Shown here: positions 1-64,000 of the stretch, piece after piece
How positions within the stretch are numbered: position 1 is the first letter of the stretch
Layout: each line of letters begins with the position of its first letter
NCBI GenBank assembly: GCA_022772675.1
Contig: JALEZW010000024.1
Span: 1-64,000, forward strand
Source of the DNA: Agathobacter sp.
GTDB taxonomy: Bacteria; Bacillota; Clostridia; Lachnospirales; Lachnospiraceae
Length of the DNA: 64,000 nt
Direction: 5' to 3'
Made by a program: the position numbers and the translations under genes
Notes under the pieces: generated by a model
Database searches by the model: none
What the model was told of the DNA's origin: nothing
Seen by the model: the letters and a program-made list of their open reading frames with translations, nothing else

Positions 1-134
1 AGGCGCTGCACCGTTCCTGAGAGCCTTTGTATAACCTTTGCAACTTTGTCCAATTTGGACTTGCAACAATGTCCATTTTGGCTTTGCAACAATGTCCAAA
101 TTTACTTTGCAACTTTGGGTAATTTTATTTTACA
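1..134. mobile_element. End of an IS21-like insertion sequence (partial)
   Basis: The first 134 bases hold no gene but carry four 23-bp direct repeats and finish in TTTTACA at 128-134, which read on the minus strand is a TGTAAAA terminus. Directly after this boundary a pilin-like reading frame begins to make sense, so the boundary looks like an insertion point. Elements of the IS21 family are known for TG...CA termini and several internal repeats at each end that bind the transposase. The transposase genes would lie to the left, outside the window, so the family assignment is inference from the end structure only. Confidence 0.45.
38..129. repeat. Four direct repeats with a 23-bp period
   Basis: TTGCAAC occurs at 38, 61, 84 and 107, exactly 23 bp apart. 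The first three copies continue with WWTGTCCA; the fourth diverges after TTGCAACTTTG. Two helical turns per unit suggests a protein-binding array. The likeliest role is transposase binding at an IS end; plasmid iterons are the alternative. Confidence 0.7.
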
Positions 135-248
135 ACAAACAATGATGATAAACATCACGATCAGCTGGTCGCTTCCCTTTCTCTTTGACAGAAGTCTGTT
201 CTGTGCTCCGATGATAGCAGAATCAAGTTTCTTTCTGATCTTCTCCAT
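102..248 (-). pseudogene. Small pilin-like membrane protein, truncated by the IS end
   Basis: An ATG at 248 follows a good Shine-Dalgarno (AAAGGAG). The frame gives a basic amphipathic N-terminus (MEKIRKKLDSAIIGAQNR) followed by GSDQLIVMFIIIV, the start of a hydrophobic helix. It then runs into the repeat array and stops after 48 residues. The layout (short positively charged leader, Gly, then a hydrophobic segment) is that of the small pilin-like or VirB2-like proteins encoded near Tad-type ATPases in clostridial conjugative elements. The reading frame after about residue 38 belongs to the inserted DNA, so the gene is very probably inactive. The 33-nt motif of this element lies upstream, as expected for the head of a transcription unit. 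Confidence 0.5.
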
Positions 249-320
249 TTTCACTTTCTCCTTTCCTTTGATTTGCAGGTCCGGCAGAAAGAAATATCAT
301 TTCTGCATCCCTACGTAAAG

Positions 321-353
321 TACATGGAGCCTTCCTTTGCTGATTGCAGAAAA
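321..353 (-). promoter_or_regulatory. Dispersed 33-nt leader motif, copy A
   Basis: On the minus strand the motif reads TTTTCTGCAATCAGC, seven variable bases, then GGCTCCATGTA. It lies about 70 nt upstream of the truncated pilin-like gene. The same motif with the same spacing occurs at 13435, 17236 and 19733. Confidence 0.6.
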
Positions 354-356
354 GGG

Positions 357-392
357 CAAAAAAAATCCCAGGAAATTTTGTTTTCCTGAGAT
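357..392 (-). terminator. Intrinsic terminator of the AAA+ operon
   Basis: On the minus strand the stem TCTCAGGAAA / TTTCCTGGGA has a short AC-AAAA loop and is followed by eight U. It lies 85 nt after the stop codon of the AAA+ ATPase gene and closes that transcription unit. Confidence 0.85.
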
Positions 393-475
393 TTCTATGA
401 AACTATGCAGTTTTCTTCGGGTACCATTCCCACCCCCTGCCCCCTGCCCGACTCCCAGGGGGAAATACCAGCCCA

Positions 476-1594
476 TTAAACGTCACTTTCTGGTTCAAAA
501 TTATATTCAAAGTCTTCTGGAACAAGTAATGATAATTCTTCATCTGTTGGATTCTGTATCAATACTACCCTTTTTGCATGGTTCATGACCAAATCATCAT
601 AAATATTTCTTGCCAATCTTCCATTAGCAAAATGATCACCTTTATGTTCTACTTCATATACAAAATATTCCTTGATTTCATCTTTTAATTCCGCGCTTAA
701 ATGATAATCATTTTTTTCACAAATTGACTCTAGTATACTTGTCAATTCATCAGCAGAATAATCGCTAAATTCAATGAATGTATTAAATCTAGACTGTAAT
801 CCCGGGTTAGATTGAAAAAAAACTTTCATCGGCTCTGTATATCCCGCTACAATAACAACTAAATCCTCCCTGTAGTCCTCAAGTGCTTTTGTCAATTCTG
901 TTAAACATTCTCTTCCGTATGAATCACTATGGTCATTTTCTGTTATACTGTAAGCCTCGTCAATAAACAAAACCCCTCCCTTAGCTCTCTCAATAACTTT
1001 CTTAACCTTTAACGCCGTTTGTCCCTGATATCCGGCAATTAAATCCGTTCTTGAAACTTCCACAAAATGCCCTTTTGATAGTAATCCAAGCTGCTTATAT
1101 ACATGTCCAACTATACGCGCAACTGTGGTTTTTCCCGTTCCCGGATTACCAGTAAATGCCATATGTAATGTCCTTTTTACACTATTTAGTCCGTGTTCAT
1201 TTCTTATTCTTTGAACCGATTGGAATGCTATTAAATCATTTACTTGCTGCTTGACATTAACTAATCCTATCAGTTTATTTAATTCGTCCATTAGCTCAGC
1301 AAGTGATCTTTCATCTCCATAATCTTCATTGTCACTGTCACACACTGATTTTACATAATAATAGCCACAATATTCCAGTAAACAATCATTGAGAGCCTTA
1401 ACAAAAGATTTTATTTCCCTACCCGAATTTTCATTTGATGAGATTTCAGATATTTTGTTTACCATATTCTTAATTTCTTCTTCATCACGTGTATCGACAA
1501 TCTTATTTGCACATTTTGTTATTTTCCCACATGCCTCAATCATAGCATCCAATTTAGATGCAATATCTAAAAAATTTTTTTCATATATATTCAT
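476..1594 (-). CDS. CbxX/CfxQ-type AAA+ ATPase
   Basis: A 372-aa ATPase. Residues 1-95 form a helical N-terminal region without a recognised domain. The AAA+ module has Walker A GNPGTGKTT (about 150-158), the pore-loop segment IAGYQGQT (about 187-194), Walker B VLFIDEA (about 209-215), a sensor-1 segment VIVAGYT and the arginine-finger region NPGLQSRF (about 264-271). These are hallmarks of the CbxX/CfxQ family (rubisco-activase CbbX, SpoVK, EccA of type VII secretion). Such ATPases remodel partner proteins through the pore, so a likely substrate is one of the three proteins encoded upstream. An ATG at 1594 directly follows an in-frame GTG at 1597, which overlaps the stop of the previous gene by one base, so translational coupling is expected. 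It is the last gene of a riboswitch-controlled operon. What it remodels is unknown. Confidence 0.9.
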   Translation of the reverse strand: MNIYEKNFLDIASKLDAMIEACGKITKCANKIVDTRDEEEIKNMVNKISEISSNENSGREIKSFVKALNDCLLEYCGYYYVKSVCDSDNEDYGDERSLAELMDELNKLIGLVNVKQQVNDLIAFQSVQRIRNEHGLNSVKRTLHMAFTGNPGTGKTTVARIVGHVYKQLGLLSKGHFVEVSRTDLIAGYQGQTALKVKKVIERAKGGVLFIDEAYSITENDHSDSYGRECLTELTKALEDYREDLVVIVAGYTEPMKVFFQSNPGLQSRFNTFIEFSDYSADELTSILESICEKNDYHLSAELKDEIKEYFVYEVEHKGDHFANGRLARNIYDDLVMNHAKRVVLIQNPTDEELSLLVPEDFEYNFEPESDV

Positions 1595-1596
1595 CA

Positions 1597-2787
1597 CTAA
1601 AAAATACCCAGTATATTCAGAATCAAGTCCATAATCCCCAATCCCATTGCAACGCCTGCTACGGAATATGCTATCACAAGTTTCCGTTTTAATCTCTCGA
1701 TTGCAGTCTGATGTATACTTTTTTCCTCCTCTAGAATATCAGATAATGCACAAACATCTTCTTTTCTCTTTTCAATTTCTTTTGTAACCGCTTCTTTTAA
1801 TTCAGCACTGTCCTGTTTCAAACCTGTAACTGAGGAATCTATCTCTTTTTGCTGCTCATACATAGCATCAATATCTTCTTTGCACGTTTCTATATTATCC
1901 CACATCTCATCTATCTCAGGTAAATGTTCATATGAATTTATCTGATTAACTGATTTTTGAAGATTCTCTATGGCATGTTCAAAACCATGCATGGCAGCAT
2001 GAATATCCTCAATATCTGACCTGGATTTTGAGATGGATTCCTCTGCTGTGCACACTCTGTCCCAAATTTCATCTACATCCTCTATATGTTCATAATCAAG
2101 AATACTATCAGCAAATCTTTGTAAGGTTTTTATACTTTTCTCAAGACTTGACAATTTCTTATTTATATCTTTTAAATTATCTCTTGATTTTTTCTCAAGG
2201 CTTTGTAATGACCTCCAAATTTCATCAACATTTTCCAGATGTTTTAGCTTATCTAATTTATCCTTATGCTTTTCTAGGACTTTGATCATCTGTTTTTGGT
2301 TACGTACAGCCTCACTGATCTCTTCCTGTGCTTTTCTAGCATTGTCTATCGCCTTTTGGGCCTGATTACTTGCCAGTTCAGCCCCTTTTACAGCAGAAAG
2401 AATGGCTGGGATATATTGCCCGTCCAATGATTCCAAAGCAATATACACCTGGCCCACTGCCTTAATCACGTCCGTATTAACGCCCTGTAATGTAATTAAA
2501 TAATCTTGAATCTGTGATACTATATTATTTAATTCATTTCCAGTGACCTTATGCTCGCCTAAACCGAACAGACCACCTGAAGTCGGCACATGATCTAATC
2601 CAAAATCTGACATTGTTCTTTGAGAAAAAGATTGTAATTCATTCTTTGCATTTTTAAAAGACGTAAATTTCAACTCATGCTCCATCGGAATCATGGTCAA
2701 TTCATTTTGTATCCCATTTTCAACATCAAAATCCGCTACCTCACCTATCTTACCCTGAGATTTTTTCATATCTTCGGTATTTATCAA
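1597..2787 (-). CDS. Tail-anchored coiled-coil protein with threefold repeat
   Basis: A 396-aa protein of unknown function. Most of residues 130-370 is charged and heptad-like, suggesting a long coiled coil. Within it a short motif occurs three times: LKHLENVDEIW (about 181), YEHIEDVDEIW (about 232) and YEHLPEIDEMW (about 286), spaced by 51-54 residues. A single hydrophobic segment at about 371-393 lies at the very C-terminus, as in tail-anchored proteins, so the coiled coil is probably cytoplasmic. The start is TTG, supported by GGAGG seven bases upstream. It is the third gene of the four-gene operon and its stop codon overlaps the AAA+ gene start. The conserved Trp repeats could be docking sites for the neighbouring ATPase; that is inference. 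Confidence 0.8.
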   Translation of the reverse strand: MINTEDMKKSQGKIGEVADFDVENGIQNELTMIPMEHELKFTSFKNAKNELQSFSQRTMSDFGLDHVPTSGGLFGLGEHKVTGNELNNIVSQIQDYLITLQGVNTDVIKAVGQVYIALESLDGQYIPAILSAVKGAELASNQAQKAIDNARKAQEEISEAVRNQKQMIKVLEKHKDKLDKLKHLENVDEIWRSLQSLEKKSRDNLKDINKKLSSLEKSIKTLQRFADSILDYEHIEDVDEIWDRVCTAEESISKSRSDIEDIHAAMHGFEHAIENLQKSVNQINSYEHLPEIDEMWDNIETCKEDIDAMYEQQKEIDSSVTGLKQDSAELKEAVTKEIEKRKEDVCALSDILEEEKSIHQTAIERLKRKLVIAYSVAGVAMGLGIMDLILNILGIF

Positions 2788-2805
2788 ATTCTTGCCTCCA
2801 CTATC

Positions 2806-3162
2806 TTAGTCATCTAATAACTTATCCAATGCTCTATCCATTTCTTCGAATACTTCTTCCCCCTCTGATACAGGTGTCTGCACTGGTTCTCTAACAATAT
2901 TTTTTAATGACTCATCCATTACCTTAGCGGCCTCTTTGTGTCTTCTCTCTATACTCTCTTGAACATATGCTCTCGTGCATGCACTCTTTTCCGCCTCAGC
3001 TTGGAAATCACTCTTTGTATCATTTTTTTCTGCCATAGAGGCACTCGGATTCGTCTGTTCCTTTTCTACATTTTTGTTCTTCGCCTGACTTTTAACTGCC
3101 AAAAATACACCACATCCAATTGTTGCAACAGCAACTATGCCTACTACATATTTTGCCTTCAT
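2806..3162 (-). CDS. Small membrane-anchored protein sharing the 605-aa protein's C-tail
   Basis: A 118-aa protein. Residues 5-24 form one hydrophobic segment (signal anchor), followed by a polar, Lys/Glu-rich linker. The C-terminal half contains SIERRHKEAAKVMDESLKNI and ends in EEMDRALDKLLDD. The same pattern ends the 605-aa protein encoded just upstream (SISKRHMEASEVLRDALETI and EMDQRIRKLLEE). Two otherwise unlike proteins therefore share a tail, perhaps a recognition tag for a common partner such as the AAA+ ATPase. The start has AGAGAGAGG nearby and lies 12 nt after the previous stop, so the gene is co-transcribed. No known family recognised. Confidence 0.75.
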   Translation of the reverse strand: MKAKYVVGIVAVATIGCGVFLAVKSQAKNKNVEKEQTNPSASMAEKNDTKSDFQAEAEKSACTRAYVQESIERRHKEAAKVMDESLKNIVREPVQTPVSEGEEVFEEMDRALDKLLDD

Positions 3163-3174
3163 ATATACCTCTCT

Positions 3175-4992
3175 CTACTCTTCGAGCAATTTTCTTATTC
3201 TTTGATCCATTTCCGCAATTTCCTCGCTATGATCAATATCTTCATAATCTGTTTCGCCATTTTCTTTGATTGTTTCTAATGCATCCCTCAATACTTCAGA
3301 TGCTTCCATATGCCTTTTTGAAATGGAGTTAATCACATCTTCCTTTGCTTTATCGGTTTTTGCAATGGCTACATCCCTTATTTTATCCTGTGTAGTCAGG
3401 ATTTCGTTTCCTTTTTCAATTTTTTCTTTGGTCAATTGGGCTTTCTGTTTCTTGGCAATAAGGCTATTAATTAAATTAATAGCAAGTGCTCCAATAATTC
3501 CTAAAACTATTGCTCCCATAAACATTCCAATTATGCTCGCAAGACTTCCAAATAAAGGTATTTCCACTGCAAACAATGGTATTGTAATTAATCCTTTCTC
3601 TATCACTTCTCCCAATACAATAGTTCCCCCAGCAGTTAAACCAGCTATTATTATTTTACCAACCTCCATCATAAGAATGCCTATTGGCTTATTTTTATTC
3701 CTTGGATCTTTAATATATTCAATCGATTTCTTTAATGACATCCATCCCTGCTTAATAAACATCCAAGCTTTTTTAATTGTATTCACAACCGGACCAAGAA
3801 TTGACATAGCAATCACTGTGACTGCTGTATCTGCAACATTAACTACATTGTTCTTTAAATCAAGGACAAAGGTCACAATCGCATCTTTGACATATTTTAA
3901 AAGGGATTTCAAATTTCTCTTTGCCGACTTAAGCCAAAGAATAAATTTCGCAATTATCTTTTTTATCAACTCTGCCAGCAATGTCATTACAACTGCACGT
4001 GCTGCTTTTTTTCCTACTCTTAAAGTTTCTGCTTTTTGTGATTTTTTTCCTTCTACTCTTGCCCTTTCTTCTGCGTCATTCTTAAGTTTTTCGTATTCTT
4101 TTCTGGCTTTTCTGTCTTTTTCTACATATTCATCTTCATCAAGTCCAAAAAATTCTGCATTTGTCTGACCTTCCCCTTGGCTTCCTTTTTCCCTTTCATG
4201 TTTAGCCCACTTTTCACCATTGTGGTCATTTTTTGATTCATTTGCGGATGAATCCAGTTCGTTAAGATTTTTATCCGAAATTGCAAAATCTACTCTCTCT
4301 TTCTCTGACATAAAAGCATTCGCAGACGGATCACGAATAATTTCCCCTGCTGATACCTGATGATCTTCATGATTTCCATTTTTCCCTACTGGTCGTCCCT
4401 CATCATAAGGCTTGCGCACCGAATTATCTTTAATCTTCTTTTTCCATTCACCATCTATCTTATCATAGGATTCCCATACACCTTTTTTATCATTGTATCG
4501 CTCCTTAGGCTCCCAAATACCCTTTTTTTCATTATAATATGACCATGTCTTTGTTTTCTCATCATATTTATGGTTTTTACTATTTTTGTACTTATACTCT
4601 TCATTGGGATCAGTCTTAAACTGCCCCATATATTTATCATATTTTTCCTTATAATCTGTGTTTGTATTATGGGTCGCAAGCTTACCATATTCAAAATTGT
4701 CTGTAGTCTGAATATGCGCATCATTGCTTAAATCCAATTTCAACATATTATTGTCTTTAATAAAATCCTCACCTGCCTGGATTGCAATTTGATTTGTAAA
4801 TTGTTCCCAAACAGTGTTTAAGATGACATTACCCAAAGCATCCGGATCTCCAATCTGTTCCTTTTGCTCATCTAGAAAATCCAAATCAGCCATCTGTTCG
4901 TCCAGACTCTCTTGTAACTGTCTTTCCAACTCGTCAAAATCTAAACTCTCATGTTTTTTACTTTTTGAAATTGTTGCATTCTCATTTGCCAT
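3175..4992 (-). CDS. 605-aa multi-pass membrane protein with W-repeats and HNH-like motif
   Basis: First gene of the riboswitch operon. Residues 1-130 are acidic and soluble. Residues 143-183 hold four short repeats ending in Trp (YDEKTKTW, YNEKKGIW, YNDKKGVW, YDKIDGEW). Residues 209-254 contain EDHQVSAGEI and, 20 residues on, SDKNLNELDSSANESK, a DH...N...N spacing like that of His-Me finger (HNH) nucleases; this is a motif-level guess. A charged linker follows, then hydrophobic stretches at about 330-354, 383-406, 445-466 and 480-512. The C-terminus (550-605) repeats the tail of the 118-aa protein. The start ATG has GGGAGAGG upstream and sits about 185 nt downstream of the riboswitch terminator. 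The composition suggests a membrane-bound effector or assembly platform. No characterised homologue is known to me. Confidence 0.75.
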   Translation of the reverse strand: MANENATISKSKKHESLDFDELERQLQESLDEQMADLDFLDEQKEQIGDPDALGNVILNTVWEQFTNQIAIQAGEDFIKDNNMLKLDLSNDAHIQTTDNFEYGKLATHNTNTDYKEKYDKYMGQFKTDPNEEYKYKNSKNHKYDEKTKTWSYYNEKKGIWEPKERYNDKKGVWESYDKIDGEWKKKIKDNSVRKPYDEGRPVGKNGNHEDHQVSAGEIIRDPSANAFMSEKERVDFAISDKNLNELDSSANESKNDHNGEKWAKHEREKGSQGEGQTNAEFFGLDEDEYVEKDRKARKEYEKLKNDAEERARVEGKKSQKAETLRVGKKAARAVVMTLLAELIKKIIAKFILWLKSAKRNLKSLLKYVKDAIVTFVLDLKNNVVNVADTAVTVIAMSILGPVVNTIKKAWMFIKQGWMSLKKSIEYIKDPRNKNKPIGILMMEVGKIIIAGLTAGGTIVLGEVIEKGLITIPLFAVEIPLFGSLASIIGMFMGAIVLGIIGALAINLINSLIAKKQKAQLTKEKIEKGNEILTTQDKIRDVAIAKTDKAKEDVINSISKRHMEASEVLRDALETIKENGETDYEDIDHSEEIAEMDQRIRKLLEE

Positions 4993-5176
4993 AATAATAC
5001 CTCTCCCTTAACGCTGGTAGTGTCAAAAACTACCCATTTTTATTATACAACCTTTTTAAGACACATTTTGTCATTCTTTTTTATGACTTGCTACACTCGC
5101 TTTGTAAATTAATCAAAACTCTCAATTTTTGAATGAATCTATACCATAATAATACAATTAGTTATACACCCCTATA

Positions 5177-5205
5177 AAGAAAAACATCATAGTTGCCTAT
5201 GATGT
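5177..5205 (-). terminator. Riboswitch expression-platform terminator
   Basis: On the minus strand the nine-bp stem ACATCATAG / CTATGATGT with loop GCAA is followed directly by UUUUUC. It begins two bases after the 3' strand of the aptamer's P1 stem, so ligand binding probably decides whether it forms. Whether c-di-GMP switches the operon on or off cannot be decided by eye. Confidence 0.85.
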
Positions 5206-5206
5206 C

Positions 5207-5287
5207 ATTCACCAATTGTAACTGGCTGCCATTTCAAAGGCCCTTTAGTTTTGCGTCACTGATTTTCATCAGTTTTGCCCTGAATAA
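5207..5287 (-). ncRNA. Cyclic-di-GMP-I (GEMM-I) riboswitch aptamer
   Basis: The minus strand carries the conserved landmarks of the c-di-GMP-I class in order: GGGCAAA; a P2 hairpin ACTGAT-GAAA-ATCAGT with its GNRA tetraloop; GACGCAAA; CTAAAGGGCC; and TGGCAGCCAG. The flanks ATTCA and TGAAT close P1. An intrinsic terminator follows immediately and a canonical promoter precedes it. The downstream genes are the four-gene AAA+/membrane operon, starting 215 nt away on the same strand. The aptamer class is recognised from its sequence signature and is the strongest functional clue for that operon. Confidence 0.9.
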
Positions 5288-5300
5288 TCTTCTAATGCCT

Positions 5301-5329
5301 ATTATACTCGTCTGATATGTAGATATCAA
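5301..5329 (-). promoter_or_regulatory. SigA promoter of the riboswitch operon
   Basis: Minus-strand TTGATA (5324-5329), a 17-bp spacer and TATAAT (5301-5306). Transcription would start near 5294, just before the aptamer. A second TATAAT-like box at about 5038-5043, nearer the first gene, lacks a well-spaced -35. Confidence 0.8.
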
Positions 5330-5468
5330 TGAGCTCCTATAACAATTCTTCTTCCATGCTCCGGCTGAATATAGGTATTAAATTCATCAATAATCTTCAA
5401 ATTTCTTCCGTTCTTATGAACTTTGACACTTTACACATCGCCAAATCAACAAACGCATCTTCGCTCAT
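5327..5468 (-). pseudogene. Short decayed ORF upstream of the riboswitch promoter
   Basis: An ATG at 5468 with GGAGGAG upstream starts MSEDAFVDLAMCK, but the frame stops after about 23 codons. A shifted frame continues as KNGRNLKIIDEFNTYIQPEH and ends at 5327. This looks like a short gene broken by a frameshift. The product is not recognised. It overlaps the -35 box of the riboswitch promoter. Confidence 0.3.
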
Positions 5469-5571
5469 AATTTATTTCTCCTCCGTCGGATTGTATTTCC
5501 TTTGTTGTATGAACTAAGTATAAAACTATTCCCATATGATCTACATGGTTAAAACACAGTGATAAGAACAT

Positions 5572-5793
5572 CTATCCCGGAAAAATCACATGAATACCAG
5601 CCTTAAAAACCTTAGCCCCAAGTGGTATCAAAATCAGTGTACAACAGAAAACTGCTCCCATCACACACAACACCACCCCGATTGGAAGAAGGATAAACAG
5701 CCACAGGCAGGCTTTTAACAATGCACCTGTTACAGCAAATCCAACCCAGAACAATACCGCTAATATCACCAGACAGATCAAAATTGTAATCAT
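5572..5793 (-). CDS. Small two-helix membrane protein
   Basis: About 73 aa starting MITILICLVIL, almost entirely hydrophobic, with two or three membrane segments. The ATG at 5793 follows AGAGAGGATGG; it lies two bases after the stop of the preceding small gene, so the pair is probably translationally coupled. Short hydrophobic proteins are common next to the regulators of clostridial conjugative elements. No function is recognised. Confidence 0.6.
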   Translation of the reverse strand: MITILICLVILAVLFWVGFAVTGALLKACLWLFILLPIGVVLCVMGAVFCCTLILIPLGAKVFKAGIHVIFPG

Positions 5794-5794
5794 T

Positions 5795-5968
5795 CTACAC
5801 CATCCTCTCTTGAACATCCTTCCATCGATTCAAATTTCCGGAGGCATCATAAATTCTCTCTCCGCAAAATGTTGACTGATTCTCTAAACCAAGCTTTTTG
5901 CTATATTCCTCGTGACATTCCATCTGATCAATCAGTCTGCACATCCTCACTCTTTCCTTTACACTCAT
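5795..5968 (-). CDS. Small conserved-type hypothetical protein (57 aa)
   Basis: The frame runs from ATG (5968) to TAG (5795) and encodes a charged 57-aa protein beginning MSVKERVRMCRLIDQMECH. GGAGACTGCGAG upstream provides the Shine-Dalgarno. It heads a two-gene unit with the membrane protein that follows and is divergent from the XRE regulator at 6171, with an inverted repeat between them. The helical, charged N-terminus suggests a small regulatory or scaffold protein; the family is not identified. Confidence 0.6.
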   Translation of the reverse strand: MSVKERVRMCRLIDQMECHEEYSKKLGLENQSTFCGERIYDASGNLNRWKDVQERMV

Positions 5969-6028
5969 CTCGCAGTCTCCTTTATTTGATTTAAAACCTG
6001 TTCTTTATAGTCTCATTATACGCAACAA

Positions 6029-6047
6029 ACACTTTGTAAAAAAGTGT
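6029..6047. promoter_or_regulatory. Inverted repeat, candidate operator
   Basis: ACACTTTGTAAAAAAGTGT has perfect 7-bp arms (ACACTTT / AAAGTGT). It lies between the divergent small-protein unit (TATAAT-like box at about 6015-6020 on the minus strand) and the XRE regulator gene, so it may bind that regulator. Confidence 0.5.
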
Positions 6048-6104
6048 CACTTCTGCGAAATAGCCCCCTCTATTTCCTCTTTTCCTACCCCAATAGCTAC
6101 GCTC

Positions 6105-6133
6105 TTTCAATTACCAGACTTTTCGTGTATAAT
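6105..6133 (+). promoter_or_regulatory. Promoter of the XRE regulator gene
   Basis: TTTCAA (6105-6110), a 17-bp spacer and a perfect TATAAT (6128-6133), 38 bp before the start codon. The -35 is weak, which fits a regulated promoter. Confidence 0.55.
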
Positions 6134-6170
6134 AAGAGTTATCAAAACACTGACTATCAGGAGGCGCATC

Positions 6171-6677
6171 ATGGGAAGAAAATCTACCAAAGACAACAAG
6201 AACATTTACCATATCAGCCGGGAAGAGGCGAATCTGTCCAGAGAAGCCGCAGCCGAACAAATGGAATTCATCTCTTCTGACCGAATTGAAAAGATTGAAA
6301 ATGAAACCTCCGTCCCGCATCCGGACGAAATTCTTGCAATGGCACAGTGTTACAAGAATCCTTCCCTGTGCAACTACTACTGTTCCCACGAATGCCCGAT
6401 TGGCCAGGAGTATGTCCCGGAAGTAACTGCCAAGGATCTTTCTGTAATCACACTGGAGATGCTCTCCACCTTAAACACACTTTCCCGTGAAAAGGACCGG
6501 CTCATTGATATTGCTGCAGACGGTCAGATCACGGATGACGAAATACCGGACTTTCTGGAAATCAAGGACCATCTGGAAAAAATGTCACTGTCCATTGAAT
6601 CCTTAAAGCTATGGGTGGAACAGACGATTGCCTCCGGAAAAATTGATAAAGAAATGCTGAAAAAAAATCAGAATTGA
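6171..6677 (+). CDS. XRE-family regulator of the mobile element
   Basis: A 168-aa DNA-binding protein. Residues 12-62 form a helix-turn-helix of the XRE type (NLSREAAAEQM, SSDRIEKIENE, PHPDEILAMAQ). A Cys-rich patch NPSLCNYYCSHECPIG follows and may bind a metal or stabilise a turn; the C-terminal half is helical. The ATG has AGGAGG upstream. It is one of very few plus-strand genes of the element and is divergent from the small-protein unit at 5968. This gene type recurs as a conserved backbone gene in Lachnospiraceae integrative elements; its target is probably the shared intergenic region. Confidence 0.75.
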   Translation: MGRKSTKDNKNIYHISREEANLSREAAAEQMEFISSDRIEKIENETSVPHPDEILAMAQCYKNPSLCNYYCSHECPIGQEYVPEVTAKDLSVITLEMLSTLNTLSREKDRLIDIAADGQITDDEIPDFLEIKDHLEKMSLSIESLKLWVEQTIASGKIDKEMLKKNQN

Positions 6678-6702
6678 ATTGTACCAATGCTTTGCCATAA
6701 CA

Positions 6703-6748
6703 TAAAAAGAGCGGCTAATTCGAACTTTTAGTCCAAATTAACCGCTCT
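6703..6748 (-). terminator. Terminator of the toxin-antitoxin operon
   Basis: A long stem AGAGCGG(TTAATT) / (AATTAG)CCGCTCT followed on the minus strand by UUUUU. It lies just after the antitoxin stop codon and could also block reading from the convergent XRE gene. Confidence 0.75.
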
Positions 6749-6751
6749 GTA

Positions 6752-7081
6752 TCATTTGTCCTCTTTTGCTACAACAAACTCCGTTTTACCTAAATCCTCT
6801 GCTGCTAAAATATCAAGCAGACGAAACGCTGGTCCCGTCGGATGTGTCCTGCCACATTCCCATGCTTCGACTGTCTTTTTGGAAACTCCCATATAGGAGG
6901 CAAACACACTCTGAGTCATACCTGCTTTCATTCTGATATTACGAATCTCTTTATCCGAATACTCCTTAACAGGTGATATCATATACGTTTTTACTTTAGC
7001 CTCACCCTGTCCTTTCTCGTAATCAATCGCTTCCTCCAGACCTTGTTTTAAATCATCAAATAATGAACTCAAAGAAATCAC
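6752..7081 (-). CDS. HigA-type antitoxin (XRE helix-turn-helix)
   Basis: A 109-aa protein whose middle part (about residues 45-95) is an XRE domain: RNIRMKAGMTQSVFASYMGV followed by SKKTVEAWECGRTHP. The N-terminal part is predicted to bind the toxin. The gene overlaps the end of the toxin gene by four bases (ATGA), the usual toxin-first HigBA arrangement. The antitoxin would repress the operon through the palindrome in the promoter at 7455-7483. Such pairs stabilise mobile elements. Confidence 0.85.
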   Translation of the reverse strand: MISLSSLFDDLKQGLEEAIDYEKGQGEAKVKTYMISPVKEYSDKEIRNIRMKAGMTQSVFASYMGVSKKTVEAWECGRTHPTGPAFRLLDILAAEDLGKTEFVVAKEDK

Positions 7082-7425
7082 CTCCTATTCTTTGCCGCCT
7101 CGTCCTTTAAGGATTTTACCAGCTTCTTAAGTACATTTTTTTCTTCTTTTGTGAGGTTTTCCTGTTCCTTCTTTTCAAAGGCAGTGATCAAATATATCAC
7201 TTCATACTCCTCAAAATCTGTGTAGCAAACTCGAACTCCTCCGCTCTTCCCCCTATTTTCTAATGGAAATCTAACCTTACGAATGCCCCCTGTTCCTTCC
7301 ATAACCGGCCCTGATTCCGGATCTTTTAACAACATAATCTGCAATGCCTTAAGTTCATCATCACCCAGACCGATTTCTTTCCACCTCTTAGTAAACAGTG
7401 GTACCTCGATAAATGTTCTTGTCAT
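7078..7425 (-). CDS. RelE/HigB-like toxin
   Basis: About 115 aa, read here from MTRTFIEVPLFTKRW, the better supported start; a longer frame begins at 7443. Features of the RelE/HigB superfamily are the basic stretch with VRFPLENRGKSGGVRVCYTD in the middle and the hydrophobic strand VIYLITAF near the C-terminus. Relatives cleave mRNA, often at the ribosome. It is first in a two-gene operon with the XRE antitoxin and has its own promoter and operator. The pair is independent of the element's conjugation genes and probably acts as an addiction module. Confidence 0.85.
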   Translation of the reverse strand: MTRTFIEVPLFTKRWKEIGLGDDELKALQIMLLKDPESGPVMEGTGGIRKVRFPLENRGKSGGVRVCYTDFEEYEVIYLITAFEKKEQENLTKEEKNVLKKLVKSLKDEAAKNRR

Positions 7426-7454
7426 TCGTTCATTACCTTTCATCTTTTTATAAT

Positions 7455-7483
7455 ATATTATACCCTATTTTATAGGGTGTCAA
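7455..7483 (-). promoter_or_regulatory. Toxin-antitoxin promoter with palindromic operator
   Basis: Minus-strand TTGACA (7478-7483), a 17-bp spacer and TAATAT (7455-7460). The spacer is filled by the palindrome ACCCTATTTTATAGGGT (7462-7478). A repressor bound there would cover the promoter, the expected autoregulation by the antitoxin. Confidence 0.75.
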
Positions 7484-7538
7484 TATTTTCACATTTTATT
7501 CAGAAAAATCAGCTTTATTCATATTTTAAAATACAGCA

Positions 7539-7562
7539 AACACTCCCCTCACGGGGAGTGTT
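7539..7562 (-). terminator. Terminator after the secreted-protein gene
   Basis: Perfect stem AACACTCCCC / GGGGAGTGTT with loop GTGA, followed on the minus strand by UUGCUGUAUUUU. It lies six bases after the stop codon of the 7568-9268 gene and ends the long transfer operon. Confidence 0.75.
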
Positions 7563-7567
7563 CCTGA

Positions 7568-9268
7568 TTATTCATGTTCATACGTACTTCTGTCAATACT
7601 CGTGTGAAACAGCTTAAGCAGTGTTCTCTGACTGGTCAGCTTTTTAGTCTCCGTGTTTCCGGCAAAATCCCTTGCAATGACAAGATAATAATCCACATGA
7701 TCATTGGTGGGGTTGATATCGTAATAGACATCAAAGCTGGAATGGGTATCCGGTGCACCCCATGTTTTCTGCGTGGTGGAGCTGTAGATTGCCGTCATCA
7801 CTTCATTCTTTACCTTATAGACAATAACACTGGAAAGCCCGGAAGTGCAATTCGGATGATTTGGGCTTCTGTGTGCCTCATCGTCGATGTGCTGGCTGAT
7901 GATATTATCCTGGCAGTACCCGGAATAGGTGATTCCATGTTCTACATGCGTAACCTCCGTGCCATCCATTCCCGGCGGTGTAATATCATACTTTGTCGAA
8001 ACAGTTGCAGACACGGTATGCCCTACATTATCCGTTCCCGTAATATTCCAGGTATGAATTCCCTCATATTTATCCGCCAGCTCATAGCGGACTCTTTCAT
8101 TTCCACTGGCTACTATATTTCCACTGTCATCCTGAATGACGATGGATGCAAGACCGGATCCGTTATAAGTAGTTCCATAGAGATAATCCGTTGCCGAAAT
8201 TGCAATGACCGGTGCCGTATTTGTCCAGTCGCTGACCGTATTTTCCATCCCGTATAAAACCGGCGCAGAGTGATCCAGATAAATGGTCCTTGATGTTTTT
8301 ACCGATGAATTGCCATCTTTATCCCTAACCGTCAGCATATAATAGAACACACCTTCGCTGCTCTCCGTGTAACTTCCATAGACCATATCCTTCGTTCCGC
8401 CACAGGACCAGCTTTTCACTGTACTCCAGGTTCTGGTTACAAAAGAATATCTCTCCAGTGTAATAGACGATATTCCAGAGCCCTCGTCCTGCGCATGGAA
8501 TGTTACAGAACCATTTCCCGCACTCCAGTGATTCGGTTTCGCAATCAGATCACTGCAATCCGGTCCCGTTTCATCTTTCCAGTTTGCCTTCATGGTAACG
8601 GTTCCGCCGTCCTGGTCATGGGTGTAACTTCCACCCGGATTATAGGTTCCCCCAATACTTGCTTTCCAGTTCTGAAAAGAATACCCCTCCCGGGTCGGTT
8701 TCCCGGATCTCAAGGTCAATGTCTGACCCTGCTTTTTTCTCTGGCTATCTGGCGCACCGGTTCCCCCATTGGCATCGTAGGCAACTGTGTGCGTCTTTTT
8801 TCTGATCTTCCCAGCAGATACAAAGGTCAGATATCCGCCGGAGACCTTCCAGATTCCGTTTCCGTTATCATAATATCCCATTTCTCTAAGCTGCTCTTTG
8901 GTCTCTGCAACGGTCATGTCGTAACCACCCCTTCGGATCATATCGCTCAGCGCACTATCTAGAGAACTTCCCAGTCTTGGATTCTGGGTATTCAATACGA
9001 TATCATCCTCTGCGCTGGTAAAAGTATGTGTCGTGGAATTTCCGAATGTCCGGATTGGCCGTTCCGTCACTACCTTAAGCTCAATGGAGTCCGTCTGTGC
9101 ATTGTATCGGTAATAATAGGTATATACATTCGATCCACTCACATGACCCTGATCCGTGTCTCCCGTTTCTGCAATTTCATCTGCAGATACTACGGATATG
9201 GAAGACAAAATCATTGAAACTGCAAGCAGAAACATCACTGCGTATTTATAGATACTTCTCTCCCTCAT
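7568..9268 (-). CDS. Large secreted protein with InlB-type repeat
   Basis: About 566 aa from the ATG at 9268 (GGAGGAG upstream). Residues 1-30 are a signal peptide (KYAVMFLLAVSMILSSISVV, then SAD). At about 160-235 lies a Listeria-Bacteroides (InlB B-type) repeat: VAYDANGGTG, GYSFQNW and VTMKANW. The rest is a run of immunoglobulin-like segments with SGI/SGL and T-D-NVG patterns, as in surface adhesins. No LPXTG anchor or C-terminal membrane helix is visible, so the protein may be released or bound to another surface component. It is the last gene of the relaxase-ATPase-peptidase operon, suggesting a role in cell-cell contact during transfer. Confidence 0.75.
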   Translation of the reverse strand: MRERSIYKYAVMFLLAVSMILSSISVVSADEIAETGDTDQGHVSGSNVYTYYYRYNAQTDSIELKVVTERPIRTFGNSTTHTFTSAEDDIVLNTQNPRLGSSLDSALSDMIRRGGYDMTVAETKEQLREMGYYDNGNGIWKVSGGYLTFVSAGKIRKKTHTVAYDANGGTGAPDSQRKKQGQTLTLRSGKPTREGYSFQNWKASIGGTYNPGGSYTHDQDGGTVTMKANWKDETGPDCSDLIAKPNHWSAGNGSVTFHAQDEGSGISSITLERYSFVTRTWSTVKSWSCGGTKDMVYGSYTESSEGVFYYMLTVRDKDGNSSVKTSRTIYLDHSAPVLYGMENTVSDWTNTAPVIAISATDYLYGTTYNGSGLASIVIQDDSGNIVASGNERVRYELADKYEGIHTWNITGTDNVGHTVSATVSTKYDITPPGMDGTEVTHVEHGITYSGYCQDNIISQHIDDEAHRSPNHPNCTSGLSSVIVYKVKNEVMTAIYSSTTQKTWGAPDTHSSFDVYYDINPTNDHVDYYLVIARDFAGNTETKKLTSQRTLLKLFHTSIDRSTYEHE

Positions 9269-9270
9269 GT

Positions 9271-10011
9271 TCACTCCTCCGTTTCTCTCCAATTATTGAT
9301 GCTAACCTGTAAAAACAGGCTTTTTGTAATTGTTTCATCCCCACTGCGGTATTGTACAACTGCTGTAATGCTGTCCGGAACCAGCTTCCCGTCTTCTGTC
9401 TCGGTTGTCTGATAAAAGACCTTATTCTCCAGAAGCTCGTCATACCTGGTTCCCTGCAGCATCTTCTCCAGCACACTGCATGGATTCTTAAGCACATAAG
9501 TCTTTTCCTTTGTCATCTCATAGGTTTCCTTATCATATACCGCCTGGTTTAAGTCCCCATCCACCCCACTGGTTTCCAGCAGTTTTTCAAACACCTGGCG
9601 GCCATCCATGCCTTCATAGGAAAAACCGAATCCTTCCTCAAAATCCACTGTTTTTACCAGAGAATCATCCATCTGCTCCTCTTTGAGGGATACAGAATAA
9701 TCCTCTGTGTGGTCACTTTCTTTTTTTAGATTCACATCTGACACCAGATAGGCTGCGTATTCTGTTTTTGAATTTCCATCCAGGTCTTCCGTTGTAGTCC
9801 GCTCCACCTTTTCCACCGTGATATGATCTGCTGCTCCAAAGGATTCCTGAAAATTATCCTTAAATGGTCCTGCTTCCGTTTTTTCTGTACTGACAACAGG
9901 CGATTTAGTTTCAGTCTCTGACTTATCCTTCCTGTTCATTCCACATCCTGCTGCCATAACGACACCTGTCAGTAAGATTACCATGAATACTGTACTCATT
10001 CTTCTTTTCAC
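9271..10011 (-). CDS. Lipoprotein, transfer-operon hypothetical
   Basis: A 246-aa protein with a lipoprotein signal: basic MKRRMS, hydrophobic core, then a lipobox ending AAGC (Cys about 23). A low-complexity Ser/Thr/Lys linker follows, then a soluble domain without recognised family. The gene sits between the 565-aa cytoplasmic protein and the secreted InlB-repeat protein with overlaps or gaps of a few bases on both sides, so all are co-translated. A surface-exposed lipoprotein next to a Tad-type ATPase and a prepilin peptidase may serve as a pilotin or assembly factor; this is inference. Confidence 0.7.
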   Translation of the reverse strand: MKRRMSTVFMVILLTGVVMAAGCGMNRKDKSETETKSPVVSTEKTEAGPFKDNFQESFGAADHITVEKVERTTTEDLDGNSKTEYAAYLVSDVNLKKESDHTEDYSVSLKEEQMDDSLVKTVDFEEGFGFSYEGMDGRQVFEKLLETSGVDGDLNQAVYDKETYEMTKEKTYVLKNPCSVLEKMLQGTRYDELLENKVFYQTTETEDGKLVPDSITAVVQYRSGDETITKSLFLQVSINNWRETEE

Positions 10012-11705
10012 TCCTTAGCCTCCTTATCTTCTTTGAAAAATACATCCTGTCCATTGTTCCGAAAGCCTATCCGCTTCATGAATCCGGGTCTGGTCTCATA
10101 ATCATATAATGCCTGCTCCATATTGCTGCCGGCATACAGGGCCTCATCCACCACTTCATGCTCTCTATCTAAGATCTGTACCACAATCTGCGCCTCCCGG
10201 GCATCATGGCTCTGGCCCTGGACTGCTTTCCCGATTCCGCTCTTCTGCGGCTGCATCCCGCACGCTTCGTGAAAAGGCTGTTCTCTTCTTTCCTGTACTT
10301 CCTTTACATATTCCAGCACCGCTGATTTGGATGGCTCCTTTTCTTCCTGTCCCGGTACAGGCACCTCCGGCTCCCCAAAGGAACAAATCTCTGACCGGAG
10401 CCTGTGCAGGCTCTTTTTTGCATCCGGATCCACCATGTGAAGCTCCGTGATCTTGTCTATGCCGGCTGTTAAGAGTTCTATATCCCTTTTCATGATGTTT
10501 TCAGCCAGGCTTTCCCGGTCATCTGACCCGGAAATACCATATACATCCATATAGAACAGATAGGAATCCGCCAGCTCCAAAGCCCTGTAATATGCCGCTT
10601 TGTCCCTTTTCTTTTGTTCCAGCATGTTAAGGACCAGACGATTGTAGTAACTCTTAAAATTTAAGTATTCCTGCACAGAAAGCGTCACACCGATGTTTTT
10701 CCGGAAACAGCCGGACACAAAATCAAAATACATCTTAAGCCCGTCCCTTTCCTTTTCAGAAAACACAGGCAATTTCTCCCTCCCTTTTAGCATGTCACGG
10801 GACATAAACAAAATAAATTCCTCCGTTGCTTCTGTCAGTTCCACCAGGGACTGATCTTCATTGTCATAAAAGGATGGCTTTATGTTCTCCGTGTGCCCAA
10901 AATACACATTATTTTTCTTTTTCAGAAGGGAATACGAGGGAATATCCTTACACCCAATCACCTCTGTGTACAGGAGCTTTTTCTCATAATATGGAATCTC
11001 CCTGCATCTGGTTGTAGACTCTTCCTTTTCTGCTTCTTTCAGTTCTTCCTCCAGCTTTTTCCTCTCCCCCGGCGCAGATACCTTTCTTGCAAATGCCTGG
11101 AAAGGAGATTTTCTTTCTTTTTTTGCCTTCTCTTTAAGCTCATGCTCCGCTTCCGGATGATCCGGCCGGGCATCCTCTTTTACGTTTTCCCTGCTGATTC
11201 CTGCATCCTTTACCTCTTCCTCCTCCGGTGGCAGACGCTTCATCTTATTTTCCAGTGCCGTCTCTGCCATACGGAGGGCATCACGAAAGGCTTTATTCTT
11301 TTCCAGCGTGAGATTGATCTGCTCTTTCTGGAATTCATCTGCTGCCATAGCATTCATAACCGACAGCCGGATGATATTTCCCACTTTTGTCATCTGATCC
11401 TGATATTCCTTTTGCAGTTCCCTGCACAAAGCAGGTGTCAGATTCTTCTTTTTGTTCTCCGTCAGAATCCTCACCCGGATATACGAAAGTGTTGCCCGCG
11501 AGATTCCCTCTACGGTGCATCCGCCTGTCTCTGCAAAGATCTCATTGAAGCCCAAAAGTGCCTGCTTAAGATCGCATTCCTCCAGCCTCCGCTGCAGGAT
11601 CAGAAGGGTCTCGCTGTCCTTCATCCGGAATTCCTCTCCCGGCACCGCATTCATAACCTCCGCCATCGACAGCAGCAGCTTTTCTAAAATCTGAAATTCT
11701 TCCAT
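10008..11705 (-). CDS. 565-aa hypothetical protein of the transfer operon
   Basis: A soluble, charged protein without signal peptide or membrane segments. The middle (about residues 165-240) is very rich in Glu and Lys (KKLEEELKEAEKEE), with helices on both sides. No domain is recognised. It lies between the prepilin peptidase and the lipoprotein, with start and stop codons touching or overlapping its neighbours, so its role is probably linked to the Tad-like machinery of the element, perhaps as a cytoplasmic scaffold. Confidence 0.65.
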   Translation of the reverse strand: MEEFQILEKLLLSMAEVMNAVPGEEFRMKDSETLLILQRRLEECDLKQALLGFNEIFAETGGCTVEGISRATLSYIRVRILTENKKKNLTPALCRELQKEYQDQMTKVGNIIRLSVMNAMAADEFQKEQINLTLEKNKAFRDALRMAETALENKMKRLPPEEEEVKDAGISRENVKEDARPDHPEAEHELKEKAKKERKSPFQAFARKVSAPGERKKLEEELKEAEKEESTTRCREIPYYEKKLLYTEVIGCKDIPSYSLLKKKNNVYFGHTENIKPSFYDNEDQSLVELTEATEEFILFMSRDMLKGREKLPVFSEKERDGLKMYFDFVSGCFRKNIGVTLSVQEYLNFKSYYNRLVLNMLEQKKRDKAAYYRALELADSYLFYMDVYGISGSDDRESLAENIMKRDIELLTAGIDKITELHMVDPDAKKSLHRLRSEICSFGEPEVPVPGQEEKEPSKSAVLEYVKEVQERREQPFHEACGMQPQKSGIGKAVQGQSHDAREAQIVVQILDREHEVVDEALYAGSNMEQALYDYETRPGFMKRIGFRNNGQDVFFKEDKEAKE

Positions 11706-12194
11706 TTACATAAGCCTCCAAATCAAGCCTCCCGCCAGCAATATGCCAATGACCAGGGCTGGTCCTGGTATGACAGCTACCTCCGGAGGCAGTTCACCTT
11801 TTTTCTTTCTCCTCTTTTCTATCTGGCAGATAAAAATGGAAAGGATAAGTCCCAAAGAAAGTGTCAGACACTCCCTGACTGCAACTGCATATCCATTCGC
11901 CACTGGCCCTGCAGCAAGACAGGCATTCCCAAACAGAAGGAATATATCACTGTCTGCCCCTCCCCAGATCTGCCAGGCATTTAACAAAACATATATAAGA
12001 AGATGCATCAGCCAGAAACGGCTTAGGAAATCATCCGGCCAGTCCGTTCCCAGCCATAGATAAAAACTCCAGGCCTGCTGCAGAAAAAGGATAGGAAATG
12101 CATACACCATCCGATCCTTAAGATCCTGCCAGGAAGCCGCAGCAAGCAGCACAATCGTCACCACCGTAAGAACCGCATATACAAAAGCCGTCAT
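11706..12194 (-). CDS. Prepilin peptidase-like membrane protease (A24 family)
   Basis: About 162 aa from the ATG at 12194, chosen because it has GGAGAGCGGG upstream and overlaps the ATPase stop by four bases. Five to six hydrophobic segments are visible. The two aspartates of this GxGD-type family appear in ASWQDLKDRMV (first) and GGADSD (second), the latter with Ala instead of the usual second Gly. Such enzymes cleave and often methylate type IV pilins (TadV/CpaA group). The partner pilin may be the truncated small protein at 102-248 or a gene further left. Confidence 0.7.
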   Translation of the reverse strand: MTAFVYAVLTVVTIVLLAAASWQDLKDRMVYAFPILFLQQAWSFYLWLGTDWPDDFLSRFWLMHLLIYVLLNAWQIWGGADSDIFLLFGNACLAAGPVANGYAVAVRECLTLSLGLILSIFICQIEKRRKKKGELPPEVAVIPGPALVIGILLAGGLIWRLM

Positions 12195-13411
12195 TTCCCG
12201 CTCTCCTTTCGGTAAACCTCCGCAAACCGAAGTTTCTTTTCTGCTGCATCCCATCCATCAATCTCAAGGATCTCATCAATGGAAAAGCGGCTCATATGAA
12301 CCAGCACAAAAGGCACACAGGTCAGCATTTCCTCCAGCGTTTCCATCGGATAATCTGACACATACCGGGCGCACTGGGCGAGCCGGACCACTGAACTTCT
12401 GGCGTCATTTGCATGGATTGTACCGAAAAATCTCGCCCCCGTACTCAGCGCGGTGGTAAACACATGCAGTGCCTCGCCTCCCTTGATCTCCCCGATCACA
12501 AAGTTGTCAATATCCTGCAAAAGCCCAAGCCGCAGTTCATCCTCCAATGTGAAATCTGCCATTGTATGCTCAAACTGTATCTGTGGATGCACATTGCTGT
12601 ATAGTTCATCAGATTCCTGGGAAACCAGAACGGATTCCTCAAAGGGGATCCAGTCCATCATATTGTTAAGGAGAGTAGACTTTCCGGATCCTCCCCTTCC
12701 GGAGATCAGAAAACCATATCCCGCAAGAACCCGGTCCCTCAGATACATCTCCATATCCTCATCCAGCATTCCGTTTTCCATTAGATACTCCCAGGAAAAC
12801 TTTTCCTTAGGCATCTTTCGGATATGGATATTATTCTTTTCTGTTGATGTGATACAGGAGTGCTGCACATCAATACGAAGATAGTAGGAATCCTCCCCCT
12901 TCCGGTCGGTACAGTGCCCAAGGGCATCCGCTTCGGTTCTGCCCAGGCCGTGAATTCTCTGGATCCGCTCAAACCAGGACGCATAATCCTCTTCGCCGAA
13001 AAAGCTTACATCTGCCAGATATCTGCTTCCGTTTGCTTTTACAACCACATGGTCGTAATCCAGCACCTTAATATCTGACACATCCTTTGCACGGATCAGC
13101 GGAGTCAGGACATAATAACCAAACACACACTGCCGGAACATTTCCAACAGCTTTCCGGTCTTCTGCGAATCCAGTGCCGGATAAGCATAAGCCAGGAAAT
13201 CCTTCGCACGGTTCATGAGCATGATGAAATCCTGCTCTGTTCCGGTTATGCACTTCGTGACCAGGGCCGGATTTAAACCGCATACATTGGCCTTCATCCT
13301 TAAAAATGGCTCTTTGAGCTCTTCATCCTGATAGATGGAGCTAATGTGATAGATTTCCGACTTCTGCTTTAACTTCCCGTCAGACTTTTTTACATAGTTC
13401 AGCCGTCCCAT
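12191..13411 (-). CDS. CpaF/TadA-type secretion ATPase of the mobile element
   Basis: A type II/IV secretion ATPase of about 406 aa. It has Walker A ISGRGGSGKST, the Asp box around VSQESDELY, Walker B-like NFVIGEIKGGEA and the His box GTIHAND. It would power pilus or transfer-channel assembly at the inner face of the membrane. The ATG at 13411 is preferred over GTG at 13423 because GGGAGG lies 11 bases before it. It is distinct from the chromosomal TadA at 55867 and belongs with the relaxase, prepilin peptidase and lipoprotein, so the element seems to carry its own Tad-like apparatus. The 33-nt motif (copy B) lies just upstream. Confidence 0.88.
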   Translation of the reverse strand: MGRLNYVKKSDGKLKQKSEIYHISSIYQDEELKEPFLRMKANVCGLNPALVTKCITGTEQDFIMLMNRAKDFLAYAYPALDSQKTGKLLEMFRQCVFGYYVLTPLIRAKDVSDIKVLDYDHVVVKANGSRYLADVSFFGEEDYASWFERIQRIHGLGRTEADALGHCTDRKGEDSYYLRIDVQHSCITSTEKNNIHIRKMPKEKFSWEYLMENGMLDEDMEMYLRDRVLAGYGFLISGRGGSGKSTLLNNMMDWIPFEESVLVSQESDELYSNVHPQIQFEHTMADFTLEDELRLGLLQDIDNFVIGEIKGGEALHVFTTALSTGARFFGTIHANDARSSVVRLAQCARYVSDYPMETLEEMLTCVPFVLVHMSRFSIDEILEIDGWDAAEKKLRFAEVYRKESGK

Positions 13412-13434
13412 CGCATTTCTCACCTCCCATTAGG

Positions 13435-13467
13435 TACATGGAGCATAAGAAAGCTGATTACAGAAAC
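13435..13467 (-). promoter_or_regulatory. Dispersed 33-nt leader motif, copy B
   Basis: Minus-strand GTTTCTGTAATCAGC, seven bases, then TGCTCCATGTA, abutting the relaxase stop codon and ending 23 nt before the ATPase start. No SigA boxes are obvious within it. Confidence 0.6.
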
Positions 13468-15311
13468 TACGGGACAATTTTTCTGGTATTTTTCCTGTGT
13501 ACCTGACAGTCCTTTAATCCATACTCCCCTGCCAGTGCAAAGATGGCATCGTTGAATGCCTTTGCATCCATGTCCTTTGAGGAAATCTCCCGCAGGACCT
13601 CGTCTTTTTCCCCTAAAACCGTAATCTCTGTGACAACAGATGCCTTTCCTTTTACCACATCCGGTGTCGTGACCACCCGGACGACGATATCCTCCCGTCC
13701 CCGCGCCGTGATATATTTCAGGCTGCTGGTACAGATTCCATAATCCCTTGCCTCCTGTCTGGCTTCGCTATGGCCCACCGCCCGGAAAAATGACAGGACA
13801 TTCTCATCCGTGCGGAAGGTTCCCTTTTCTTCATAGGCCCTGATTGCTTTATACTGTGCTTTCAGCTCTGTTTCCTGTGCCTTTGAATAGAGAAGCTGGT
13901 CTTTCTGGTCACGTACAAAAGCCGCTACCTCATCCACGGTTTTTCCGTATATTTTCTCAAGTCTCTGTGAAAGCTCGCTGTATGCCTCAAACTCGCTTTG
14001 ATACTCCGTCTGTCCACAGACATCATACAGATAGGCATGAAGCATATACTTTTTCATCTCCTCATAAATGGCAGTCTGCGGCCGATATGATTTCAAATTC
14101 TCCCGCAGTTCCTTCCTCTCCCTTGACAGTTCTTTTCTTCTCCTTATGAGCTCATCCAGTGCATCCTTCACATGATCACTGCCACCGGAATAATAATGCA
14201 CCAGCTCGCACACATAGCCTGTCTCATTCAGCTGCTTTTCCATCTTTCTCAACTGCCAGTTATCCTTTCCAGTCTCCTCCCAGGGATTTCTCCCCAACTT
14301 CAGCAGTCTTTTTGCATGAGCCTTTTCCTGTTCATTCATATCCCGGTACTGTTTCATCTTAGCCGGCGTAAAGGAAAGCATATCCTTTTGCGATATATAA
14401 TGGGCATGCGGGCCGATTCCTTTCCAGACGATGGGGTCAAGTTTTGAAGCCAGCCGCCTGCGCAGTGCGTCCGGTGTATAGTTTTCCCCCAGCTGTCCAA
14501 TGCGCATGGCGTGCTCCATTCCCTCCATCTGCAGTGTGACCGTTTTCCCCACATTGACCACCAGTCCCTCCGACCTTAAATACGCGATGAATGCCGCAAA
14601 GTCATCCGTCTGTTCCACTGCATAGTCCACAAGTTTCCTAAGAATCGTTTTCCTTTGGGCAAGCGGGATCTGTTTCGGCTGTTTCTCTCTTCTCCACTGC
14701 CCGTTCGGCGTAAACCCGTATTTTTCAGCTAATGCATTGACTGCCGGTTCCAATACACGGCTCATAAATTTTCTGTCCATGTGAATCTTTTTCCCATCCA
14801 GCCCCACTGTATTAATAATGAAATGAATATGGAGATTCTCCGTGTTTGTATGGACCGCATACACCACCTGATTCTCCGGAAACACCTGTTTCATCAACTC
14901 ATCCAGTAAAAGCATGAGTTTTCCTGCATGCGAGGGATCCGATTCCGATTCATCCAGGGAAATTACCCCGTGTGTGGCAACTCTTCCGTCCAGTTTTCCA
15001 TAAAATTCTTTGACCTGCATCATCTCCTCCACAGCATGGCTCACATCTGAAATATGCCGGGTTCCTACATATAATCCATCCATCGTTTTGATGTCATCCG
15101 TGACATAGGAGAGCTCATTTCCCACCTGCCTGACAGGCAACTCTCCCAGCTTCACACCGGTCTTTTCCGGATTTTCAATATAGTCAATGGAACTTCTGAT
15201 CTGTGCTGCACCGGACCTTGTCTGTTTTCCCGCTGTTACATTCCAGATCTTTACTACAATTCCCTGTGCCAAACGCTTTCCCCCCCTACTAAATCTCCTT
15301 TCATTTGCCAT
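13467..15311 (-). CDS. MOBP-type relaxase
   Basis: A relaxase of about 614 aa. The N-terminal 250 residues show the expected motifs: an early segment TRSGAAQIRSSIDYIENPEK, and the metal-binding motif III HTNTENLHIHF, fitting H-x(n)-H-x-H of VirD2/MobA-like relaxases. The rest is a long helical region with charged coils. It would nick oriT and pilot the strand during conjugation. The start is uncertain: ATG 15311 lacks a clear Shine-Dalgarno, and TTG 15272 (after GGGGGG) would start right before the conserved IVVKIWNV. MobC-like and candidate oriT sequences lie 3-6 kb upstream on the same strand. Confidence 0.85.
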   Translation of the reverse strand: MANERRFSRGGKRLAQGIVVKIWNVTAGKQTRSGAAQIRSSIDYIENPEKTGVKLGELPVRQVGNELSYVTDDIKTMDGLYVGTRHISDVSHAVEEMMQVKEFYGKLDGRVATHGVISLDESESDPSHAGKLMLLLDELMKQVFPENQVVYAVHTNTENLHIHFIINTVGLDGKKIHMDRKFMSRVLEPAVNALAEKYGFTPNGQWRREKQPKQIPLAQRKTILRKLVDYAVEQTDDFAAFIAYLRSEGLVVNVGKTVTLQMEGMEHAMRIGQLGENYTPDALRRRLASKLDPIVWKGIGPHAHYISQKDMLSFTPAKMKQYRDMNEQEKAHAKRLLKLGRNPWEETGKDNWQLRKMEKQLNETGYVCELVHYYSGGSDHVKDALDELIRRRKELSRERKELRENLKSYRPQTAIYEEMKKYMLHAYLYDVCGQTEYQSEFEAYSELSQRLEKIYGKTVDEVAAFVRDQKDQLLYSKAQETELKAQYKAIRAYEEKGTFRTDENVLSFFRAVGHSEARQEARDYGICTSSLKYITARGREDIVVRVVTTPDVVKGKASVVTEITVLGEKDEVLREISSKDMDAKAFNDAIFALAGEYGLKDCQVHRKNTRKIVP

Positions 15312-15380
15312 AACCGCAAAACAGCCGCCCGGTACGGGCAGCTGCTCAAAAGGAGGATTTATCAATAAATAACGAAATCT

Positions 15381-15635
15381 CTATAATCTGTTATACTCTT
15401 CAAGGACCTTTTTTCTGATCTCCTCTCTGAGTTCTCTTGCCATCGGAAAGCATACATCCTTATACTCCCCGCGGCTGTTCTGCTTGGACGGATAACCGAC
15501 AAACCGTTTTCCATCCTTTGTTTTCAGCACCCGGATCCCGCATACCACGAAGTCACCATCTAAAGTGATGCTTCCATACGCAAGACAGCTGTCTTCCTGC
15601 GGGGCCCTGGTTAACCTGACCTCTGTAACCTGCAT
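15381..15635 (-). CDS. spoVG: SpoVG-family protein, first of two paralogues
   Basis: An 84-aa protein starting MQVTEVRLTR, the typical SpoVG N-terminus, followed by GIRVLKTKDGKRFVGYPSKQ and the C-terminal helix with ELREEIRKKVLEEY. SpoVG proteins bind nucleic acids and regulate gene expression in Firmicutes. It lies 12 nt after its longer paralogue and before the relaxase gene, so it belongs to the element's DNA-processing cluster and may help regulate transfer. Confidence 0.9.
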   Translation of the reverse strand: MQVTEVRLTRAPQEDSCLAYGSITLDGDFVVCGIRVLKTKDGKRFVGYPSKQNSRGEYKDVCFPMARELREEIRKKVLEEYNRL

Positions 15636-15647
15636 GCACCGCCCTCC

Positions 15648-15995
15648 TTATCTGCTCTTTCCTTTCTTCGGAGCCGGAGCTGTTTCCCCTGCTTCCTCTG
15701 TCTTTGTCTGCTCCGCAGCAGTCTCCTGCTCCTTCTGTTCCACCTGCTTGTGATATTCGTCCAAGACTGCTCCTGTAATGGAAGCGTACAGTTCCTTGCT
15801 TAACGGAAACGCTATATCCTCATAGGAACCGTCCTGCTTTTCCCTGGAAGGGAACGCCACAAAATTATGGCCTTTCTTATCTTCCATGACACGCACCCCG
15901 CGGACAGCAAATGCGCCGTCCAGTGCAAAGCTTCCAATCGCTCTCACTGCTGAGTCTGTTTTAAGTAAGTTTAATCGTACCTCTGATACCTGCAT
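15648..15995 (-). CDS. spoVG: SpoVG-family protein, second paralogue with acidic tail
   Basis: A 115-aa SpoVG relative beginning MQVSEVRLNLL, with GVRVMEDKKGHNFVAFPSRE in the core. It differs from its neighbour by a Gln/Glu-rich extension of about 25 residues after the core and a basic end (PKKGKSR). The two genes share about half of their core residues, so they probably arose by duplication and may form hetero-oligomers. Same operon as the DUF5688 gene upstream. Confidence 0.88.
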   Translation of the reverse strand: MQVSEVRLNLLKTDSAVRAIGSFALDGAFAVRGVRVMEDKKGHNFVAFPSREKQDGSYEDIAFPLSKELYASITGAVLDEYHKQVEQKEQETAAEQTKTEEAGETAPAPKKGKSR

Positions 15996-16022
15996 AATCT
16001 TTCCCCTTTCTTACTGTTGATT

Positions 16023-17057
16023 TTATCTGTGGTGATGCGGACGGGAGGATTCTCCTGCCTCCGATGCAGCTTCATAGGTCCTGGTATCCTCGGACACCTT
16101 AGCCAGGATTTCTTCCATGGTGGTATCCGCCAGTGACAGTTTCCTTGTCTCTGCATCAAAACGGTACACATGATCCGAAAGTTGTTCCGATTCCGCCACC
16201 TCGGATCCGTTAACTTCCCGCACCATTTCTGAGAGCATTTCCGGTGTTCCCATATGAGTGGAAACAGCAATGCACTCATGCACGGATGAGGGAAGAATAT
16301 AAAGATCTGTCCCGATCTTATCCGCAAGATCTGACAGGGCATCCTCATAAAAGATTGATGCTGCTCCGTTTACCTTGGATGCATTTGAGATGATAAACAT
16401 CTGCTCATCCAGTGGCATGTCGGCAAACAGAGAGCGATTCATATCTTCCGGAATACCCGCTTCACCTGCAAACTCCCCCAGCACTTCCCCCATGCTCTGA
16501 ACAGTCACAGGAAGAATCTCCCTGGTATTTTTCATCGCCAGCTCATGAATCTCGGCCTCTGTAACACCCCAGGCCTTCATATGTTCATTCCGGATCGTGA
16601 TGGTCGCAAAGCCCTGGGAACTCTTACTCAGCATGACCTTATAAATCATGGCCAGATCCTCCCGGTTCTCATGGGGTACATCCGCAAGAAGCTCCCGGTT
16701 CTTTTCGGCATTTACGACCGTCATGATAATCTTGTCCTTCACAAAATCGAAATTCTGATAATCCTTTCCAACTGTAGCCAGTTCCTCAGGCGCTTTCAGA
16801 TTGCTAAACGCAGTTTCCGCAAGCTTGTCCATCAGTTCATCCAGATCTGCCCCCTCTTCATACTGCTTAAATGCCCCATCCAGATAGATATTCGGAGCAA
16901 TGCAGGAATCTTCTGTTTTCACGGTGGCTGCATGAAGAATGACTCCATTGTTTTTGGTTACATGGTTCAGCATCACCTCCACCTGCTCTCCCTTCTCTGC
17001 GATCAGTTCCGGAATCTTCATCTTTGCATACTCCTGAAACTCGTCAAAATTAAGCAT
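16023..17057 (-). CDS. DUF5688-family protein
   Basis: About 344 aa, starting at MLNFDEFQEY; this ATG (17057) has AAGGAGAAGG upstream and matches the usual N-terminus of DUF5688 proteins, while the longer frame to 17117 begins in a basic stretch. No catalytic motif is visible. The fold is probably alpha/beta, and the C-terminus is His/Arg-rich (RPHHHR). DUF5688 genes are typical of clostridial mobile elements, often in several copies, and have no assigned function. It overlaps the end of a 47-codon gene by eight bases. Confidence 0.8.
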   Translation of the reverse strand: MLNFDEFQEYAKMKIPELIAEKGEQVEVMLNHVTKNNGVILHAATVKTEDSCIAPNIYLDGAFKQYEEGADLDELMDKLAETAFSNLKAPEELATVGKDYQNFDFVKDKIIMTVVNAEKNRELLADVPHENREDLAMIYKVMLSKSSQGFATITIRNEHMKAWGVTEAEIHELAMKNTREILPVTVQSMGEVLGEFAGEAGIPEDMNRSLFADMPLDEQMFIISNASKVNGAASIFYEDALSDLADKIGTDLYILPSSVHECIAVSTHMGTPEMLSEMVREVNGSEVAESEQLSDHVYRFDAETRKLSLADTTMEEILAKVSEDTRTYEAASEAGESSRPHHHR

Positions 17058-17193
17058 CTTTTTCCTTCTCCTTTCCCTTTTCCTCTCTTCCCCGTTCCGC
17101 GGCAAGGTTCTCATCATACGCGGTCATCATGGCCGTCTTCTCTTCATTCCTCTCCCACGCAACCGTCAAATCATTGTCAGCTACATAATCCAT
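17050..17193 (-). CDS. 47-aa charged protein, coupled to the DUF5688 gene
   Basis: ATG at 17193 after a strong AAAGGAG; product MDYVADNDLTVAWE... ending in a Lys/Glu tract. It stops inside the DUF5688 start (overlap ATGCTTAA), so it could be a leader that couples translation or a genuine small protein. It is the first frame downstream of the 33-nt motif copy C. Confidence 0.55.
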   Translation of the reverse strand: MDYVADNDLTVAWERNEEKTAMMTAYDENLAAERGREEKGKEKEKDA

Positions 17194-17235
17194 GTTTACA
17201 GCTCCTTTCCTGTACGGTATCTTCCTTACACTTCA

Positions 17236-17268
17236 TACTTGGAGCCTTAAAATGCTGTTTGCAGAAAA
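17236..17268 (-). promoter_or_regulatory. Dispersed 33-nt leader motif, copy C
   Basis: Minus-strand TTTTCTGCAAACAGC, seven bases, then GGCTCCAAGTA; it begins ten bases after the RadC-like stop codon and ends 43 nt before the 47-codon gene. Confidence 0.6.
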
Positions 17269-17277
17269 TCTGTAAAA

Positions 17278-17823
17278 TTACCGGGACCGGTGCCTTCTGG
17301 GCACAGCCGGTTCCTCAGCCTTTCCTTCTGCCACCGCAAACCGTTCCGGCTGCATCTTTACATAATCCGTTTCATACTGGTTATGCTCAAATTCCAGAAT
17401 CCCCCGCTCCTTGAAACTGAAATAAGAAAGATTGTCTCCTCCCACAATGATATGGTCCACCAGAGGAATCCCGATCAGATCCCCCAGCTTCAAAAGCCGG
17501 TCTGTGAGCATCGTATCCCATTCGCTTGGCTCCAGACTTCCGGAGGGATGATTGTGCATAAGAAGCATTGTAGTGGCATTGGATAAAATGCTGCTCTTAA
17601 GAATTTCCCTGGGATGTGCAACACAAGAATCCACAGCTCCCATGCTGACAAAATTGCAGTTGATCGGTACTCCGTTCGTTTTCAGGTTAATGACACACAA
17701 AACCTCCCTGTCCAGTTCACACATTTCTTTTCCAAGAGCCTCCACGGCATCCTTCGGTCCTTTAATAGGCCTGTCCGACCAGATCTGCCCATCCTTGATA
17801 AGCCTCACTGACACCACATCCAT
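17278..17823 (-). CDS. RadC-like JAB-domain protein
   Basis: About 181 aa from the ATG at 17823, chosen for TTGGAGAAG just upstream; a longer frame runs to 17892. The metalloprotease-type JAB signature HNHPSG, with S and D further on, marks the RadC family. Mobile-element RadC proteins are often called DNA repair proteins, but a repair role is not supported; a nucleic-acid or anti-restriction role has been proposed for some. The C-terminus is basic (PRRHRSR). It overlaps the small gene upstream by about 60 bases. Confidence 0.88.
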   Translation of the reverse strand: MDVVSVRLIKDGQIWSDRPIKGPKDAVEALGKEMCELDREVLCVINLKTNGVPINCNFVSMGAVDSCVAHPREILKSSILSNATTMLLMHNHPSGSLEPSEWDTMLTDRLLKLGDLIGIPLVDHIIVGGDNLSYFSFKERGILEFEHNQYETDYVKMQPERFAVAEGKAEEPAVPRRHRSR

Positions 17824-17941
17824 TTTCTTCTCCAAAAAACTCTCCCTCCTCATTCCATACCACGCGGACAAAATACTCCCCTTCATGTTCATTTAAAAAA
17901 TGAAATAATTTATCAGCATCCATTTCCTGTTCTTCCATCAT
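17762..17941 (-). CDS. 59-aa acidic hypothetical protein
   Basis: Starts at MMEEQEMDADKLF after CAGGGAGG and has a helical N-terminus with Trp and Tyr in the second half (FVRVVWNEEGEFF). It overlaps the beginning of the RadC-like gene, which is unusual, so one of the two starts may differ from that given. The 19-bp near-palindrome lies 19 nt before its start. Family not recognised. Confidence 0.45.
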   Translation of the reverse strand: MMEEQEMDADKLFHFLNEHEGEYFVRVVWNEEGEFFGEENGCGVSEAYQGWADLVGQAY

Positions 17942-18272
17942 CAACCTCCCTGGTCCTGCTTTGGCCAACTTGACCAAAAGCATTTCCTTCACTTAATATC
18001 CTTTTTATTTCCTGTAATTTACTGTAGATCAAAAGCTTGTCCGTGCTGGTTAAGGATTCCTTCAATACAAGAACCCGAAGCTTTAGATCAATCCCCGAAA
18101 GTTTTTCAATCAACTCCCGATAACGGATAGACGGACAGATCTGCTTCTTTTGTCCGGACAGCAGATACCGGATATACCGGGAACGGTTCATTCCAAGCTC
18201 TGCCCTTAAAACATCCAGCTTCTTTACATCCTCCTCCGGCAGGGAAAGAAACAGCCTTTTATTGTCCGCCAT
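17913..18272 (-). CDS. MobC-like relaxosome accessory protein
   Basis: About 119 aa from MADNKRLFLSLPEED; the ATG overlaps the stop region of the previous gene and has GGAGGAAG before it. An N-terminal ribbon-helix-helix-like segment (KKLDVLRAELGMNRSRYIRYLL) precedes a helical part with LKVL-type leucines. This is the layout of MobC-type accessory proteins that help the relaxase open oriT. The last 20 codons (FGQVGQSRTR) overlie the 19-bp near-palindrome and may not be conserved. Confidence 0.65.
   Translation of the reverse strand: MADNKRLFLSLPEEDVKKLDVLRAELGMNRSRYIRYLLSGQKKQICPSIRYRELIEKLSGIDLKLRVLVLKESLTSTDKLLIYSKLQEIKRILSEGNAFGQVGQSRTREVDDGRTGNGC
17960..17978. repeat. 19-bp near-palindrome, copy 1
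   Basis: TTTGGCCAACTTGACCAAA; the flanks TGC/GCA extend the symmetry. Identical to the copy at 33278 and, inverted with one internal exchange, similar to the copy at 20060. Located at the end of the MobC-like gene. Confidence 0.65.
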
Positions 18273-19695
18273 CCGCTTCCTCCTCATATTCGGAAAAATC
18301 ATCTCCGCAGTCATCTCCATCCACCGGCATATGAATCTCTGCCTCGCGCTGCTCGTCATACTGATGAATCATCTCAGCCGCCTTTTTGTAATAATTCTCG
18401 TCCAGTTCTGTGAATCCTGTGTCCTGAACCACAAGGTCCTTTTCGGGATTATCTCCTTCAAAGAAAGCCCGGCGGCGGGTTCCCAGCATTTTATCCAGCG
18501 TAAATACTGCCTGTTCGCTCATGTTATTCTTAATGGCATCCCGGAAGCTCAAAAGTTCCTCCACCGGAAGCATCTGAAACCGACAGGTTCTTCCGTTGTA
18601 TTCTGCAGCCACGTACCACTCGCCGGAAATCAGTTCCCTTGCCGCTTCCCGTTTTATTCTTGCTTCGCTGGCTTTACACGCCTGTCTCAAAAAGCCCCTG
18701 ATGCTTTCATAATTGTGGCAGGCTTCCGGTTTCTCCAGAAGCCGGATCACGTAATCCGCCTCCAGCCCATGGTCCCCTGCGAAATTCAGCAGATCCTCCA
18801 TCTCCGTTCCGTGGTATTCATGCCAGCCCGCATAAAATGCAAGCTTTGCCTGGTTACTTAAAGATTCATCTTTAAGGAGCAGTTCAATCGATTTCTTTCT
18901 GTTTTCCCGGATCACATCATCCATCTGTTCCCTGCTCTGCTCACTTTTCTGTAATGCAGCCTTTGCCTTTTCTTCATCCATAAACAGCTTTTCAAAAAAG
19001 GAACATCTCATCAGCGCATCCGCAATCCTGTTTCTTACATTGGAAATGGTAAGATGATGTTTTTTCTCATGATCCACTTCGTAAAAAGAATCCCGATTCC
19101 CGCCATGTCTGCTGACCGCCTCGGAGGTATCCACCATTTTCGCCGGATCATGCAGAAAAATATCCTCTTCCACCGCAGGTCCAAACGACCGGATAGATGG
19201 AAGAATCAGCACTTTTTTATTCATGGAACCATCCACTGCCTGACATATTTTTTCCATGTTGACCTTTTTGAGCCGGTCAATCTCCTTTTCCAGATCTGCC
19301 ACCTTCCTGTGAAGTTCTGCGTTTTCCTTTCGCATCTGCCTGGTCTGCGGGGACTCCTTCGTCTCCTCAATCCTTGCATACTGCGGTTCCTCACATTTTC
19401 GCCCTTTCGCTGCAGGAACCGGTCCGGCAAACAGGACATAGGCATCCGTTCCAAATTCGTGGCACAGATCCTCAATAAAGGAGCGAAACTCACCAAAATC
19501 AATTCCGACCCGATCGTCCCGTACCACAAGCATCCCGGCATCCCCGCCAAAAGCTTCCTTCACTTTGTCACTTAACACGGATCTGGACACCTGGTTCTTT
19601 AGTCTGGCCCTTAATTCGTTTTCATCCAGCATATCCGTTCCTACACAGCGGTACACTTCCAGATATTTTTGAAGGCTTTTCATGCGTTCTTTCAA
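18259..19695 (-). CDS. 478-aa hypothetical protein of the mobile element
   Basis: A soluble protein with a helical N-terminus, a coiled coil at about 120-150 (RKENAELHRKVADLEKEIDR), and further helices; no catalytic motif is recognised. The frame can start at TTG 19695 or at ATG 19683; AGGAGAG lies upstream of both. It is first in the unit leading to the MobC-like and RadC-like genes and is preceded by the 33-nt motif copy D. The position between candidate oriT and mobC suggests DNA processing or replication. Confidence 0.65.
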   Translation of the reverse strand: MKERMKSLQKYLEVYRCVGTDMLDENELRARLKNQVSRSVLSDKVKEAFGGDAGMLVVRDDRVGIDFGEFRSFIEDLCHEFGTDAYVLFAGPVPAAKGRKCEEPQYARIEETKESPQTRQMRKENAELHRKVADLEKEIDRLKKVNMEKICQAVDGSMNKKVLILPSIRSFGPAVEEDIFLHDPAKMVDTSEAVSRHGGNRDSFYEVDHEKKHHLTISNVRNRIADALMRCSFFEKLFMDEEKAKAALQKSEQSREQMDDVIRENRKKSIELLLKDESLSNQAKLAFYAGWHEYHGTEMEDLLNFAGDHGLEADYVIRLLEKPEACHNYESIRGFLRQACKASEARIKREAARELISGEWYVAAEYNGRTCRFQMLPVEELLSFRDAIKNNMSEQAVFTLDKMLGTRRRAFFEGDNPEKDLVVQDTGFTELDENYYKKAAEMIHQYDEQREAEIHMPVDGDDCGDDFSEYEEEADGGQ

Positions 19696-19732
19696 TCTTC
19701 ATCACTCTCCTTTGCTCCTGCCCTCTAACTGT

Positions 19733-19765
19733 TACTTGGAGCCTGGAAGAGCTGATTGCAGAAAA
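19733..19765 (-). promoter_or_regulatory. Dispersed 33-nt leader motif, copy D
   Basis: Minus-strand TTTTCTGCAATCAGC, seven bases, then GGCTCCAAGTA, ending 38 nt before the 478-aa protein start. Confidence 0.6.
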
Positions 19766-20059
19766 CTTTTGAATCATTCATGTTCACCGTTCCGGACGGC
19801 TGTTCGCTCTCCCGGACAGCCTTATAAGATGACTTCCGGCAAAAAATAAGGATGTCCGACACTTCAAACACCCTCTGGCTATTGAATTTACTGGATTTCC
19901 GACAAACAGAACACCATTCCGGTCCTTCGGACAATTATGATGGGAATAAGATAACAGGATACGCCTAAAGTTGCATAAACTTTACGCCGGGATTCCGCAC
20001 TCCTATGTCGTGCGCCGTATCCAGATTGCTCTGGATTACAAAATCAATTCTGGTCAGGC

Positions 20060-20078
20060 TTTGGTCAACTTGGCCAAA
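20060..20078. repeat. 19-bp near-palindrome, copy 2
   Basis: TTTGGTCAACTTGGCCAAA. Compared with copies 1 and 3 the C/T and A/G positions in the arms are exchanged, which keeps the dyad symmetry. It lies in the candidate oriT region. Confidence 0.6.
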
Positions 20079-20133
20079 ACATTTCTCATATGTTGACTGC
20101 AGGAACCCACAGCTGTGCTTTTCGGCAATCAAA

Positions 20134-20177
20134 AAGGCCCTGACTCTCCAAATCATAATCTGGAAAATCAGAGCCTT
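20134..20177. repeat. Long imperfect palindrome
   Basis: The arms AAGGCCCTGACTCTCCAAAT and AATCTGGAAAATCAGAGCCTT pair over about 20 bp with a few mismatches and a four-base loop. It could be the end of an old mobile unit or part of oriT; there is no U-tract, so a terminator is unlikely. Confidence 0.5.
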
Positions 20178-20247
20178 CCGGCCTGGGCGACAGCCTAGCA
20201 CGGCTGCCCCTACAGTAAACATATGCTATTTTAGTCTGTAATCCCGT

Positions 20248-20502
20248 CTATACAAGTACAGACTTATGCTCCTTAATGATTCCTTCCACTTCCTCAACAC
20301 TTTGCTTTGTTGCAAGCGATATCTGCTGTACTGTAAAGTTATTCTCGTACATATTCATTATAATTTCTGCCTTTGTTTCAGCTCTAGTTTCAGCCCTGGT
20401 TTCATCAACAATTCCCTGACTCAGATTACACATAACGCTCACATCCTTATTCACAACAATACTAAGCATATCCTTTAAGCCATCTTTGACCATAATAATC
20501 AA
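20248..20502 (-). pseudogene. C-terminal remnant of an Rpn/PD-(D/E)XK transposase-like nuclease
   Basis: The 84 codons encode a tail with MCNLSQGIVDETRAETRAET and a small helix-turn-helix-like end (ENNFTVQQISLATKQ), the typical C-terminus of Rpn-family nucleases. The catalytic N-terminal part is missing upstream, where the sequence is AT-rich without a matching frame. It probably marks the edge of the defence cargo. Confidence 0.55.
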
Positions 20503-20978
20503 TACTGCTTATATAATCATAAAGAAAAACAGAGCTAACATCGTATAAATACAATGCCGCTCCGCAAAAGTAAAACTTTTTCTATGTACTATCATACTAC
20601 TCAACTTTGAACCAATTGTCAACCACCATTTTTAACTATACTATCTGATCGATTGTTCGATGTCGAACACATCTGCTACCTTCCTTTGCGTCGTTGTAAT
20701 CTCCACTATTTTTGCACTTGGGTGTGCCAAGGCTGATATAAGCGTGCGGGGCACTAAGCTCACAGCAACGATGCAGCTCATATTTTTCGTCCTGCTCTGG
20801 CAGCTCATTGAAAGGACCAATCAGAACAATATTAAGCATATCCTGTTTTCACTCCCAATGATAGAAAACATCATTTCTCTCTATCATTCTGAAAAACACA
20901 AAAATTTACATCTCTTGATGGATGTATAGGCACTCTTAAGTTTCACATATACTTTTTATTTCGAAAATCCAAACTCCT
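20503..20978. other. AT-rich gene-free stretch
   Basis: Nothing convincing is coded here. Two overlapping short frames (minus 20636-20839, plus 20660-20929) have no Shine-Dalgarno or recognised product and look like decayed sequence upstream of the Rpn remnant. Confidence 0.4.
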
Positions 20979-21818
20979 TTATTCAGCTTTAAATCTTGCC
21001 CAATGTTTATAATAATTGCCTCCAATTGCTTCCATCATCTTATCCCATTCTTTATCAGCATCTTCAAGTTTCTGATGTTCTATCAAGAACAAATACAAAT
21101 TGTACATCTGCTTGTTGCCTTCCATTACCTTTTCCCTCATATTCTTGTCAAAGATATTAGGGAACAGATTTTCCCATACAGAATATCGACCTAAAAATTG
21201 CATCGTCGAATATAACTGCTCATCCATGTTTCCCTCAGCTGCACTGCATGATTTGTTGAATGCTTTAATCTGGAAAGGAAGTTCTTTTTGCAAGATAAAA
21301 TCCGTATGCGTTTTATCATATATATCCGTATAGCTTTCAGAATATTGATATTTACTCATGAAGAAATAGCCTTTTGCTTTTGCATTGAATTCTGTCCACA
21401 ATGCGAATGGTCTATGCTCTATTCTCCTTTGAATCTTGTCATAACTCTTCATATCATGCATATCTGCATATTCAACATAATCTTGAACATGTGTCATTTC
21501 GTGTACAAGGGTTCCTACCCATTGAAAGTCATCCCTTTGACATGAATCGAGCAGATAATAATAACTTATTACTATGGTAAACTTTCCTTCTCTTTCTCTT
21601 GGTGGAATTATCATTCCTCGATATTTGTCGATTTCTTCCGGTCTTGTCCTGATTTCACCGTCTAAATAATCTGGTCTTATTTTCATGACAGCATCCGAAA
21701 TTCTGCTACTAAACATAATATCCACATCTATCACATTCAGGCTAAAATATTTATAATACTCCTCCAATACCTTCTCAATAAAGCTGCCCTGCTCTGGTTG
21801 CCCATTCATATCCATCAT
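20979..21818 (-). CDS. Putative zincin metalloprotease-like protein
   Basis: A 279-aa soluble protein. The segment LVHEMTHVQDYVEY (about residues 103-116) is a HExxH zinc site, followed at about 145-155 by TEFNAKAKGYFF, which may supply the third ligand or a glue residue. The N-terminal part has the strand pattern of small zincins; the C-terminal part is helical. No signal peptide, so it would act in the cytoplasm. It is the last gene of a three-gene group with a PLD-like and a SieB-like gene, which points to a defence or toxin role, but no family is identified. Confidence 0.6.
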   Translation of the reverse strand: MMDMNGQPEQGSFIEKVLEEYYKYFSLNVIDVDIMFSSRISDAVMKIRPDYLDGEIRTRPEEIDKYRGMIIPPREREGKFTIVISYYYLLDSCQRDDFQWVGTLVHEMTHVQDYVEYADMHDMKSYDKIQRRIEHRPFALWTEFNAKAKGYFFMSKYQYSESYTDIYDKTHTDFILQKELPFQIKAFNKSCSAAEGNMDEQLYSTMQFLGRYSVWENLFPNIFDKNMREKVMEGNKQMYNLYLFLIEHQKLEDADKEWDKMMEAIGGNYYKHWARFKAE

Positions 21819-21870
21819 TTCTCACATCCTTCACGCTTTTTTTGATTTTATTGCTGTTATTTCTATTCCC

Positions 21871-23103
21871 TCATAAATCTGAATTATATTCAATCACTCC
21901 ATACTTCTTCTCCAAGTCTGCCAGCCGTCCGTCGATATAGTCCTTCGCATTCCCCGATAACCTGATATGAGCCTTCTGGTAATGCTTCTTTGCCACATCG
22001 GATATTCTTTCGTTTTTTCCGAATGAGGATATATAAGTATCTGAACCAAGCTCATCCCAGATTTCATCCATCGGTATGCCATCTTCGACCGGCATATCCA
22101 GAATTCTTGAATCCTTTATAATACAATACCATGGATATCTGCTCATCCATTTATACTGGCTTACCCACTCTTCCTTCACGCGGTTCTCATCCTGAAAAGC
22201 TGCAAGATGCCCTCTTCCAACTATGACAGGCTGATTCTTTCCCTTGGCATCCATCGTCAATGCCGCAAAATAAATCTCATCATCTTCCTTGACGGAATGC
22301 ACCTTAAAAGGATAGTTTGACAAATACCAGGTTCCATCTGGAACATCAACCATAGTCATAGGGAACCCGTCCTTTGCCTCCAGACGGTCATTGCCTTCGC
22401 CTTCAAACTTAAGCCATATCGTATGATCATAAAATACCTGTTCCTTCTGTTCAGATGTTTTAAACATCGAATCAACGAGGTCCTCGTCCATCCCGCATTT
22501 TTCAATTTCACTCAATGCCTCTATAGAATCTTCAAATGTCGTTCTTCTGTTCAAAGCCGCACCATACATGAATGTGCTTATCACCTTGTCCTTCCCTTTT
22601 TTTGAACTGAAGGTAAACTTGTACTTTTTCCTACCCAACACAAGAACATCCTTGGTAATCCTTCCCTCATCAGATTCTTTGATTTTTTTCAACAAATCAT
22701 CAAAATATGCCTTAAGCTCCCCCAGTATGCCATCATCGCGGCTGATTAGCAGCGATAGTTCAATATTGGATTTGAATCCACCGGCAGTAAAGTTCGCAGA
22801 ACCCAGTATCCCATAATCGTCATCAAAAAGATACAGTTTTGTATGAAGCCCTTTCAACGCATATATTTCTATTCCTGCATCCATCATCATCTCAATGGCA
22901 TCCATACTATTTGCTTTTGCAAACATATCCTCTAGATAAAATCTAGTTATAAATTTACAATCAATATTGTCATTACTCACCACATCACATAGTTTTTTTG
23001 CCATAGCTATGGATATAAAGGGACTAATGATTTTTATTTCTCTCTTGGTCCCATCAAATAGGTCTAATATTTTCTCATAGTGGTCATTGGTCAAGACCTG
23101 CAT
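21871..23103 (-). CDS. PLD-family nuclease-like protein
   Basis: A 410-aa protein. The N-terminal 140 residues have one HKD motif (HTKLYLFDDDYGILGSANF, about residues 81-99), where H, K, G and N are in place. Enzymes with a single motif work as dimers. The C-terminal 250 residues form an unknown domain. PLD-like proteins occur in several antiphage systems (for example as DrmC of DISARM), but drmA and drmB are absent here. It follows the SieB-like gene by 14 bases, so the two are co-transcribed. Confidence 0.78.
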   Translation of the reverse strand: MQVLTNDHYEKILDLFDGTKREIKIISPFISIAMAKKLCDVVSNDNIDCKFITRFYLEDMFAKANSMDAIEMMMDAGIEIYALKGLHTKLYLFDDDYGILGSANFTAGGFKSNIELSLLISRDDGILGELKAYFDDLLKKIKESDEGRITKDVLVLGRKKYKFTFSSKKGKDKVISTFMYGAALNRRTTFEDSIEALSEIEKCGMDEDLVDSMFKTSEQKEQVFYDHTIWLKFEGEGNDRLEAKDGFPMTMVDVPDGTWYLSNYPFKVHSVKEDDEIYFAALTMDAKGKNQPVIVGRGHLAAFQDENRVKEEWVSQYKWMSRYPWYCIIKDSRILDMPVEDGIPMDEIWDELGSDTYISSFGKNERISDVAKKHYQKAHIRLSGNAKDYIDGRLADLEKKYGVIEYNSDL

Positions 23104-23117
23104 ATTCGTCCCCCTTG

Positions 23118-23663
23118 CTATTTCAATTGAAATCCAATATGATTTCCAGTAATTTGAATATTTCCCTCTGCGAGATTTTTATTAAGAAATTCGAGCGCAT
23201 ATGGTTGTAGATTATAAGAAAATCCTTCAATGAGATTCCCCATTCGAGAAGCCAAATAAATAATATGTTTACGTTGCAATGGTGTTTTTCTTCCATCAGT
23301 ATAATCAATTTTTCCAGAAGAACAAAATCTTTTATTTCTGTCATCATAAAATGTTTCAATTAATAGACACATTTCATCCGGACTCATATATTTTTTCATA
23401 TAGTCGAGAGCAATTTTCTTTCCATTATGAAATTTTCTCCAAATAGAATTCTTAATCCATATAAGCATACATAAAAAATAATATGCACCTATGACCATTA
23501 TGCATAAACTAATATATGTTTGATATGTATTTCTAAAGGCATCTATTTTCATCTTACTAGCCAACCAATCAGGTATTAAGGTTATAGTCAATGCCGCTAT
23601 GAACACAATTGCAAACAGTTCCTTCAATTTTAATTTTTCAATAATGCTTTTAATAATTCCCAA
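23118..23663 (-). CDS. SieB-like superinfection exclusion protein
   Basis: A 181-aa protein with two hydrophobic segments at about 14-32 and 46-69, separated by the short loop with IPDWLASKMKIDAFRNTYQ, then a soluble C-terminal domain. This two-helix layout and the PxWL..F...Y pattern are those of the superinfection exclusion B family. Members block phage infection at the membrane after injection. It stands next to the PLD-like gene and downstream of the restriction-modification operon, so it adds a second line of phage defence. Assignment is based on recalled family features. Confidence 0.65.
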   Translation of the reverse strand: MGIIKSIIEKLKLKELFAIVFIAALTITLIPDWLASKMKIDAFRNTYQTYISLCIMVIGAYYFLCMLIWIKNSIWRKFHNGKKIALDYMKKYMSPDEMCLLIETFYDDRNKRFCSSGKIDYTDGRKTPLQRKHIIYLASRMGNLIEGFSYNLQPYALEFLNKNLAEGNIQITGNHIGFQLK

Positions 23664-24285
23664 AATATCACTCCTATTTCTCTAGGCAATCTCCAATAAA
23701 CACTTGTCTATTATTCATTGCGTTATAGCAGCTTCTGTGTAATAACAGATTTTATATGGGATATGCCACGAACAAATTCACATCTCCGCCAATCATTTCA
23801 TCCAATGTCCTTAGGCCCTCCCCTTTATTATTCAGAAAAATATTTACCCTGTAAATCGCCATCTTGTCATCCCTATCTTCTATATGTTTCAATTCCTGCA
23901 ATTTTTCCGAAAACACCCTCTTTCTTCTTAGAAGCTGTAACTAATTATTCTCCAGTAAGCAATATCAGGTTTTATCACAAGCAGTTTATCGGAAATCACT
24001 CTTGCCATGTCATAATATTTTCTATTTCTGGTTGTATCATAAACATACTTGCCACATCCTCTGCCCTCAAAATAGTTCCACCAATACCTTATTCACCAAT
24101 TACATCCATAAACCTCTACGCTGATCTGACCAGTGCATTTGAACACAAGACAAAAAGTGCGTAAAATTCCAGTGCCTTGGTCGATCCTATATCCTGTAAA
24201 TCCTAATAATTGAAAATAAAATCCTTATTTATCTTTTCTCCCTGATTTTTATGCTCCCACCATAGCAAGTAAATCTAATCTGTTA
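23664..24285 (-). pseudogene. Gene remnants between SieB-like and DUF3883 genes
   Basis: No intact gene is seen in 620 bp. On the minus strand broken frames can be read, for example GIGGTILRAEDVASMF around 24080 and, near the end, MAIYRVNIFLNNKGEG (about 23755-23868) followed by a stop. They are separated by stops and frameshifts. A plus-strand frame of 148 codons at 23718-24164 is without start signals and is judged to be chance. Confidence 0.4.
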
Positions 24286-25293
24286 TTATTTCTTTCCTGG
24301 AGTCGCAATATAATCCACCGGTTCCAATTCACAACTTTTATCAATTGCACCATTCAACCGGTAGTAATTAACAGAGTCACTGTTACTTGACAGATTATAT
24401 ATTCGGTAAATATAATACAACTCTTCATATTTTTTAGAAGCTTTCAGCTCATTTCTAGATACATAAAACGGCATATTTTTATCCCCTGCGGTCGCTTTTA
24501 CCTCAATATAAATTTCCTGTTCACTACCGTCTTCATCCACATCCATCGATATAATATCATATCCCAACCCATCTTTTACCTTCGCCACGTGTGCAATCTT
24601 TGGAATAAGATCTTCCCGATGCAGTGATTCGAGCCTTCTTTTTTCAATTTCAATTACAAGTTCTTCCCCCATATTTCCTTTTGCTTTTCTGTTATGTGCC
24701 TTTACCGCCGCTTCATCCGCAGACATGCTTTTTCTTACTTTATTACAGCTAGTCCGAATAACGTCACCAGCATTCGGCGGAACTTCTTCAGTGATTTTCA
24801 TTTCTGATACAGGAACCATATAGGATATCTCAATATTATTCTCTTCATCTGGCTCCTTCATTTCATCTATTTCATCGATATCAAACAGATCACGCCACTT
24901 CGTATCAGACAATATACCGATTACTGGCATATCATCATGTTCTTTAAAATATATATACCAATAATCACCCTTATGAAATAGCGACATCTGCTCCCGTTTA
25001 AAATAAATTGTCATTTCATCCTTATCAGGCTTGGAAAACTTACACGAAATTTTTAATGTATCAGAATTATATATTTTACTCTTCTCACATACCTTGAATT
25101 CAATGTCTTGATCATCACCGGATCCCGCTCGCGGAATATTATCATATCCCAAATGATTCACTAGAAGATTTCTGATTACAGATTTTACATTAAAAGTCCC
25201 TTTTTGGATCTCCCTATCTGTAAAAGCAGTATAGGCTCCCTCCTCTGCGCCAAAATATTCCAACATCTCTTTTGAAAAACTACCAGTTGTCAT
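24286..25293 (-). CDS. DUF3883 domain protein, last gene of the R-M operon
   Basis: A 335-aa protein starting MTTGSFSKEMLEYFG; its ATG overlaps the vsr stop codon as TAATG and uses AGGAGGAG inside vsr. The C-terminal half (about 205-300) matches the DUF3883 pattern: NMGEELVIEIEKRRL, GYDIISMDVDEDG, IYIEVKAT and a following Ser/Asn strand. The D...EVK arrangement is that of PD-(D/E)XK nucleases. The N-terminal 200 residues are unknown. DUF3883 domains recur in restriction and antiphage operons. It is translated together with the methylase and Vsr. Confidence 0.78.
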   Translation of the reverse strand: MTTGSFSKEMLEYFGAEEGAYTAFTDREIQKGTFNVKSVIRNLLVNHLGYDNIPRAGSGDDQDIEFKVCEKSKIYNSDTLKISCKFSKPDKDEMTIYFKREQMSLFHKGDYWYIYFKEHDDMPVIGILSDTKWRDLFDIDEIDEMKEPDEENNIEISYMVPVSEMKITEEVPPNAGDVIRTSCNKVRKSMSADEAAVKAHNRKAKGNMGEELVIEIEKRRLESLHREDLIPKIAHVAKVKDGLGYDIISMDVDEDGSEQEIYIEVKATAGDKNMPFYVSRNELKASKKYEELYYIYRIYNLSSNSDSVNYYRLNGAIDKSCELEPVDYIATPGKK

Positions 25294-25718
25294 TATGTCT
25301 CCTCCTGTCTTTGCAATTCCGATTCTAACGCTTCCATTGTCTGCAAAAAATTCTTTTCCAGTTCGCATTCCCATATTATAATTACCTTCCATCCCATCTG
25401 TTCAAGCTGCTCTTGTTTTATCCTATCATTTCTTACATTCTTCTCAAATTTATCATTCCAGAACTCCGTCCTTGTTTTAGGAACAGTCGCATTTTTACAA
25501 CCAGAATGCCTATGCCAGAAACAGCCATGTATAAATATCGCTGTTTTATATTTAGGTAAAACAATATCCGGTTTTCCAGGATACCGTTTATCATTTTTCC
25601 TGAAACGGTACCCCTTACTAAAGAGGTATTGACGGACTATAACTTCAATTTTTGTATCTTTTCCTTTTATCCGGCTCATATTCCAGCTTCTATGTTCCGG
25701 CGTCAGTTTATCGCTCAT
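25293..25718 (-). CDS. vsr: Very short patch repair (Vsr) endonuclease
   Basis: A 141-aa protein that begins with the typical DKLTPEHRSWNMSRIKGKDT and shows the residues of the Vsr active site at the same numbers as in E. coli: Asp51 (GKPDIVLP), His64 and His69 (HGCFWHRH). A structural zinc-type Cys follows. Vsr nicks beside T:G mismatches made by deamination of 5-methylcytosine and therefore accompanies C5 methylases; Vsr-like enzymes also serve as restriction nucleases in some MORC-type systems. It overlaps the methylase gene by four bases. Confidence 0.93.
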   Translation of the reverse strand: MSDKLTPEHRSWNMSRIKGKDTKIEVIVRQYLFSKGYRFRKNDKRYPGKPDIVLPKYKTAIFIHGCFWHRHSGCKNATVPKTRTEFWNDKFEKNVRNDRIKQEQLEQMGWKVIIIWECELEKNFLQTMEALESELQRQEET

Positions 25719-26872
25719 CTTTTTGGCAGAGTTGCCATCTCTGCAATGATATTTTTTGCTATCGCTCTAACAACCGGAACTGCAACTGAATTTCCAAATT
25801 GTTTGTATGCTCTTGTATCTGAAACAGGAATGATAAACTCCTCTGGGAATCCTTGCAGACGAGCACATTCTCTTGGTGTCAATTTTCTGGGTAGTTTCCC
25901 TTCTCCCTGGTCAATCAGAATTTCACTACCATCTTTGTAATAACGGGCACTAAGTGTATTGGTATATTCAGATTCTGCATCAAAAATTGAGAATCCAAAC
26001 CCATTGCCCCTTTTTTTATGTTCTTCCTTCCGTCTTTTATGTCCATCATACAATCGCTGGCTAATCGTATATTTAGGATCGACATTGTTCTCCAATATAT
26101 CTCCTAGTCTGGTAGGTGTTTTAGGCGGAGTTGGAAATTCAAATTCATAGTCTTCCGGTAGATCAAAATATTCTCTATTAAGTCCAACAATATAAATTCT
26201 TTCTCTATTCTGGGGGACTCCAAAATCTCTCGCGCGTAAAACAGCTGAATTTACAGAATAATTCATTGCCTTCAAATGTTCTTCTATTACTTTATACGTT
26301 CTGCCCTTATCGTGCCCCTTCAACTGCTTGACATTTTCCAGGAGAAAAGCTTTCGGTCTTTTTTCTTTGATAATTCTTTCTATATCAAAAAATAATGTTC
26401 CACGTGTATCAGAAAATCCTTTATGTAATCCCGCTTGCGAAAATGGCTGACAGGGAAAGCCACCCAGTAAAATATCAAAATCAGGAATCTCTTTTTCATT
26501 TACTTGTGTAATATCCCCATAGATAACACCGCCAAAATTCATTCTATATGTTTTCTGCGCAAAATGATCCCACTCGGAAGTAAATACGCATTCTCCTCCC
26601 AATTCCTGAAAGGGTATACGTATTCCTCCTATACCTGCGAACAGATCTATGTAACGAAATCTTGGCTTTATCGGCTTTTTAATAAATGGTGTCACCGTCG
26701 CAAATGACATGATTTTTTTATATTCTATGTCATTCGGAACCGAAAGGCCCTTTTCCCACAATCGGAATTCCTTATCACCGTTTTTTCCCATACCAATGGC
26801 ATCAGATAATTCTTTAACTGTTAATCCAAGTTCTTCTCTTCTAATCTTTATTGCTTCCGATTTCTGCATCAT
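25715..26872 (-). CDS. dcm: DNA (cytosine-5) methyltransferase with N-terminal HTH
   Basis: A 385-aa enzyme. Residues 1-55 form an XRE-like helix-turn-helix (RREELGLTVKELSDAIGM), which may autoregulate. The catalytic part contains motif I DLFAGIGG (76-83), motif IV GFPCQPFSQAG with the catalytic Cys141, motif VI ENVKQL (179 on), motif VIII QNRERIYIVG and motif X FGNSVAVPV. It would methylate the host sites of the restriction system; the target sequence cannot be read. It overlaps the HNH gene by 32 bases and the vsr gene by four, within a single operon. Confidence 0.95.
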   Translation of the reverse strand: MMQKSEAIKIRREELGLTVKELSDAIGMGKNGDKEFRLWEKGLSVPNDIEYKKIMSFATVTPFIKKPIKPRFRYIDLFAGIGGIRIPFQELGGECVFTSEWDHFAQKTYRMNFGGVIYGDITQVNEKEIPDFDILLGGFPCQPFSQAGLHKGFSDTRGTLFFDIERIIKEKRPKAFLLENVKQLKGHDKGRTYKVIEEHLKAMNYSVNSAVLRARDFGVPQNRERIYIVGLNREYFDLPEDYEFEFPTPPKTPTRLGDILENNVDPKYTISQRLYDGHKRRKEEHKKRGNGFGFSIFDAESEYTNTLSARYYKDGSEILIDQGEGKLPRKLTPRECARLQGFPEEFIIPVSDTRAYKQFGNSVAVPVVRAIAKNIIAEMATLPKR

Positions 26873-27713
26873 TAGTCTCCTGTTCTCTATTCATATCTTG
26901 CATAAGATGCCTCAATTCTTCCGGGTCCATGGGAGGATCCACTCTATGAAGCATCGCATGGCAATTAGGGCATACCGGTATCAAATCGGTTGTCGGGTCA
27001 AGATAATACTGGTTTTCATATGATGATACCTTTTTGATATGATGAACATGAATAAAATGATGTCCCAATCCGCCATAAACTTGTTCAAAATCAAATCCAC
27101 AAATTTTACACAGGTATCCATTAACTGCCAGACACAATTCCCTATTTGCAGGATTTCTTTCGTATTTGTTTACAAGTGCCTTCTGTACGCCTCCTTCGAG
27201 ATACCTTTTTTCTTTCACATCAGATGATTCAACATTCAAAAGCGCCAGCATCATTCCAACTGATATCCCTGCCCATTCAACCGCTGTAGATACTTGAGTA
27301 TCATTTTCCATTTCACCTGCCATTATCCTAGTTGCACGTATTCCAAATTTTTCCCAGTCTCCGTCCCACGAAGATGGTTTACGCATATCTCTGGACTGCT
27401 GGTTAATATAAACCTCCACCTTTGCTTTTTTCTCCATAAACAAATCAAGATATTTCAAAAATACTACCCGTTTTTCCATTCCGGCATGCTGTATATCATC
27501 AATCATACCAGCTGCATATTTTTGCGGCTGGATCTCAATTATCAGTCTGATATTCTGCCTAAAAGAAAGTCTAACCTCGAACAATTCCTCCAGTTCATTC
27601 TCTGGTACAATTATATATATTGGATCATTATATTCCTTTTTGTAATTTACAGAAAAAGGAATATCATATTTCTTCTCCAGATCTCTCTTTATAGCTATGC
27701 AATCTGTATTCAT
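26841..27713 (-). CDS. HNH endonuclease of the R-M operon
   Basis: A 290-aa protein. Residues 1-190 form an unknown N-terminal domain, perhaps for target recognition. The HNH nuclease is at about 200-257: CKICGFDF, then HHFIHVHHIKKVSS, then DLIPVCPNCHAMLHR, with two CxxC pairs holding zinc and the catalytic His in HVHHI. It is the most obvious double-strand cleaving component of the operon and lies two bases after the GHKL ATPase gene. Its cleavage site and dependence on methylation are unknown. Confidence 0.88.
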   Translation of the reverse strand: MNTDCIAIKRDLEKKYDIPFSVNYKKEYNDPIYIIVPENELEELFEVRLSFRQNIRLIIEIQPQKYAAGMIDDIQHAGMEKRVVFLKYLDLFMEKKAKVEVYINQQSRDMRKPSSWDGDWEKFGIRATRIMAGEMENDTQVSTAVEWAGISVGMMLALLNVESSDVKEKRYLEGGVQKALVNKYERNPANRELCLAVNGYLCKICGFDFEQVYGGLGHHFIHVHHIKKVSSYENQYYLDPTTDLIPVCPNCHAMLHRVDPPMDPEELRHLMQDMNREQETNDAEIGSNKD

Positions 27714-27715
27714 AC

Positions 27716-29353
27716 TTATTCGTCATCCTCATCTTCTTCTGGATCCGGTAAATCTGCAACCAGTGTTTTCAAAATTCTGGATACCGCTATTCGCATTTCC
27801 TCATACTGTTCTTTTATTTGTTCATTATATGTTTTATGCTCAGCCTCCGCCAATGCCCATAACAAAGCATCCATTCCTGTCACCATTACATTCTGCGCAA
27901 GAATCGGCGCATATATCTTCTGATAATAAGGATGACTCTGGTTTATCTGTACTGCATGTTTTCCATCAGCAATACATGGCTCCCATAGCTGCCCATATTC
28001 CAAAGTAGGCTTTGGTATTACCCTCACCTGTCCGGGCTTCGGATTGGAAATAATTGTTATTTTATGAGTAAATGTACCATTCTGATTCTCAATCGTTGCT
28101 TCATCCGGTTTCGTAACAGTTATCTTTGCACTCTCAACACTTTGTGCTTTCTCATCAATGTTACGATTGGATTCTGCGTGTGCATCCCTCTTTTCCGCGT
28201 TCTTACAAACCTGTTGAGCAGTTCCGTGTCGATATCTTTCCGCAGCTGCTCTTCTTGGTGCAGGTATAAACGACCCCTTAATATAATCCAGAATTTCTTC
28301 TGCCGGAAGAATTCTTGACTTCTTAATATCAACATTAAACGCATCATCCAATTGATGATCAAAAGAAAACTCTACTCTAAGTAAGGCCCCATGCGATTCC
28401 TTTGTAAATAAATCCAGCCAGTCTCCATAATGTATTAAACGATTTTCTCTGTATACATAAAAACCTTGCATATCATTCCCTAATCGTGCTTCTTTTGCAG
28501 CTTTAGGCGTTGAAAAACTATCTTTATTAGGCAACAAATATGCTCTTAACGTAAAACTTGGACTGGAACCATCCGGCATATCAACATCAATCTCTTCATC
28601 CGCAAGCTTTTCTGTCAACGATTCTGAAACAGCAAAAGGATCCCACGCATCAATTTTAACTCCATTAATTTGAATATCTACATTGTTGGCTCTTTTATCA
28701 TCATGATCAAGAAATCTTTGATATACCATGCCAACATGAAACTGTAAGTCACTTATTTTTCTTTTTAGTGCATTTTTTGCATTACCAAAATTACTATAAC
28801 TCTTTAAAAGCCTATCTACTTTTTCCCAGATAACAAGTGTCCCTGTTCCCCCCTCTGCGGTTTCATCCAAAATATCTGTTTCATCGCGACTTGGTTCCAT
28901 CATTTTTAATTTCCATTCATGTTTTTGTGCTACATAATCCAAATCCCATTGAGCCTTTCGAACTACACCATCTTCACCTCTTGACGCTACAGACAATGAT
29001 CTGCAAAAAGCCGTAGATGCTGTCTTTAAACCCAAACCGAATTTTCCCAAACTACCAAGATCAGCTCTGACTTTTGATCCATATGTCATGGCATTTATAA
29101 GGCCTTTCTGATCCATGCCAGTGCCATTATCTGCAATATATACAGTAATAATACCAGCCGGATCCATATTAATGATAATATTCACTTTTGACGCATTTGC
29201 AGCTATTGAATTGTCAATAATATCAGCAATAGCAGTATTAAAATTATATCCCGTATCACGTAACCCTTCTACAATACGCTCTGGATCAGGCGGACAGTTA
29301 ACATCGTTTTCTTCTATCTCCGTACCAAAATCAATTTTTGTCTTAACCATCAT
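27716..29353 (-). CDS. MutL/MORC-like GHKL ATPase
   Basis: A 545-aa protein. The GHKL ATP-binding motifs are clear: N-box AIADIIDNSI (41-50), G1 box DNGTGM (75-80) and G2 box GKFGLGLK (103-110). The residue at the place of the MutL catalytic Glu is Asp44. A second domain follows (to about 340) and a C-terminal region with an acidic end (DPEEDEDDE). GHKL ATPases of this MutL/MORC type were predicted from comparative genomics (Iyer, Abhiman and Aravind, 2008) to be ATP-driven clamps in restriction-modification operons together with SNF2 helicases and C5 methylases, which is just the neighbourhood here. Start overlaps the helicase gene by 11 bases. Confidence 0.88.
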   Translation of the reverse strand: MMVKTKIDFGTEIEENDVNCPPDPERIVEGLRDTGYNFNTAIADIIDNSIAANASKVNIIINMDPAGIITVYIADNGTGMDQKGLINAMTYGSKVRADLGSLGKFGLGLKTASTAFCRSLSVASRGEDGVVRKAQWDLDYVAQKHEWKLKMMEPSRDETDILDETAEGGTGTLVIWEKVDRLLKSYSNFGNAKNALKRKISDLQFHVGMVYQRFLDHDDKRANNVDIQINGVKIDAWDPFAVSESLTEKLADEEIDVDMPDGSSPSFTLRAYLLPNKDSFSTPKAAKEARLGNDMQGFYVYRENRLIHYGDWLDLFTKESHGALLRVEFSFDHQLDDAFNVDIKKSRILPAEEILDYIKGSFIPAPRRAAAERYRHGTAQQVCKNAEKRDAHAESNRNIDEKAQSVESAKITVTKPDEATIENQNGTFTHKITIISNPKPGQVRVIPKPTLEYGQLWEPCIADGKHAVQINQSHPYYQKIYAPILAQNVMVTGMDALLWALAEAEHKTYNEQIKEQYEEMRIAVSRILKTLVADLPDPEEDEDDE

Positions 29354-31253
29354 TTTCCTCCTTAATTGGCGATATGTTCAATGCCGCAATTATATCTGCC
29401 CGATTTTCTACCATTCCATCGGTTCCTACCACAGCGGCTGATGCCATTTCACGTTTACGCTCAATTCTTTCATTAACTATCTGTTCTACAGTATCCTCAT
29501 AATATAGGCGATATACAAAAACTGTTTTTTGTTGACCACGTCTATATGCCCTTGCCGATGCCTGATCCTCTAATGCTGGATTCCATTCCAAATTATAATG
29601 AATTACATGATTAGCAGAAGTAATATTCAATCCAGTCCCTGCTGCTCTGGGATTAAGTACCAGCAACGCACTTCCTTGAAATTCATTAAATGAATCCACG
29701 ATTGACTGACGTTCTCCGACCGGTGTGGATCCATTAATCTTCCATACTGGTATATCATATCTCGTAGACACATCTTTACCTATTATTTCAAACATTTTTT
29801 GATATGACGTAAACACAATAACCTTTTCTCCAAGTGAACAAACTTCTTCCAGTATCTCACAAAATCTCTGGTATTTGACAGATGCTGTATAATAATCCCT
29901 ACAGTCTTCCTCACATATCGCAGGGTGTGTACAAAACATCCGAAGTTTTTGAAGAACCCCAAGATTTATATTGCCCTTCTGTGAAGAGGCTCTCGCATTC
30001 TCTCGGAACGTCTCATATCTCATTCCCTCAGCTGATGACATAACTAACGGCTGCGGAATAACTATTTTATCCGGTAAGTCTGTAGCAACATCCTTTACCA
30101 TCCTGCGAATCATAATAGGCGATAACATCGGCTCGATTTTATCTGCACCATCTAAATCATCGGTAATAGTCCTCGCATATTCTTCCTGTGTTCCAAATAA
30201 TCCTGGAATTACAAAATCAACCAATGACCATATATCAGATACGTGATTCTCAAATGGTGTACCAGTTACCGCAATACTACGTCTTCTTGGTATTTTCTTT
30301 ACAAACTTAGTCCTCTCACTGTCCGGATTCTTAATATTTTGTGCTTCATCTAACACAACCAGTTTCCACTCAACCATATTTAAAATCGAAGCATCATTTA
30401 CGGCAATGGAATAGGAAATAATAACAACATCATAATTATCAAATTCATTAAAACGACCTGTTCTATGAGCCCCATGGTGTACACAACATCTTAAATCAGG
30501 TGCAAATTTTTCACACTCTCTCTTCCAGTTTTGCAATAATGATACAGGAGCCACTACTAGCATCGGAGTATTCCCCTTGTTTTTATAATCCAGCATCAAT
30601 GTAATCACTTGAAGGGTTTTGCCAAGTCCCATCTCATCTCCCAAAATGCATCCACCATTCTCTTCCAACATATATCTCATCCAGAAATATCCTGTTTTCT
30701 GATAAGTATATAGCTTTGCGTTTAATTTTCTCGGTAACTCAGCATATATGTCAACGGGTTTATTTAAAAGGCTTATCTTAACATTATTGATAACTGTCCC
30801 TTTTTCAAAACTATCCTGATTTTTGATTATTTCAATATATTGCGCACAGGTTAATCGCCCACAACTTTTCACACCAGCTTTTCTGAATATTTCAGCCAAC
30901 TCTTGAATGCTTCCGGAGACATAAAACCATTCATCACCATGTATACACTGATCAATAATTTCACCCTCTATCATGTCTATGACAATTTTCTTACCTTTTC
31001 GCATTACATATAGCAGTAACATAATTTCGTCATTTTCACTATCTAACTGGCATTTTATTGGAGAACCTATTTTTGAAAAATGAACATTTGAGAACTCATC
31101 TCTTAATTTTCGACAAGGTATGTCTGCAATAAAGCTATCAGCCTCATTATCCAAAACCCTATAGACTTCCTCTCCATTTGGGTGAAATAATTGGTTTTCA
31201 TAAATAAATGCTATGTGGTTATTGCTGATAGTCCATCTGCCGGTCAATCTCAT
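29343..31253 (-). CDS. SNF2-family DNA translocase
   Basis: A 636-aa protein. Residues 1-170 form an unknown N-terminal region. The helicase core has motif I DEMGLGKT (206-213), II VLDEAQNIKN, III AVTGTPFEN, V AAGTGLNI and VI with QASARAYRRGQ, all marks of SNF2 enzymes. Such motors move on duplex DNA and, in restriction systems, probably drive the complex to the cleavage site. The start overlaps the stop of the 376-aa gene by four bases and the end overlaps the GHKL gene, so the three are made together. Confidence 0.93.
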   Translation of the reverse strand: MRLTGRWTISNNHIAFIYENQLFHPNGEEVYRVLDNEADSFIADIPCRKLRDEFSNVHFSKIGSPIKCQLDSENDEIMLLLYVMRKGKKIVIDMIEGEIIDQCIHGDEWFYVSGSIQELAEIFRKAGVKSCGRLTCAQYIEIIKNQDSFEKGTVINNVKISLLNKPVDIYAELPRKLNAKLYTYQKTGYFWMRYMLEENGGCILGDEMGLGKTLQVITLMLDYKNKGNTPMLVVAPVSLLQNWKRECEKFAPDLRCCVHHGAHRTGRFNEFDNYDVVIISYSIAVNDASILNMVEWKLVVLDEAQNIKNPDSERTKFVKKIPRRRSIAVTGTPFENHVSDIWSLVDFVIPGLFGTQEEYARTITDDLDGADKIEPMLSPIMIRRMVKDVATDLPDKIVIPQPLVMSSAEGMRYETFRENARASSQKGNINLGVLQKLRMFCTHPAICEEDCRDYYTASVKYQRFCEILEEVCSLGEKVIVFTSYQKMFEIIGKDVSTRYDIPVWKINGSTPVGERQSIVDSFNEFQGSALLVLNPRAAGTGLNITSANHVIHYNLEWNPALEDQASARAYRRGQQKTVFVYRLYYEDTVEQIVNERIERKREMASAAVVGTDGMVENRADIIAALNISPIKEENDG

Positions 31254-32380
31254 TTCCCCCCTATCTTCTTGATACTATTTGCTGAGATAGATATTCTATG
31301 TCTTGTCGGTATTGAGCTAATCGGATGCTCAACAGAATCCACATCATAGTCCTGTGTATCCTCTGCCACTATAGGAATATCATATGTCCTCCCTTCTAGA
31401 TTTGCAGTAAAGCTACTTAACTCTTTCGTCAATGCAAGTAATTTAGGACTTGACCCGTAAGCATTAACAATCTCTGCCACGTATCCTTGACTCGCATTTA
31501 CTAAATTTAGCATATTAAGCACTACCGAATAGTAGAAATCACCTCGATCAACAGTCTTCTGACCAGACCACCACGAATAATCCGTCGCAAACCTCCACAG
31601 CCTGTCTACTGCCTTTTTAGCATTATATCCCGATTCAACATCTACCTGTAACACTTTATTTCCAGTTGAAATAAATGCAGCTTTATCAACAGTGTGTGGT
31701 TGATCTCGTAAAGTTCTTGCATAAACATCCACACGCTGATGCTGCATCTCACTTACCTTTTCAAAATAAGTTTTATATCTTTGTAATTCATTATATACGC
31801 CTACCGCATATGATGCCATAACAAACCACTGATTTGGAACAAAAATATTCCTAGCTGTGGACGTCGTTATTACCGAAGTCGCTGTGTTATATTCAATCTT
31901 TGCTTTATTCTTGTCCAAATATTCTTCATAAGCATCTTTGAATTCCCGAGTCAACTCAATATCCTGCCACATAAAATCCTGATTATAATGGATTGTAGAT
32001 TGTCTTATAAGTGCTCTCAAATCTTTTAAAATATCAATATTTTCCATATTCAAATCACCATTTGCCATATGTAGTATTTCTTTCACAAGGATTTCAATTT
32101 GCTCATCTGTGTAATGAGCCATTTCATCAAATACCTCTTGGCGAGATGCCCTTAATTCTCTTTGATACCAGCCTTTGCGCCCATTATCAAAATATGGATC
32201 AAACTCATCTCTCATATTCTTAATATTATTAGGATTTTCATTAAGAATATTGCCTATCTCATGAAAGGCTTCTGTAAAACTCTTATACCCCAAGGCCCGC
32301 ACTGCTTTCATATCACATCGTGATAAATAATATGATACTATTAGTCCTGCCTGTTTTTTAGTTCTTTGTCCTTTGCTCAT
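31250..32380 (-). CDS. 376-aa protein of unknown function, R-M operon
   Basis: A soluble protein without recognised catalytic motif. The first 90 residues (ALGYKSFTEAFHEIG, then FDPYFDNGRKGWYQRELR) resemble a small domain that I associate with restriction-type loci, but I cannot name it. The remaining part is helical and ends basic. It sits second in the operon, between the XRE regulator and the SNF2 gene (four-base overlap), so it is likely an integral component, perhaps the specificity subunit. Confidence 0.65.
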   Translation of the reverse strand: MSKGQRTKKQAGLIVSYYLSRCDMKAVRALGYKSFTEAFHEIGNILNENPNNIKNMRDEFDPYFDNGRKGWYQRELRASRQEVFDEMAHYTDEQIEILVKEILHMANGDLNMENIDILKDLRALIRQSTIHYNQDFMWQDIELTREFKDAYEEYLDKNKAKIEYNTATSVITTSTARNIFVPNQWFVMASYAVGVYNELQRYKTYFEKVSEMQHQRVDVYARTLRDQPHTVDKAAFISTGNKVLQVDVESGYNAKKAVDRLWRFATDYSWWSGQKTVDRGDFYYSVVLNMLNLVNASQGYVAEIVNAYGSSPKLLALTKELSSFTANLEGRTYDIPIVAEDTQDYDVDSVEHPISSIPTRHRISISANSIKKIGGK

Positions 32381-32391
32381 AATGACTCCTC

Positions 32392-32604
32392 TTAATTATC
32401 CATCTTAAAGCTGATCAAATCGCCTATATCACAATTGAAATGAGCACATATTCTTGCAAGAACATCTAAAGAAACATTTTCCCCTTTTCCCATTTTTGCA
32501 ATAGTAGATGAGCTAATTCCCAATTCTTCCGCTAAGTCTTTCTTTTGCATTCCATGGTCAATTAAAATTTTCCATAATCCGTTATATGATGTTTTCATAT
32601 TCAC
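32392..32604 (-). CDS. XRE-family regulator of the R-M operon
   Basis: A 70-aa protein consisting of one Cro/C1-type helix-turn-helix (KKDLAEELGISSSTIAKMGK). It is the first gene of the defence operon, 11 bases before the 376-aa gene, in the position of the controller (C) proteins that delay restriction relative to methylation after entry into a new host. ATG at 32604 with AGAGGTAT upstream. Probably controls its own promoter at 32643. Confidence 0.85.
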   Translation of the reverse strand: MNMKTSYNGLWKILIDHGMQKKDLAEELGISSSTIAKMGKGENVSLDVLARICAHFNCDIGDLISFKMDN

Positions 32605-32642
32605 AATACCTCTAAACCATACTCCCCTATTTTTTCCGTACG

Positions 32643-32651
32643 ATTATAGCA
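32643..32651 (-). promoter_or_regulatory. Extended -10 promoter of the R-M operon
   Basis: Minus-strand TGCTATAAT, an extended -10 element, 39 bp before the XRE start; no -35 at 17 bp is evident (a TTGTAG box lies 22 bp up). The rest of 32605-32982 is AT-rich, contains no gene and ends in the stem-loop at 32911. Confidence 0.5.
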
Positions 32652-32910
32652 TATCACACATATTCATTTTCTACAATACGAGTATTTAGGTTCTTAAAGT
32701 TTTTTTTTACCCGTAAAAACTATTATTACATAAAATCAAAGTTAATCATATTATAATGATCAACATTTTATCTATCCTATTTTGCTCTATTTTTGCCATC
32801 ACTATATCAGGCTGAATTGAGATCCGAACACTTGGTATAGCGAAGTATTACACTCTTTTTTCTGCAATGCTTAAACCAATATGAGTGTTAATTTTCTAAA
32901 TTATATTGGC

Positions 32911-32962
32911 AAACAAAATGGACAGCCACCGTAGCATTTCCTACGTTGACTGTCCAAAATGT
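32911..32962 (-). terminator. Stem-loop after the 90-aa gene
   Basis: The minus strand reads ATTTTGGACAG(T)C...GCTGTCCATTTTGT around a core ACGTAG / CTACG with loop GAAATG. It lies about 20 nt after the 32983-33255 gene and separates element backbone from defence cargo. The U-tract is short, so its strength is uncertain. Confidence 0.6.
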
Positions 32963-32982
32963 TTCCTTTTTATATGTATCTG

Positions 32983-33255
32983 TCACCTCATAAATTCCTC
33001 CCACTTCTCCTCTGCCGTCATCTCCCGGTTCTCCAAAATTTCCGTAAACACACGGTAATTCTCCGAATCCTCCTCCATATCATCCGACTTCCGAAATCTT
33101 TCCGCTGCGTTATCCCGCAGCACCTCCCACAGCAGATAAACTGACGTGCATTCCCCTTCATCCAGGCCGCACCCTGACAGGATCCTGCTGGCTTCCTCTA
33201 TCTTCATGATTCCCTCTGCCACGCGAATCAGCTTGATGTAATCTTCTTTTCTCAT
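32983..33255 (-). CDS. 90-aa hypothetical protein downstream of repA
   Basis: An acidic, helical protein (MRKEDYIKLIRVAEGIMKIEE..., ending in WEEFMR). ATG at 33255 with AAAGGGAGATG upstream. The 19-bp near-palindrome copy 3 lies 23 bases before the start, between it and repA. It has no recognised domain and is probably part of the replication-partition cluster. Confidence 0.6.
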   Translation of the reverse strand: MRKEDYIKLIRVAEGIMKIEEASRILSGCGLDEGECTSVYLLWEVLRDNAAERFRKSDDMEEDSENYRVFTEILENREMTAEEKWEEFMR

Positions 33256-33277
33256 ATGATCATCTCCCTTTGCCGGA

Positions 33278-33296
33278 TTTGGCCAACTTGACCAAA
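33278..33296. repeat. 19-bp near-palindrome, copy 3
   Basis: TTTGGCCAACTTGACCAAA, flanked by CCGGA and CCGG so the symmetry extends further. Located between repA and the 90-aa gene, about 1 kb from parB. Candidate operator or parS-like site. Confidence 0.65.
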
Positions 33297-33305
33297 ACCG
33301 GATTT

Positions 33306-34301
33306 TTATCCTACTCCGTACATATCATGGTTCACTTCCGCTGTATAGTAGTGGCTCATGGTATTCGGTGCATTGTAAAGTGCCGTGATCAGATATGCCT
33401 TGATATTGGCAATCTTTGTTGTATTCTTCTCCATGCAGCTGATCACATACTGCAGATGTCTGGAATTCAGCTTCAGAAACTTGTTTTTTACCAGACTGTA
33501 AGGATAATCCTCCCCTGCGATCCGGATGGTCTTCCGCGGCACGCACACTACATCGCAGATGATCTGGTAAAGTTCATCGTACAGCTCCCGGTCCCTCCAC
33601 TGCCTTCTCTCCATCATAACATCGTAATCAATATTCTCACGAATCAGCTGCATATATGTTTCTGCCTCATCTGCTGCATCCACCGGCTGATCCGATAGAA
33701 TGATAGAATCCGTCTCTTTCCGTTCTTTCTTGATGGTATTACTCGGGGGTAAAATTTCCACCGGTTCCCCTGCAGAAATTTCCCCGGTACCCCTGCTGTT
33801 TTTATACCCGTGTAAAATCTGCACCGGTGAAGCAGCTGCACCGGCACGTTCCACGGACTGGCTTATTTTCTGCACCTGTTCCGTTTTTCCGCCAGTACCA
33901 TTGCTGCACGGGTGTAATTTTTCCACCGGTTCCGAAACTGCACGGCTCCCTGAAACAAAATTCTTGACATAGATGATATTTGCCATTCCGGACCTCTGGA
34001 CCATCTCAATGAGTCCTATGGCTTGCAGCTCCCGCAGGAGCACACTCGCCGTCTTGTGGCTCACGTTCAGATCTTCCTCGATGTTGTTGAGGGAATACTT
34101 GATAAATACCCGGTTTTCTTCATCAAACCATCCCCGCTTTTGGGAAAGGGACATCCGGTCCAGCATCAGGCCATAGAGCAGTTTCGCATTGTTGGAGAGC
34201 CCGTTGAACCGGCTGTCTGTGATCAGTGCCTTCGGAAGTCTGTAAAAGGTAAACTGCTCTGCTTCTTTTCCATAATAAAAATCCAGTTCCAGCTTTTCCA
34301 T
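33306..34301 (-). CDS. repA: RepA_N-type replication initiator
   Basis: About 331 aa from the ATG that overlaps the parB stop (TGATG). Residues 1-110 are the RepA_N domain: a winged helix with FTFYRLPKALITDSRFNGLS, AKLLYGLMLDRMSLS and the recognition part IEEDLNVSHKTASVLLREL. The middle (about 115-195) is a repetitive linker that overlies DNA iterons (EPVEKLHP, SPVQILHG, EPVEILPP). The C-terminal part is a conserved helical domain of replication proteins. RepA_N initiators drive theta replication of plasmids and some integrative elements. Together with parAB it makes the element a potential autonomous replicon. Confidence 0.9.
   Translation of the reverse strand: MEKLELDFYYGKEAEQFTFYRLPKALITDSRFNGLSNNAKLLYGLMLDRMSLSQKRGWFDEENRVFIKYSLNNIEEDLNVSHKTASVLLRELQAIGLIEMVQRSGMANIIYVKNFVSGSRAVSEPVEKLHPCSNGTGGKTEQVQKISQSVERAGAAASPVQILHGYKNSRGTGEISAGEPVEILPPSNTIKKERKETDSIILSDQPVDAADEAETYMQLIRENIDYDVMMERRQWRDRELYDELYQIICDVVCVPRKTIRIAGEDYPYSLVKNKFLKLNSRHLQYVISCMEKNTTKIANIKAYLITALYNAPNTMSHYYTAEVNHDMYGVG
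33745..33935. repeat. Iteron-like repeats inside repA, candidate replication origin
   Basis: About six copies of a motif near TAAAATTTCCACCGGTTCC are seen at about 33750, 33773, 33812, 33863, 33880 and 33913, with 10-17 matches each. In RepA_N plasmids the origin is known to lie within the central part of rep, which is exactly where these repeats are. Confidence 0.6.
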
Positions 34302-35197
34302 CAGTCTCTTCCCCCTTTCGCTTTCCATTCATCCAGAAGCTTTACAATGACATCCTCGATATCCTTGTTGGACATATCCGGCCCGAAATAGGAATCCAGC
34401 CGGTTCTGGCTGAACACCACCTTCCGTACCGGCGGCTTCTTCCGGCTTAAGTTTTCCCGCAGCCACGATTCACTGAACAGTCCGTCTTTTGCGGCTTTTT
34501 TGATTCCTGCCGACTGTTCCATGCTGACCATGATCCCCATGTCCTCCATCACACGAAGAACCGTCTCCTGCTTATCTGTGGAAAGGAAGGAAAGATCCAC
34601 TCCCTGCGCGACGCCGAGCTTTTTCCGGTCGATAAGATCCAGCAGGCCATCACAAAGATTGGAAAGATAAATGAGCCTTTGAATGGTCTTTCTGCTCTCC
34701 CCTGCGGTCTCGCTCATTTCCTCCAGGGAGATGCCGCCGGCAACCCCCTGGTGTTTCATGGCATCATATTTCATACGGTAGGCCTTTGCCTTTTCGCTGA
34801 TGGAGATGTCCTCCCTCTGGATATTGGCATCCACCATGATGACGGTCGCCTCATCGTCATTGCAGTTTTTGACCATGACCGGCATGGAAGAAAGGCCTGC
34901 CAGTGCAGCCGCATGGTGTCTGCGGTGCCCGGAGATCAGCTCATATCCTCCCTGTTCCCGTTCCCTTGCCATGGCAGGTACAAGAATTCCGTACTGCTTT
35001 ACGCTTTCCACCATCTCCTCCATTTTTTCATCATCACAGACCTTAAACGGATGGTTCCTGAAGGGGTGCAGCTCGGAAAGAGCCACATCCTTAACCTGCC
35101 CGTCAGGAGCTGCAGGCCCCGCCGGATCGTCCATTGTCCCAAACATATCATCATAGGATGCCAGCTTAATCTTATCTCCAAGATTTCTTTTACTCAT
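34301..35197 (-). CDS. parB: ParB-family partition protein
   Basis: A 298-aa protein. The N-terminal nuclease-like domain has LHPFRNHPFKVC, YGILVPAMAREREQGGYELISGHRR and the R-box GHRRHHAA; a helix-turn-helix follows (GISLEEMSETAGESRKTIQR). The C-terminal part is the dimerisation region. ParB proteins bind parS and, with CTP, slide on DNA; the partner ParA is encoded immediately upstream with an eight-base overlap. Confidence 0.92.
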   Translation of the reverse strand: MSKRNLGDKIKLASYDDMFGTMDDPAGPAAPDGQVKDVALSELHPFRNHPFKVCDDEKMEEMVESVKQYGILVPAMAREREQGGYELISGHRRHHAAALAGLSSMPVMVKNCNDDEATVIMVDANIQREDISISEKAKAYRMKYDAMKHQGVAGGISLEEMSETAGESRKTIQRLIYLSNLCDGLLDLIDRKKLGVAQGVDLSFLSTDKQETVLRVMEDMGIMVSMEQSAGIKKAAKDGLFSESWLRENLSRKKPPVRKVVFSQNRLDSYFGPDMSNKDIEDVIVKLLDEWKAKGGRD

Positions 35198-35972
35198 GGC
35201 TTACGACCTCCTTTGTCAATGCTTCGTAGGCAGCGGCTGCTTTTCCTTTAGGATCATGCCTGTAGATGCTGACTCCCTCCGCCGGTGTCTCCGCCGCACG
35301 CACGGACATCGGGATCACATTTTCAAAGATGTGGATGCTTGAACCGTACACCTGGTACAGCACCTCTGTAATCTCATTTGCATAGTTGGTTCGGTAATCC
35401 ACCATCGTCAGCAGGATTCCCATGATATGCAGCTTCGGGTTCATTTTTCTCTTCACACGGCTGATGGTCCTTAGAAGCTGTTCCAGACCCTTGATGGGAA
35501 GGTATGCCGCCTGCACCGGAATGATGATCTCATCCGCAGCCACCAAAGCATTCAGTGTGAGCTGCCCCAGGTTCGGGGAACAGTCCACAAGAATGTAGTC
35601 ATAACGCTTTCCGATCATCTCAATATATTCCCGCAGCACGGTCTCACTGCTCATGATCCCCACGAGGGATGTCTCCACCCCGGATAACTCGATGTTTGCC
35701 GGCATGAGGTCAACACCCTCCTCGTGGTGGAGGATGCCTGCATCCAGGTCAAAGGGCTCCTCATTCAGCACCCAGTCCATGATCTTTGCCAGCGTGGTCT
35801 CCAGCCGGTCCGGCTCCTGGTATCCCAGAGCCTCCGTGAGGGATCCCTGGGGATCATTGTCAATGACCAGCACCTTCTTTCCCATTCTTGCCAGCCCGAT
35901 GCCGAGATTTACTGTCGTGGTGGTCTTTGCCACGCCACCCTTCTGATTTGCACAAATGATTACCTTTCCCAT
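35190..35972 (-). CDS. parA: ParA-family partition ATPase
   Basis: A 260-aa ATPase starting MGKVIICANQKGGVAKTT; ATG 35972 is preferred over the longer frame because the deviant Walker A KGGVAKTT stands near the N-terminus as in all ParA proteins. Also visible are Walker A' DNDPQGSL and Walker B-like YILVDCSPNLG. It would move copies of the element on the nucleoid. Partition genes in an integrated element suggest a plasmid-like stage. Confidence 0.93.
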   Translation of the reverse strand: MGKVIICANQKGGVAKTTTTVNLGIGLARMGKKVLVIDNDPQGSLTEALGYQEPDRLETTLAKIMDWVLNEEPFDLDAGILHHEEGVDLMPANIELSGVETSLVGIMSSETVLREYIEMIGKRYDYILVDCSPNLGQLTLNALVAADEIIIPVQAAYLPIKGLEQLLRTISRVKRKMNPKLHIMGILLTMVDYRTNYANEITEVLYQVYGSSIHIFENVIPMSVRAAETPAEGVSIYRHDPKGKAAAAYEALTKEVVSHE

Positions 35973-35988
35973 TTTTGTCCCCTGCCTC

Positions 35989-36450
35989 CTAATCTTTATC
36001 ATAGATGAGATCCTCCATATCCACATAAAAGCAGTATTCCGGATACCGGAGCTTCACTGCCTCCCAGAAATATCTGGCGTAGCCGCTGCAGAACAGCTCC
36101 TCAACGGTATACTGGCAGCATTCCGTCAGCTGGTCCTCACTGTCCTTATAATCATCCACACTTGGAACCCCGTTGCAGTAAAGATTAAAGGCCATCCGGA
36201 TGATCTTCACGGTTCCGCTGGTGTTCCATCCCTTCTGCAGGCACTCTGTCCGTACACATCCCGTCTTAAAATCATAGATTTCCTCTGCATGGTTCCTTGT
36301 ATCCTCACTCAGTCCAAGACAGTAGACCAGGGCCTTATGATATTCATCCTGGTACCGGCATCCTGGCAGCCATTTCTCGTAAAATTCCCGGTGGCTTTCG
36401 TTCTTAAATACTATCTTTCTTTTTCCTGCACTTGTCGCTGTGTTCTCCAT
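35989..36450 (-). CDS. DUF6075-family protein
   Basis: A 153-aa protein with FYEKWLPGCRYQDEYHKALVY in the N-terminal half and many Cys and Tyr residues, the pattern of DUF6075 proteins that accompany ParA/ParB in clostridial integrative elements. Function unknown. It is the last gene of the element on this side and probably first in the parAB-repA transcript; ATG at 36450 follows AAAGGAG. Confidence 0.75.
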   Translation of the reverse strand: MENTATSAGKRKIVFKNESHREFYEKWLPGCRYQDEYHKALVYCLGLSEDTRNHAEEIYDFKTGCVRTECLQKGWNTSGTVKIIRMAFNLYCNGVPSVDDYKDSEDQLTECCQYTVEELFCSGYARYFWEAVKLRYPEYCFYVDMEDLIYDKD

Positions 36451-36514
36451 AAATCATTTTCTCCTTTCCAGACCCGTATCATTGCGGCTGACCATATCAC
36501 AAGTTTTGCATACG

Positions 36515-36559
36515 AAAAAGGACCTTCCTTCAGATCATATCTAAAGGAAAGTCCTTATT
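36515..36559 (-). terminator. Terminator downstream of lysS / upstream of the element
   Basis: The minus strand forms AAGGACTTTCCTTTAGAT / ATCTGAAGGAAGGTCCTT (two mismatches) followed by UUUUUCG. It would stop transcription coming from lysS before it enters the element. Confidence 0.75.
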
Positions 36560-36599
36560 TCTAAGTGAATCTTATCTTGTCAGATTTTCAATATATCCG

Positions 36600-36702
36600 T
36601 CAGTTGAGCTTATTTTTCTTTATCTCAAATTACGAAAATGGTGCACTAAATGGTGTACCTGAGGCTCCTGGAAAGGCTTGAAACCCGCATAAACACTGGG
36701 TT
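36600..36702. other. Probable right boundary of the element, att region
   Basis: Between the terminator and the lysS stop codon lies the near-direct repeat AATGGTGCACT / AATGGTGTACC (36636-36658), which could be an arm-type recombinase site. Element genes stop here and housekeeping genes begin. The core site may be at the lysS 3' end; it cannot be fixed without the left end. Confidence 0.35.
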
Positions 36703-38316
36703 TTACTTGTCCAACGACTTCATCGTCGGGAATAATAATACGTCTCTAATAGCAGCACTATCCGTAAGTAACATAACCAACCGGTCAATTCCATACCCGA
36801 TTCCACCCGTCGGCGGCATACCAATCTCCAGGGCATTCAGGAAATCTTCATCCGTATGCTCTGCCTCATCATCTCCGGCAGCAGCGTTGGCATCCTGTGC
36901 GGCAAAACGCTCTCTCTGGTCTATAGGGTCGTTGAGCTCGGAGTATGCGTTACACATCTCCCAGGTGTTGATGAAGAGCTCGAAGCGCTCTACCTTGCTC
37001 GGGTCGGACGGCTTCTTCTTGGTCAGCGGAGAAATCTCGATGGGGTGATCCATGATAAAGGTCGGCTGGATCAGTTCCTTCTCGCAGTACTCCTCGAAGA
37101 AGAGGTTAATGATATCGCCCTTCTTATGACGATCTTCATATTCAAGGTGATGCTCGTCCGCCAGCTTCTTGGCTGCGGCATCGTCCGGCACCTGATCGAA
37201 GTCGATTCCGGTATATTTCTTGATGGCATCGTTCATGGTCAAACGCTCGAATGGCTTGCCCAGGTCAATCTCGATGCCGTTGTAGGTGATCTTTGTACTT
37301 CCGCAGACTTTCTCTGCCAAATAACGGAACATGGATTCTGTAAGCTCCATCATTCCTTCATAGTCCGTATATGCCTGATAAAGTTCCATCAGGGTAAATT
37401 CCGGGTTGTGACGGGTATCCACACCCTCGTTACGGAATACGCGGCCGATCTCGAAGACACGCTCCAAGCCGCCCACGATCAGTCTCTTCAGGTAAAGCTC
37501 CAGAGAGATACGGAGTTTCACGTCCTCATCCAGTGCATTGTAATGGGTCTCGAATGGTCTTGCCGCAGCACCGCCTGCGTTTGAGACAAGCATTGGAGTC
37601 TCTACTTCCATGAAATCTCTTTCTGCAAGGAAATTACGGATCTCACGGAGAATCTGGGAACGCTTGATGAATACTTCCTTGCTCTCCGGATTCATGATCA
37701 GATCCACATATCTCTGGCGATAACGCATATCCGTATCGGTCAGTCCGTGGAATTTTTCCGGCAGAATCTGTAAAGACTTGCTGAGCAAGGTCATCTCTTC
37801 TGCATGAATGGAAATCTCTCCGGTCTTTGTACGGAATGCATAACCCTTCACGCCCCAGATATCACCGATATCGGATTTCTTAAAGGTCGCATAAAGCTCC
37901 TCGCCGATGGAATCCCTTGCCACGTAAATCTGGATGTTTCCCTTTAAGTCCTGTATGTTGGCAAAAGATGCTTTTCCCATGACACGCTTGAACATCATGC
38001 GTCCGGCAATGGATACATGAATCGGGTCAGCATCCATGATGCTTCTTCTCTCCTCGTAATCTTTCTTCTGTGCTTCTCTTGCCTCTGCCTCGTCCATCCC
38101 GTCGGTATTTAACGGTGCACGGCCCGCCAGAAGTTTCTCCTCATGTGCAGTATAAATTTCTTTCACATCGGAGGTGTGATGTGTTACATCATATTTTGTA
38201 ATCTGAAAAGGGTCCTTTCCTGCCGCCTGCAGATTTGCCAGCTTTTCACGGCGCACCTTTAAAAGCTGGTTGATATCCTGCTGACCACCCTGATTTGCGT
38301 TATTTTGTCCCGCCAT
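36703..38316 (-). CDS. lysS: Lysyl-tRNA synthetase, class II
   Basis: A 537-aa enzyme, slightly longer than most bacterial LysS owing to a Gln/Asn-rich N-terminus and an extended C-terminus. The anticodon-binding OB fold ([18 protein letters not shown]) is followed by the class II core with motif 2 [15 protein letters not shown] and motif 3 [14 protein letters not shown]. It charges tRNA-Lys. The gene is intact although it borders the mobile element. It lies 94 bp after greA, an order frequent in Clostridia, and is probably co-transcribed from the promoter at 38995. Confidence 0.97.
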
Positions 38317-38409
38317 TTTCTATTCCTCTCTTTATCGAACATCAGCCCATGTATAATTTGCTTTCTGCAAATGAGCTGATGACCGTGGTACATCCTTCAT
38401 ATGCCACAA

Positions 38410-38895
38410 TTAGTCTACCTGTGAACGCTGGATTTCAAGCACCTTGTACTCTAACTCTCCCGCCTGTGTCTCTACTTTTACCACGTCACCGACCTTTTTA
38501 CCAAGAAGCGCATGACCAACCGGTGACTCATTGCTGATTTTGCCTTTTAAGCTGTTTGCCTCTGTGGAACCAACGATCTTGTACTCCAGTTCTTCGTTGA
38601 ATTCGCAGTCGAGAATTTTTACCAGACAGCCGATGCTGATTTTCTCCAGATCGACTTCCTCCTCCACAACCACCTCGGCGTTCTTTAAAATTTTCTCGAT
38701 TTCCTCGATACGGGCCTCGATATCCCGCTGCTCGTCCTTTGCTGCATCATACTCTGCGTTCTCGGACAAATCTCCCTGCTCACGGGCCTCTTTGATCTTC
38801 TGCGCAATTTCGCGACGTTTGTTGACTTTCAGGTCCTGCAGCTCATCTTCCAGTTTTTTCAGACCTTCATAGGTCAAAATATTTTTCTTATCCAT
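38410..38895 (-). CDS. greA: Transcription elongation factor GreA
   Basis: A 161-aa protein with the N-terminal coiled coil ([32 protein letters not shown] region, including the acidic tip residues) and the C-terminal FKBP-like domain ending [13 protein letters not shown]. GreA enters the secondary channel of RNA polymerase and promotes cleavage of backtracked RNA. It is first in the greA-lysS pair. Confidence 0.97.
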
Positions 38896-38994
38896 TTTCT
38901 TTACCCCGATTTCTATATATTTTGTTTATTCGTCTCATTCCCGATGGGCAATAAGAACGAAATAGAATCGCAAACCTTCTTAAATAACTAAGGT

Positions 38995-39023
38995 ATTATA
39001 TCGAATTGCCCACATAATGTCAA
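38995..39023 (-). promoter_or_regulatory. SigA promoter of greA-lysS
   Basis: Perfect TTGACA (39018-39023) and TATAAT (38995-39000) with a 17-bp spacer on the minus strand, about 100 bp before greA. Confidence 0.88.
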
Positions 39024-39119
39024 GATTTCCGGACAGTTTCTCCTTTGTACATAATAGTCATGGTTACTGATCTGTTCCCGCTGCACGTGATTGGAGGCGA
39101 TGTGTGAATAATACCGTAA

Positions 39120-40088
39120 TTATTTATCTGCCTCTGTCAAAAGTTCCTCCAGTTCCTCATAGCTCTCCACCTCATTGATTTTCACACGAAGCTGGGATGA
39201 ATGCGGATATCCTGCCGTGTACCAGGCGGCATGCTTACGTATTTCCCGGATTCCAATATAGTCACCCTTGAAATCCATGAGCATGCGTGCGTGCCTTAAG
39301 ATCATCTGCGTTACCTCAGCAAATGACGGTTTTTCCAAATGCTCCCCCGTCTCAAAGTAGTGGAGGATCTGCCTGAAAATCCACGGATTTCCCTGAGCCC
39401 CCCGTGCGATCATAAATCCGTCACAGCCGGTCTGTTCCTTCATTGCAGTTACATCCTCAGGGGTCAATAAATCCCCGTTTCCGATAACCGGAATGGAGAC
39501 TGCCTCCTTTACCTGGCGGATAATATCCCAGTCCGCTTTGCCTGCATAATACTGCTCCCTGGTACGTCCGTGAACGGCAATTGCAGCAGCACCTGCGTCC
39601 TCTGCGATTTTTGCCATCTCTACAGCATTGACATGATCATCATCAAAGCCTTTGCGGATTTTGACAGTCACAGGTTTTTGAACGGCATTGACGGTTTTTT
39701 TAATGATTTCTCCCGCCAGTTTCGGGTTCTTCATAAGTGCCGAACCCTCACCATTATTTACGATTTTGGGAACCGGGCAGCCCATGTTAATATCCAGGAT
39801 ATCAAAGGGTCTGTCCTCAATCTGATGGGCGATTCCCGCTACGATATCCGGATCTGAGCCGAACAGCTGCAGGGAGACCGGATTTTCCCGGGGATCGATG
39901 GTCAGGAGTTCTTTCGTATTTTTGTTCTTATAGAGGATTGCCTTGGCACTTACCATTTCCATGCATAAAAGCCCAGCCCCCTGTTCTTTGCACAGCAAGC
40001 GAAATGGCAGGTCCGTTACGCCTGCCATGGGAGCCAGTATTAAATTGTTTGGCAGTGTCACACTGCCTATCTGTAATGGTTTGATCAT
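39120..40088 (-). CDS. dusB: tRNA-dihydrouridine synthase DusB
   Basis: A 322-aa flavoenzyme. The TIM barrel starts with LAPMAGVTDLPFR, has the FMN/tRNA segment DINMGCPVPKIV, the catalytic Cys in NMGCP, and the strand IAVHGRTREQYY. It reduces specific uridines in tRNA. It follows coaX by two bases, so it is the last gene of the argF-birA-DUF6145-coaX-dusB series. Confidence 0.95.
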   Translation of the reverse strand: MIKPLQIGSVTLPNNLILAPMAGVTDLPFRLLCKEQGAGLLCMEMVSAKAILYKNKNTKELLTIDPRENPVSLQLFGSDPDIVAGIAHQIEDRPFDILDINMGCPVPKIVNNGEGSALMKNPKLAGEIIKKTVNAVQKPVTVKIRKGFDDDHVNAVEMAKIAEDAGAAAIAVHGRTREQYYAGKADWDIIRQVKEAVSIPVIGNGDLLTPEDVTAMKEQTGCDGFMIARGAQGNPWIFRQILHYFETGEHLEKPSFAEVTQMILRHARMLMDFKGDYIGIREIRKHAAWYTAGYPHSSQLRVKINEVESYEELEELLTEADK

Positions 40089-40090
40089 AA

Positions 40091-40870
40091 CTATTTTATT
40101 TTCCGATTCTGTTTTTTATACACGCGGTAAATACCTTTTAGTGTCAAATTCGGATCATAGACATCAATGGCATTGGTCTCATTCGCAATGGTTCGGCCTA
40201 ATCCGCCGGTTACGACTGTTTTGATATTGTCCAGCCCCACTTCTTCTTTTACACGGCTGATCAAATATTCTGTCTGACCAATCTGACCGTAAATTAAGCC
40301 TGACTGCATACTGGTGATGGTGTCTTTTCCCAGTACGGTGTCCGGTTTTTTGATTTCAATTTCCGGGAGTTTTGCCGCATCCTCCCAGAGTGCCTTTGCG
40401 GAAATGCGGATTCCGGGAGCGGTGATTCCTCCCAGAAATGCGCCGTTTTCGTCCACAAAATCATAGGTTGTTGCCGTTCCAAAATCGATAACGATAACCG
40501 GACCTCCGTATATTTCATAGGCACCCACAGCATCCACAATTCGGTCGGCTCCGATCTGCTGCGGATTGGGTGTCACGATGCGGATACCCGTTTTGATTCC
40601 GGCCTCCACTACAATCGGTGTGATATGAAAATATTTGATCAAGGCTCCGCGCAGAGAGTGCATGACATTTGGAACAACGGAACAGATAATGGCATCCTCG
40701 ATTTCCGATGGGTGAATATCGTTCTGCTCCAGCAGATTGGACAGGAGCATCCCGTATTCGTCTGAAGTTCGCGGCATTTTGGTTGTAATACGAAAATTAG
40801 CCGCAATAACATCTCCCCGGAAAATTCCGCAGGTAATATTGGTATTTCCCACATCTATTGTCAGTATCAT
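40091..40870 (-). CDS. coaX: Type III pantothenate kinase
   Basis: A 259-aa kinase with the phosphate motif DVGNTNI at the N-terminus, [13 protein letters not shown] in the middle, DFGTATTYD and the end segment [10 protein letters not shown]. CoaX makes 4'-phosphopantothenate, the first step to coenzyme A, and is insensitive to feedback by CoA. It lies between a DUF6145-like gene and dusB. Confidence 0.95.
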
Positions 40871-40903
40871 ATTCTGTTCTCCTTTTTGTCTGTTCTCTCT
40901 TTT

Positions 40904-41248
40904 TTACTCATTTTCTTCCCAGCCCTCGCCCAGGAAAAGAACCCGGTAATAGGTTTCCAGTGCCTCTAGCAGTTCCCGTTTGGTATTCCGGTACTGCTTA
41001 ATTTTCAGCACACTTCCAATCTCGTCATAGCAGAGGTCCCCTTCCTTGCAGCTTGTCCGGAACTGGAGATTTCCCTCCTCGTCAAAAACAAGCTCTAAGA
41101 TTCCGCCAATATCCTCTGTGTACAGCACACACATAATCTTCAGTTCCTCACGGATGGACTGCGGGAGTCCCTGGAAATTTTCATTCAGATAAAATTTTTT
41201 CTGATATGCGTTGGATACACATAATACTACTTCTTTTTCGTCAGACAT
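40904..41248 (-). CDS. DUF6145-like protein
   Basis: A 114-aa protein with N-terminal VVLCVSNAYQKKFYLN and a beta-rich middle part (GGILELVFDEEGNLQF). It resembles a small family conserved in Lachnospiraceae next to birA and coaX; no function is known. It overlaps the birA end by eight bases. Confidence 0.7.
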   Translation of the reverse strand: MSDEKEVVLCVSNAYQKKFYLNENFQGLPQSIREELKIMCVLYTEDIGGILELVFDEEGNLQFRTSCKEGDLCYDEIGSVLKIKQYRNTKRELLEALETYYRVLFLGEGWEENE

Positions 41249-42218
41249 ATCCGTATATTCCTCTCACAGAGACCTCACCGGAAGATACCATTTTTCTTGA
41301 TTCCCAGGTATCTACGATGAGTTCTCCCCTATTTGTAATTCCCATTGCCTTTCCTTCAAAAGGTTCCTTCGGATCCAGCACGCGAACCTGCCGGCCCATA
41401 TTGACCAGCAGACTGTTGTATTCGTTCTGCAGCCCTGTCAAATCCTCCGTCTGCAGGTAAGAAGCATAGGTCCGTTCAAATTCTTCCAGAAAGGCTTCTA
41501 TTAAATCTGCACGGTGAAACCGTTTCCCACATTCCATCAGAAGCGAGCTGGCGCGGTCTGCCAATTCCTCCGGAAAACTTTCATTATGCACATTGATTCC
41601 GATTCCGATTACAATGTGGTTAATATAATCAAACTGTGCGCTCATTTCCGTCAAAATGCCACAGATCTTCTTCCCATTAATCACCACATCATTTGGCCAT
41701 TTAATGAGTGCCTGTGCATCCGTCACACGGTGTATGGCATTTGCCGTTGCAATAGCCGCAACCAGTGTGAGCATGGAGGCATTATTGGGATTGATATCCG
41801 GTTTTAACAACAGGGTCATATAAATTCCGGTTCCTGGAAGGGAATCCCATGACCGGCCTCTCCTCCCTTTTCCCGCTGTCTGCTGATCTGCCACAACAAA
41901 GGTTCCTGTGGGGTGTCCATCTTCCGCCAATTCCTTTGCCTTTGTATTTGTGGAGTCGATACAGTCAAAATAATAAGTCTCACAGCCTGCCCACTCTGTC
42001 TGCCTGATGCTGGACAGTTCTGTCTCATCCATACGGTCCGGAACCGATAATAGATGGTAACCCCGGTTCTGTGCCGCTTCAATTTCGTATCCTGCTTCCT
42101 TCAGCTGGTTGATTGCTTTCCACACTGCAGTACGGGATACGCCGAATTTGTTGCAAAGCTCCTGCCCGGACACGTATCCGTCCGTTTCCCGGAGCAGCCT
42201 TAGAATTTCTGCTTTCAT
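41241..42218 (-). CDS. birA: Biotin operon repressor / biotin-protein ligase
   Basis: A 325-aa bifunctional protein. Residues 1-60 form a winged helix (LCNKFGVSRTAVWKAINQLK). The ligase domain carries the biotinyl-AMP loop GKGRRGRSWDS and KWPNDVVINGKKICGILTE; the SH3-like end follows. It attaches biotin to carboxylases and represses biotin genes. Located between argF and the DUF6145-like gene. Confidence 0.96.
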   Translation of the reverse strand: MKAEILRLLRETDGYVSGQELCNKFGVSRTAVWKAINQLKEAGYEIEAAQNRGYHLLSVPDRMDETELSSIRQTEWAGCETYYFDCIDSTNTKAKELAEDGHPTGTFVVADQQTAGKGRRGRSWDSLPGTGIYMTLLLKPDINPNNASMLTLVAAIATANAIHRVTDAQALIKWPNDVVINGKKICGILTEMSAQFDYINHIVIGIGINVHNESFPEELADRASSLLMECGKRFHRADLIEAFLEEFERTYASYLQTEDLTGLQNEYNSLLVNMGRQVRVLDPKEPFEGKAMGITNRGELIVDTWESRKMVSSGEVSVRGIYGYV

Positions 42219-42239
42219 ATCATCATTTCCTGTTTGGTA

Positions 42240-43229
42240 CTAATCAGATAATGTTGCCTTCATAACTGCTTTAATGGAGTGCATACGGTTTTCTGCCTCA
42301 TCGAAGACAACGGAACGGCTGCCTTCAAATACTTCATCGGTTACTTCCAGCTCAGAAAGGCCGAACTTCTCGTAAACCTGTTTTCCAATGGTGGTCTTAA
42401 GGTCATGGAATGCCGGCAGGCAGTGCATGAAAATGGCAGAGTCTTTGGCATTCTCAAAGGCCTTTTCATTTACCTGATATGGCTTTAAATCGTTGATACG
42501 CTCTGCCCAGACTTCTTCAGGCTCACCCATGGATACCCAGACATCCGTATAGATCACGTCCGCATCCTTTGTTGCAGCCGCCACATTATCGGTCAATGTA
42601 ATGGTTGCTCCTGTTGCAGATGCTACATCTACACAGTAATCCACCAGCTTTTTGTCAGGATAGTATTTCGGATTGGTACATGCCACAAAGTTCATTCCAA
42701 GCTTTGCACAAGTAACCATGAGAGAATTGCCCATGTTGTAGCGGGCATCACCCATATATACAAATTTAACCCCCTTCAGGTGTCCCAGATGTTCCCTGAT
42801 GGTAAGCATATCTGCAATCATCTGTGTCGGGTGGGACTCGTTGGTCAGACCGTTCCAGACCGGCACTCCGGCATACTTTGCCAATTCCTCTACAATGTCC
42901 TGCCCATAACCCCGGTACTCGATTCCATCAAACATTCTTCCAAGTACCCGCGCAGTGTCCGCTATGCTCTCTTTTTTCCCAATCTGGGAACCGCTCGGGT
43001 CCAGATAAGTAACATGCATTCCGAGATCGTGTGCTGCCACTTCGAAAGAGCATCGGGTTCTCGTACTTGTTTTTTCAAAAATCAATGCGATATTTTTTCC
43101 TACCAGACTGTCATGAATAATTCCCTGGTGTTTCTTTTCCTTCAGTTCAGCAGACAGATCCACAAGATAAAGAATCTCCTCCGGTGTGAAATCCATCATT
43201 TTCAAAAAATTACGTCCCTTTAATGTCAT
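42240..43229 (-). CDS. argF: Ornithine carbamoyltransferase
   Basis: A 329-aa enzyme of arginine synthesis (or of the arginine deiminase route in reverse). Visible are the carbamoyl-phosphate motif STRTRCSFE, the region [12 protein letters not shown] and the ornithine loop [11 protein letters not shown] at 43229 follows AAGGAGGAAG. Upstream lies a weak promoter-like TTGTAA, 17 bp, TAAAAT. A catabolic role cannot be excluded, though arcA and arcC are not nearby. Confidence 0.95.
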
Positions 43230-43340
43230 TGCTCTTCCTCCTTGTGTCTAACAATGAGCTTATTTTACTCCATTTGTCCAATGATTACAAGACATATTGT
43301 ATTAGGGAAAATACTGCACCAAATGATTCCGAAACCGATA

Positions 43341-43381
43341 TAAAAAAAGAGACGGAAGAAATCATTCTACACCATCTCTTT
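43341..43381 (-). terminator. Terminator of the cell-wall hydrolase gene
   Basis: Minus-strand arms AAAAGAGATGG and CCGTCTCTTTT with a loop of about 17 bases, followed by a run of U; it ends the 43456-44721 transcript before argF. Confidence 0.75.
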
Positions 43382-43455
43382 TATCTAAATCCTATAGAAA
43401 ATGTTTATTGATTTTATATCTCTTCAGAACCCTTAAAAATAGATACGATTATCTT

Positions 43456-44721
43456 TTAATAAAACACGATTGGACCAATCACAACGCCGTTATGTCCGCT
43501 GGATGCGAGCTTAAAGTACTTTGCACCGCCGGTGGGGTCGTAACCGCCTAATGCTGCGCGAGCTGCCTGTCTTGCGCTGGAGCTGACTCCACTCGCCAGT
43601 CTTGCTTCCAGTCTCCCGGAAGAAGCCGGTCCAAACTGCCCTCTCTGGTATATTACTCCACGAATGGAACCTGCATAGCCACTATGCAGACGATTAATAA
43701 CAACTGCCCCGACTGCTGTCATACATTCCACACTTGTTCCGCCGGCTTCACACTGTACCAATGCTGCAAGAAGCGTCTCATCATCTGCCGATGCTGCAAC
43801 CGGGCTGTTCTGGGTTGATTTTCCCTCAGAAGATGTCTGACCGCCCGAACTCTTCGATTCTTCGGCGATGCTCTGCACTGGAGCAGCCTGTGCTTTCTGC
43901 TGCTCCAGTGCTTTTCTTTCTTCCTCTGCTTTTTTAGCAGCTGCTTCCTCTTCCAAAGTAACTGCCTTACCTGTGGATAATGTCAATGTTACAAATTCTT
44001 CACTCACATAAGAGGTGCCTGAATCTGTTTTAATTGCTATCCAGCCATCTTTTGTATCTGCCTTTTTATTGACATCGAACTTTTCCCCTGATGCAACTGT
44101 TTTTACTACTTCTGCATCTGTGCTTGGAGATTTACGAATGCGAAGCCCGTCCGTGGAAACCTTTGCAACTGTCTTGCAATGTTTCTTTGCGTACTTAAGT
44201 GCATCCTGTCCCATGACACAATACTCATTTTTTACATATCCTTTTACACTGCCGGATTCAATTTCTGTCCAGGTGTCTCCTGCCTCTTTTATCAAAGCCC
44301 GATCACCCTTATACATTTTTCCGACAATCCCGGAATCGGCATCTGCTTTTTCGCGGACATAAAGAAAATCGTCCACTTTTGCCATCAGTTTATCCTGCCA
44401 TTCTTTTTCCTCTTTGGATAACGTCTTTTCCTCGGATTCTTCCGGTGTGTTTTCCACAGCTTCCTGAGCAGAGGATGCTACAAGATTTGTCTCTGCCGGT
44501 TCAATGGATACATAACTGTCAAGATAATCAGCCGCCTCAAACTCATATTCATTCATGACTACTGAAAATCCTGCCATTCCATTCTTAACTAACTGCGACT
44601 CTGCTGCGGCTGCTGTACGGTCCGCAGACAAAACTTGATTTCCGGTAACTGCAGTGACCATAAGTGCGACTGCCAATCCTGACACTGCAACACTTCCAAT
44701 CACCTTTTTGCTTGCTTTCAT
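43456..44721 (-). CDS. SleB-type cell wall hydrolase with two SH3 domains
   Basis: A 421-aa exported protein. Residues 1-32 are a signal peptide (SVAVSGLAVALMVTAVTG). Two bacterial SH3 domains follow at about 110-170 and 185-250 (VDDFLYVREKADADSG and VSTDGLRIRKSPSTDAE), then a Glu/Ala-rich linker, and at about 310-421 the hydrolase_2 domain of SleB with ALVQCEAGGTSVECMTAVG and NRLHSGY. SleB enzymes cleave peptidoglycan as lytic transglycosylases, often in spore cortex; here the signal peptide and SH3 domains suggest wall turnover in growing cells. A strong promoter lies about 170 bp upstream. Confidence 0.88.
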   Translation of the reverse strand: MKASKKVIGSVAVSGLAVALMVTAVTGNQVLSADRTAAAAESQLVKNGMAGFSVVMNEYEFEAADYLDSYVSIEPAETNLVASSAQEAVENTPEESEEKTLSKEEKEWQDKLMAKVDDFLYVREKADADSGIVGKMYKGDRALIKEAGDTWTEIESGSVKGYVKNEYCVMGQDALKYAKKHCKTVAKVSTDGLRIRKSPSTDAEVVKTVASGEKFDVNKKADTKDGWIAIKTDSGTSYVSEEFVTLTLSTGKAVTLEEEAAAKKAEEERKALEQQKAQAAPVQSIAEESKSSGGQTSSEGKSTQNSPVAASADDETLLAALVQCEAGGTSVECMTAVGAVVINRLHSGYAGSIRGVIYQRGQFGPASSGRLEARLASGVSSSARQAARAALGGYDPTGGAKYFKLASSGHNGVVIGPIVFY

Positions 44722-44892
44722 TGATGAACCTCCATGTCGGTAATACCAGCCTTTGCCTTTACAGCCAATCTGATAAAACCGTTTTTTGACTCCGCCTAAA
44801 GTGGAGACGTAACATTTTATGCAATAAGTATTACACTTATGTTGCGTTTTTAAACATTTTATTTCATTTGTTACAAGTTTGTTACAGTGTGC

Positions 44893-44921
44893 ATTGTAGC
44901 ATACGAAAACAGTTTTGTCAA
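44893..44921 (-). promoter_or_regulatory. SigA promoter of the SleB-type gene
   Basis: Minus-strand TTGACA (44916-44921), 17 bp, TACAAT (44893-44898). The resulting leader is about 165 nt long and contains a small GTCTCCAC...GGAGTC hairpin. The rest of 44722-45146 is AT-rich and without genes. Confidence 0.82.
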
Positions 44922-45146
44922 ATATTTGGTTAAAAATGGGATATCTCCTCCACTTTCATCTATTATTTATGTAAAAAATGGGTTCATCATTTTCTTTGCA
45001 TATATTTAGATTCTGTTCAGTACCATTGCCTTAGAAAAACTTTACTCAAATATTACAATTTCTGCAATATTTTCTCCATGTAAAGCGAGAAAAATGTCTT
45101 TGTTTCCTCTTAACTTAAAAATGACATTCAATATATGGTGCCGGCT

Positions 45147-45440
45147 TTACGGAAAAATTTCGCTTAAAACATTTGCAATCAGCTGGCACTCCTCTTCATC
45201 CGCACGTTCCCTTCTCTTTACCTCTTCATGAACCGGTGCCCTGACAACCGGAACCGCCGGATTGTCCTTTCTGTCCTTTAGATATTCTGCCATCAGCCTG
45301 CTGGCTTTCTCCGATTTTTTCTGCGCTGACCTGACACGAAATAAACAGATCATCATTATAAAAAGGAGCACCGTCTGAAGAAATACTGCTGCATTTACAA
45401 TCTCCTCCTGCCATGTCAAAAGCCATGTTATCATTGTCAT
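45147..45440 (-). CDS. Small membrane protein with cytoplasmic tail
   Basis: A 97-aa protein: one hydrophobic segment at about 12-34 (VFLQTVLLFIMMICLF) and a charged C-terminal part with KKSEKASRLMAEYL and an acidic end. ATG with AGGAAGG upstream. It is preceded by a possible small-RNA locus and followed by the SleB-type gene on the same strand, but separated by a promoter. Not assigned to a family. Confidence 0.6.
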   Translation of the reverse strand: MTMITWLLTWQEEIVNAAVFLQTVLLFIMMICLFRVRSAQKKSEKASRLMAEYLKDRKDNPAVPVVRAPVHEEVKRRERADEEECQLIANVLSEIFP

Positions 45441-45505
45441 ATCATTACCTTCCTTTCCTGATACCGGTCACCCGGGTTGTCCTTTCTTTTATTATTATAA
45501 TGAAA

Positions 45506-45575
45506 GACTGTCCTAACAGGAATATCCTTTCGGTCGCAAGTTTCGACAGTTCCCGCAAAGCGGGTTTCTTCTTAT
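45506..45575 (+). ncRNA. Candidate small RNA with terminator
   Basis: A compact fold: ACTGTC (45507-45512) pairs with GACAGT (45545-45550), an inner hairpin is possible, and CCCGCAAAGCGGG (45552-45564) is followed by UUUCUUCUU. A TATAAT-like box at 45495-45500 lies just upstream. The family is not recognised. Confidence 0.4.
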
Positions 45576-45589
45576 ATGTATATTTACAT

Positions 45590-45690
45590 AAAAAGCACGA
45601 CTTGTCGTGCGGTTTTGCAGATGTATGGGGATGGGTTCTGATTAGATCCCCCAAAAATAGTGTGAAATCCTCTGCCCTCCAGCGGGTGAG
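45590..45690 (-). ncRNA. Candidate structured RNA, opposite strand
   Basis: The minus strand forms GCAGA...TCTGC enclosing TGGGG...CCCCA, followed by the terminator GCACGACAAGTCGTGC and UUUUU (45590-45610). It converges on the plus-strand candidate 15 bp away. No family recognised and the promoter is unclear. Confidence 0.35.
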
Positions 45691-45692
45691 AC

Positions 45693-45720
45693 TTGACTTT
45701 TCCGAATGATGGTATATGAT
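45693..45720 (+). promoter_or_regulatory. Promoter of murG
   Basis: TTGACT (45693-45698), 16 bp, TATGAT (45715-45720). A hairpin GTATATGAT...ATCATATAC (45712-45736) overlaps the start point. Confidence 0.65.
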
Positions 45721-45766
45721 GTTACGTATCATATACTATTCAGTAATCAGAGAGGAAGTATCCCTT

Positions 45767-46843
45767 ATGTCAACAAAGAAAAAGATTATAATGACCGGAG
45801 GCGGTACTGCCGGTCACGTTACTCCAAATATTGCACTGATGCCGGCATTACAGGAAACAGGCTATGAAATCACCTACATAGGTTCCTATAATGGAATGGA
45901 AAAGGAACTGATTGAGGCTCAGAATATTCCCTATATTGGTATCTCTTCCGGGAAGCTGCGCCGCTATTTTGACTGGAAGAATTTTTCAGATCCTTTCCGG
46001 GTTTTAAAAGGCTATGGCCAGGCTATTTCCATTCTTCACAAACTTAAGCCGGATGTAGTATTTTCCAAGGGGGGATTTGTATCTGTTCCCGTCGTGCTGG
46101 CAGCAAAACACTGTCATATTCCGGCAATCATTCATGAATCCGATATCACACCGGGGCTTGCCAACCGTATTGCCATTCGCGGTGCCAGCAAGGTATGCTG
46201 CAACTTCCCGGAAACCATGCAATATCTCCCGGCCGATAAGGCAGTGCTGACGGGTTCTCCCATCCGCCGGGAATTATTTAACGGGGATGCCGAAAAATCC
46301 CTTCATTACTGTGGCTTTCCAGACCATAATAAACCGGTACTTCTTGTAGTCGGAGGCAGTTCCGGCTCAAAAGTCATCAATGAGGCGGTACGGAAAGTAC
46401 TCCCTGAGCTTTTGGAACAATTTTATGTTATTCATCTCTGTGGAAAGGGAAATCTGGATGAACACCTGAAAGGAGTGATTGGCTACGCACAATTTGAGTA
46501 TGCCAGTGCTGAGCTTACGGACATGTTTGCGCTTGCTGACCTTGCAGTATCCCGGGCAGGGGCTAATTCCATCTGCGAGCTTCTCGCACTGCACAAGCCG
46601 AACATTCTGATTCCACTCTCCGCTGCTGCAAGCCGTGGCGATCAGATTCTCAATGCAAAATCCTTTGCAAAGCAGGGCTTTTCTTATGTAATTGAGGAGG
46701 AGAATCTGACAGAACAGGTACTGCTTGATGCCATCCACAACGTCTATCACGATCGGGATAAATACAAGAAAGCAATGTCCGAAAGTGGTCAGATGGACTC
46801 CATCGGAACCATTGTAAAATTAATAGAGAGTGTATCTAAATAA
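45767..46843 (+). CDS. murG: UDP-GlcNAc:undecaprenyl-pyrophosphoryl-MurNAc-pentapeptide transferase
   Basis: About 358 aa from ATG 45767 (AGAGAGGAAG upstream); the longer frame to 45716 is in the leader. The G loops of this GT-B enzyme are visible: GGGTAGHVTPN near the N-terminus and GGSSGSKVIN in the middle, with SRAGANSICELLAL as the sugar-nucleotide site. It makes lipid II on the inner membrane face. It stands alone on the plus strand, outside a division and cell wall cluster, so the genome may also have a second copy. Confidence 0.95.
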   Translation: MSTKKKIIMTGGGTAGHVTPNIALMPALQETGYEITYIGSYNGMEKELIEAQNIPYIGISSGKLRRYFDWKNFSDPFRVLKGYGQAISILHKLKPDVVFSKGGFVSVPVVLAAKHCHIPAIIHESDITPGLANRIAIRGASKVCCNFPETMQYLPADKAVLTGSPIRRELFNGDAEKSLHYCGFPDHNKPVLLVVGGSSGSKVINEAVRKVLPELLEQFYVIHLCGKGNLDEHLKGVIGYAQFEYASAELTDMFALADLAVSRAGANSICELLALHKPNILIPLSAAASRGDQILNAKSFAKQGFSYVIEEENLTEQVLLDAIHNVYHDRDKYKKAMSESGQMDSIGTIVKLIESVSK

Positions 46844-46930
46844 CGTTATATAGATTTGGTCTCCGGTAGTTTTCCAAAACCGGAAGTACCGGCTTTCGAC
46901 CTGTTCCATAAAACAGTCATTTCAGGTTGT

Positions 46931-46972
46931 GATTCAGAAATCCTCCTATATAAACGGGACGATTTCTGAATC
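46931..46972. terminator. Convergent terminator between murG and HIT genes
   Basis: Perfect 12-bp arms GATTCAGAAATC / GATTTCTGAATC with an 18-base loop; UUGAUCUUUUU follows on the plus strand. It lies about 90 bp after murG and 20 bp after the HIT stop. Confidence 0.65.
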
Positions 46973-46994
46973 TTGATCTTTTTATCATTTTCAT

Positions 46995-47405
46995 TTACAG
47001 TTTCATTTTATCACAGATTTCTTTCATTTCCTCGTCAGAAAGAGACAAATGATCCCAATCCTGAATCGCATGATCCCCTGCATAACGTGGAATTAAATGC
47101 ATATGAAAGTGAAAAACGGTCTGCCCTGCTGCTTCTTCGTTATTCTGAAGAACATTATATCCATCACAACCAAGAACTTCTTTCTCGTGTTTGATTACTT
47201 TTTTAGCAAGCTTTGCCGCTTTTCCAAGGATTTCATCGTCAATCTCATAAATATTTGCATAGTGCTGCTTTGGCAGAATCAATGCATGTCCCTTGGTCGC
47301 CGGACTCGCATCCAGAATCACTTTAAACTCCTCGTCCTCATAGATGGCGTTTGTTGGAATATCTCCATTGGCCAGTTTACAGAAAATACAATTTTCATCC
47401 TTCAT
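46995..47405 (-). CDS. HIT-family hydrolase
   Basis: A 136-aa protein from ATG 47405 (AGGAGGATTG upstream). The N-terminal CIFCKLANGDIP with Cys residues and the catalytic triad HFHMHLIPR (H-x-H-x-H) identify a histidine-triad protein of the HinT group, which hydrolyses AMP-lysine-type phosphoramidates. It overlaps none of its neighbours; the next gene upstream ends 14 bases before. Confidence 0.95.
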   Translation of the reverse strand: MKDENCIFCKLANGDIPTNAIYEDEEFKVILDASPATKGHALILPKQHYANIYEIDDEILGKAAKLAKKVIKHEKEVLGCDGYNVLQNNEEAAGQTVFHFHMHLIPRYAGDHAIQDWDHLSLSDEEMKEICDKMKL

Positions 47406-47418
47406 GATTACAATCCTC

Positions 47419-48408
47419 CTAAAATACAAATATCTGATCGAGCATCCGCAGCGTCTTAAAGTTGCCCTTCGCTGTCATCTCGCCCGTCATAAACGCTCTC
47501 TGGAAAGTCATTCGTCCATCAACCACAGACTGCATAACATCTCTGGAAAGCTTTGCCACCACATCAATCTGGTCTTCCTGTCCATAATGAATCAAAAGTT
47601 CTCCATTTTCAACTGCCACATAAAGCGGACGCTTCACCCCTTCTATTATAAAAGAATAACTTGCAGAAAACTCATCTAACGGTACATAATGGCTCTCAAA
47701 TTCTTTGATAAATGGTGTGTCCTCATCCTCATTGGGTTTTCCAAGCATATCCTTAAACATGGAAGCCAGTTCCTCTATGTCCTCTTTCTGCTGCTTTACA
47801 TAGGAATCATCAGAAACATACTTGGATAGTTGCTCACTCTCCTGCGGTGTAAGATTCAACTGCTGCGTCCGCAGTACGCTCTGCTTGACTGCCTGATTAC
47901 TGGTTGGAAGATTTCGGATCTTTTGAGATATCGTTCGATACAGATTTTCCGCCTTCTTTTCAATAATTAACGTATAATCTTTATTCTGCTTAAAATCCGC
48001 CAGATCCTCCACATATCCACACAATCCTGCGCAGGGAAGCCCTCCGAGAATCTCCCAGGCATTCATCAGGGTCAGTTCTCCCTCCCGCTCTCCATAAGTG
48101 GTAGACATAACAATGGGCTGCATGTAGGTGCGACTGATTTTTTCCTTATCTCCATACAGCCAGCAGGCATCCAGAAACTGCTGCATATATCCCCCGATTC
48201 CAAGCCATTCCACAGTTGTTGCCAGAATAATACCATCTGCATCCTTAAAGGTTAGAGGAAGCGTTGCAATCTCATTCTTATGTTCAAAAATATTATAGCG
48301 CTCAATATTTACCCGCAGCTCTCGTAAAACATCTTCCATCTTTTTTAAGACATAAAGCGTCGGATCATCCAGAAGTCCCCGACCACCATAATACACATTG
48401 ATTTTCAT
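47419..48408 (-). CDS. Flavodoxin-like NAD(P)H oxidoreductase with SCP2-type domain
   Basis: A 329-aa protein. Residues 1-160 look like an FMN-binding flavodoxin fold (MKINVYYGGRG, DGIILATTVEWLGIGGYM). Residues 225-329 resemble an SCP2 sterol-carrier-like domain (YSFIIEGVKRPLYVAVENGEL, then FQRAFMTGEMTAKGNFKTL). The combination occurs in Clostridia without known substrate. It precedes the HIT gene and follows the rhomboid gene on the same strand, and may be co-transcribed. Confidence 0.7.
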   Translation of the reverse strand: MKINVYYGGRGLLDDPTLYVLKKMEDVLRELRVNIERYNIFEHKNEIATLPLTFKDADGIILATTVEWLGIGGYMQQFLDACWLYGDKEKISRTYMQPIVMSTTYGEREGELTLMNAWEILGGLPCAGLCGYVEDLADFKQNKDYTLIIEKKAENLYRTISQKIRNLPTSNQAVKQSVLRTQQLNLTPQESEQLSKYVSDDSYVKQQKEDIEELASMFKDMLGKPNEDEDTPFIKEFESHYVPLDEFSASYSFIIEGVKRPLYVAVENGELLIHYGQEDQIDVVAKLSRDVMQSVVDGRMTFQRAFMTGEMTAKGNFKTLRMLDQIFVF

Positions 48409-48457
48409 CTGTAAATTCTCCTTGTTTTAATATCAGAACCCATTACGCATTCCGACA

Positions 48458-49084
48458 CTAATTAGTATAGGGATTTTCTTCTGATAAATCAACTGCTTTA
48501 CGCGGTTTCCGGTATAAAATCACTGCCATCACAAATCCCATCAAAAGTCCGCCAATATGTCCCCAGTTATCCACTCCCTTGCTGCTGACTCCGTAATACA
48601 GTGTAATCAAAATCATAAAGACAAGTCCTTTTCCTGTTAAAGTCTCATATTTTCCCTTATGCCGTATTACAATCCATAAAAGAGCTCCGATTATGCCAAA
48701 GATAGCTCCGGATGCCCCTGCAGAAACTGCATACTCCCCGCTTTGCAGCATATGCAGACAGGAAAGCGTACTTCCGCCCATTCCTGCCATCAGATAGAGA
48801 ATCAGATACTTCACATGACCTAACCCCTGTTCCAGAATCGGTCCCGCACATATGAAAACAAACATGTTGTTTAAAATATGTTCAAATCCGAAGTGCATAA
48901 ACATTGCTGTAAAAAGTCTCCAGTATTCCCCCCGCAATATCTCCGGCGGATAAACAGCCCCTTTCTTCAGCATAAATTCTGTATCTTCCGTACTACCAAG
49001 CTGTTCCAGTATCAGGTAGACAATAACATTTATTATCACAAGGGCAATTGTTATTATGGGTTTTTTCCCGCTTTTCTCCTGCAT
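48458..49084 (-). CDS. Rhomboid-family intramembrane serine protease
   Basis: A 208-aa membrane protein with six hydrophobic segments. The catalytic Ser is in GASGAIFG (about residues 120-127) and the His in GHIGGLLMG (about 172-180); the loop HFGFEHILNNM carries the conserved His and Asn. Rhomboids cleave transmembrane segments of other proteins. The substrate is unknown; a role in surface protein release is possible next to the pilus locus. Confidence 0.92.
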   Translation of the reverse strand: MQEKSGKKPIITIALVIINVIVYLILEQLGSTEDTEFMLKKGAVYPPEILRGEYWRLFTAMFMHFGFEHILNNMFVFICAGPILEQGLGHVKYLILYLMAGMGGSTLSCLHMLQSGEYAVSAGASGAIFGIIGALLWIVIRHKGKYETLTGKGLVFMILITLYYGVSSKGVDNWGHIGGLLMGFVMAVILYRKPRKAVDLSEENPYTN

Positions 49085-49151
49085 AATTATCCTCCGGTCA
49101 TCAATTTACTGTCTGTAGTATAACTGCTTTCCGGCAGAATGACAAGAAACT

Positions 49152-50555
49152 TCAGCAGAATCGGTAACGGATATCCGCAAACCGCACAATATCATTGCTA
49201 TTTAATTTTCTCCTCTCCTTATAAGGAAGCGGCTCATCATTCACAAAGGTTCCGTTTGTAGAATTCAAATCCTCAATATAATAACTGTCCTCTTCATGAT
49301 CGATTCTTGCGTGCATCTGGCTGATGGTATCTCTGTCAATACGTAAATCTGCATCCCTGCCCTGGCCAATCCGTGTCATCCGGGCTGTTACACAAAGATC
49401 CTCCAACTGGTCATTTCCCTGGTATAAAAGCATTCCTCGCGGTTTTCCTCCCATATTGCTCAGGCAGACCGTGGGTCTGTATGCCGGCTCCGGAATAACT
49501 GTCATTTCCTCCTCCGGATAGACAACAGGCTCCGGTTGTTTCTTCTTCTGTTGCTGCACAGGCATCCGGTTTTCTTCCTGTGGCTCTAAAATCCCCCATT
49601 CCATCAAAAGTTCTTTTACTTTTTTCATCCATGGATTTCTTTCTTTTTTCACAGAGTCTTTTCCGAATGTCTTCTTTTCCGGCTTATCAGCCGGTCGGAA
49701 TTCACCGGATTTGCTGCTTTTCTCCTTTTTCCAATGCATTTTTATTCTGCCTTTTTCCTCTACAGGATTATCCCTCTCCTGATTCATCCGATTTTCCGGC
49801 TTTGGAGCAGTATATCCTCCTCTACCTCCTCTATAAGAACTATTTCCCCTTTCACTGAACTGCTGCCCTTCCGGCTTCCATCGATCGGCTTCAACTGTCT
49901 GGGAGCTTGCCTGATAAGCACCTTTCTCCCGCTCTGCTGTCATCTGCCTTACGCCGCTGTCCCCTGATACAGGATGATCTATCGGGATTCCCTGCCCTTT
50001 TGCCTCTTCCTGCCTGACCTTCATAATTTCTCCCCGAATATCCCATATAGAATATCCATCTGCCAGCGTTTTCTCATAAATTCCATAGGCGGCACGTACT
50101 GCTGCAGCATCTTTATGATCCACTTTTGTCAGAAGAAACTCCATCAGCTGCTGAAAATCATTCTCCAGATTCCCACTGCTTGTAGGATACACCGTAAAAA
50201 TAAATTCCCTGTTACTGTTTGTGACAAAAATCAGTTCCGGATCCAGCATCAGACAACTGGTATGTATCATATTCCATTCCAGTATCTCCATCTCGCTGCA
50301 GATACTGATAATCAGACGCTCAATAAATTCAATTCCTATCTCTTTCATCCGGCAGTAAGTATCCAGCGACTGTTTTCCCGATATGTTGTACCAATACTGG
50401 CCATCGCCATCCACATATGCCTTTTCCACCGGAAGAAGCCCCGGCAGTTTTCGTTTCAACATAAGCTTTTCATCCAGATTTGCCCCCATACCTGCCGGGA
50501 TTTTCATATAACTTCCCGTCAGATTCCTCTCGTAAATTATTTCCCGATTAATCAC
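49152..50555 (-). CDS. DUF6382-like protein with C-terminal FHA domain
   Basis: A 467-aa cytoplasmic protein. Residues 1-180 match the N-terminal domain found in the Tad loci of Lachnospiraceae (DUF6382). A long Pro/Gln/Lys-rich linker follows. The FHA domain (about 390-467) shows RIGQGRDADL, SQMHAR and NSTNGTFVN, the residues that bind phosphothreonine. It overlaps the TadE-like small gene by four bases and ends the pilus operon. A phosphothreonine reader suggests control of pilus assembly by a Ser/Thr kinase such as that at 62440. Confidence 0.85.
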   Translation of the reverse strand: MINREIIYERNLTGSYMKIPAGMGANLDEKLMLKRKLPGLLPVEKAYVDGDGQYWYNISGKQSLDTYCRMKEIGIEFIERLIISICSEMEILEWNMIHTSCLMLDPELIFVTNSNREFIFTVYPTSSGNLENDFQQLMEFLLTKVDHKDAAAVRAAYGIYEKTLADGYSIWDIRGEIMKVRQEEAKGQGIPIDHPVSGDSGVRQMTAEREKGAYQASSQTVEADRWKPEGQQFSERGNSSYRGGRGGYTAPKPENRMNQERDNPVEEKGRIKMHWKKEKSSKSGEFRPADKPEKKTFGKDSVKKERNPWMKKVKELLMEWGILEPQEENRMPVQQQKKKQPEPVVYPEEEMTVIPEPAYRPTVCLSNMGGKPRGMLLYQGNDQLEDLCVTARMTRIGQGRDADLRIDRDTISQMHARIDHEEDSYYIEDLNSTNGTFVNDEPLPYKERRKLNSNDIVRFADIRYRFC

Positions 50556-50752
50556 TTTACCACCTCTTTCACTGCTTGATATTTATAGAAATCTTCCACT
50601 TCCCACATTGTTTCCACACATTTATGTTCATCCTGCATCTGAACATCTTTTACTAATGTAATCCCCATACACATGACAGCCGCCATCATCCAAATCATAA
50701 TCGGAACAATAACTGCTGCTTCCACTGTATAGCTTCCCTTCCACTTCCGCAT
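50552..50752 (-). CDS. Small TadE-like pilus protein
   Basis: A 66-aa protein beginning RKWKGSYTVEAAVIVPIM, the typical KGSxTVEAA prepilin-like start with a Glu five residues into the hydrophobic helix, followed by a short soluble tail. It would be cut by the prepilin peptidase encoded next to it and form a minor pilin. ATG with CCAATATCACCTCAATATT upstream, so ribosome binding may be by coupling. Confidence 0.8.
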   Translation of the reverse strand: MRKWKGSYTVEAAVIVPIMIWMMAAVMCMGITLVKDVQMQDEHKCVETMWEVEDFYKYQAVKEVVK

Positions 50753-50781
50753 CCAATATCACCTCAATATTTTTTATCTAT

Positions 50782-51225
50782 TCAGAGCCCCACCACATAC
50801 ATTTGCAGAATATACGCTCCAAACAAAAAAGGAACAAAGGGTATCTGTGTTTTTCCTTTTTTATGTCCTGCCACAATGAGAAGAAGCGCTGTAAAACCCG
50901 CAATCGTAATTGCAGCCATACATACAGACAGTATTTCCTCTACCGGCAGAAAACAGCCCAGTTCCAAAATAATCCAGGCATCTCCATATCCTATGCTTTC
51001 TTTTGTGCTCCACGCAGCCAGAAATACAAGAGCCCCCGGTATCAGCCGAAAAAGAAGATTCCAGTTCTTATATTCGCCTCCCACTGCAGTCAAAATAATT
51101 CCTGCCAGTCCTGTCAAAAATATCGGCAGACTGCTGAGCTTTTTTGTACGGAAATCCTCAAATGCGGAAACTCCCAGCCCGACTCCCAGAACGAGAGATT
51201 TTATCACACCTATCGTTACTTTCAT
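50782..51225 (-). CDS. Prepilin peptidase (A24), TadV-type
   Basis: A 147-aa membrane protease with five hydrophobic segments. The two catalytic Asp are in SAFEDFRTKKL and GYGDAW (GxGD motif). It lacks the methylase domain of large PilD enzymes, like TadV/CpaA. It processes pilins of this operon. A second A24 peptidase is encoded at the operon start (58175). Confidence 0.9.
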   Translation of the reverse strand: MKVTIGVIKSLVLGVGLGVSAFEDFRTKKLSSLPIFLTGLAGIILTAVGGEYKNWNLLFRLIPGALVFLAAWSTKESIGYGDAWIILELGCFLPVEEILSVCMAAITIAGFTALLLIVAGHKKGKTQIPFVPFLFGAYILQMYVVGL

Positions 51226-51246
51226 TTACTCCTCCTGTCTGCCTGA

Positions 51247-52149
51247 TCATCCGCACTTTGAACAGGGACCTCTTCCCCCGACTTCCGAAATCGGAATCAG
51301 GTAAATAGTCCTTTTTAACCCCGAACAGGAAAGACTGTCATGATAACAGGTTCCATAATCCGTAATAAAAACCTGTTTCTTTCCTGAATTAGTTACCACG
51401 CAATCAGAACACGCGTAGTATTTATGCCCATCTTTATTTCGCAGTCCCTTTATTTGGGCGATATTTACAGTCTGAATGCTGAGATCCAGATAATGACATT
51501 TACGGTCCCTGTGATATACCTTTCCATGCTCCGTTACATACACGTAATCTTCTGTCGTTCCATCTGTCCTGTCTCCTGTCCATTTGCGGCTTCTGCTGCC
51601 TTGTGTAATCATAACACCTTTGACAGTAAAAAATGAAACCGGAACTTTCATATAATAACTTGCCTGCAGGCTGACATAATTATCTTTCATATCCGACTGC
51701 AGCAAAGTCACACCGTTTCTTCCTCCCTTCACAAACCTTTCCGTGAGAGGATACTGTTCCAGTTCTTTTCTAAAATATCCTTCTGCGGAAGTAAATAATC
51801 CTGCCTCCGACGAAACAGAAGAAGCAACACATGCGGTCTTTCGGCCTGCATAATCCAGAGCTTCCTGCACCTGTGTCTGTACCTGAAGGACTCGAAAGAA
51901 AAACAAAATAGTAACAAAGAAAAAAGCCAGAATTGGAATGATAACAGCAGCTTCCAGCGTATAAGACCCTTTATGGCGGGAGCACAAGGATGTCTTTTTG
52001 CCAAAAAGTCTTAGTTTGGGAGAAAAACTGTTTTGCGGAACAGCTTCTATATCATATTCATTTATTTTTTTCTCTTTATTTACCTGCTTCGGAAAAGATT
52101 GAACGTCGAGGGGATTATCATTCTTATGACTCCTTCGACAAAAAGACAT
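51247..52149 (-). CDS. TadE-like protein with Cys-rich C-terminal repeat
   Basis: A 300-aa protein. A cytoplasmic N-terminus (1-65) precedes KGSYTLEAAVIIPILAFFF, the TadE-type prepilin helix. The outer part contains two similar units with a YH...C...C..C pattern (VYHRDRKCHYL ... ACSDC and CYHDSLSCSGL ... CSKCG). These might be metal-binding or disulphide-linked caps. It overlaps no neighbour and is encoded between DUF5702 and prepilin peptidase genes in the same direction. Confidence 0.8.
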   Translation of the reverse strand: MSFCRRSHKNDNPLDVQSFPKQVNKEKKINEYDIEAVPQNSFSPKLRLFGKKTSLCSRHKGSYTLEAAVIIPILAFFFVTILFFFRVLQVQTQVQEALDYAGRKTACVASSVSSEAGLFTSAEGYFRKELEQYPLTERFVKGGRNGVTLLQSDMKDNYVSLQASYYMKVPVSFFTVKGVMITQGSRSRKWTGDRTDGTTEDYVYVTEHGKVYHRDRKCHYLDLSIQTVNIAQIKGLRNKDGHKYYACSDCVVTNSGKKQVFITDYGTCYHDSLSCSGLKRTIYLIPISEVGGRGPCSKCG

Positions 52150-52151
52150 CC

Positions 52152-53723
52152 TTATACCTCCTCCTTTCCCTTAATATAGCTATATTCGGAATTTGTCCGT
52201 ATACAAAATCTGTCCCCACGGGCACCAAGCAGACTGACAAACCCAAGAAACACCGGCTTAAATTCATAAGCTGCTACGATTTTTGTCTCGCAAAGCACAT
52301 GATCCATTCTGAAATGTTCGTATCCTTCCTGTTTTCGAATGGCAGCTTCCTGAATATCCATAGTTCGCATTGCAAGCTCTGTCTCTCCATGGAAAAGTAA
52401 AAGCATTGCAAGATACTGTCCATAATCAAGCCCCTGTGGACAATCTTTTGCTACGCTCCAGCCGGAAAGCAGCTCTGGCAGCGCATTCACATTAGATGTC
52501 CAGTCCACTGAACTTTTAATCAGGGAAATTTTACCCCCCGACAGTAAAGTGCGAACATCCAGCACACTTTCTGCAAATGCCCAGGCCGCAAGAATTCCAT
52601 ATTTTACAGCCTCGATAACCAGCGGATTTGCGGACATTCCAGCCAGAGCCAATGCCAGCGTCATAGCCTCCTCCTGTTTTTCCGGTGATGCTGCCAGGGA
52701 TGCCAGATTTAATGGTTCCCGAAGTGTTAACAGTTCTCCCACAACTATTTTCAAATTTTCACTGTCCTCCGCCTTCCCTCCCAATACATACTCAATTTCA
52801 TAGGAAAGTCCCCGATTTTCTCCCGGATTCGTATAACTGCTTAAATAATTGATTAAGTACTGATTAAACAGTACCTGCTCATACCAATCCTCATTTGTAA
52901 CAGGTTTCATGGTTCCCGTCTCCAACTTTCGATGTGATACTGTATCCGCTAAATCCACCGTCTTATCCGACACCTGTGCATTTTCCGGCAGAACAAGAGA
53001 AAGAACCCCTTTTTTCTTTATCTCTGCTACCGTAGTCAGCAAATTTTCCTCTTTTGAATCACCCGCTCCGGATTCACTCTTGACTGCCGCACCCTTTCGT
53101 GCTGACTTCCTCTTTTCTGCGGAAGTGCTTTTCAAGTTACCGGATGATGTGCTGCCTGCTCCCTGCTCATCAAATTTCTCCGGATGCTTTAACGCATCCA
53201 TTGCTTCATTAATACTTTCATCTGTATCTGCACAGTCCTTGGAAACTTCTTTTACAGACTCATAATTGTTGTACACAGACTTTGCCATCTCATATGCCAT
53301 ATTTTTTTTCATGTAAGCGCAAACAACCTGACTGAACGCTTTCCCGTTCTGATCGGTCATCAAACGATATGGTGTAAACTCGATATCTGTCATTTCCGCA
53401 GTAAGAAGACTCATTCCGGAAGACAGGGGATTTTTTCCCCTGCTTCCCAGATTATATGCGGTAAGGTTTCTCATTTCCGCTTCCCTTTGATTAAAAGAAA
53501 AGTTTCCTGCCGCATCTTCTGCACAAACACCGAGAATCCTGTACTCTTCCCATAGAGGGCTGCAGTAATCCGCAAACACCGACTCTAAAACCGAATCACT
53601 GTTCATCGGAAGGACTTTTTCAAACTCATGATACCTTGCCACTTCCAAAAGAGTAAACAGCATCTGCGCAATCAGCATGAAGGACAGTGCCGCAAAGACT
53701 GTGATACTTCCTTTTCGTTTCAC
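52152..53723 (-). CDS. DUF5702-domain Tad-locus protein
   Basis: A 523-aa exported protein starting at GTG 53723 with KGSITVFAALSFMLIAQMLF, again a prepilin-like N-terminus (in this family the helix includes Thr-Val). It is followed by a large extracellular domain rich in Asp/Asn and Ala repeats. DUF5702 proteins occur only in Gram-positive Tad loci and probably are the counterparts of TadG, anchoring the pilus at the wall. The start overlaps the Flp pilin stop by one base. Confidence 0.85.
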   Translation of the reverse strand: MKRKGSITVFAALSFMLIAQMLFTLLEVARYHEFEKVLPMNSDSVLESVFADYCSPLWEEYRILGVCAEDAAGNFSFNQREAEMRNLTAYNLGSRGKNPLSSGMSLLTAEMTDIEFTPYRLMTDQNGKAFSQVVCAYMKKNMAYEMAKSVYNNYESVKEVSKDCADTDESINEAMDALKHPEKFDEQGAGSTSSGNLKSTSAEKRKSARKGAAVKSESGAGDSKEENLLTTVAEIKKKGVLSLVLPENAQVSDKTVDLADTVSHRKLETGTMKPVTNEDWYEQVLFNQYLINYLSSYTNPGENRGLSYEIEYVLGGKAEDSENLKIVVGELLTLREPLNLASLAASPEKQEEAMTLALALAGMSANPLVIEAVKYGILAAWAFAESVLDVRTLLSGGKISLIKSSVDWTSNVNALPELLSGWSVAKDCPQGLDYGQYLAMLLLFHGETELAMRTMDIQEAAIRKQEGYEHFRMDHVLCETKIVAAYEFKPVFLGFVSLLGARGDRFCIRTNSEYSYIKGKEEV

Positions 53724-53890
53724 TAGATTTCCCCTGAACGGTCTTTGATCGTACCAAAAATGTCTGTAACAATTGATGTTAACTGTTTCTTGAAAATCAA
53801 AACAAGACCAATTAATACCACCACGATCAACACCATTTCTACAACTCCAACGCCCTCTTCATCCATCAAAAAGTTTTTAAATCCTAACAT
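53723..53890 (-). CDS. flp: Flp-type pilin (Flp1 family)
   Basis: A 55-aa protein absent from longer-frame lists: MLGFKNFLMDEEGVGVVEM, then a long hydrophobic helix VLIVVVLIGLVLIF and a short tail. The G|VGVVE segment gives a prepilin-peptidase site with Glu at position five after cleavage, as in type IVb pilins. Strong Shine-Dalgarno AAGGAGG seven bases before the ATG at 53890. It is the major pilin candidate of the Tad locus and sits between TadC and DUF5702. Confidence 0.88.
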   Translation of the reverse strand: MLGFKNFLMDEEGVGVVEMVLIVVVLIGLVLIFKKQLTSIVTDIFGTIKDRSGEI

Positions 53891-53902
53891 AATTTTTCCT
53901 CC

Positions 53903-55120
53903 TTATAATCGAAATGACATCATTGCAGGGACCATGATAATGGCTATCACTATCCCAAGCATAAGCATGAGCGGCATGAGCATCCTGGTTCCTGCCTCCT
54001 CACCCAGTTTTCTTGCAAGAGCCTTCTTCTCCTCTAAAGCAGACTCTGCTTCCTGCTCCAAAAGCTGGCACAATCCCCTGCTTCCAGTCTGGAGATTCTG
54101 TAAAAGTATACGGATCAGCCTCTGATAAGACCCTACATCAACCCGTTCTGCAAATTTCTGGTACGCACGTTTTACACTTTCTCCATCCATAATTTCATAA
54201 TTGGTAATCACCATTTCCTCGTAAATGGCCCTCTTTGGAATTTCCTTTTTCTGCCTTTTATCATGATATTGCGCGGAAATTCTATTCCATGCCTGTTCTA
54301 AAGACATCCCGGATCCCAGTAAAATCAGTAGTTTACTCACTATTTCAGAATAATCTAAAAGCATCTGATCTTTTCGATTCTTCTCCTCTGTCCTTTTTCT
54401 CTCTGCCGCAGTCAGAGTTAATAAGACAAGAATGAGAATCTCAAAAAACAGAATCTTTAATACCAGGTGCTGCTTTTTCTCTTTCCACTTCAGGGCAATC
54501 CCCCCTGCCTTCTCCGGTAATTTCAGATACTTGCTTCCCTCCTGGTCACACTGTTTTTCCACTGCTGCTGAAATATCCTTTAAAATCTGTTCCTTTTCTG
54601 ACAATTTCTTTGGATATACCTGAAATGAAAATGCATAGTTTTCACGATAGCTGCCGCAGGACAGTTCAACAGATGCTTTTACAAGGTTTCCATCCTTTCC
54701 AATATTCTTACTTTGAATTTTTCCATCAATATCCACGTATTGATAGCTATCCAACGTCCACTCTGCTTTTACCATTTTATCTGCATAGGACTCCCTCATA
54801 TGTACGGAATCGGTCACATAATCTGCCTTCTCCCCATCTGTAAAAAAATCCTTATCGATTTCCTCTTCAGCTTTTCGGAAATACTCTTTTGCCATTTTTT
54901 CATTCACTTTTTCGGCAGGAACCGTGAGTTCATAATTGTAATTCTTTAATACAGTGCCGGCATCCAATTCCAAATCCACACTCTGCTTTCCACTGCCCGG
55001 ACTGCCACGGATAATGCGGTTTTTCTCATCCAGACTCTTGCCGGTCATCTCTGCACATGCTCCGAAAAAAAGCAGAAGTACACACACCGCAAGTACCTGC
55101 CAGATTTTTTTCTTATTCAT
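53903..55120 (-). CDS. tadC: TadC-like protein with exported N-terminal domain
   Basis: A 405-aa protein. A signal peptide (VLAVCVLLLFFGAC) and a soluble domain of about 190 residues (exported) precede a membrane segment at about 220-240 (VLKILFFEILILVLLTL). The T2SSF-type domain follows in the cytoplasm (LLILLGSGMSLEQAWNRI, GSYQRLIRILLQNLQTGSRG), then a final membrane segment at 375-400. Common TadC proteins lack the large exported front part, so this seems to be a fusion typical of this lineage. With TadB it forms the inner-membrane platform. Confidence 0.82.
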   Translation of the reverse strand: MNKKKIWQVLAVCVLLLFFGACAEMTGKSLDEKNRIIRGSPGSGKQSVDLELDAGTVLKNYNYELTVPAEKVNEKMAKEYFRKAEEEIDKDFFTDGEKADYVTDSVHMRESYADKMVKAEWTLDSYQYVDIDGKIQSKNIGKDGNLVKASVELSCGSYRENYAFSFQVYPKKLSEKEQILKDISAAVEKQCDQEGSKYLKLPEKAGGIALKWKEKKQHLVLKILFFEILILVLLTLTAAERKRTEEKNRKDQMLLDYSEIVSKLLILLGSGMSLEQAWNRISAQYHDKRQKKEIPKRAIYEEMVITNYEIMDGESVKRAYQKFAERVDVGSYQRLIRILLQNLQTGSRGLCQLLEQEAESALEEKKALARKLGEEAGTRMLMPLMLMLGIVIAIIMVPAMMSFRL

Positions 55121-55154
55121 CGGTCTCCTCCCTTCGTATTTTTGTTTTATCTTT

Positions 55155-55892
55155 CTATACCCGGATTTTCAAAATCTTATCAGCCAGTACAATGGCTCCA
55201 CCATAAGCCAGAAGGCAGACAGTCATAAACAAAACCCCCGGCACATTTCCATATAAGACATCCAGAAAATCCATGGATGTCAGTTTCAGATAGGCCAGAA
55301 TAAAAAGCGGAATGATATTCATAACTTTCTGTTCCATTTTTCTGGAAGCAACCTGAACCTGAATTTCCCGCTCCGTCTCATACCTTGCACGCATATTTCC
55401 AACAGTTCCTTCCATAATCGTTACAAAATTTCCCCCACTACGCTTTGCAAATGCAAATACCTCTGCAAAGCTTGCTATATCTGCATTCCCGGAACGGTTC
55501 GAAAAGTCTGAAAGCAGCTGTTCTATGGGAATATTTAGAGCGATAGAATGATTCATTTCCGCCAGTTCCCGATAAAGATAAGAGTCCTCCCCATAGAGTG
55601 CCAGCATCTCACCCTCTGCTTCCTTCCATGCGTTTTCCATAGACAATCCCGCCAGCAGTGCTGCACTGATGGTACGGAGAGCATCAATAAACTCTTTTGC
55701 CAGCTGCGCCTGCACACGCTCTATCCCGGCACGTTTTTCCTGTCTGATAAAAAACAGGAATAGAAAAGGCAGCAGCAGAAGTCCGAACCAGCTGGAATAA
55801 AACAAATATGCAATCACAAAGGTAAGAAGCGCAGACAGGCCCAAACATTTTAACTTTTCTCTCCTGCTAAGATGATATATGCGATAATCCAT
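55155..55892 (-). CDS. tadB: TadB-like platform protein
   Basis: A 245-aa protein with two hydrophobic segments near residues 20-45, a cytoplasmic T2SSF domain (SAALLAGLSMENAWKEAEGE, then GNADIASFAEVFAFAKRSGG) and two membrane segments at the C-terminus. It pairs with the TadC-like protein. The start overlaps the TadA ATPase end by 26 bases; the coupling is typical of this operon. Confidence 0.88.
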   Translation of the reverse strand: MDYRIYHLSRREKLKCLGLSALLTFVIAYLFYSSWFGLLLLPFLFLFFIRQEKRAGIERVQAQLAKEFIDALRTISAALLAGLSMENAWKEAEGEMLALYGEDSYLYRELAEMNHSIALNIPIEQLLSDFSNRSGNADIASFAEVFAFAKRSGGNFVTIMEGTVGNMRARYETEREIQVQVASRKMEQKVMNIIPLFILAYLKLTSMDFLDVLYGNVPGVLFMTVCLLAYGGAIVLADKILKIRV

Positions 55893-57102
55893 GTGTTTCT
55901 CCTTTTTCCATTGAGATCCCCGTCATCTTGAGCTTTTTTAAATTACGGAGCTGTCCTGTTTTTTCCAAATGCCAGTCCCCATCTGCTCCCTGCAGACGGT
56001 AAAGCGGCTCCAGACAGATTTCTCCATCCTTGATTCCGCATAGCTCTGATATTTCCAGAACCCGTCTGCTCTTATCCGGCAGTCTGCCCAAATGCACGAT
56101 TACATCAATGCCGGAAGCAATCTGCTGGCGGATTGCAGCAATGGGCAGATCCATTCCCATTAAAACCATCATCTCCAGCCGGGATAATATGTCACGGCTG
56201 GAATTTCCGTGGGCAGTGGACAGACCTCCGTCATGCCCTGTATTAAGTGCCTGAAGCATATCAAAAGCCTCCGCTCCACGGCACTCGCCTATTATTATTC
56301 TGTCCGGCCTCATTCTCAGAGACGTCCGAATCAGATCCCGAATCGTAACAGGCATGACTCCCTCCATGTTTGCATTCCTTGTCTCCAGTCTTACAAGATT
56401 GTGAACTCCCTGTATCTGAAGTTCCGCAGAATCTTCAATTGTAATCACACGTTCATCCTCCGGGATATACTGCGACAATGCATTAAGAAATGTTGTTTTA
56501 CCGGAACTGGTTCCTCCGGATACAAGAAGATTGTACCTTGCCCTAACCAGCATGCAAAGAAACTCTGCCGCATCCTCCGTAAGTGCCCCCTTTTCAATCA
56601 ATCTCCTCATATCAAGCGGTTTCTCCGGGAACTTACGAATCGTAATTGTTGATCCATCCAGAGAAATCGGCGATAAAACAATGTTCACTCGCGAACCATC
56701 CTCCAGTCTGGTATCTACAATCGGATTTGACATATTTACCACCCGGTTATGCCGACCCACAATCTGCTGAATGACATCCTGCATTTTTTCCTCACTTGCA
56801 AAGCGCTGATTCCATGGATATACCTGCCCTTCTTTCTCGTAAAAAATATGCTCCGGTCCATTGACCATAATTTCCGATACCATCGGGTCATCAATCAGTT
56901 CCTGCAGGGCATCAAGTTTTCTCAGGGAATTAAACACACGCTGCTCCAGCTGCATGCGTTCGGCAATGGAAACTGAACTTCCCTGTAAAACCTGGGATGT
57001 CTCCTCCCCAATCAGATTTTCAATCTCCTGGTCTGTCATCTCCCGTGACAGATCCATCCGCTCCAATACATGTTTTCTAATTTGTGTTATAAAATCATCC
57101 AA
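55867..57102 (-). CDS. tadA: TadA/CpaF-type pilus ATPase (chromosomal)
   Basis: A 411-aa ATPase. Visible are Walker A SGGTSSGKTT, the Asp box ITIEDSAELQ, Walker B-like RIIIGECRGAEA and the His box LSTAHGNS. It powers extension (and retraction) of the Flp pilus. The N-terminal 100 residues are the usual helical region. It overlaps the CpaE-like gene by eight bases and TadB by 26. It differs from the mobile element's ATPase at 12191. Confidence 0.95.
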   Translation of the reverse strand: MDDFITQIRKHVLERMDLSREMTDQEIENLIGEETSQVLQGSSVSIAERMQLEQRVFNSLRKLDALQELIDDPMVSEIMVNGPEHIFYEKEGQVYPWNQRFASEEKMQDVIQQIVGRHNRVVNMSNPIVDTRLEDGSRVNIVLSPISLDGSTITIRKFPEKPLDMRRLIEKGALTEDAAEFLCMLVRARYNLLVSGGTSSGKTTFLNALSQYIPEDERVITIEDSAELQIQGVHNLVRLETRNANMEGVMPVTIRDLIRTSLRMRPDRIIIGECRGAEAFDMLQALNTGHDGGLSTAHGNSSRDILSRLEMMVLMGMDLPIAAIRQQIASGIDVIVHLGRLPDKSRRVLEISELCGIKDGEICLEPLYRLQGADGDWHLEKTGQLRNLKKLKMTGISMEKGETHGLSHISS

Positions 57103-58099
57103 CCGGCATCATCCTCCGGATACTGTCCCCAAATTCGTTCCATTTCCATTGCTCGACCAGCCGCTCGCAGGATACGGTTGGCGCTGTAACCACCGGCAGC
57201 TGTATTTCGCGCAGGTTGTCTGCAACCCGATCCTCGCCACGTGTTTTCAGCTCTGCAAAAAATTCCTTCTCTCTCCATTGTCCAAGTCCTCCTCTGCTTT
57301 TCATCAGGTAAATTTCCCTGCAGCTCCCCAACAGCTCAAAGAAACCTACAAATCTTGATCCAAGGTTTAGTACGATAGTTGTATAATCCATCTCCTGTGC
57401 CAGAATCTGAAACAATTTCTGATACGTTGTATATTTCACTTCGCACAGGCACTCTGTATTTCCGAGAGGATACACTACATCCGCCCGGTCAAGGTGGCCG
57501 ATACAGGAGACCATTCTGCTTCTGGAATATTTTCCACTTTCCGCCATCACCAGCAGTTCCTCCATTCCACAGGCCGAATGCTCCTGAAGCAGCTGTGTCA
57601 GCCCGCTGTTTTCCTGCAGATCTAAAAGAAGAACCCTCTCTTTTTCACTGAGTATCGATGCAAGTGTAACTGCAAAAGGCAGCTGCATTTCATTTTCCGC
57701 CAGCGCATAGACTCCAAAAATCTGCATTTTTTTCTTAAGATTCCCGGCGCAGCTGCCGTATTTAATTTCCTCCCCGATCTGCATTAGTATCTCGTCCACA
57801 ATTTTGTTGACTTCCTGATATTTATCCACAAAAAACACCCCCTTTCCTTCTAAAACATCCAGATTTTCTTCCCCATCACACAGATAAATTACCGGTGGGG
57901 AATCCCCTTCCAAAAGCACCGGATCCACTTCATCCCCCAATACGATTGCATCCAGGTTTCCTCTCTCCTCCCATAATGCCTTCACATCCGTAAAAATATG
58001 CAGTTCCAGCTGCTCCCTGTAATGATTCATCAGACAGCCGGTAAACCGGTCCCCATATTCCCGGTCTCCAATGCAGAGTCCTAATCGTACCCGCTTCAT
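57095..58099 (-). CDS. tadZ: TadZ/CpaE-like localisation protein
   Basis: A 334-aa protein with an N-terminal receiver-like part (FTDVKALWEERGNLDAIVLG) and a C-terminal ParA/MinD-like domain (FGVYALAENEMQLPFAVTLA, LLLDLQENSGL). The first P-loop is not canonical, as in many TadZ proteins. TadZ marks the pilus site at the pole and recruits TadA. It is read before tadA. Confidence 0.85.
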   Translation of the reverse strand: MKRVRLGLCIGDREYGDRFTGCLMNHYREQLELHIFTDVKALWEERGNLDAIVLGDEVDPVLLEGDSPPVIYLCDGEENLDVLEGKGVFFVDKYQEVNKIVDEILMQIGEEIKYGSCAGNLKKKMQIFGVYALAENEMQLPFAVTLASILSEKERVLLLDLQENSGLTQLLQEHSACGMEELLVMAESGKYSRSRMVSCIGHLDRADVVYPLGNTECLCEVKYTTYQKLFQILAQEMDYTTIVLNLGSRFVGFFELLGSCREIYLMKSRGGLGQWREKEFFAELKTRGEDRVADNLREIQLPVVTAPTVSCERLVEQWKWNEFGDSIRRMMPVG

Positions 58100-58174
58100 A
58101 GAACCTCCTTTCTTTGTTTAAACGCCAGTCCACGCATAACTGCTTTCGGCAATGGACCTCATCCTGCACTGTCT

Positions 58175-58714
58175 TCAGCCTGCATGCAGATAAACTCTTA
58201 CCCTTGCAATCACAAAACCGAAAAGAATCGCAATGGAAAAATGCATCAGATTTTTTTCCTCCGCCCACTCTCTGCGGTATGAAGTGATACGTCCCCCAAG
58301 CACATCCTGCAAATACATGCGTGCTTTCAAAAGACTAAGCTGCAGATTATGATTACAGAGTAATCTTGCAACAGCAATCACTGCACCGACTGCAAAAGAA
58401 AACAACATACAGTCTGTCAACGTTTTGAAATTTGTAAATCCACCTATAACGGAAAATAGTTTGATATCTCCTGCCCCTAAAACTCCCAGAAGATATAACA
58501 GATATAACATGATAACCGGAAATGAAATGTTCAAAAGAATTTGAACGACCCGTGGCATTCCACCCAGGATTATACCGAATGCCAACGATGCTATGAAACC
58601 CACAATGATCAGCCGGTTACTGATCCTCATGTTTCTAAAATCCTGAACCACTGCCACAATTATGATTGCATACAGCGTCAGTACCGATGCCCCCTGCATC
58701 GAAATCAATTGCAT
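58175..58714 (-). CDS. Prepilin peptidase (A24), first gene of the Tad operon
   Basis: About 180 aa, six hydrophobic segments, catalytic Asp in VVQDFRNMRIS and GAGDIKL (GxGD). ATG 58714 has AAAGGGG just before; GTG 58717 is the alternative. It is the first gene after the strong promoter at 58736. With the peptidase at 50782, the locus has two enzymes, perhaps one for the Flp pilin and one for the TadE-like proteins. Confidence 0.9.
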   Translation of the reverse strand: MQLISMQGASVLTLYAIIIVAVVQDFRNMRISNRLIIVGFIASLAFGIILGGMPRVVQILLNISFPVIMLYLLYLLGVLGAGDIKLFSVIGGFTNFKTLTDCMLFSFAVGAVIAVARLLCNHNLQLSLLKARMYLQDVLGGRITSYRREWAEEKNLMHFSIAILFGFVIARVRVYLHAG

Positions 58715-58735
58715 CACCCCTTTGTTGTGAGTCGA

Positions 58736-58764
58736 ATTATAGCAACGAGAATTTTGTTTGTCAA
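58736..58764 (-). promoter_or_regulatory. SigA promoter of the Tad operon
   Basis: Perfect TTGACA (58759-58764) and TATAAT (58736-58741) with 17 bp between them on the minus strand, 22 bp before the first gene. Confidence 0.88.
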
Positions 58765-58784
58765 GCAGTTTTTAAAAAAAATTT

Positions 58785-58814
58785 TTGTATATCTTTTCCA
58801 TTTCTGCTTATACT
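58785..58814 (+). promoter_or_regulatory. Promoter of the DUF2508 gene
   Basis: TTGTAT (58785-58790), 18 bp, TATACT (58809-58814), divergent from the Tad promoter; 34 bp before the start codon. Confidence 0.55.
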
Positions 58815-58848
58815 TGTTAAAAAGGGGATTAGGAAAGCAGGTGATTCA

Positions 58849-59082
58849 GTGAAATTATTTAAGACAACCCCACCGGAAAAAGACGGGTATGCCACACTTC
58901 TGCAGGATCTGCAGCAAACCACTGTCGAACTTCAAAATGCCTATGAAAATCTCGAAAATGTTGTGGAACCGGACTTGATTGATTATTACATTTATCAGGC
59001 AAAAGCGGTCCAGATGCGATACAAATTCCTGCTGGGCTGTGTAAAAAAATTAGAGGACTCCTACACCAGGAATCCTCTCTGA
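58849..59082 (+). CDS. DUF2508-family protein
   Basis: A 77-aa protein read from GTG 58849 (AAAGCAGG upstream); a longer frame from 58666 lies in the promoter region. The helical pattern QQTTVELQNAYENLENV and IDYYIYQAKAVQMRYKFLL match DUF2508 (YaaL-like), small cytoplasmic proteins of Firmicutes of unknown role. Its 3' end overlaps the 3' end of the FliS-like gene by 22 bp on the opposite strand. Confidence 0.75.
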   Translation: MKLFKTTPPEKDGYATLLQDLQQTTVELQNAYENLENVVEPDLIDYYIYQAKAVQMRYKFLLGCVKKLEDSYTRNPL

Positions 59083-59537
59083 TTTCCATTATCCACAAAG
59101 TCCTCATTTAACGCACAGCGGGCGTATGTCATACCGGCATACACCTGCTGTGTGTTTTTCATGACAGGCTCACTCTGATCCTGTTTTGCAGCTTCCACAA
59201 AAGCTCCATACAGCCGTCTCATAATTTTCTCTGTTTCATCCAAACCATCCATGCGGTTTTCATACATCGCACGGGACAATTCATTTTTACAGAACTGATA
59301 CAGGGCCCGCAAATTATGGGAAATTTCGTAAGAAAAATCAAGACTTCCCATCAATTCATCCAAAACACGCTGAGACTTTCGAATCGCGTCTTTCTGCCCT
59401 TCATACTGCTCATTTTCATGTGCCTTTTTTGCATCATCAAGATAAGCAAATAAAATATCATAAATGATGACGATCATTTCTCCGGAATTACACTGGCTGA
59501 GTCGTCTTGTAAAATCCTGTTTTAATTCATTATTCAT
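59061..59537 (-). CDS. fliS: FliS-like flagellin chaperone
   Basis: A 158-aa helical protein from MNNELKQDFTRRL; ATG 59537 follows the flagellin stop by 33 bases. Features such as CNSGEMIVIIYDILFAYLDDA and the following helices resemble the FliS four-helix bundle, which keeps flagellin unfolded for export. The position directly behind flagellin supports this. It is longer than typical FliS (about 130) by a C-terminal tail. Confidence 0.72.
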   Translation of the reverse strand: MNNELKQDFTRRLSQCNSGEMIVIIYDILFAYLDDAKKAHENEQYEGQKDAIRKSQRVLDELMGSLDFSYEISHNLRALYQFCKNELSRAMYENRMDGLDETEKIMRRLYGAFVEAAKQDQSEPVMKNTQQVYAGMTYARCALNEDFVDNGNQRGFLV

Positions 59538-59570
59538 GATATAAAACCTCAAATCCACAACATTTAACGC

Positions 59571-60965
59571 TTACTGTAACAGAGAAAGTACCTGCTGCGG
59601 CAGATCATTGGCCTGGGACAATACCGAAATTGCCGCCTGCTCCAGTACATTCCGCTGCGTATATTCTGTCATTTCCTCCGCCATATCTGTATCCATAAGT
59701 CCGGAGTAGGCACTTGTCACGTCTTCCTGTGATTCTGCAAGGCTGGCCTGCGCATATTCCAAACGATTCGTGTAGGCACCGATACCGGAACGGATCGAGC
59801 TTAATTTTGCTATTGCCTTATCCATTGTAACCAGTGCTTTGTCTGTACCACCCTCCGCCATAACATTTATGGTATCCAGATACAGGCTCTTGGATGATAC
59901 CTCCGGAATCCGGACATCCATATCCTGATACTGGTTGGCACCAAGCTGAATGGAAAGCGCACCGATTTCTGTCACATCAATGCTGACCTCATCACCATCC
60001 TTTATGTCATCCTTCATCATAAAATCAATGGAAAAGCCGCCATTGTCCGTAATTGTAATGCGGTCTCCGGCTGTAGAAACCGTTGTAGTCCCGGAAAAAG
60101 CTTTTGTATCCTCCGAACCAGCCCTGTCCAGCTCGACCTTTGCATCTTTTCCGTTCTCAGAAACGGTATATACGCCTGTCTTATCGTCTAACTGTCCAAA
60201 TCCGGCCGATACAGCCAGTTCTTCTGACATCGTAATTTTCACAGACTCCGCAGCTCCCTTTGTGGCGGCAGTAATTTTATAACCGCTGCCCTCTCTTTCC
60301 GCCTTACAACCGGCCTCTTCCGCACACTGTCTGAGATTCTCATAAAAAGTTTCCTCATCCATTCCCTGCTGGTATTCCACACCAATTCCATTGATGGAAA
60401 TGGTTCCGTCTGCCGACGCACCTGACACATCAAAAGAAGCAGATGCTGCAGCTGCCTTTTGGGTAACGGTCATCCTGTAGGTTCCCGACAGCACATGCTC
60501 AGACACATCCAGCCTGTCCACCTGTTTAGAATAACTCCGTACATTGGAAGACCCGTCCAGAAGAGTTTTCTGGTTGTACTCGGTATCTTTCGAAATCCGG
60601 TCTACTTCTTTTGTCAGCTGGTTAATCTCCTGCTGAATACTCTCCCTCTCACTTAAAGAATTTGTTCCGTTTGCGGCCTGTACGCTGAGCTCCCGGATAC
60701 GCTGAAGCATATTGCTCACCTCATTTAACGCACCATCTGCAATTTTAAGTACCGACTGCCCGTCTGCCGAATTGTTCTCTGCCCTGTTTAATCCGTCAAT
60801 CTGAAGTCTCATCTTGTTGGAAATAGCCATTCCTGCCGGATTATCTCCTGCACGGTTAATTTTATATCCACTGGAAAGGCGCTCCATGGATGCACTCAGT
60901 TTATTTTCCGTGCGAAGCAGCTGTCTGTTTGTCATAACAGCTGACATATTTCGATTGATTTTCAT
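59571..60965 (-). CDS. hag: Flagellin
   Basis: A 464-aa protein from MKINRNMSAVMTNRQ; ATG 60965 is supported by AAAGGAAAAAA upstream. The N-terminal D0/D1 helices (KLSASMERLSSGYKINRAGD, AGMAISNKM) and C-terminal helix (ENVLEQAAISVLSQAND-like) are conserved; the middle (about 165-350) is the variable surface domain with several GT-rich strands. The last residues LPQQVLSLLQ are typical. The gene has its own SigD promoter and is followed by fliS. Confidence 0.95.
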   Translation of the reverse strand: MKINRNMSAVMTNRQLLRTENKLSASMERLSSGYKINRAGDNPAGMAISNKMRLQIDGLNRAENNSADGQSVLKIADGALNEVSNMLQRIRELSVQAANGTNSLSERESIQQEINQLTKEVDRISKDTEYNQKTLLDGSSNVRSYSKQVDRLDVSEHVLSGTYRMTVTQKAAAASASFDVSGASADGTISINGIGVEYQQGMDEETFYENLRQCAEEAGCKAEREGSGYKITAATKGAAESVKITMSEELAVSAGFGQLDDKTGVYTVSENGKDAKVELDRAGSEDTKAFSGTTTVSTAGDRITITDNGGFSIDFMMKDDIKDGDEVSIDVTEIGALSIQLGANQYQDMDVRIPEVSSKSLYLDTINVMAEGGTDKALVTMDKAIAKLSSIRSGIGAYTNRLEYAQASLAESQEDVTSAYSGLMDTDMAEEMTEYTQRNVLEQAAISVLSQANDLPQQVLSLLQ

Positions 60966-61105
60966 TTTTTTCCTTTCTGTTCCTGCGAAATGCTCTCTGC
61001 ATGTTAACCTGCAGATCAATCCCGCACACCGGATTTCCTAACATCCGTTAACCCTTGAGCTTCCATGCCCCTGTATTAACAATCCCTGTCTTTCACCTGT
61101 TTTAT

Positions 61106-61132
61106 ATATCGTCCCCTGCCCCATCTTTTTTA
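61106..61132 (-). promoter_or_regulatory. SigD (sigma-28) promoter of flagellin
   Basis: Minus-strand TAAA (61129-61132), 15 bp, GACGATAT (61106-61113), one base from the B. subtilis SigD consensus GCCGATAT. It gives a leader of about 135 nt before the flagellin start. Confidence 0.82.
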
Positions 61133-61163
61133 ACCTGGAAATAAAAATTCATAAAAGTATAAT

Positions 61164-61192
61164 TTGCAATTAACGGGAAAAGGTATTATAAT
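61164..61192 (+). promoter_or_regulatory. SigA promoter of the DUF1858 gene
   Basis: TTGCAA (61164-61169), 17 bp, TATAAT (61187-61192), 40 bp before the start codon. Confidence 0.78.
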
Positions 61193-61232
61193 AGCAACAT
61201 TAAAAAGATAATTGCAAAGGAGGATATATCCC

Positions 61233-61445
61233 ATGGCAAAAGTAACCAAGGATACGATGATCGGAGAGCTTCTTCAGATTGACGAAAACGTAGCACCTAT
61301 GCTTTTGAATATCGGAATGCACTGTCTCGGATGCCCGTCATCCCAGATGGAAACAATTGAAGAAGCTGCTATGGTTCACGGAATTGATCCTGATGATCTG
61401 GTGAACGATATCAATGATTTCATTGAGCATGACGCAACTGCATAA
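61233..61445 (+). CDS. DUF1858-family protein, hybrid-cluster-associated type
   Basis: A 70-aa protein starting MAKVTKDTMIGELLQ with AAAGGAGG upstream. The pattern LLNIGMHCLGCPSSQMETIEEAA contains the CxxC motif of the small DUF1858 (ScdA N-terminal-like) domain, thought to serve in redox or iron-sulphur chemistry. It is a monocistronic unit ended by the hairpin at 61457. Confidence 0.88.
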   Translation: MAKVTKDTMIGELLQIDENVAPMLLNIGMHCLGCPSSQMETIEEAAMVHGIDPDDLVNDINDFIEHDATA

Positions 61446-61456
61446 TCATGTTCCAC

Positions 61457-61488
61457 AAAAAGGGAGTGCACATCGCACTCCCTTTTTC
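61457..61488 (+). terminator. Bidirectional terminator, DUF1858 / mecA
   Basis: AAAAAGGGAGTGC / GCACTCCCTTTTT with loop ACATC; U-tracts on both strands, so it serves the plus-strand DUF1858 gene and the minus-strand mecA gene (stop at 61490). Confidence 0.92.
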
Positions 61489-61489
61489 T

Positions 61490-62239
61490 TTAAAGCGATG
61501 CAAGCACCTTTAATGCCTGCGGTCCCGTTATTTTCTTTCCATGTTCTGCAAAATATGCCCCCATGGCCGGGCTGTACTTCTGCTGCCTTGCATACTCACA
61601 GATAATATTGCAAACCTTATTAAATTCCTCCGGTGTGTGGTCGTCCTTGTGAACTACCAGATAAAACCGGTTCGTTTTCTCGTTTTTATACAGATCGTTC
61701 CGCCCGCTATAGAAACCTGCAAGCACATGGGCCAGTCTCTCTATCTGCTCCAGAGATGAAAATTCAAACATCTTGGTCAGATCGGCAGGAACTGCTGCCA
61801 CAGGCTCCTCCTGTTTATCTGCACTGTTTTTCTCTTCCTTCTCTGCCTGCATCTCACCGCGAATCTTATTGAATAATTCCAGTATATCATCGGCACCCTT
61901 ATACTCAGACGGGTCGTCACTTCCGCCATTGGGGAAAAGATCATCCTCGTCAGCCTCTGTAAACTGAGAAAAACGGGTATCCAGTTCTTCCGGATACTCT
62001 ACCTTGGTAATCAAAAGCACCAGCGATTCGGATGGAAGAGGAATTGCCTCCACCATAAGCGGATTATCACTGACATCGAACCCAAATTCATAATTTGCCT
62101 GCTGTATCATATCATGGAAAAGTCCTTTGGCTTTCTCAGATCCATATGCCAGTTCCTTTAGATTAATCTGGCGTTCTGCAAGATCCTGCTTTGTCAGGGT
62201 GCAGCGAATCTGATTTTCACTTACTTTTTCAATTTTCAT
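61490..62239 (-). CDS. mecA: MecA-like adaptor protein
   Basis: A 249-aa protein from MKIEKVSENQIRCTLTKQDL, the typical MecA start; the extension to 62305 is leader. The N-terminal domain binds substrates, an acidic linker (ADEDDLFPNG) follows, and the C-terminal domain (FEFSSLEQIERLA, YKNEKTNRFYLVVHKDD) docks on ClpC. It delivers substrates to ClpCP. Promoter at 62311. Confidence 0.92.
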   Translation of the reverse strand: MKIEKVSENQIRCTLTKQDLAERQINLKELAYGSEKAKGLFHDMIQQANYEFGFDVSDNPLMVEAIPLPSESLVLLITKVEYPEELDTRFSQFTEADEDDLFPNGGSDDPSEYKGADDILELFNKIRGEMQAEKEEKNSADKQEEPVAAVPADLTKMFEFSSLEQIERLAHVLAGFYSGRNDLYKNEKTNRFYLVVHKDDHTPEEFNKVCNIICEYARQQKYSPAMGAYFAEHGKKITGPQALKVLASL

Positions 62240-62310
62240 CTTAATCACATCCTTACCTGTGGAATCAATTGCAATGTCCAGAATCCATTTAGTCTGAACA
62301 ATCATAACTC

Positions 62311-62339
62311 ATTATAAACAAATGTTTCAGTAATGTAAA
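62311..62339 (-). promoter_or_regulatory. SigA promoter of mecA
   Basis: Minus-strand TTTACA (62334-62339), 17 bp, TATAAT (62311-62316), about 70 bp before the mecA start. Confidence 0.8.
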
Positions 62340-62373
62340 GTTTGCATCAATTAAAAAATTATTAAAAAAATGC

Positions 62374-62402
62374 TTGCATTTTAAAATTTTCTGTGATATA
62401 AA
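62374..62402 (+). promoter_or_regulatory. SigA promoter of the kinase gene
   Basis: TTGCAT (62374-62379), 17 bp, TATAAA (62397-62402), 37 bp before the start; it is divergent from mecA. Confidence 0.65.
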
Positions 62403-62439
62403 CTTATGCATGAGATGCGTTTCCACCCCAAAGGAGCGT

Positions 62440-63798
62440 ATGACAAACAAAAATTTCATATTGTCTGGAAGATACAAACTGATCCGTCCCCTTGGGAAAG
62501 GTCAGTGTGGTAGTGTTTATCTCGCCAGACAGCAATCTTTAGAGCAGTACCGCGCAATCAAAATATTCCCCAAAACTACCGCGCAGCCGCTCTTCGCAAT
62601 TTCCGAAGCACAGATTCTAAAGTCTGTTCAGCATCCCGGAATCCCCACAATTTATGATTTAGAAGAAGATGAATCATTTTATTACCTTGTGGAAGAATAT
62701 GTTCAGGGTGACTCTTTAGAAGAATTTCTGCTTCATCATCAGTCAATTTCCCAAAATTTGTTTTTAAAATTTTGTGAACAGCTTTGTGACATTTTTGCAT
62801 ATCTGCACACATTAAGACCCGCACCAATCCTTTATCAGGATTTAAAGCCGGAGCATATTATAGTATGTGGAATGCAGATTAAGTTAATTGACTTTAGTGT
62901 CGCATCTTTTGCTGCCAGTAATGGAAATGACTTCAAAAATTTCGGGAATCTGGATTTTTCCGCACCAGAGCTTAGCTCGGCAGGACCGGTCTCGCTGAGT
63001 TCCGATATTTACAGTATCGGGAAAATCATGGAATACATGATGACATTTCTGGATGCCGCCAGTGCCCGGACGATTCAACCGATTATCCAAAAATCTATAC
63101 TTGCAGAGCCTGAGCAGCGCTATACATCATCTCAGGAACTATACTCTGCGCTGGAAACAACTTTTGATAATACGGGAGGAACGCATCTCAGGCAGACCAT
63201 CGCAGTAATTGGAGACCACTCCGGCTGCGGAAGCACACATATTGCAGTATCATTAGTAACCGCGCTCAATGCAATGGGCATTACAACTGTCTATCAGGAG
63301 AAAAACTGGAGCAACGCCCTGCGGAAAGCTGCAGAACAGATGGATCACATCTGGGAAAAAAACGGTTGCTACTACTACCACAGTTTTGTGGGATATCCAA
63401 AATATGACATCGGCGTCGAACTTCCGGCCCCGACTGCGGAAATAATCGTAGACGATTACGGATGTGATTATTCTCCTCCCGACCTTGCAACAGCAGACGT
63501 GATTCTATATGTCTGTGGAGGCGCAGTCTGGCACAGAAGTGATGCAAATCCAAAGGATTATCTAATTCAGAATTTTGGCTCACGACTGCGGATTACAGCA
63601 AACCTGTGTGACCGAAACGCTGCCATTTATTTTGCCAGACAATTTTCCCAGCCGGTCTATCCCTACCCGTATGACACGGATATTTTTAGGAACAGCCGGG
63701 GGAAAGAGGACTTTGTCCACTGGCTGATACCAGAGAAAGGACGGGAACACTTATTTTTACGTTTAAAAAACCATTTATACCGGCTCCTGCAGCCATAG
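62440..63798 (+). CDS. Ser/Thr protein kinase fused to a P-loop domain
   Basis: About 452 aa from ATG 62440 (AAAGGAGCG upstream). Residues 1-245 are a eukaryotic-type kinase: glycine loop LGKGQCGSVYLA, Lys in AIKIF, catalytic loop YQDLKPEHII with Tyr instead of the usual His, DFS instead of DFG, and an APE-like APELSS. From about 255 a ParA/MinD-like part begins (IAVIGDHSGCGSTHIAVSL). It may phosphorylate partners read by the FHA protein of the Tad locus. Near the end lies a -1 slippery heptamer; beyond it another P-loop frame continues. Confidence 0.82.
   Translation: MTNKNFILSGRYKLIRPLGKGQCGSVYLARQQSLEQYRAIKIFPKTTAQPLFAISEAQILKSVQHPGIPTIYDLEEDESFYYLVEEYVQGDSLEEFLLHHQSISQNLFLKFCEQLCDIFAYLHTLRPAPILYQDLKPEHIIVCGMQIKLIDFSVASFAASNGNDFKNFGNLDFSAPELSSAGPVSLSSDIYSIGKIMEYMMTFLDAASARTIQPIIQKSILAEPEQRYTSSQELYSALETTFDNTGGTHLRQTIAVIGDHSGCGSTHIAVSLVTALNAMGITTVYQEKNWSNALRKAAEQMDHIWEKNGCYYYHSFVGYPKYDIGVELPAPTAEIIVDDYGCDYSPPDLATADVILYVCGGAVWHRSDANPKDYLIQNFGSRLRITANLCDRNAAIYFARQFSQPVYPYPYDTDIFRNSRGKEDFVHWLIPEKGREHLFLRLKNHLYRLLQP
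63765..63771 (+). other. Possible -1 ribosomal frameshift site (A_AAA_AAC)
   Basis: The heptamer AAAAAAC is in the right phase for -1 slippage in the kinase frame (TTA AAA AAC). Slippage would carry the ribosome into the P-loop frame that follows, which has no usual start codon of its own. The zero frame stops nine codons later. Confidence 0.4.
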
Positions 63799-64000
63799 GA
63801 GTCTGCGGCACAGCCGCTAATTCCGGTGTTACACACTTTTGTATCGCATTATGTAATGTTCTGCACAGCAGATATCTCGCACGGACAGCCTACCTGGAGG
63901 TCAATGCCAGCCATGCTGTTTCCTCTTTTTCGCCTGAATCGGATCAGACCATCCCGTTTCGGCATCAGGGTGTATCTTATTATCCGGAAGTAACCATCCG
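63771..64000 (+). CDS. P-loop-like frame in -1 phase to the kinase (partial)
   Basis: Read in the -1 frame behind the heptamer the sequence gives PFIPAPAAIGVCGTAANSG, then VTHFCIALCNVLHSR and further unbroken codons to the window end. IGVCGTAANSGVTHF is like the degenerate Walker A of CpaE/TadZ-type proteins and similar to the kinase's own second domain. There is no ATG, GTG or TTG before it, so it is made by frameshifting, starts from a rare codon, or was split by mutation. It is cut by the window edge. Confidence 0.5.

What the first reader, a model, noticed from the sequence alone, without database searches (positions are those of the whole stretch)
357..5329. A c-di-GMP riboswitch controls an undescribed four-gene AAA+/membrane module
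Seen: promoter TTGATA-17-TATAAT, GEMM-I aptamer, intrinsic terminator, four co-directional genes, final terminator. Known: c-di-GMP-I riboswitches usually control motility, adhesion or surface structures; CbxX/CfxQ AAA+ proteins remodel partner proteins, and EccA of type VII secretion is a relative. Inferred: a second-messenger-controlled membrane machine, carried as AT-rich cargo in a mobile element, composed of a multi-pass effector, a tail-sharing small protein, a tail-anchored coiled coil and an ATPase. I know of no description of this set.
Basis: partly seen in the sequence, partly recalled or inferred. Interest (0 to 1): 0.92.

Follow-up and report, generated by a model that had tools for sequence, protein, structure and literature searches.

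The report
c-di-GMP-switched membrane-nuclease defence candidate
A bacterium carries, near mobile-element and defence genes, a four-gene set also found in several other bacterial groups that probably guards the cell membrane against phage DNA, and here it sits behind an RNA switch that reads the lifestyle signal c-di-GMP.

Summary
In detail: promoter (5329-5301), c-di-GMP-I aptamer (5289-5214, 60 bits, E 3e-9), terminator, four co-directional genes, end terminator. The four-gene set is conserved: in 18 of 18 testable loci with an intact first gene (M), coiled-coil and AAA+ genes follow; in 16 of 18 the small tail-sharing gene lies between. Hosts are mostly Firmicutes, plus one Treponema. The riboswitch is not general: 2 of 22 loci, this one and Muricomes intestini. 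Function is most likely defence against incoming DNA, not motility: M is distantly related to the PADLOC candidate PDC-M40B, has an HNH-like motif before its membrane segments, and WYL regulators lie near six loci. The small protein's tail is homologous to M's tail, which was not found in the related AAA+-less type. The Muricomes leader folds like an OFF switch; the window's does so less clearly. Against: no family model or structure confirms the nuclease, structure prediction never ran, some neighbourhoods are not defence-like, and no experiment exists. New variant of the membrane-nuclease defence kind; interest 0.7.

The parts
5301..5329 (-). Promoter TTGATA-N17-TATAAT
   Evidence: 11 of 12 consensus bases
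5214..5289 (-). c-di-GMP-I (GEMM-I) riboswitch aptamer
   Evidence: RF01051, 60 bits, E 3.2e-9; only match found in the genome
5183..5206 (-). Intrinsic terminator of the riboswitch, directly after the outer helix P1
3175..4992 (-). M: 605-aa predicted membrane protein with HNH-like motif, hydrophobic segments and conserved C-terminal tail; distant relative of PADLOC PDC-M40B
4231..4365 (-). HNH-like motif in M (D210 H211 ... N242 L243 ... N251 ... K254); no family model confirms it
   Evidence: weak profile match to the Cas9 HNH site (not significant)
3448..4005 (-). Hydrophobic (predicted multi-pass membrane) part of M, aa about 330-515
   Evidence: Kyte-Doolittle scan
3178..3369 (-). C-terminal tail of M (aa 542-605), homologous to the tail of S
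2806..3162 (-). S: 118-aa protein, N-terminal hydrophobic segment plus the shared tail
   Evidence: profiles of M also find S
1597..2787 (-). CC: 396-aa coiled-coil protein with conserved N-terminal domain and C-terminal hydrophobic segment (TTG start; several relatives begin about 35 residues later)
476..1597 (-). AAA+ ATPase of the CbbX/SpoVK/EccA class; Walker A, Walker B and pore-loop segments conserved (motif names recalled)
361..396 (-). Operon-end terminator hairpin with U-run
   Evidence: fold (z -4.2); scan lists the repeat on the + strand only

Best explanation
The operon is a mobile innate-defence module against phage (or other incoming) DNA, of a type that moves between Firmicutes on plasmids, prophages and integrative elements. 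M sits in the cell membrane and carries a cytoplasmic HNH-like nuclease domain. CC is a tail-anchored helical partner that holds or senses. The CbbX-class AAA+ hexamer engages the C-terminal tail shared by M and S and so assembles, releases or resets the membrane nuclease; S, a membrane stub bearing the same tail, is a competitor or scaffold for that engagement. In this strain a strong promoter drives the operon by default, and a c-di-GMP-I riboswitch probably terminates transcription when c-di-GMP is high: on in low-c-di-GMP cells, down in high-c-di-GMP (sessile) cells. Shown here by sequence: aptamer, terminators, conserved gene order, tail homology and its restriction to the AAA+-bearing type among the proteins tested, mobile and defence-like neighbours in part of the loci. 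Inferred: defence function, nuclease activity, tail engagement by the AAA+ protein, sign of the switch.
For: Defence family: M matches PADLOC PDC-M40B (E 5.2e-8); five of five relatives tested from the two-gene type match it at E 3e-34 to 6e-88. Context: WYL regulators (PF13280) near 6 four-gene loci, 6 of 6 candidates tested, and 2 two-gene loci; WYL is described as a regulator of defence systems (PMC4012209, passages). Type I restriction genes near the L. cremoris plasmid copy, Sau3AI restriction near a two-gene copy; an integrase or serine recombinase near L029, L038 and L040, 3 of 3 tested. In the window, 5 of 10 proteins tested match defence models: DrmC-like PLD, NOV_C (PDC-S36), C5-methyltransferase, MzaB-like, SNF2 helicase, 21.9-31.3 kb; a relaxase lies at 13.5-15.4 kb. 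Unit: CC and AAA+ follow M in 18 of 18 testable intact loci; S in 16 of 18. HNH-like motif: N242, L243, N251, K254 invariant in 17 of 17 four-gene M proteins and H211 in 16; H, two N and a nearby E invariant in 11 segments of both types, 11 chosen of the 14 shown. Tail: S-tail profile finds 17 of 18 M proteins at the C-end (E 1.3e-4 or better), 0 of 10 two-gene-type proteins, 0 of 5 CC, 0 of 4 AAA+, 0 of 37 shuffles. AAA+: solved relatives are CbbX (E 4e-59) and EccA1 (E 3e-50). Riboswitch: same arrangement in Muricomes (51.2 bits), with TTGACA-17-TATAAT and a terminator after P1; its MFE folds at 102-114 nt are an alternative that breaks the aptamer and occupies the terminator's 5' arm. 11 of 12 C. 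difficile c-di-GMP-I riboswitches are OFF (PMC3649979, passages). The genome has 22 GGDEF matches, so ligand is probably made.
Against: No Pfam nuclease model matches M, its 17 aligned relatives or six two-gene relatives, apart from one chance-level Cas1 listing at E 0.043 in one relative, and no solved structure matches significantly. The Cas9 HNH comparison is not significant (E 0.18); with the full M alignment the best Cas9 match is elsewhere. L036 has E for the motif H; L041 and L047 have E for the D; L033 lacks the nearby E, and two two-gene proteins (L027, L028) have M for the K. PDC-M40B is only a candidate class. Some neighbourhoods are not defence-like: bacteriocin genes beside the L. 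lactis plasmid copy, metabolic genes around the Variovorax two-gene copy. WYL was tested only where an ORF looked likely, not in all loci. The riboswitch is absent from 20 of 22 loci. S is missing in L045 and L047, and L038's M tail is not recognised. In the window leader the alternative fold is the MFE at only two of the eight lengths tried (102 and 105 nt); from 108 nt on the terminator is in the MFE without ligand, so thermodynamics alone does not give an ON state there. Terminator probabilities printed read wrong pairs and are not used. Structure prediction never ran.
Confidence: 0.6

Rival explanations
1. Membrane nuclease acting on the host: an abortive-infection module in which AAA+/CC keep M quiet and phage damage to the membrane releases it to cut host DNA.
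For: Same anatomy and context; a AAA+ and a tail-bearing small protein fit a restraint role; conserved tails on M and S.
Against: Nothing here separates direct from abortive action; no AAA+ gene of this kind was seen beside six two-gene-type loci as far as the fetched flanks reach, so restraint by AAA+ is not general to the family.
Confidence: 0.3
2. A surface or secretion machine (T7SS-like or adhesion-related) under c-di-GMP control, close to what the first reader's background implies.
For: EccA is a relative of the AAA+ protein; c-di-GMP-I riboswitches often control motility or adhesion genes (recalled; flagellar and surface genes in PMC3649979, passages).
Against: AAA+ scores below the curated cut-offs of EccA, CbbX and SpoVK alike; I saw no recurring secretion or adhesin gene in the ORF lists of the homologous loci, which I read by eye and did not search systematically.
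Confidence: 0.08
3. Superinfection- or conjugation-exclusion system of the mobile elements themselves, rather than a defence kept for the host.
For: Copies on plasmids, in a stretch held as a viral contig and near recombinases.
Against: Compatible with the leading explanation rather than opposed; the window copy lies in a region with other defence-like genes.
Confidence: 0.25
4. The riboswitch next to the module is an accident of insertion behind a resident riboswitch.
For: 20 of 22 loci lack it; 92 of 250 family genomes have at least one such aptamer.
Against: Two genera carry it on the operon strand with promoter and terminator, each as the only hit found in its genome (for Muricomes, with strict filters and 16 of 233 candidates scored). 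My rough estimate for one chance placement within 1.5 kb upstream is about 2.5e-4 per genome with one aptamer (own arithmetic, no call).
Confidence: 0.15

Closest known systems
PDC-M40B (PADLOC-DB phage-defence candidate), found with a PDC-M09A-like partner
   Same: Homologous large protein with the same HNH-like motif; WYL regulators near two loci
   Different: Two-gene layout with no AAA+ gene seen in six fetched neighbourhoods; no S-type tail in 10 of 10 proteins; window M is only a distant match (30 bits)
SNIPE (membrane-bound nuclease that cuts phage DNA during injection; PMC13190303, abstract and passages seen)
   Same: Idea of a nuclease fixed in the inner membrane against incoming phage DNA
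   Different: SNIPE is one protein with an N-terminal membrane helix, DUF4041 and GIY-YIG; here an HNH-like motif, several hydrophobic segments and three further genes; the words HNH and AAA occur 0 times in that main text
CbbX / SpoVK / EccA AAA+ ATPases
   Same: AAA+ core and lid; E 4e-59 to CbbX structures. CbbX acting on the C-terminal tail of Rubisco is recalled, not from a call
   Different: Below the curated cut-offs of all three families; different gene partners
c-di-GMP-I riboswitches of Clostridioides difficile (PMC3649979, passages)
   Same: Same aptamer class, premature termination; 11 of 12 there are OFF; two lie in prophage lysis modules
   Different: None of those described in the passages I saw controls such a module
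Zorya (recalled)
   Same: Multi-gene membrane-based defence, some types with an HNH protein
   Different: No ZorA/ZorB model among the PADLOC hits of the four proteins

Membership tests
c-di-GMP-I riboswitch (RF01051) | Covariance-model score above gathering cut-off | tested here: met
   60 bits against 35; Muricomes 51.2
c-di-GMP-I riboswitch (RF01051) | Ligand-dependent control of the operon | not testable with these tools
   Folds suggest OFF, clearer in Muricomes than in the window; no ligand data
PDC-M40 (PADLOC) | Profile match of the large protein | tested here: met
   E 5.2e-8, 30 bits; distant; the PADLOC table shows no cut-off
PDC-M40 (PADLOC) | Two-gene partner of the related loci (PDC-M09A-like) | tested here: not met
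   CC matches PDC-M09A only at E 0.0032; layout is four genes with AAA+. Of three partners tested in the two-gene type, two match PDC-M09A
HNH / His-Me finger nucleases | D-H ... N ... N/H motif conserved | tested here: met
   exceptions L036 (H to E), L041 and L047 (D to E). Pattern recalled
HNH / His-Me finger nucleases | Significant family-profile or fold match | tested here: inconclusive
   No Pfam HNH hit; Cas9 HNH site at E 0.18 with the segment alignment only; fold could not be predicted
CbbX/SpoVK/EccA AAA+ | AAA+ core of this class | tested here: met
CbbX/SpoVK/EccA AAA+ | Curated equivalog cut-off of any of the three | tested here: not met
   SpoVK 273, CbbX 246, EccA 223 bits against 423, 459 and 467
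SNIPE | DUF4041 plus GIY-YIG nuclease | tested here: not met
   No such Pfam match in any of the four proteins at E 0.1
Anti-phage defence system | Protection against phage | not testable with these tools
   Context only

The most novel reading that the evidence does not exclude
A membrane-anchored HNH-type immune nuclease whose activity is gated by a CbbX-class AAA+ motor that reads a C-terminal tail displayed both by the nuclease and by a small membrane decoy, and whose expression is coupled to the planktonic/sessile decision by a c-di-GMP OFF riboswitch: an immune system switched by a lifestyle second messenger at the RNA level.
Probability: 0.3. Interest if true: 0.88.

Novelty: new variant of a known kind. 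Interest (0 to 1): 0.7.

Why it matters
If true, it adds a conserved four-gene family to membrane-based phage defence, gives a natural pair (nuclease and decoy sharing a tail) with which to study AAA+ recognition, and would be a case of a riboswitch that tunes immunity to c-di-GMP. It makes the question 'do bacteria trade immunity against biofilm life?' testable in two strains in which the only c-di-GMP-I aptamer found sits on this module.

Tried and rejected
T7SS/adhesion machine: disfavoured, see rivals. Phage origin: no match of M in 50,697 phage records at E 1e-5; of 77 viral-contig AAA+ loci only L047 and L097 are taken as this module (62-63% identity, contigs already seen), and the other 75 were not examined gene by gene. 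Plasmid search with CC: nothing. Weak PADLOC hits set aside as generic or chance: AAA+ to IetA (E 5.8e-10), DolB and others, CC to LmuB/JetC coiled coils, S to PD-T4-6 (E 1.4e-4); AAA+ also matches phrog_4339 of unknown function (E 5.9e-35). Cas9-HNH comparison: right site but not significant, wrong site with the full alignment. PDB searches for M: nothing significant. c-di-GMP-II in the genome: none, but the control rang nowhere, so absence is not shown. Class-wide search: besides the own genome, only partial, weak matches in 4 of 391 genomes; family-wide, 4 of 397 genomes with a full-length four-gene-type M, own included, and one fragment. Literature: (listings only, capped); none listed shows this four-gene set, and 'PDC-M40' is in 0 papers. 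A 2024 paper on lactococcal plasmid defence systems (recalled) is not held; names of such systems were seen in PMC13335696 passages, and one of them could be the Lactococcus copy.
Full report
What is there. The window begins at the start of its contig (G000:C68:1-64000). On the minus strand, from 5329 down to 361, there are a near-consensus promoter, a c-di-GMP-I aptamer (60 bits), an intrinsic terminator, four closely spaced genes and a strong end hairpin with a U-run (the pattern scan lists that last repeat on the + strand only). I call the genes M (605 aa), S (118 aa), CC (396 aa) and AAA (373 aa). The stretch has 35.1% GC against 43.4% for the rest; 0 of 108 equal windows are as low.

The four genes are a conserved unit. 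Three have a broken or fragmentary M (L030, L043, L176); L043 has no CC or AAA in the 1.5 kb that follow. Of the 19 intact ones, L038's contig ends just after M. In the other 18, CC and AAA follow (18 of 18; L006 by its annotation and gene sizes only). S lies between M and CC in 16 of these 18; no S-like ORF was found in L045 and L047, and S of L032 is cut short. Hosts in the record titles include Lachnoclostridium, Eubacterium, Calidifontibacillus, Streptococcus, Jeotgalibaca, Lactococcus, Muricomes, Suipraeoptans and Treponema. An integrase or serine recombinase lies near L029, L038 and L040 (3 of 3 tested); L029 is the same stretch as an IMG/VR viral contig.

A second, related type. Six loci (L007, L008, L025, L026, L027, L028) have an M-like protein and, as far as the fetched flanks reach, no AAA gene of this kind (some flanks are short). 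Five of these M-like proteins were tested against PADLOC and all five match PDC-M40B at E 3e-34 to 6e-88; of three partner proteins tested, two match PDC-M09A and the Variovorax one (L007) matches nothing. Window M matches PDC-M40B at E 5.2e-8 over aa 92-519. So a relative of M was already on a list of phage-defence candidates; that this is what PDC means is stated in PMC11514479 and PMC13335696 (passages).

What M probably is. In the half before the membrane segments the conserved pattern is D-H ... N-L ... N ... K, that of HNH (His-Me finger) nucleases as I recall it. In 17 aligned four-gene M proteins N242, L243, N251 and K254 are invariant and H211 is kept in 16. Exceptions: E for H in L036, E for D in L041 and L047, and M for K in two two-gene proteins, L027 and L028. 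A segment alignment of both types used 11 of the 14 sequences shown (L029, L033 and L045 were left out; L033 lacks the nearby E that is invariant in the 11). The resident Cas9 shows a similar stretch, and the segment profile picks that site out of 1018 Cas9 residues, but at E 0.18; the full alignment picks another place. No Pfam nuclease or PDB match is significant. I hold the nuclease reading at about 0.7. Hydrophobic segments follow at aa 330-515.

The shared tail. The last 60 or so residues of S and of M are homologous (hhalign probability 98.2, E 4.6e-14, from separate alignments). A profile made only from 14 S tails recognises 17 of 18 M proteins of the four-gene type (E 1.3e-4 or better, each ending within 7 residues of the C-end), and 0 of 10 M-like proteins of the other type, 0 of 5 CC, 0 of 4 AAA and 0 of 37 shuffled sequences (best E among these 2.3; the miss is L038, E 0.9). 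The flanks of four of the ten M-like proteins (L048, L049, L177, L179) were too short to check for AAA. The tail thus tracks the AAA gene where this could be read. CbbX, the closest solved relative of AAA, is known to act on a C-terminal tail of Rubisco (recalled). I infer that AAA handles the tails of M and S; this step is untested.

Context. WYL-domain regulators lie near six four-gene loci (L009, L022, L024, L031, L041, L045; 6 of 6 ORFs chosen by eye were confirmed; other loci were not searched) and near two of the other type. In the window, 5 of 10 proteins tested match defence models, between 21.9 and 31.3 kb: a DrmC-like PLD protein, a NOV_C protein (PDC-S36), a C5-methyltransferase, an MzaB-like protein and an SNF2 helicase; a relaxase lies at 13.5-15.4 kb. 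The L. cremoris copy lies near type I restriction genes, a two-gene copy near Sau3AI restriction. Against this, the L. lactis copy lies near bacteriocin genes and the Variovorax two-gene copy among metabolic genes.

The riboswitch. Of the 22 loci, only the window and Muricomes (L024/L039) gave a c-di-GMP-I match at the gathering score (for L176 its genome G848 gave none, strict filters). L037 has only about 0.6 kb of sequence upstream of M, so absence there is weakly tested. In Muricomes the aptamer precedes a small HTH gene (the listed ORF overlaps it; the true start is probably inside), the WYL gene and then M, on the same strand, behind TTGACA-17-TATAAT. It is the only aptamer found in each genome (150 of 162 candidates scored; 16 of 233 scored for Muricomes), although 92 of 250 family genomes have one or more. 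In both leaders a terminator follows P1. In Muricomes, MFE folds of 102-114 nt are an alternative that breaks the aptamer and uses the terminator's 5' arm, the layout of an OFF switch. In the window such an alternative is the MFE at 102 and 105 nt only; from 108 nt the terminator wins without ligand, so the sign is less clear there. In C. difficile 11 of 12 such riboswitches were OFF (PMC3649979, passages). The genome has 22 GGDEF matches.

How it most likely works. M waits in the membrane; incoming phage DNA, or a change sensed through CC, lets the nuclease domain cut; AAA remodels M through its tail, and S buffers that step. SNIPE (PMC13190303, abstract and passages) shows that a membrane-fixed nuclease can cut phage DNA during injection, so the principle is known; the parts here differ. 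Default expression with repression at high c-di-GMP would keep the defence up in motile cells and lower it in sessile ones. Odds: defence role about 0.75; OFF sign about 0.55 (0.6 before I rechecked); AAA acting on the tails about 0.4.

Novelty. My ten literature searches listed nothing describing this four-gene set or a c-di-GMP riboswitch on such a module. They cover open-licence PMC papers only, I saw capped listings, and a relevant lactococcal plasmid paper is not held. I rate it a new variant of a known kind.

Noticed in passing
window 21871-31253 (-): Defence-like cluster: DrmC-like PLD protein, NOV_C protein (PDC-S36), C5-methyltransferase, MzaB-like protein, SNF2 helicase most like ZorD/DpdE; a Pfam HNH domain lies in the 290-aa ORF at 26841-27713.
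   Followed up: partly
window 12191-15365 (-): T2SSE-type ATPase and MobA/VirD2 relaxase: mobilisation-type genes near the module.
   Followed up: partly
window 6752-7443 (-): RelE-like toxin and HTH antitoxin pair.
   Followed up: no
window 7568-9292 (-): 574-aa protein with a Listeria-Bacteroides repeat, possibly a surface protein.
   Followed up: no
L026, L027, L028, L177 (two-gene type): Their M-like proteins end in a different conserved tail, roughly PWEGDFDTFMGNxSNxLVFE (L027 and L177 vary at a few places), which may be a recognition signal of its own.
   Followed up: no
   Followed up: partly
own genome G000: 22 GGDEF matches but only one c-di-GMP-I aptamer found and no c-di-GMP-II match; the control of the latter search was silent.
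   Followed up: partly
own genome G000:C10:58673-58831: A Cas9-type HNH_4 domain in a 1374-aa open frame.
   Followed up: no
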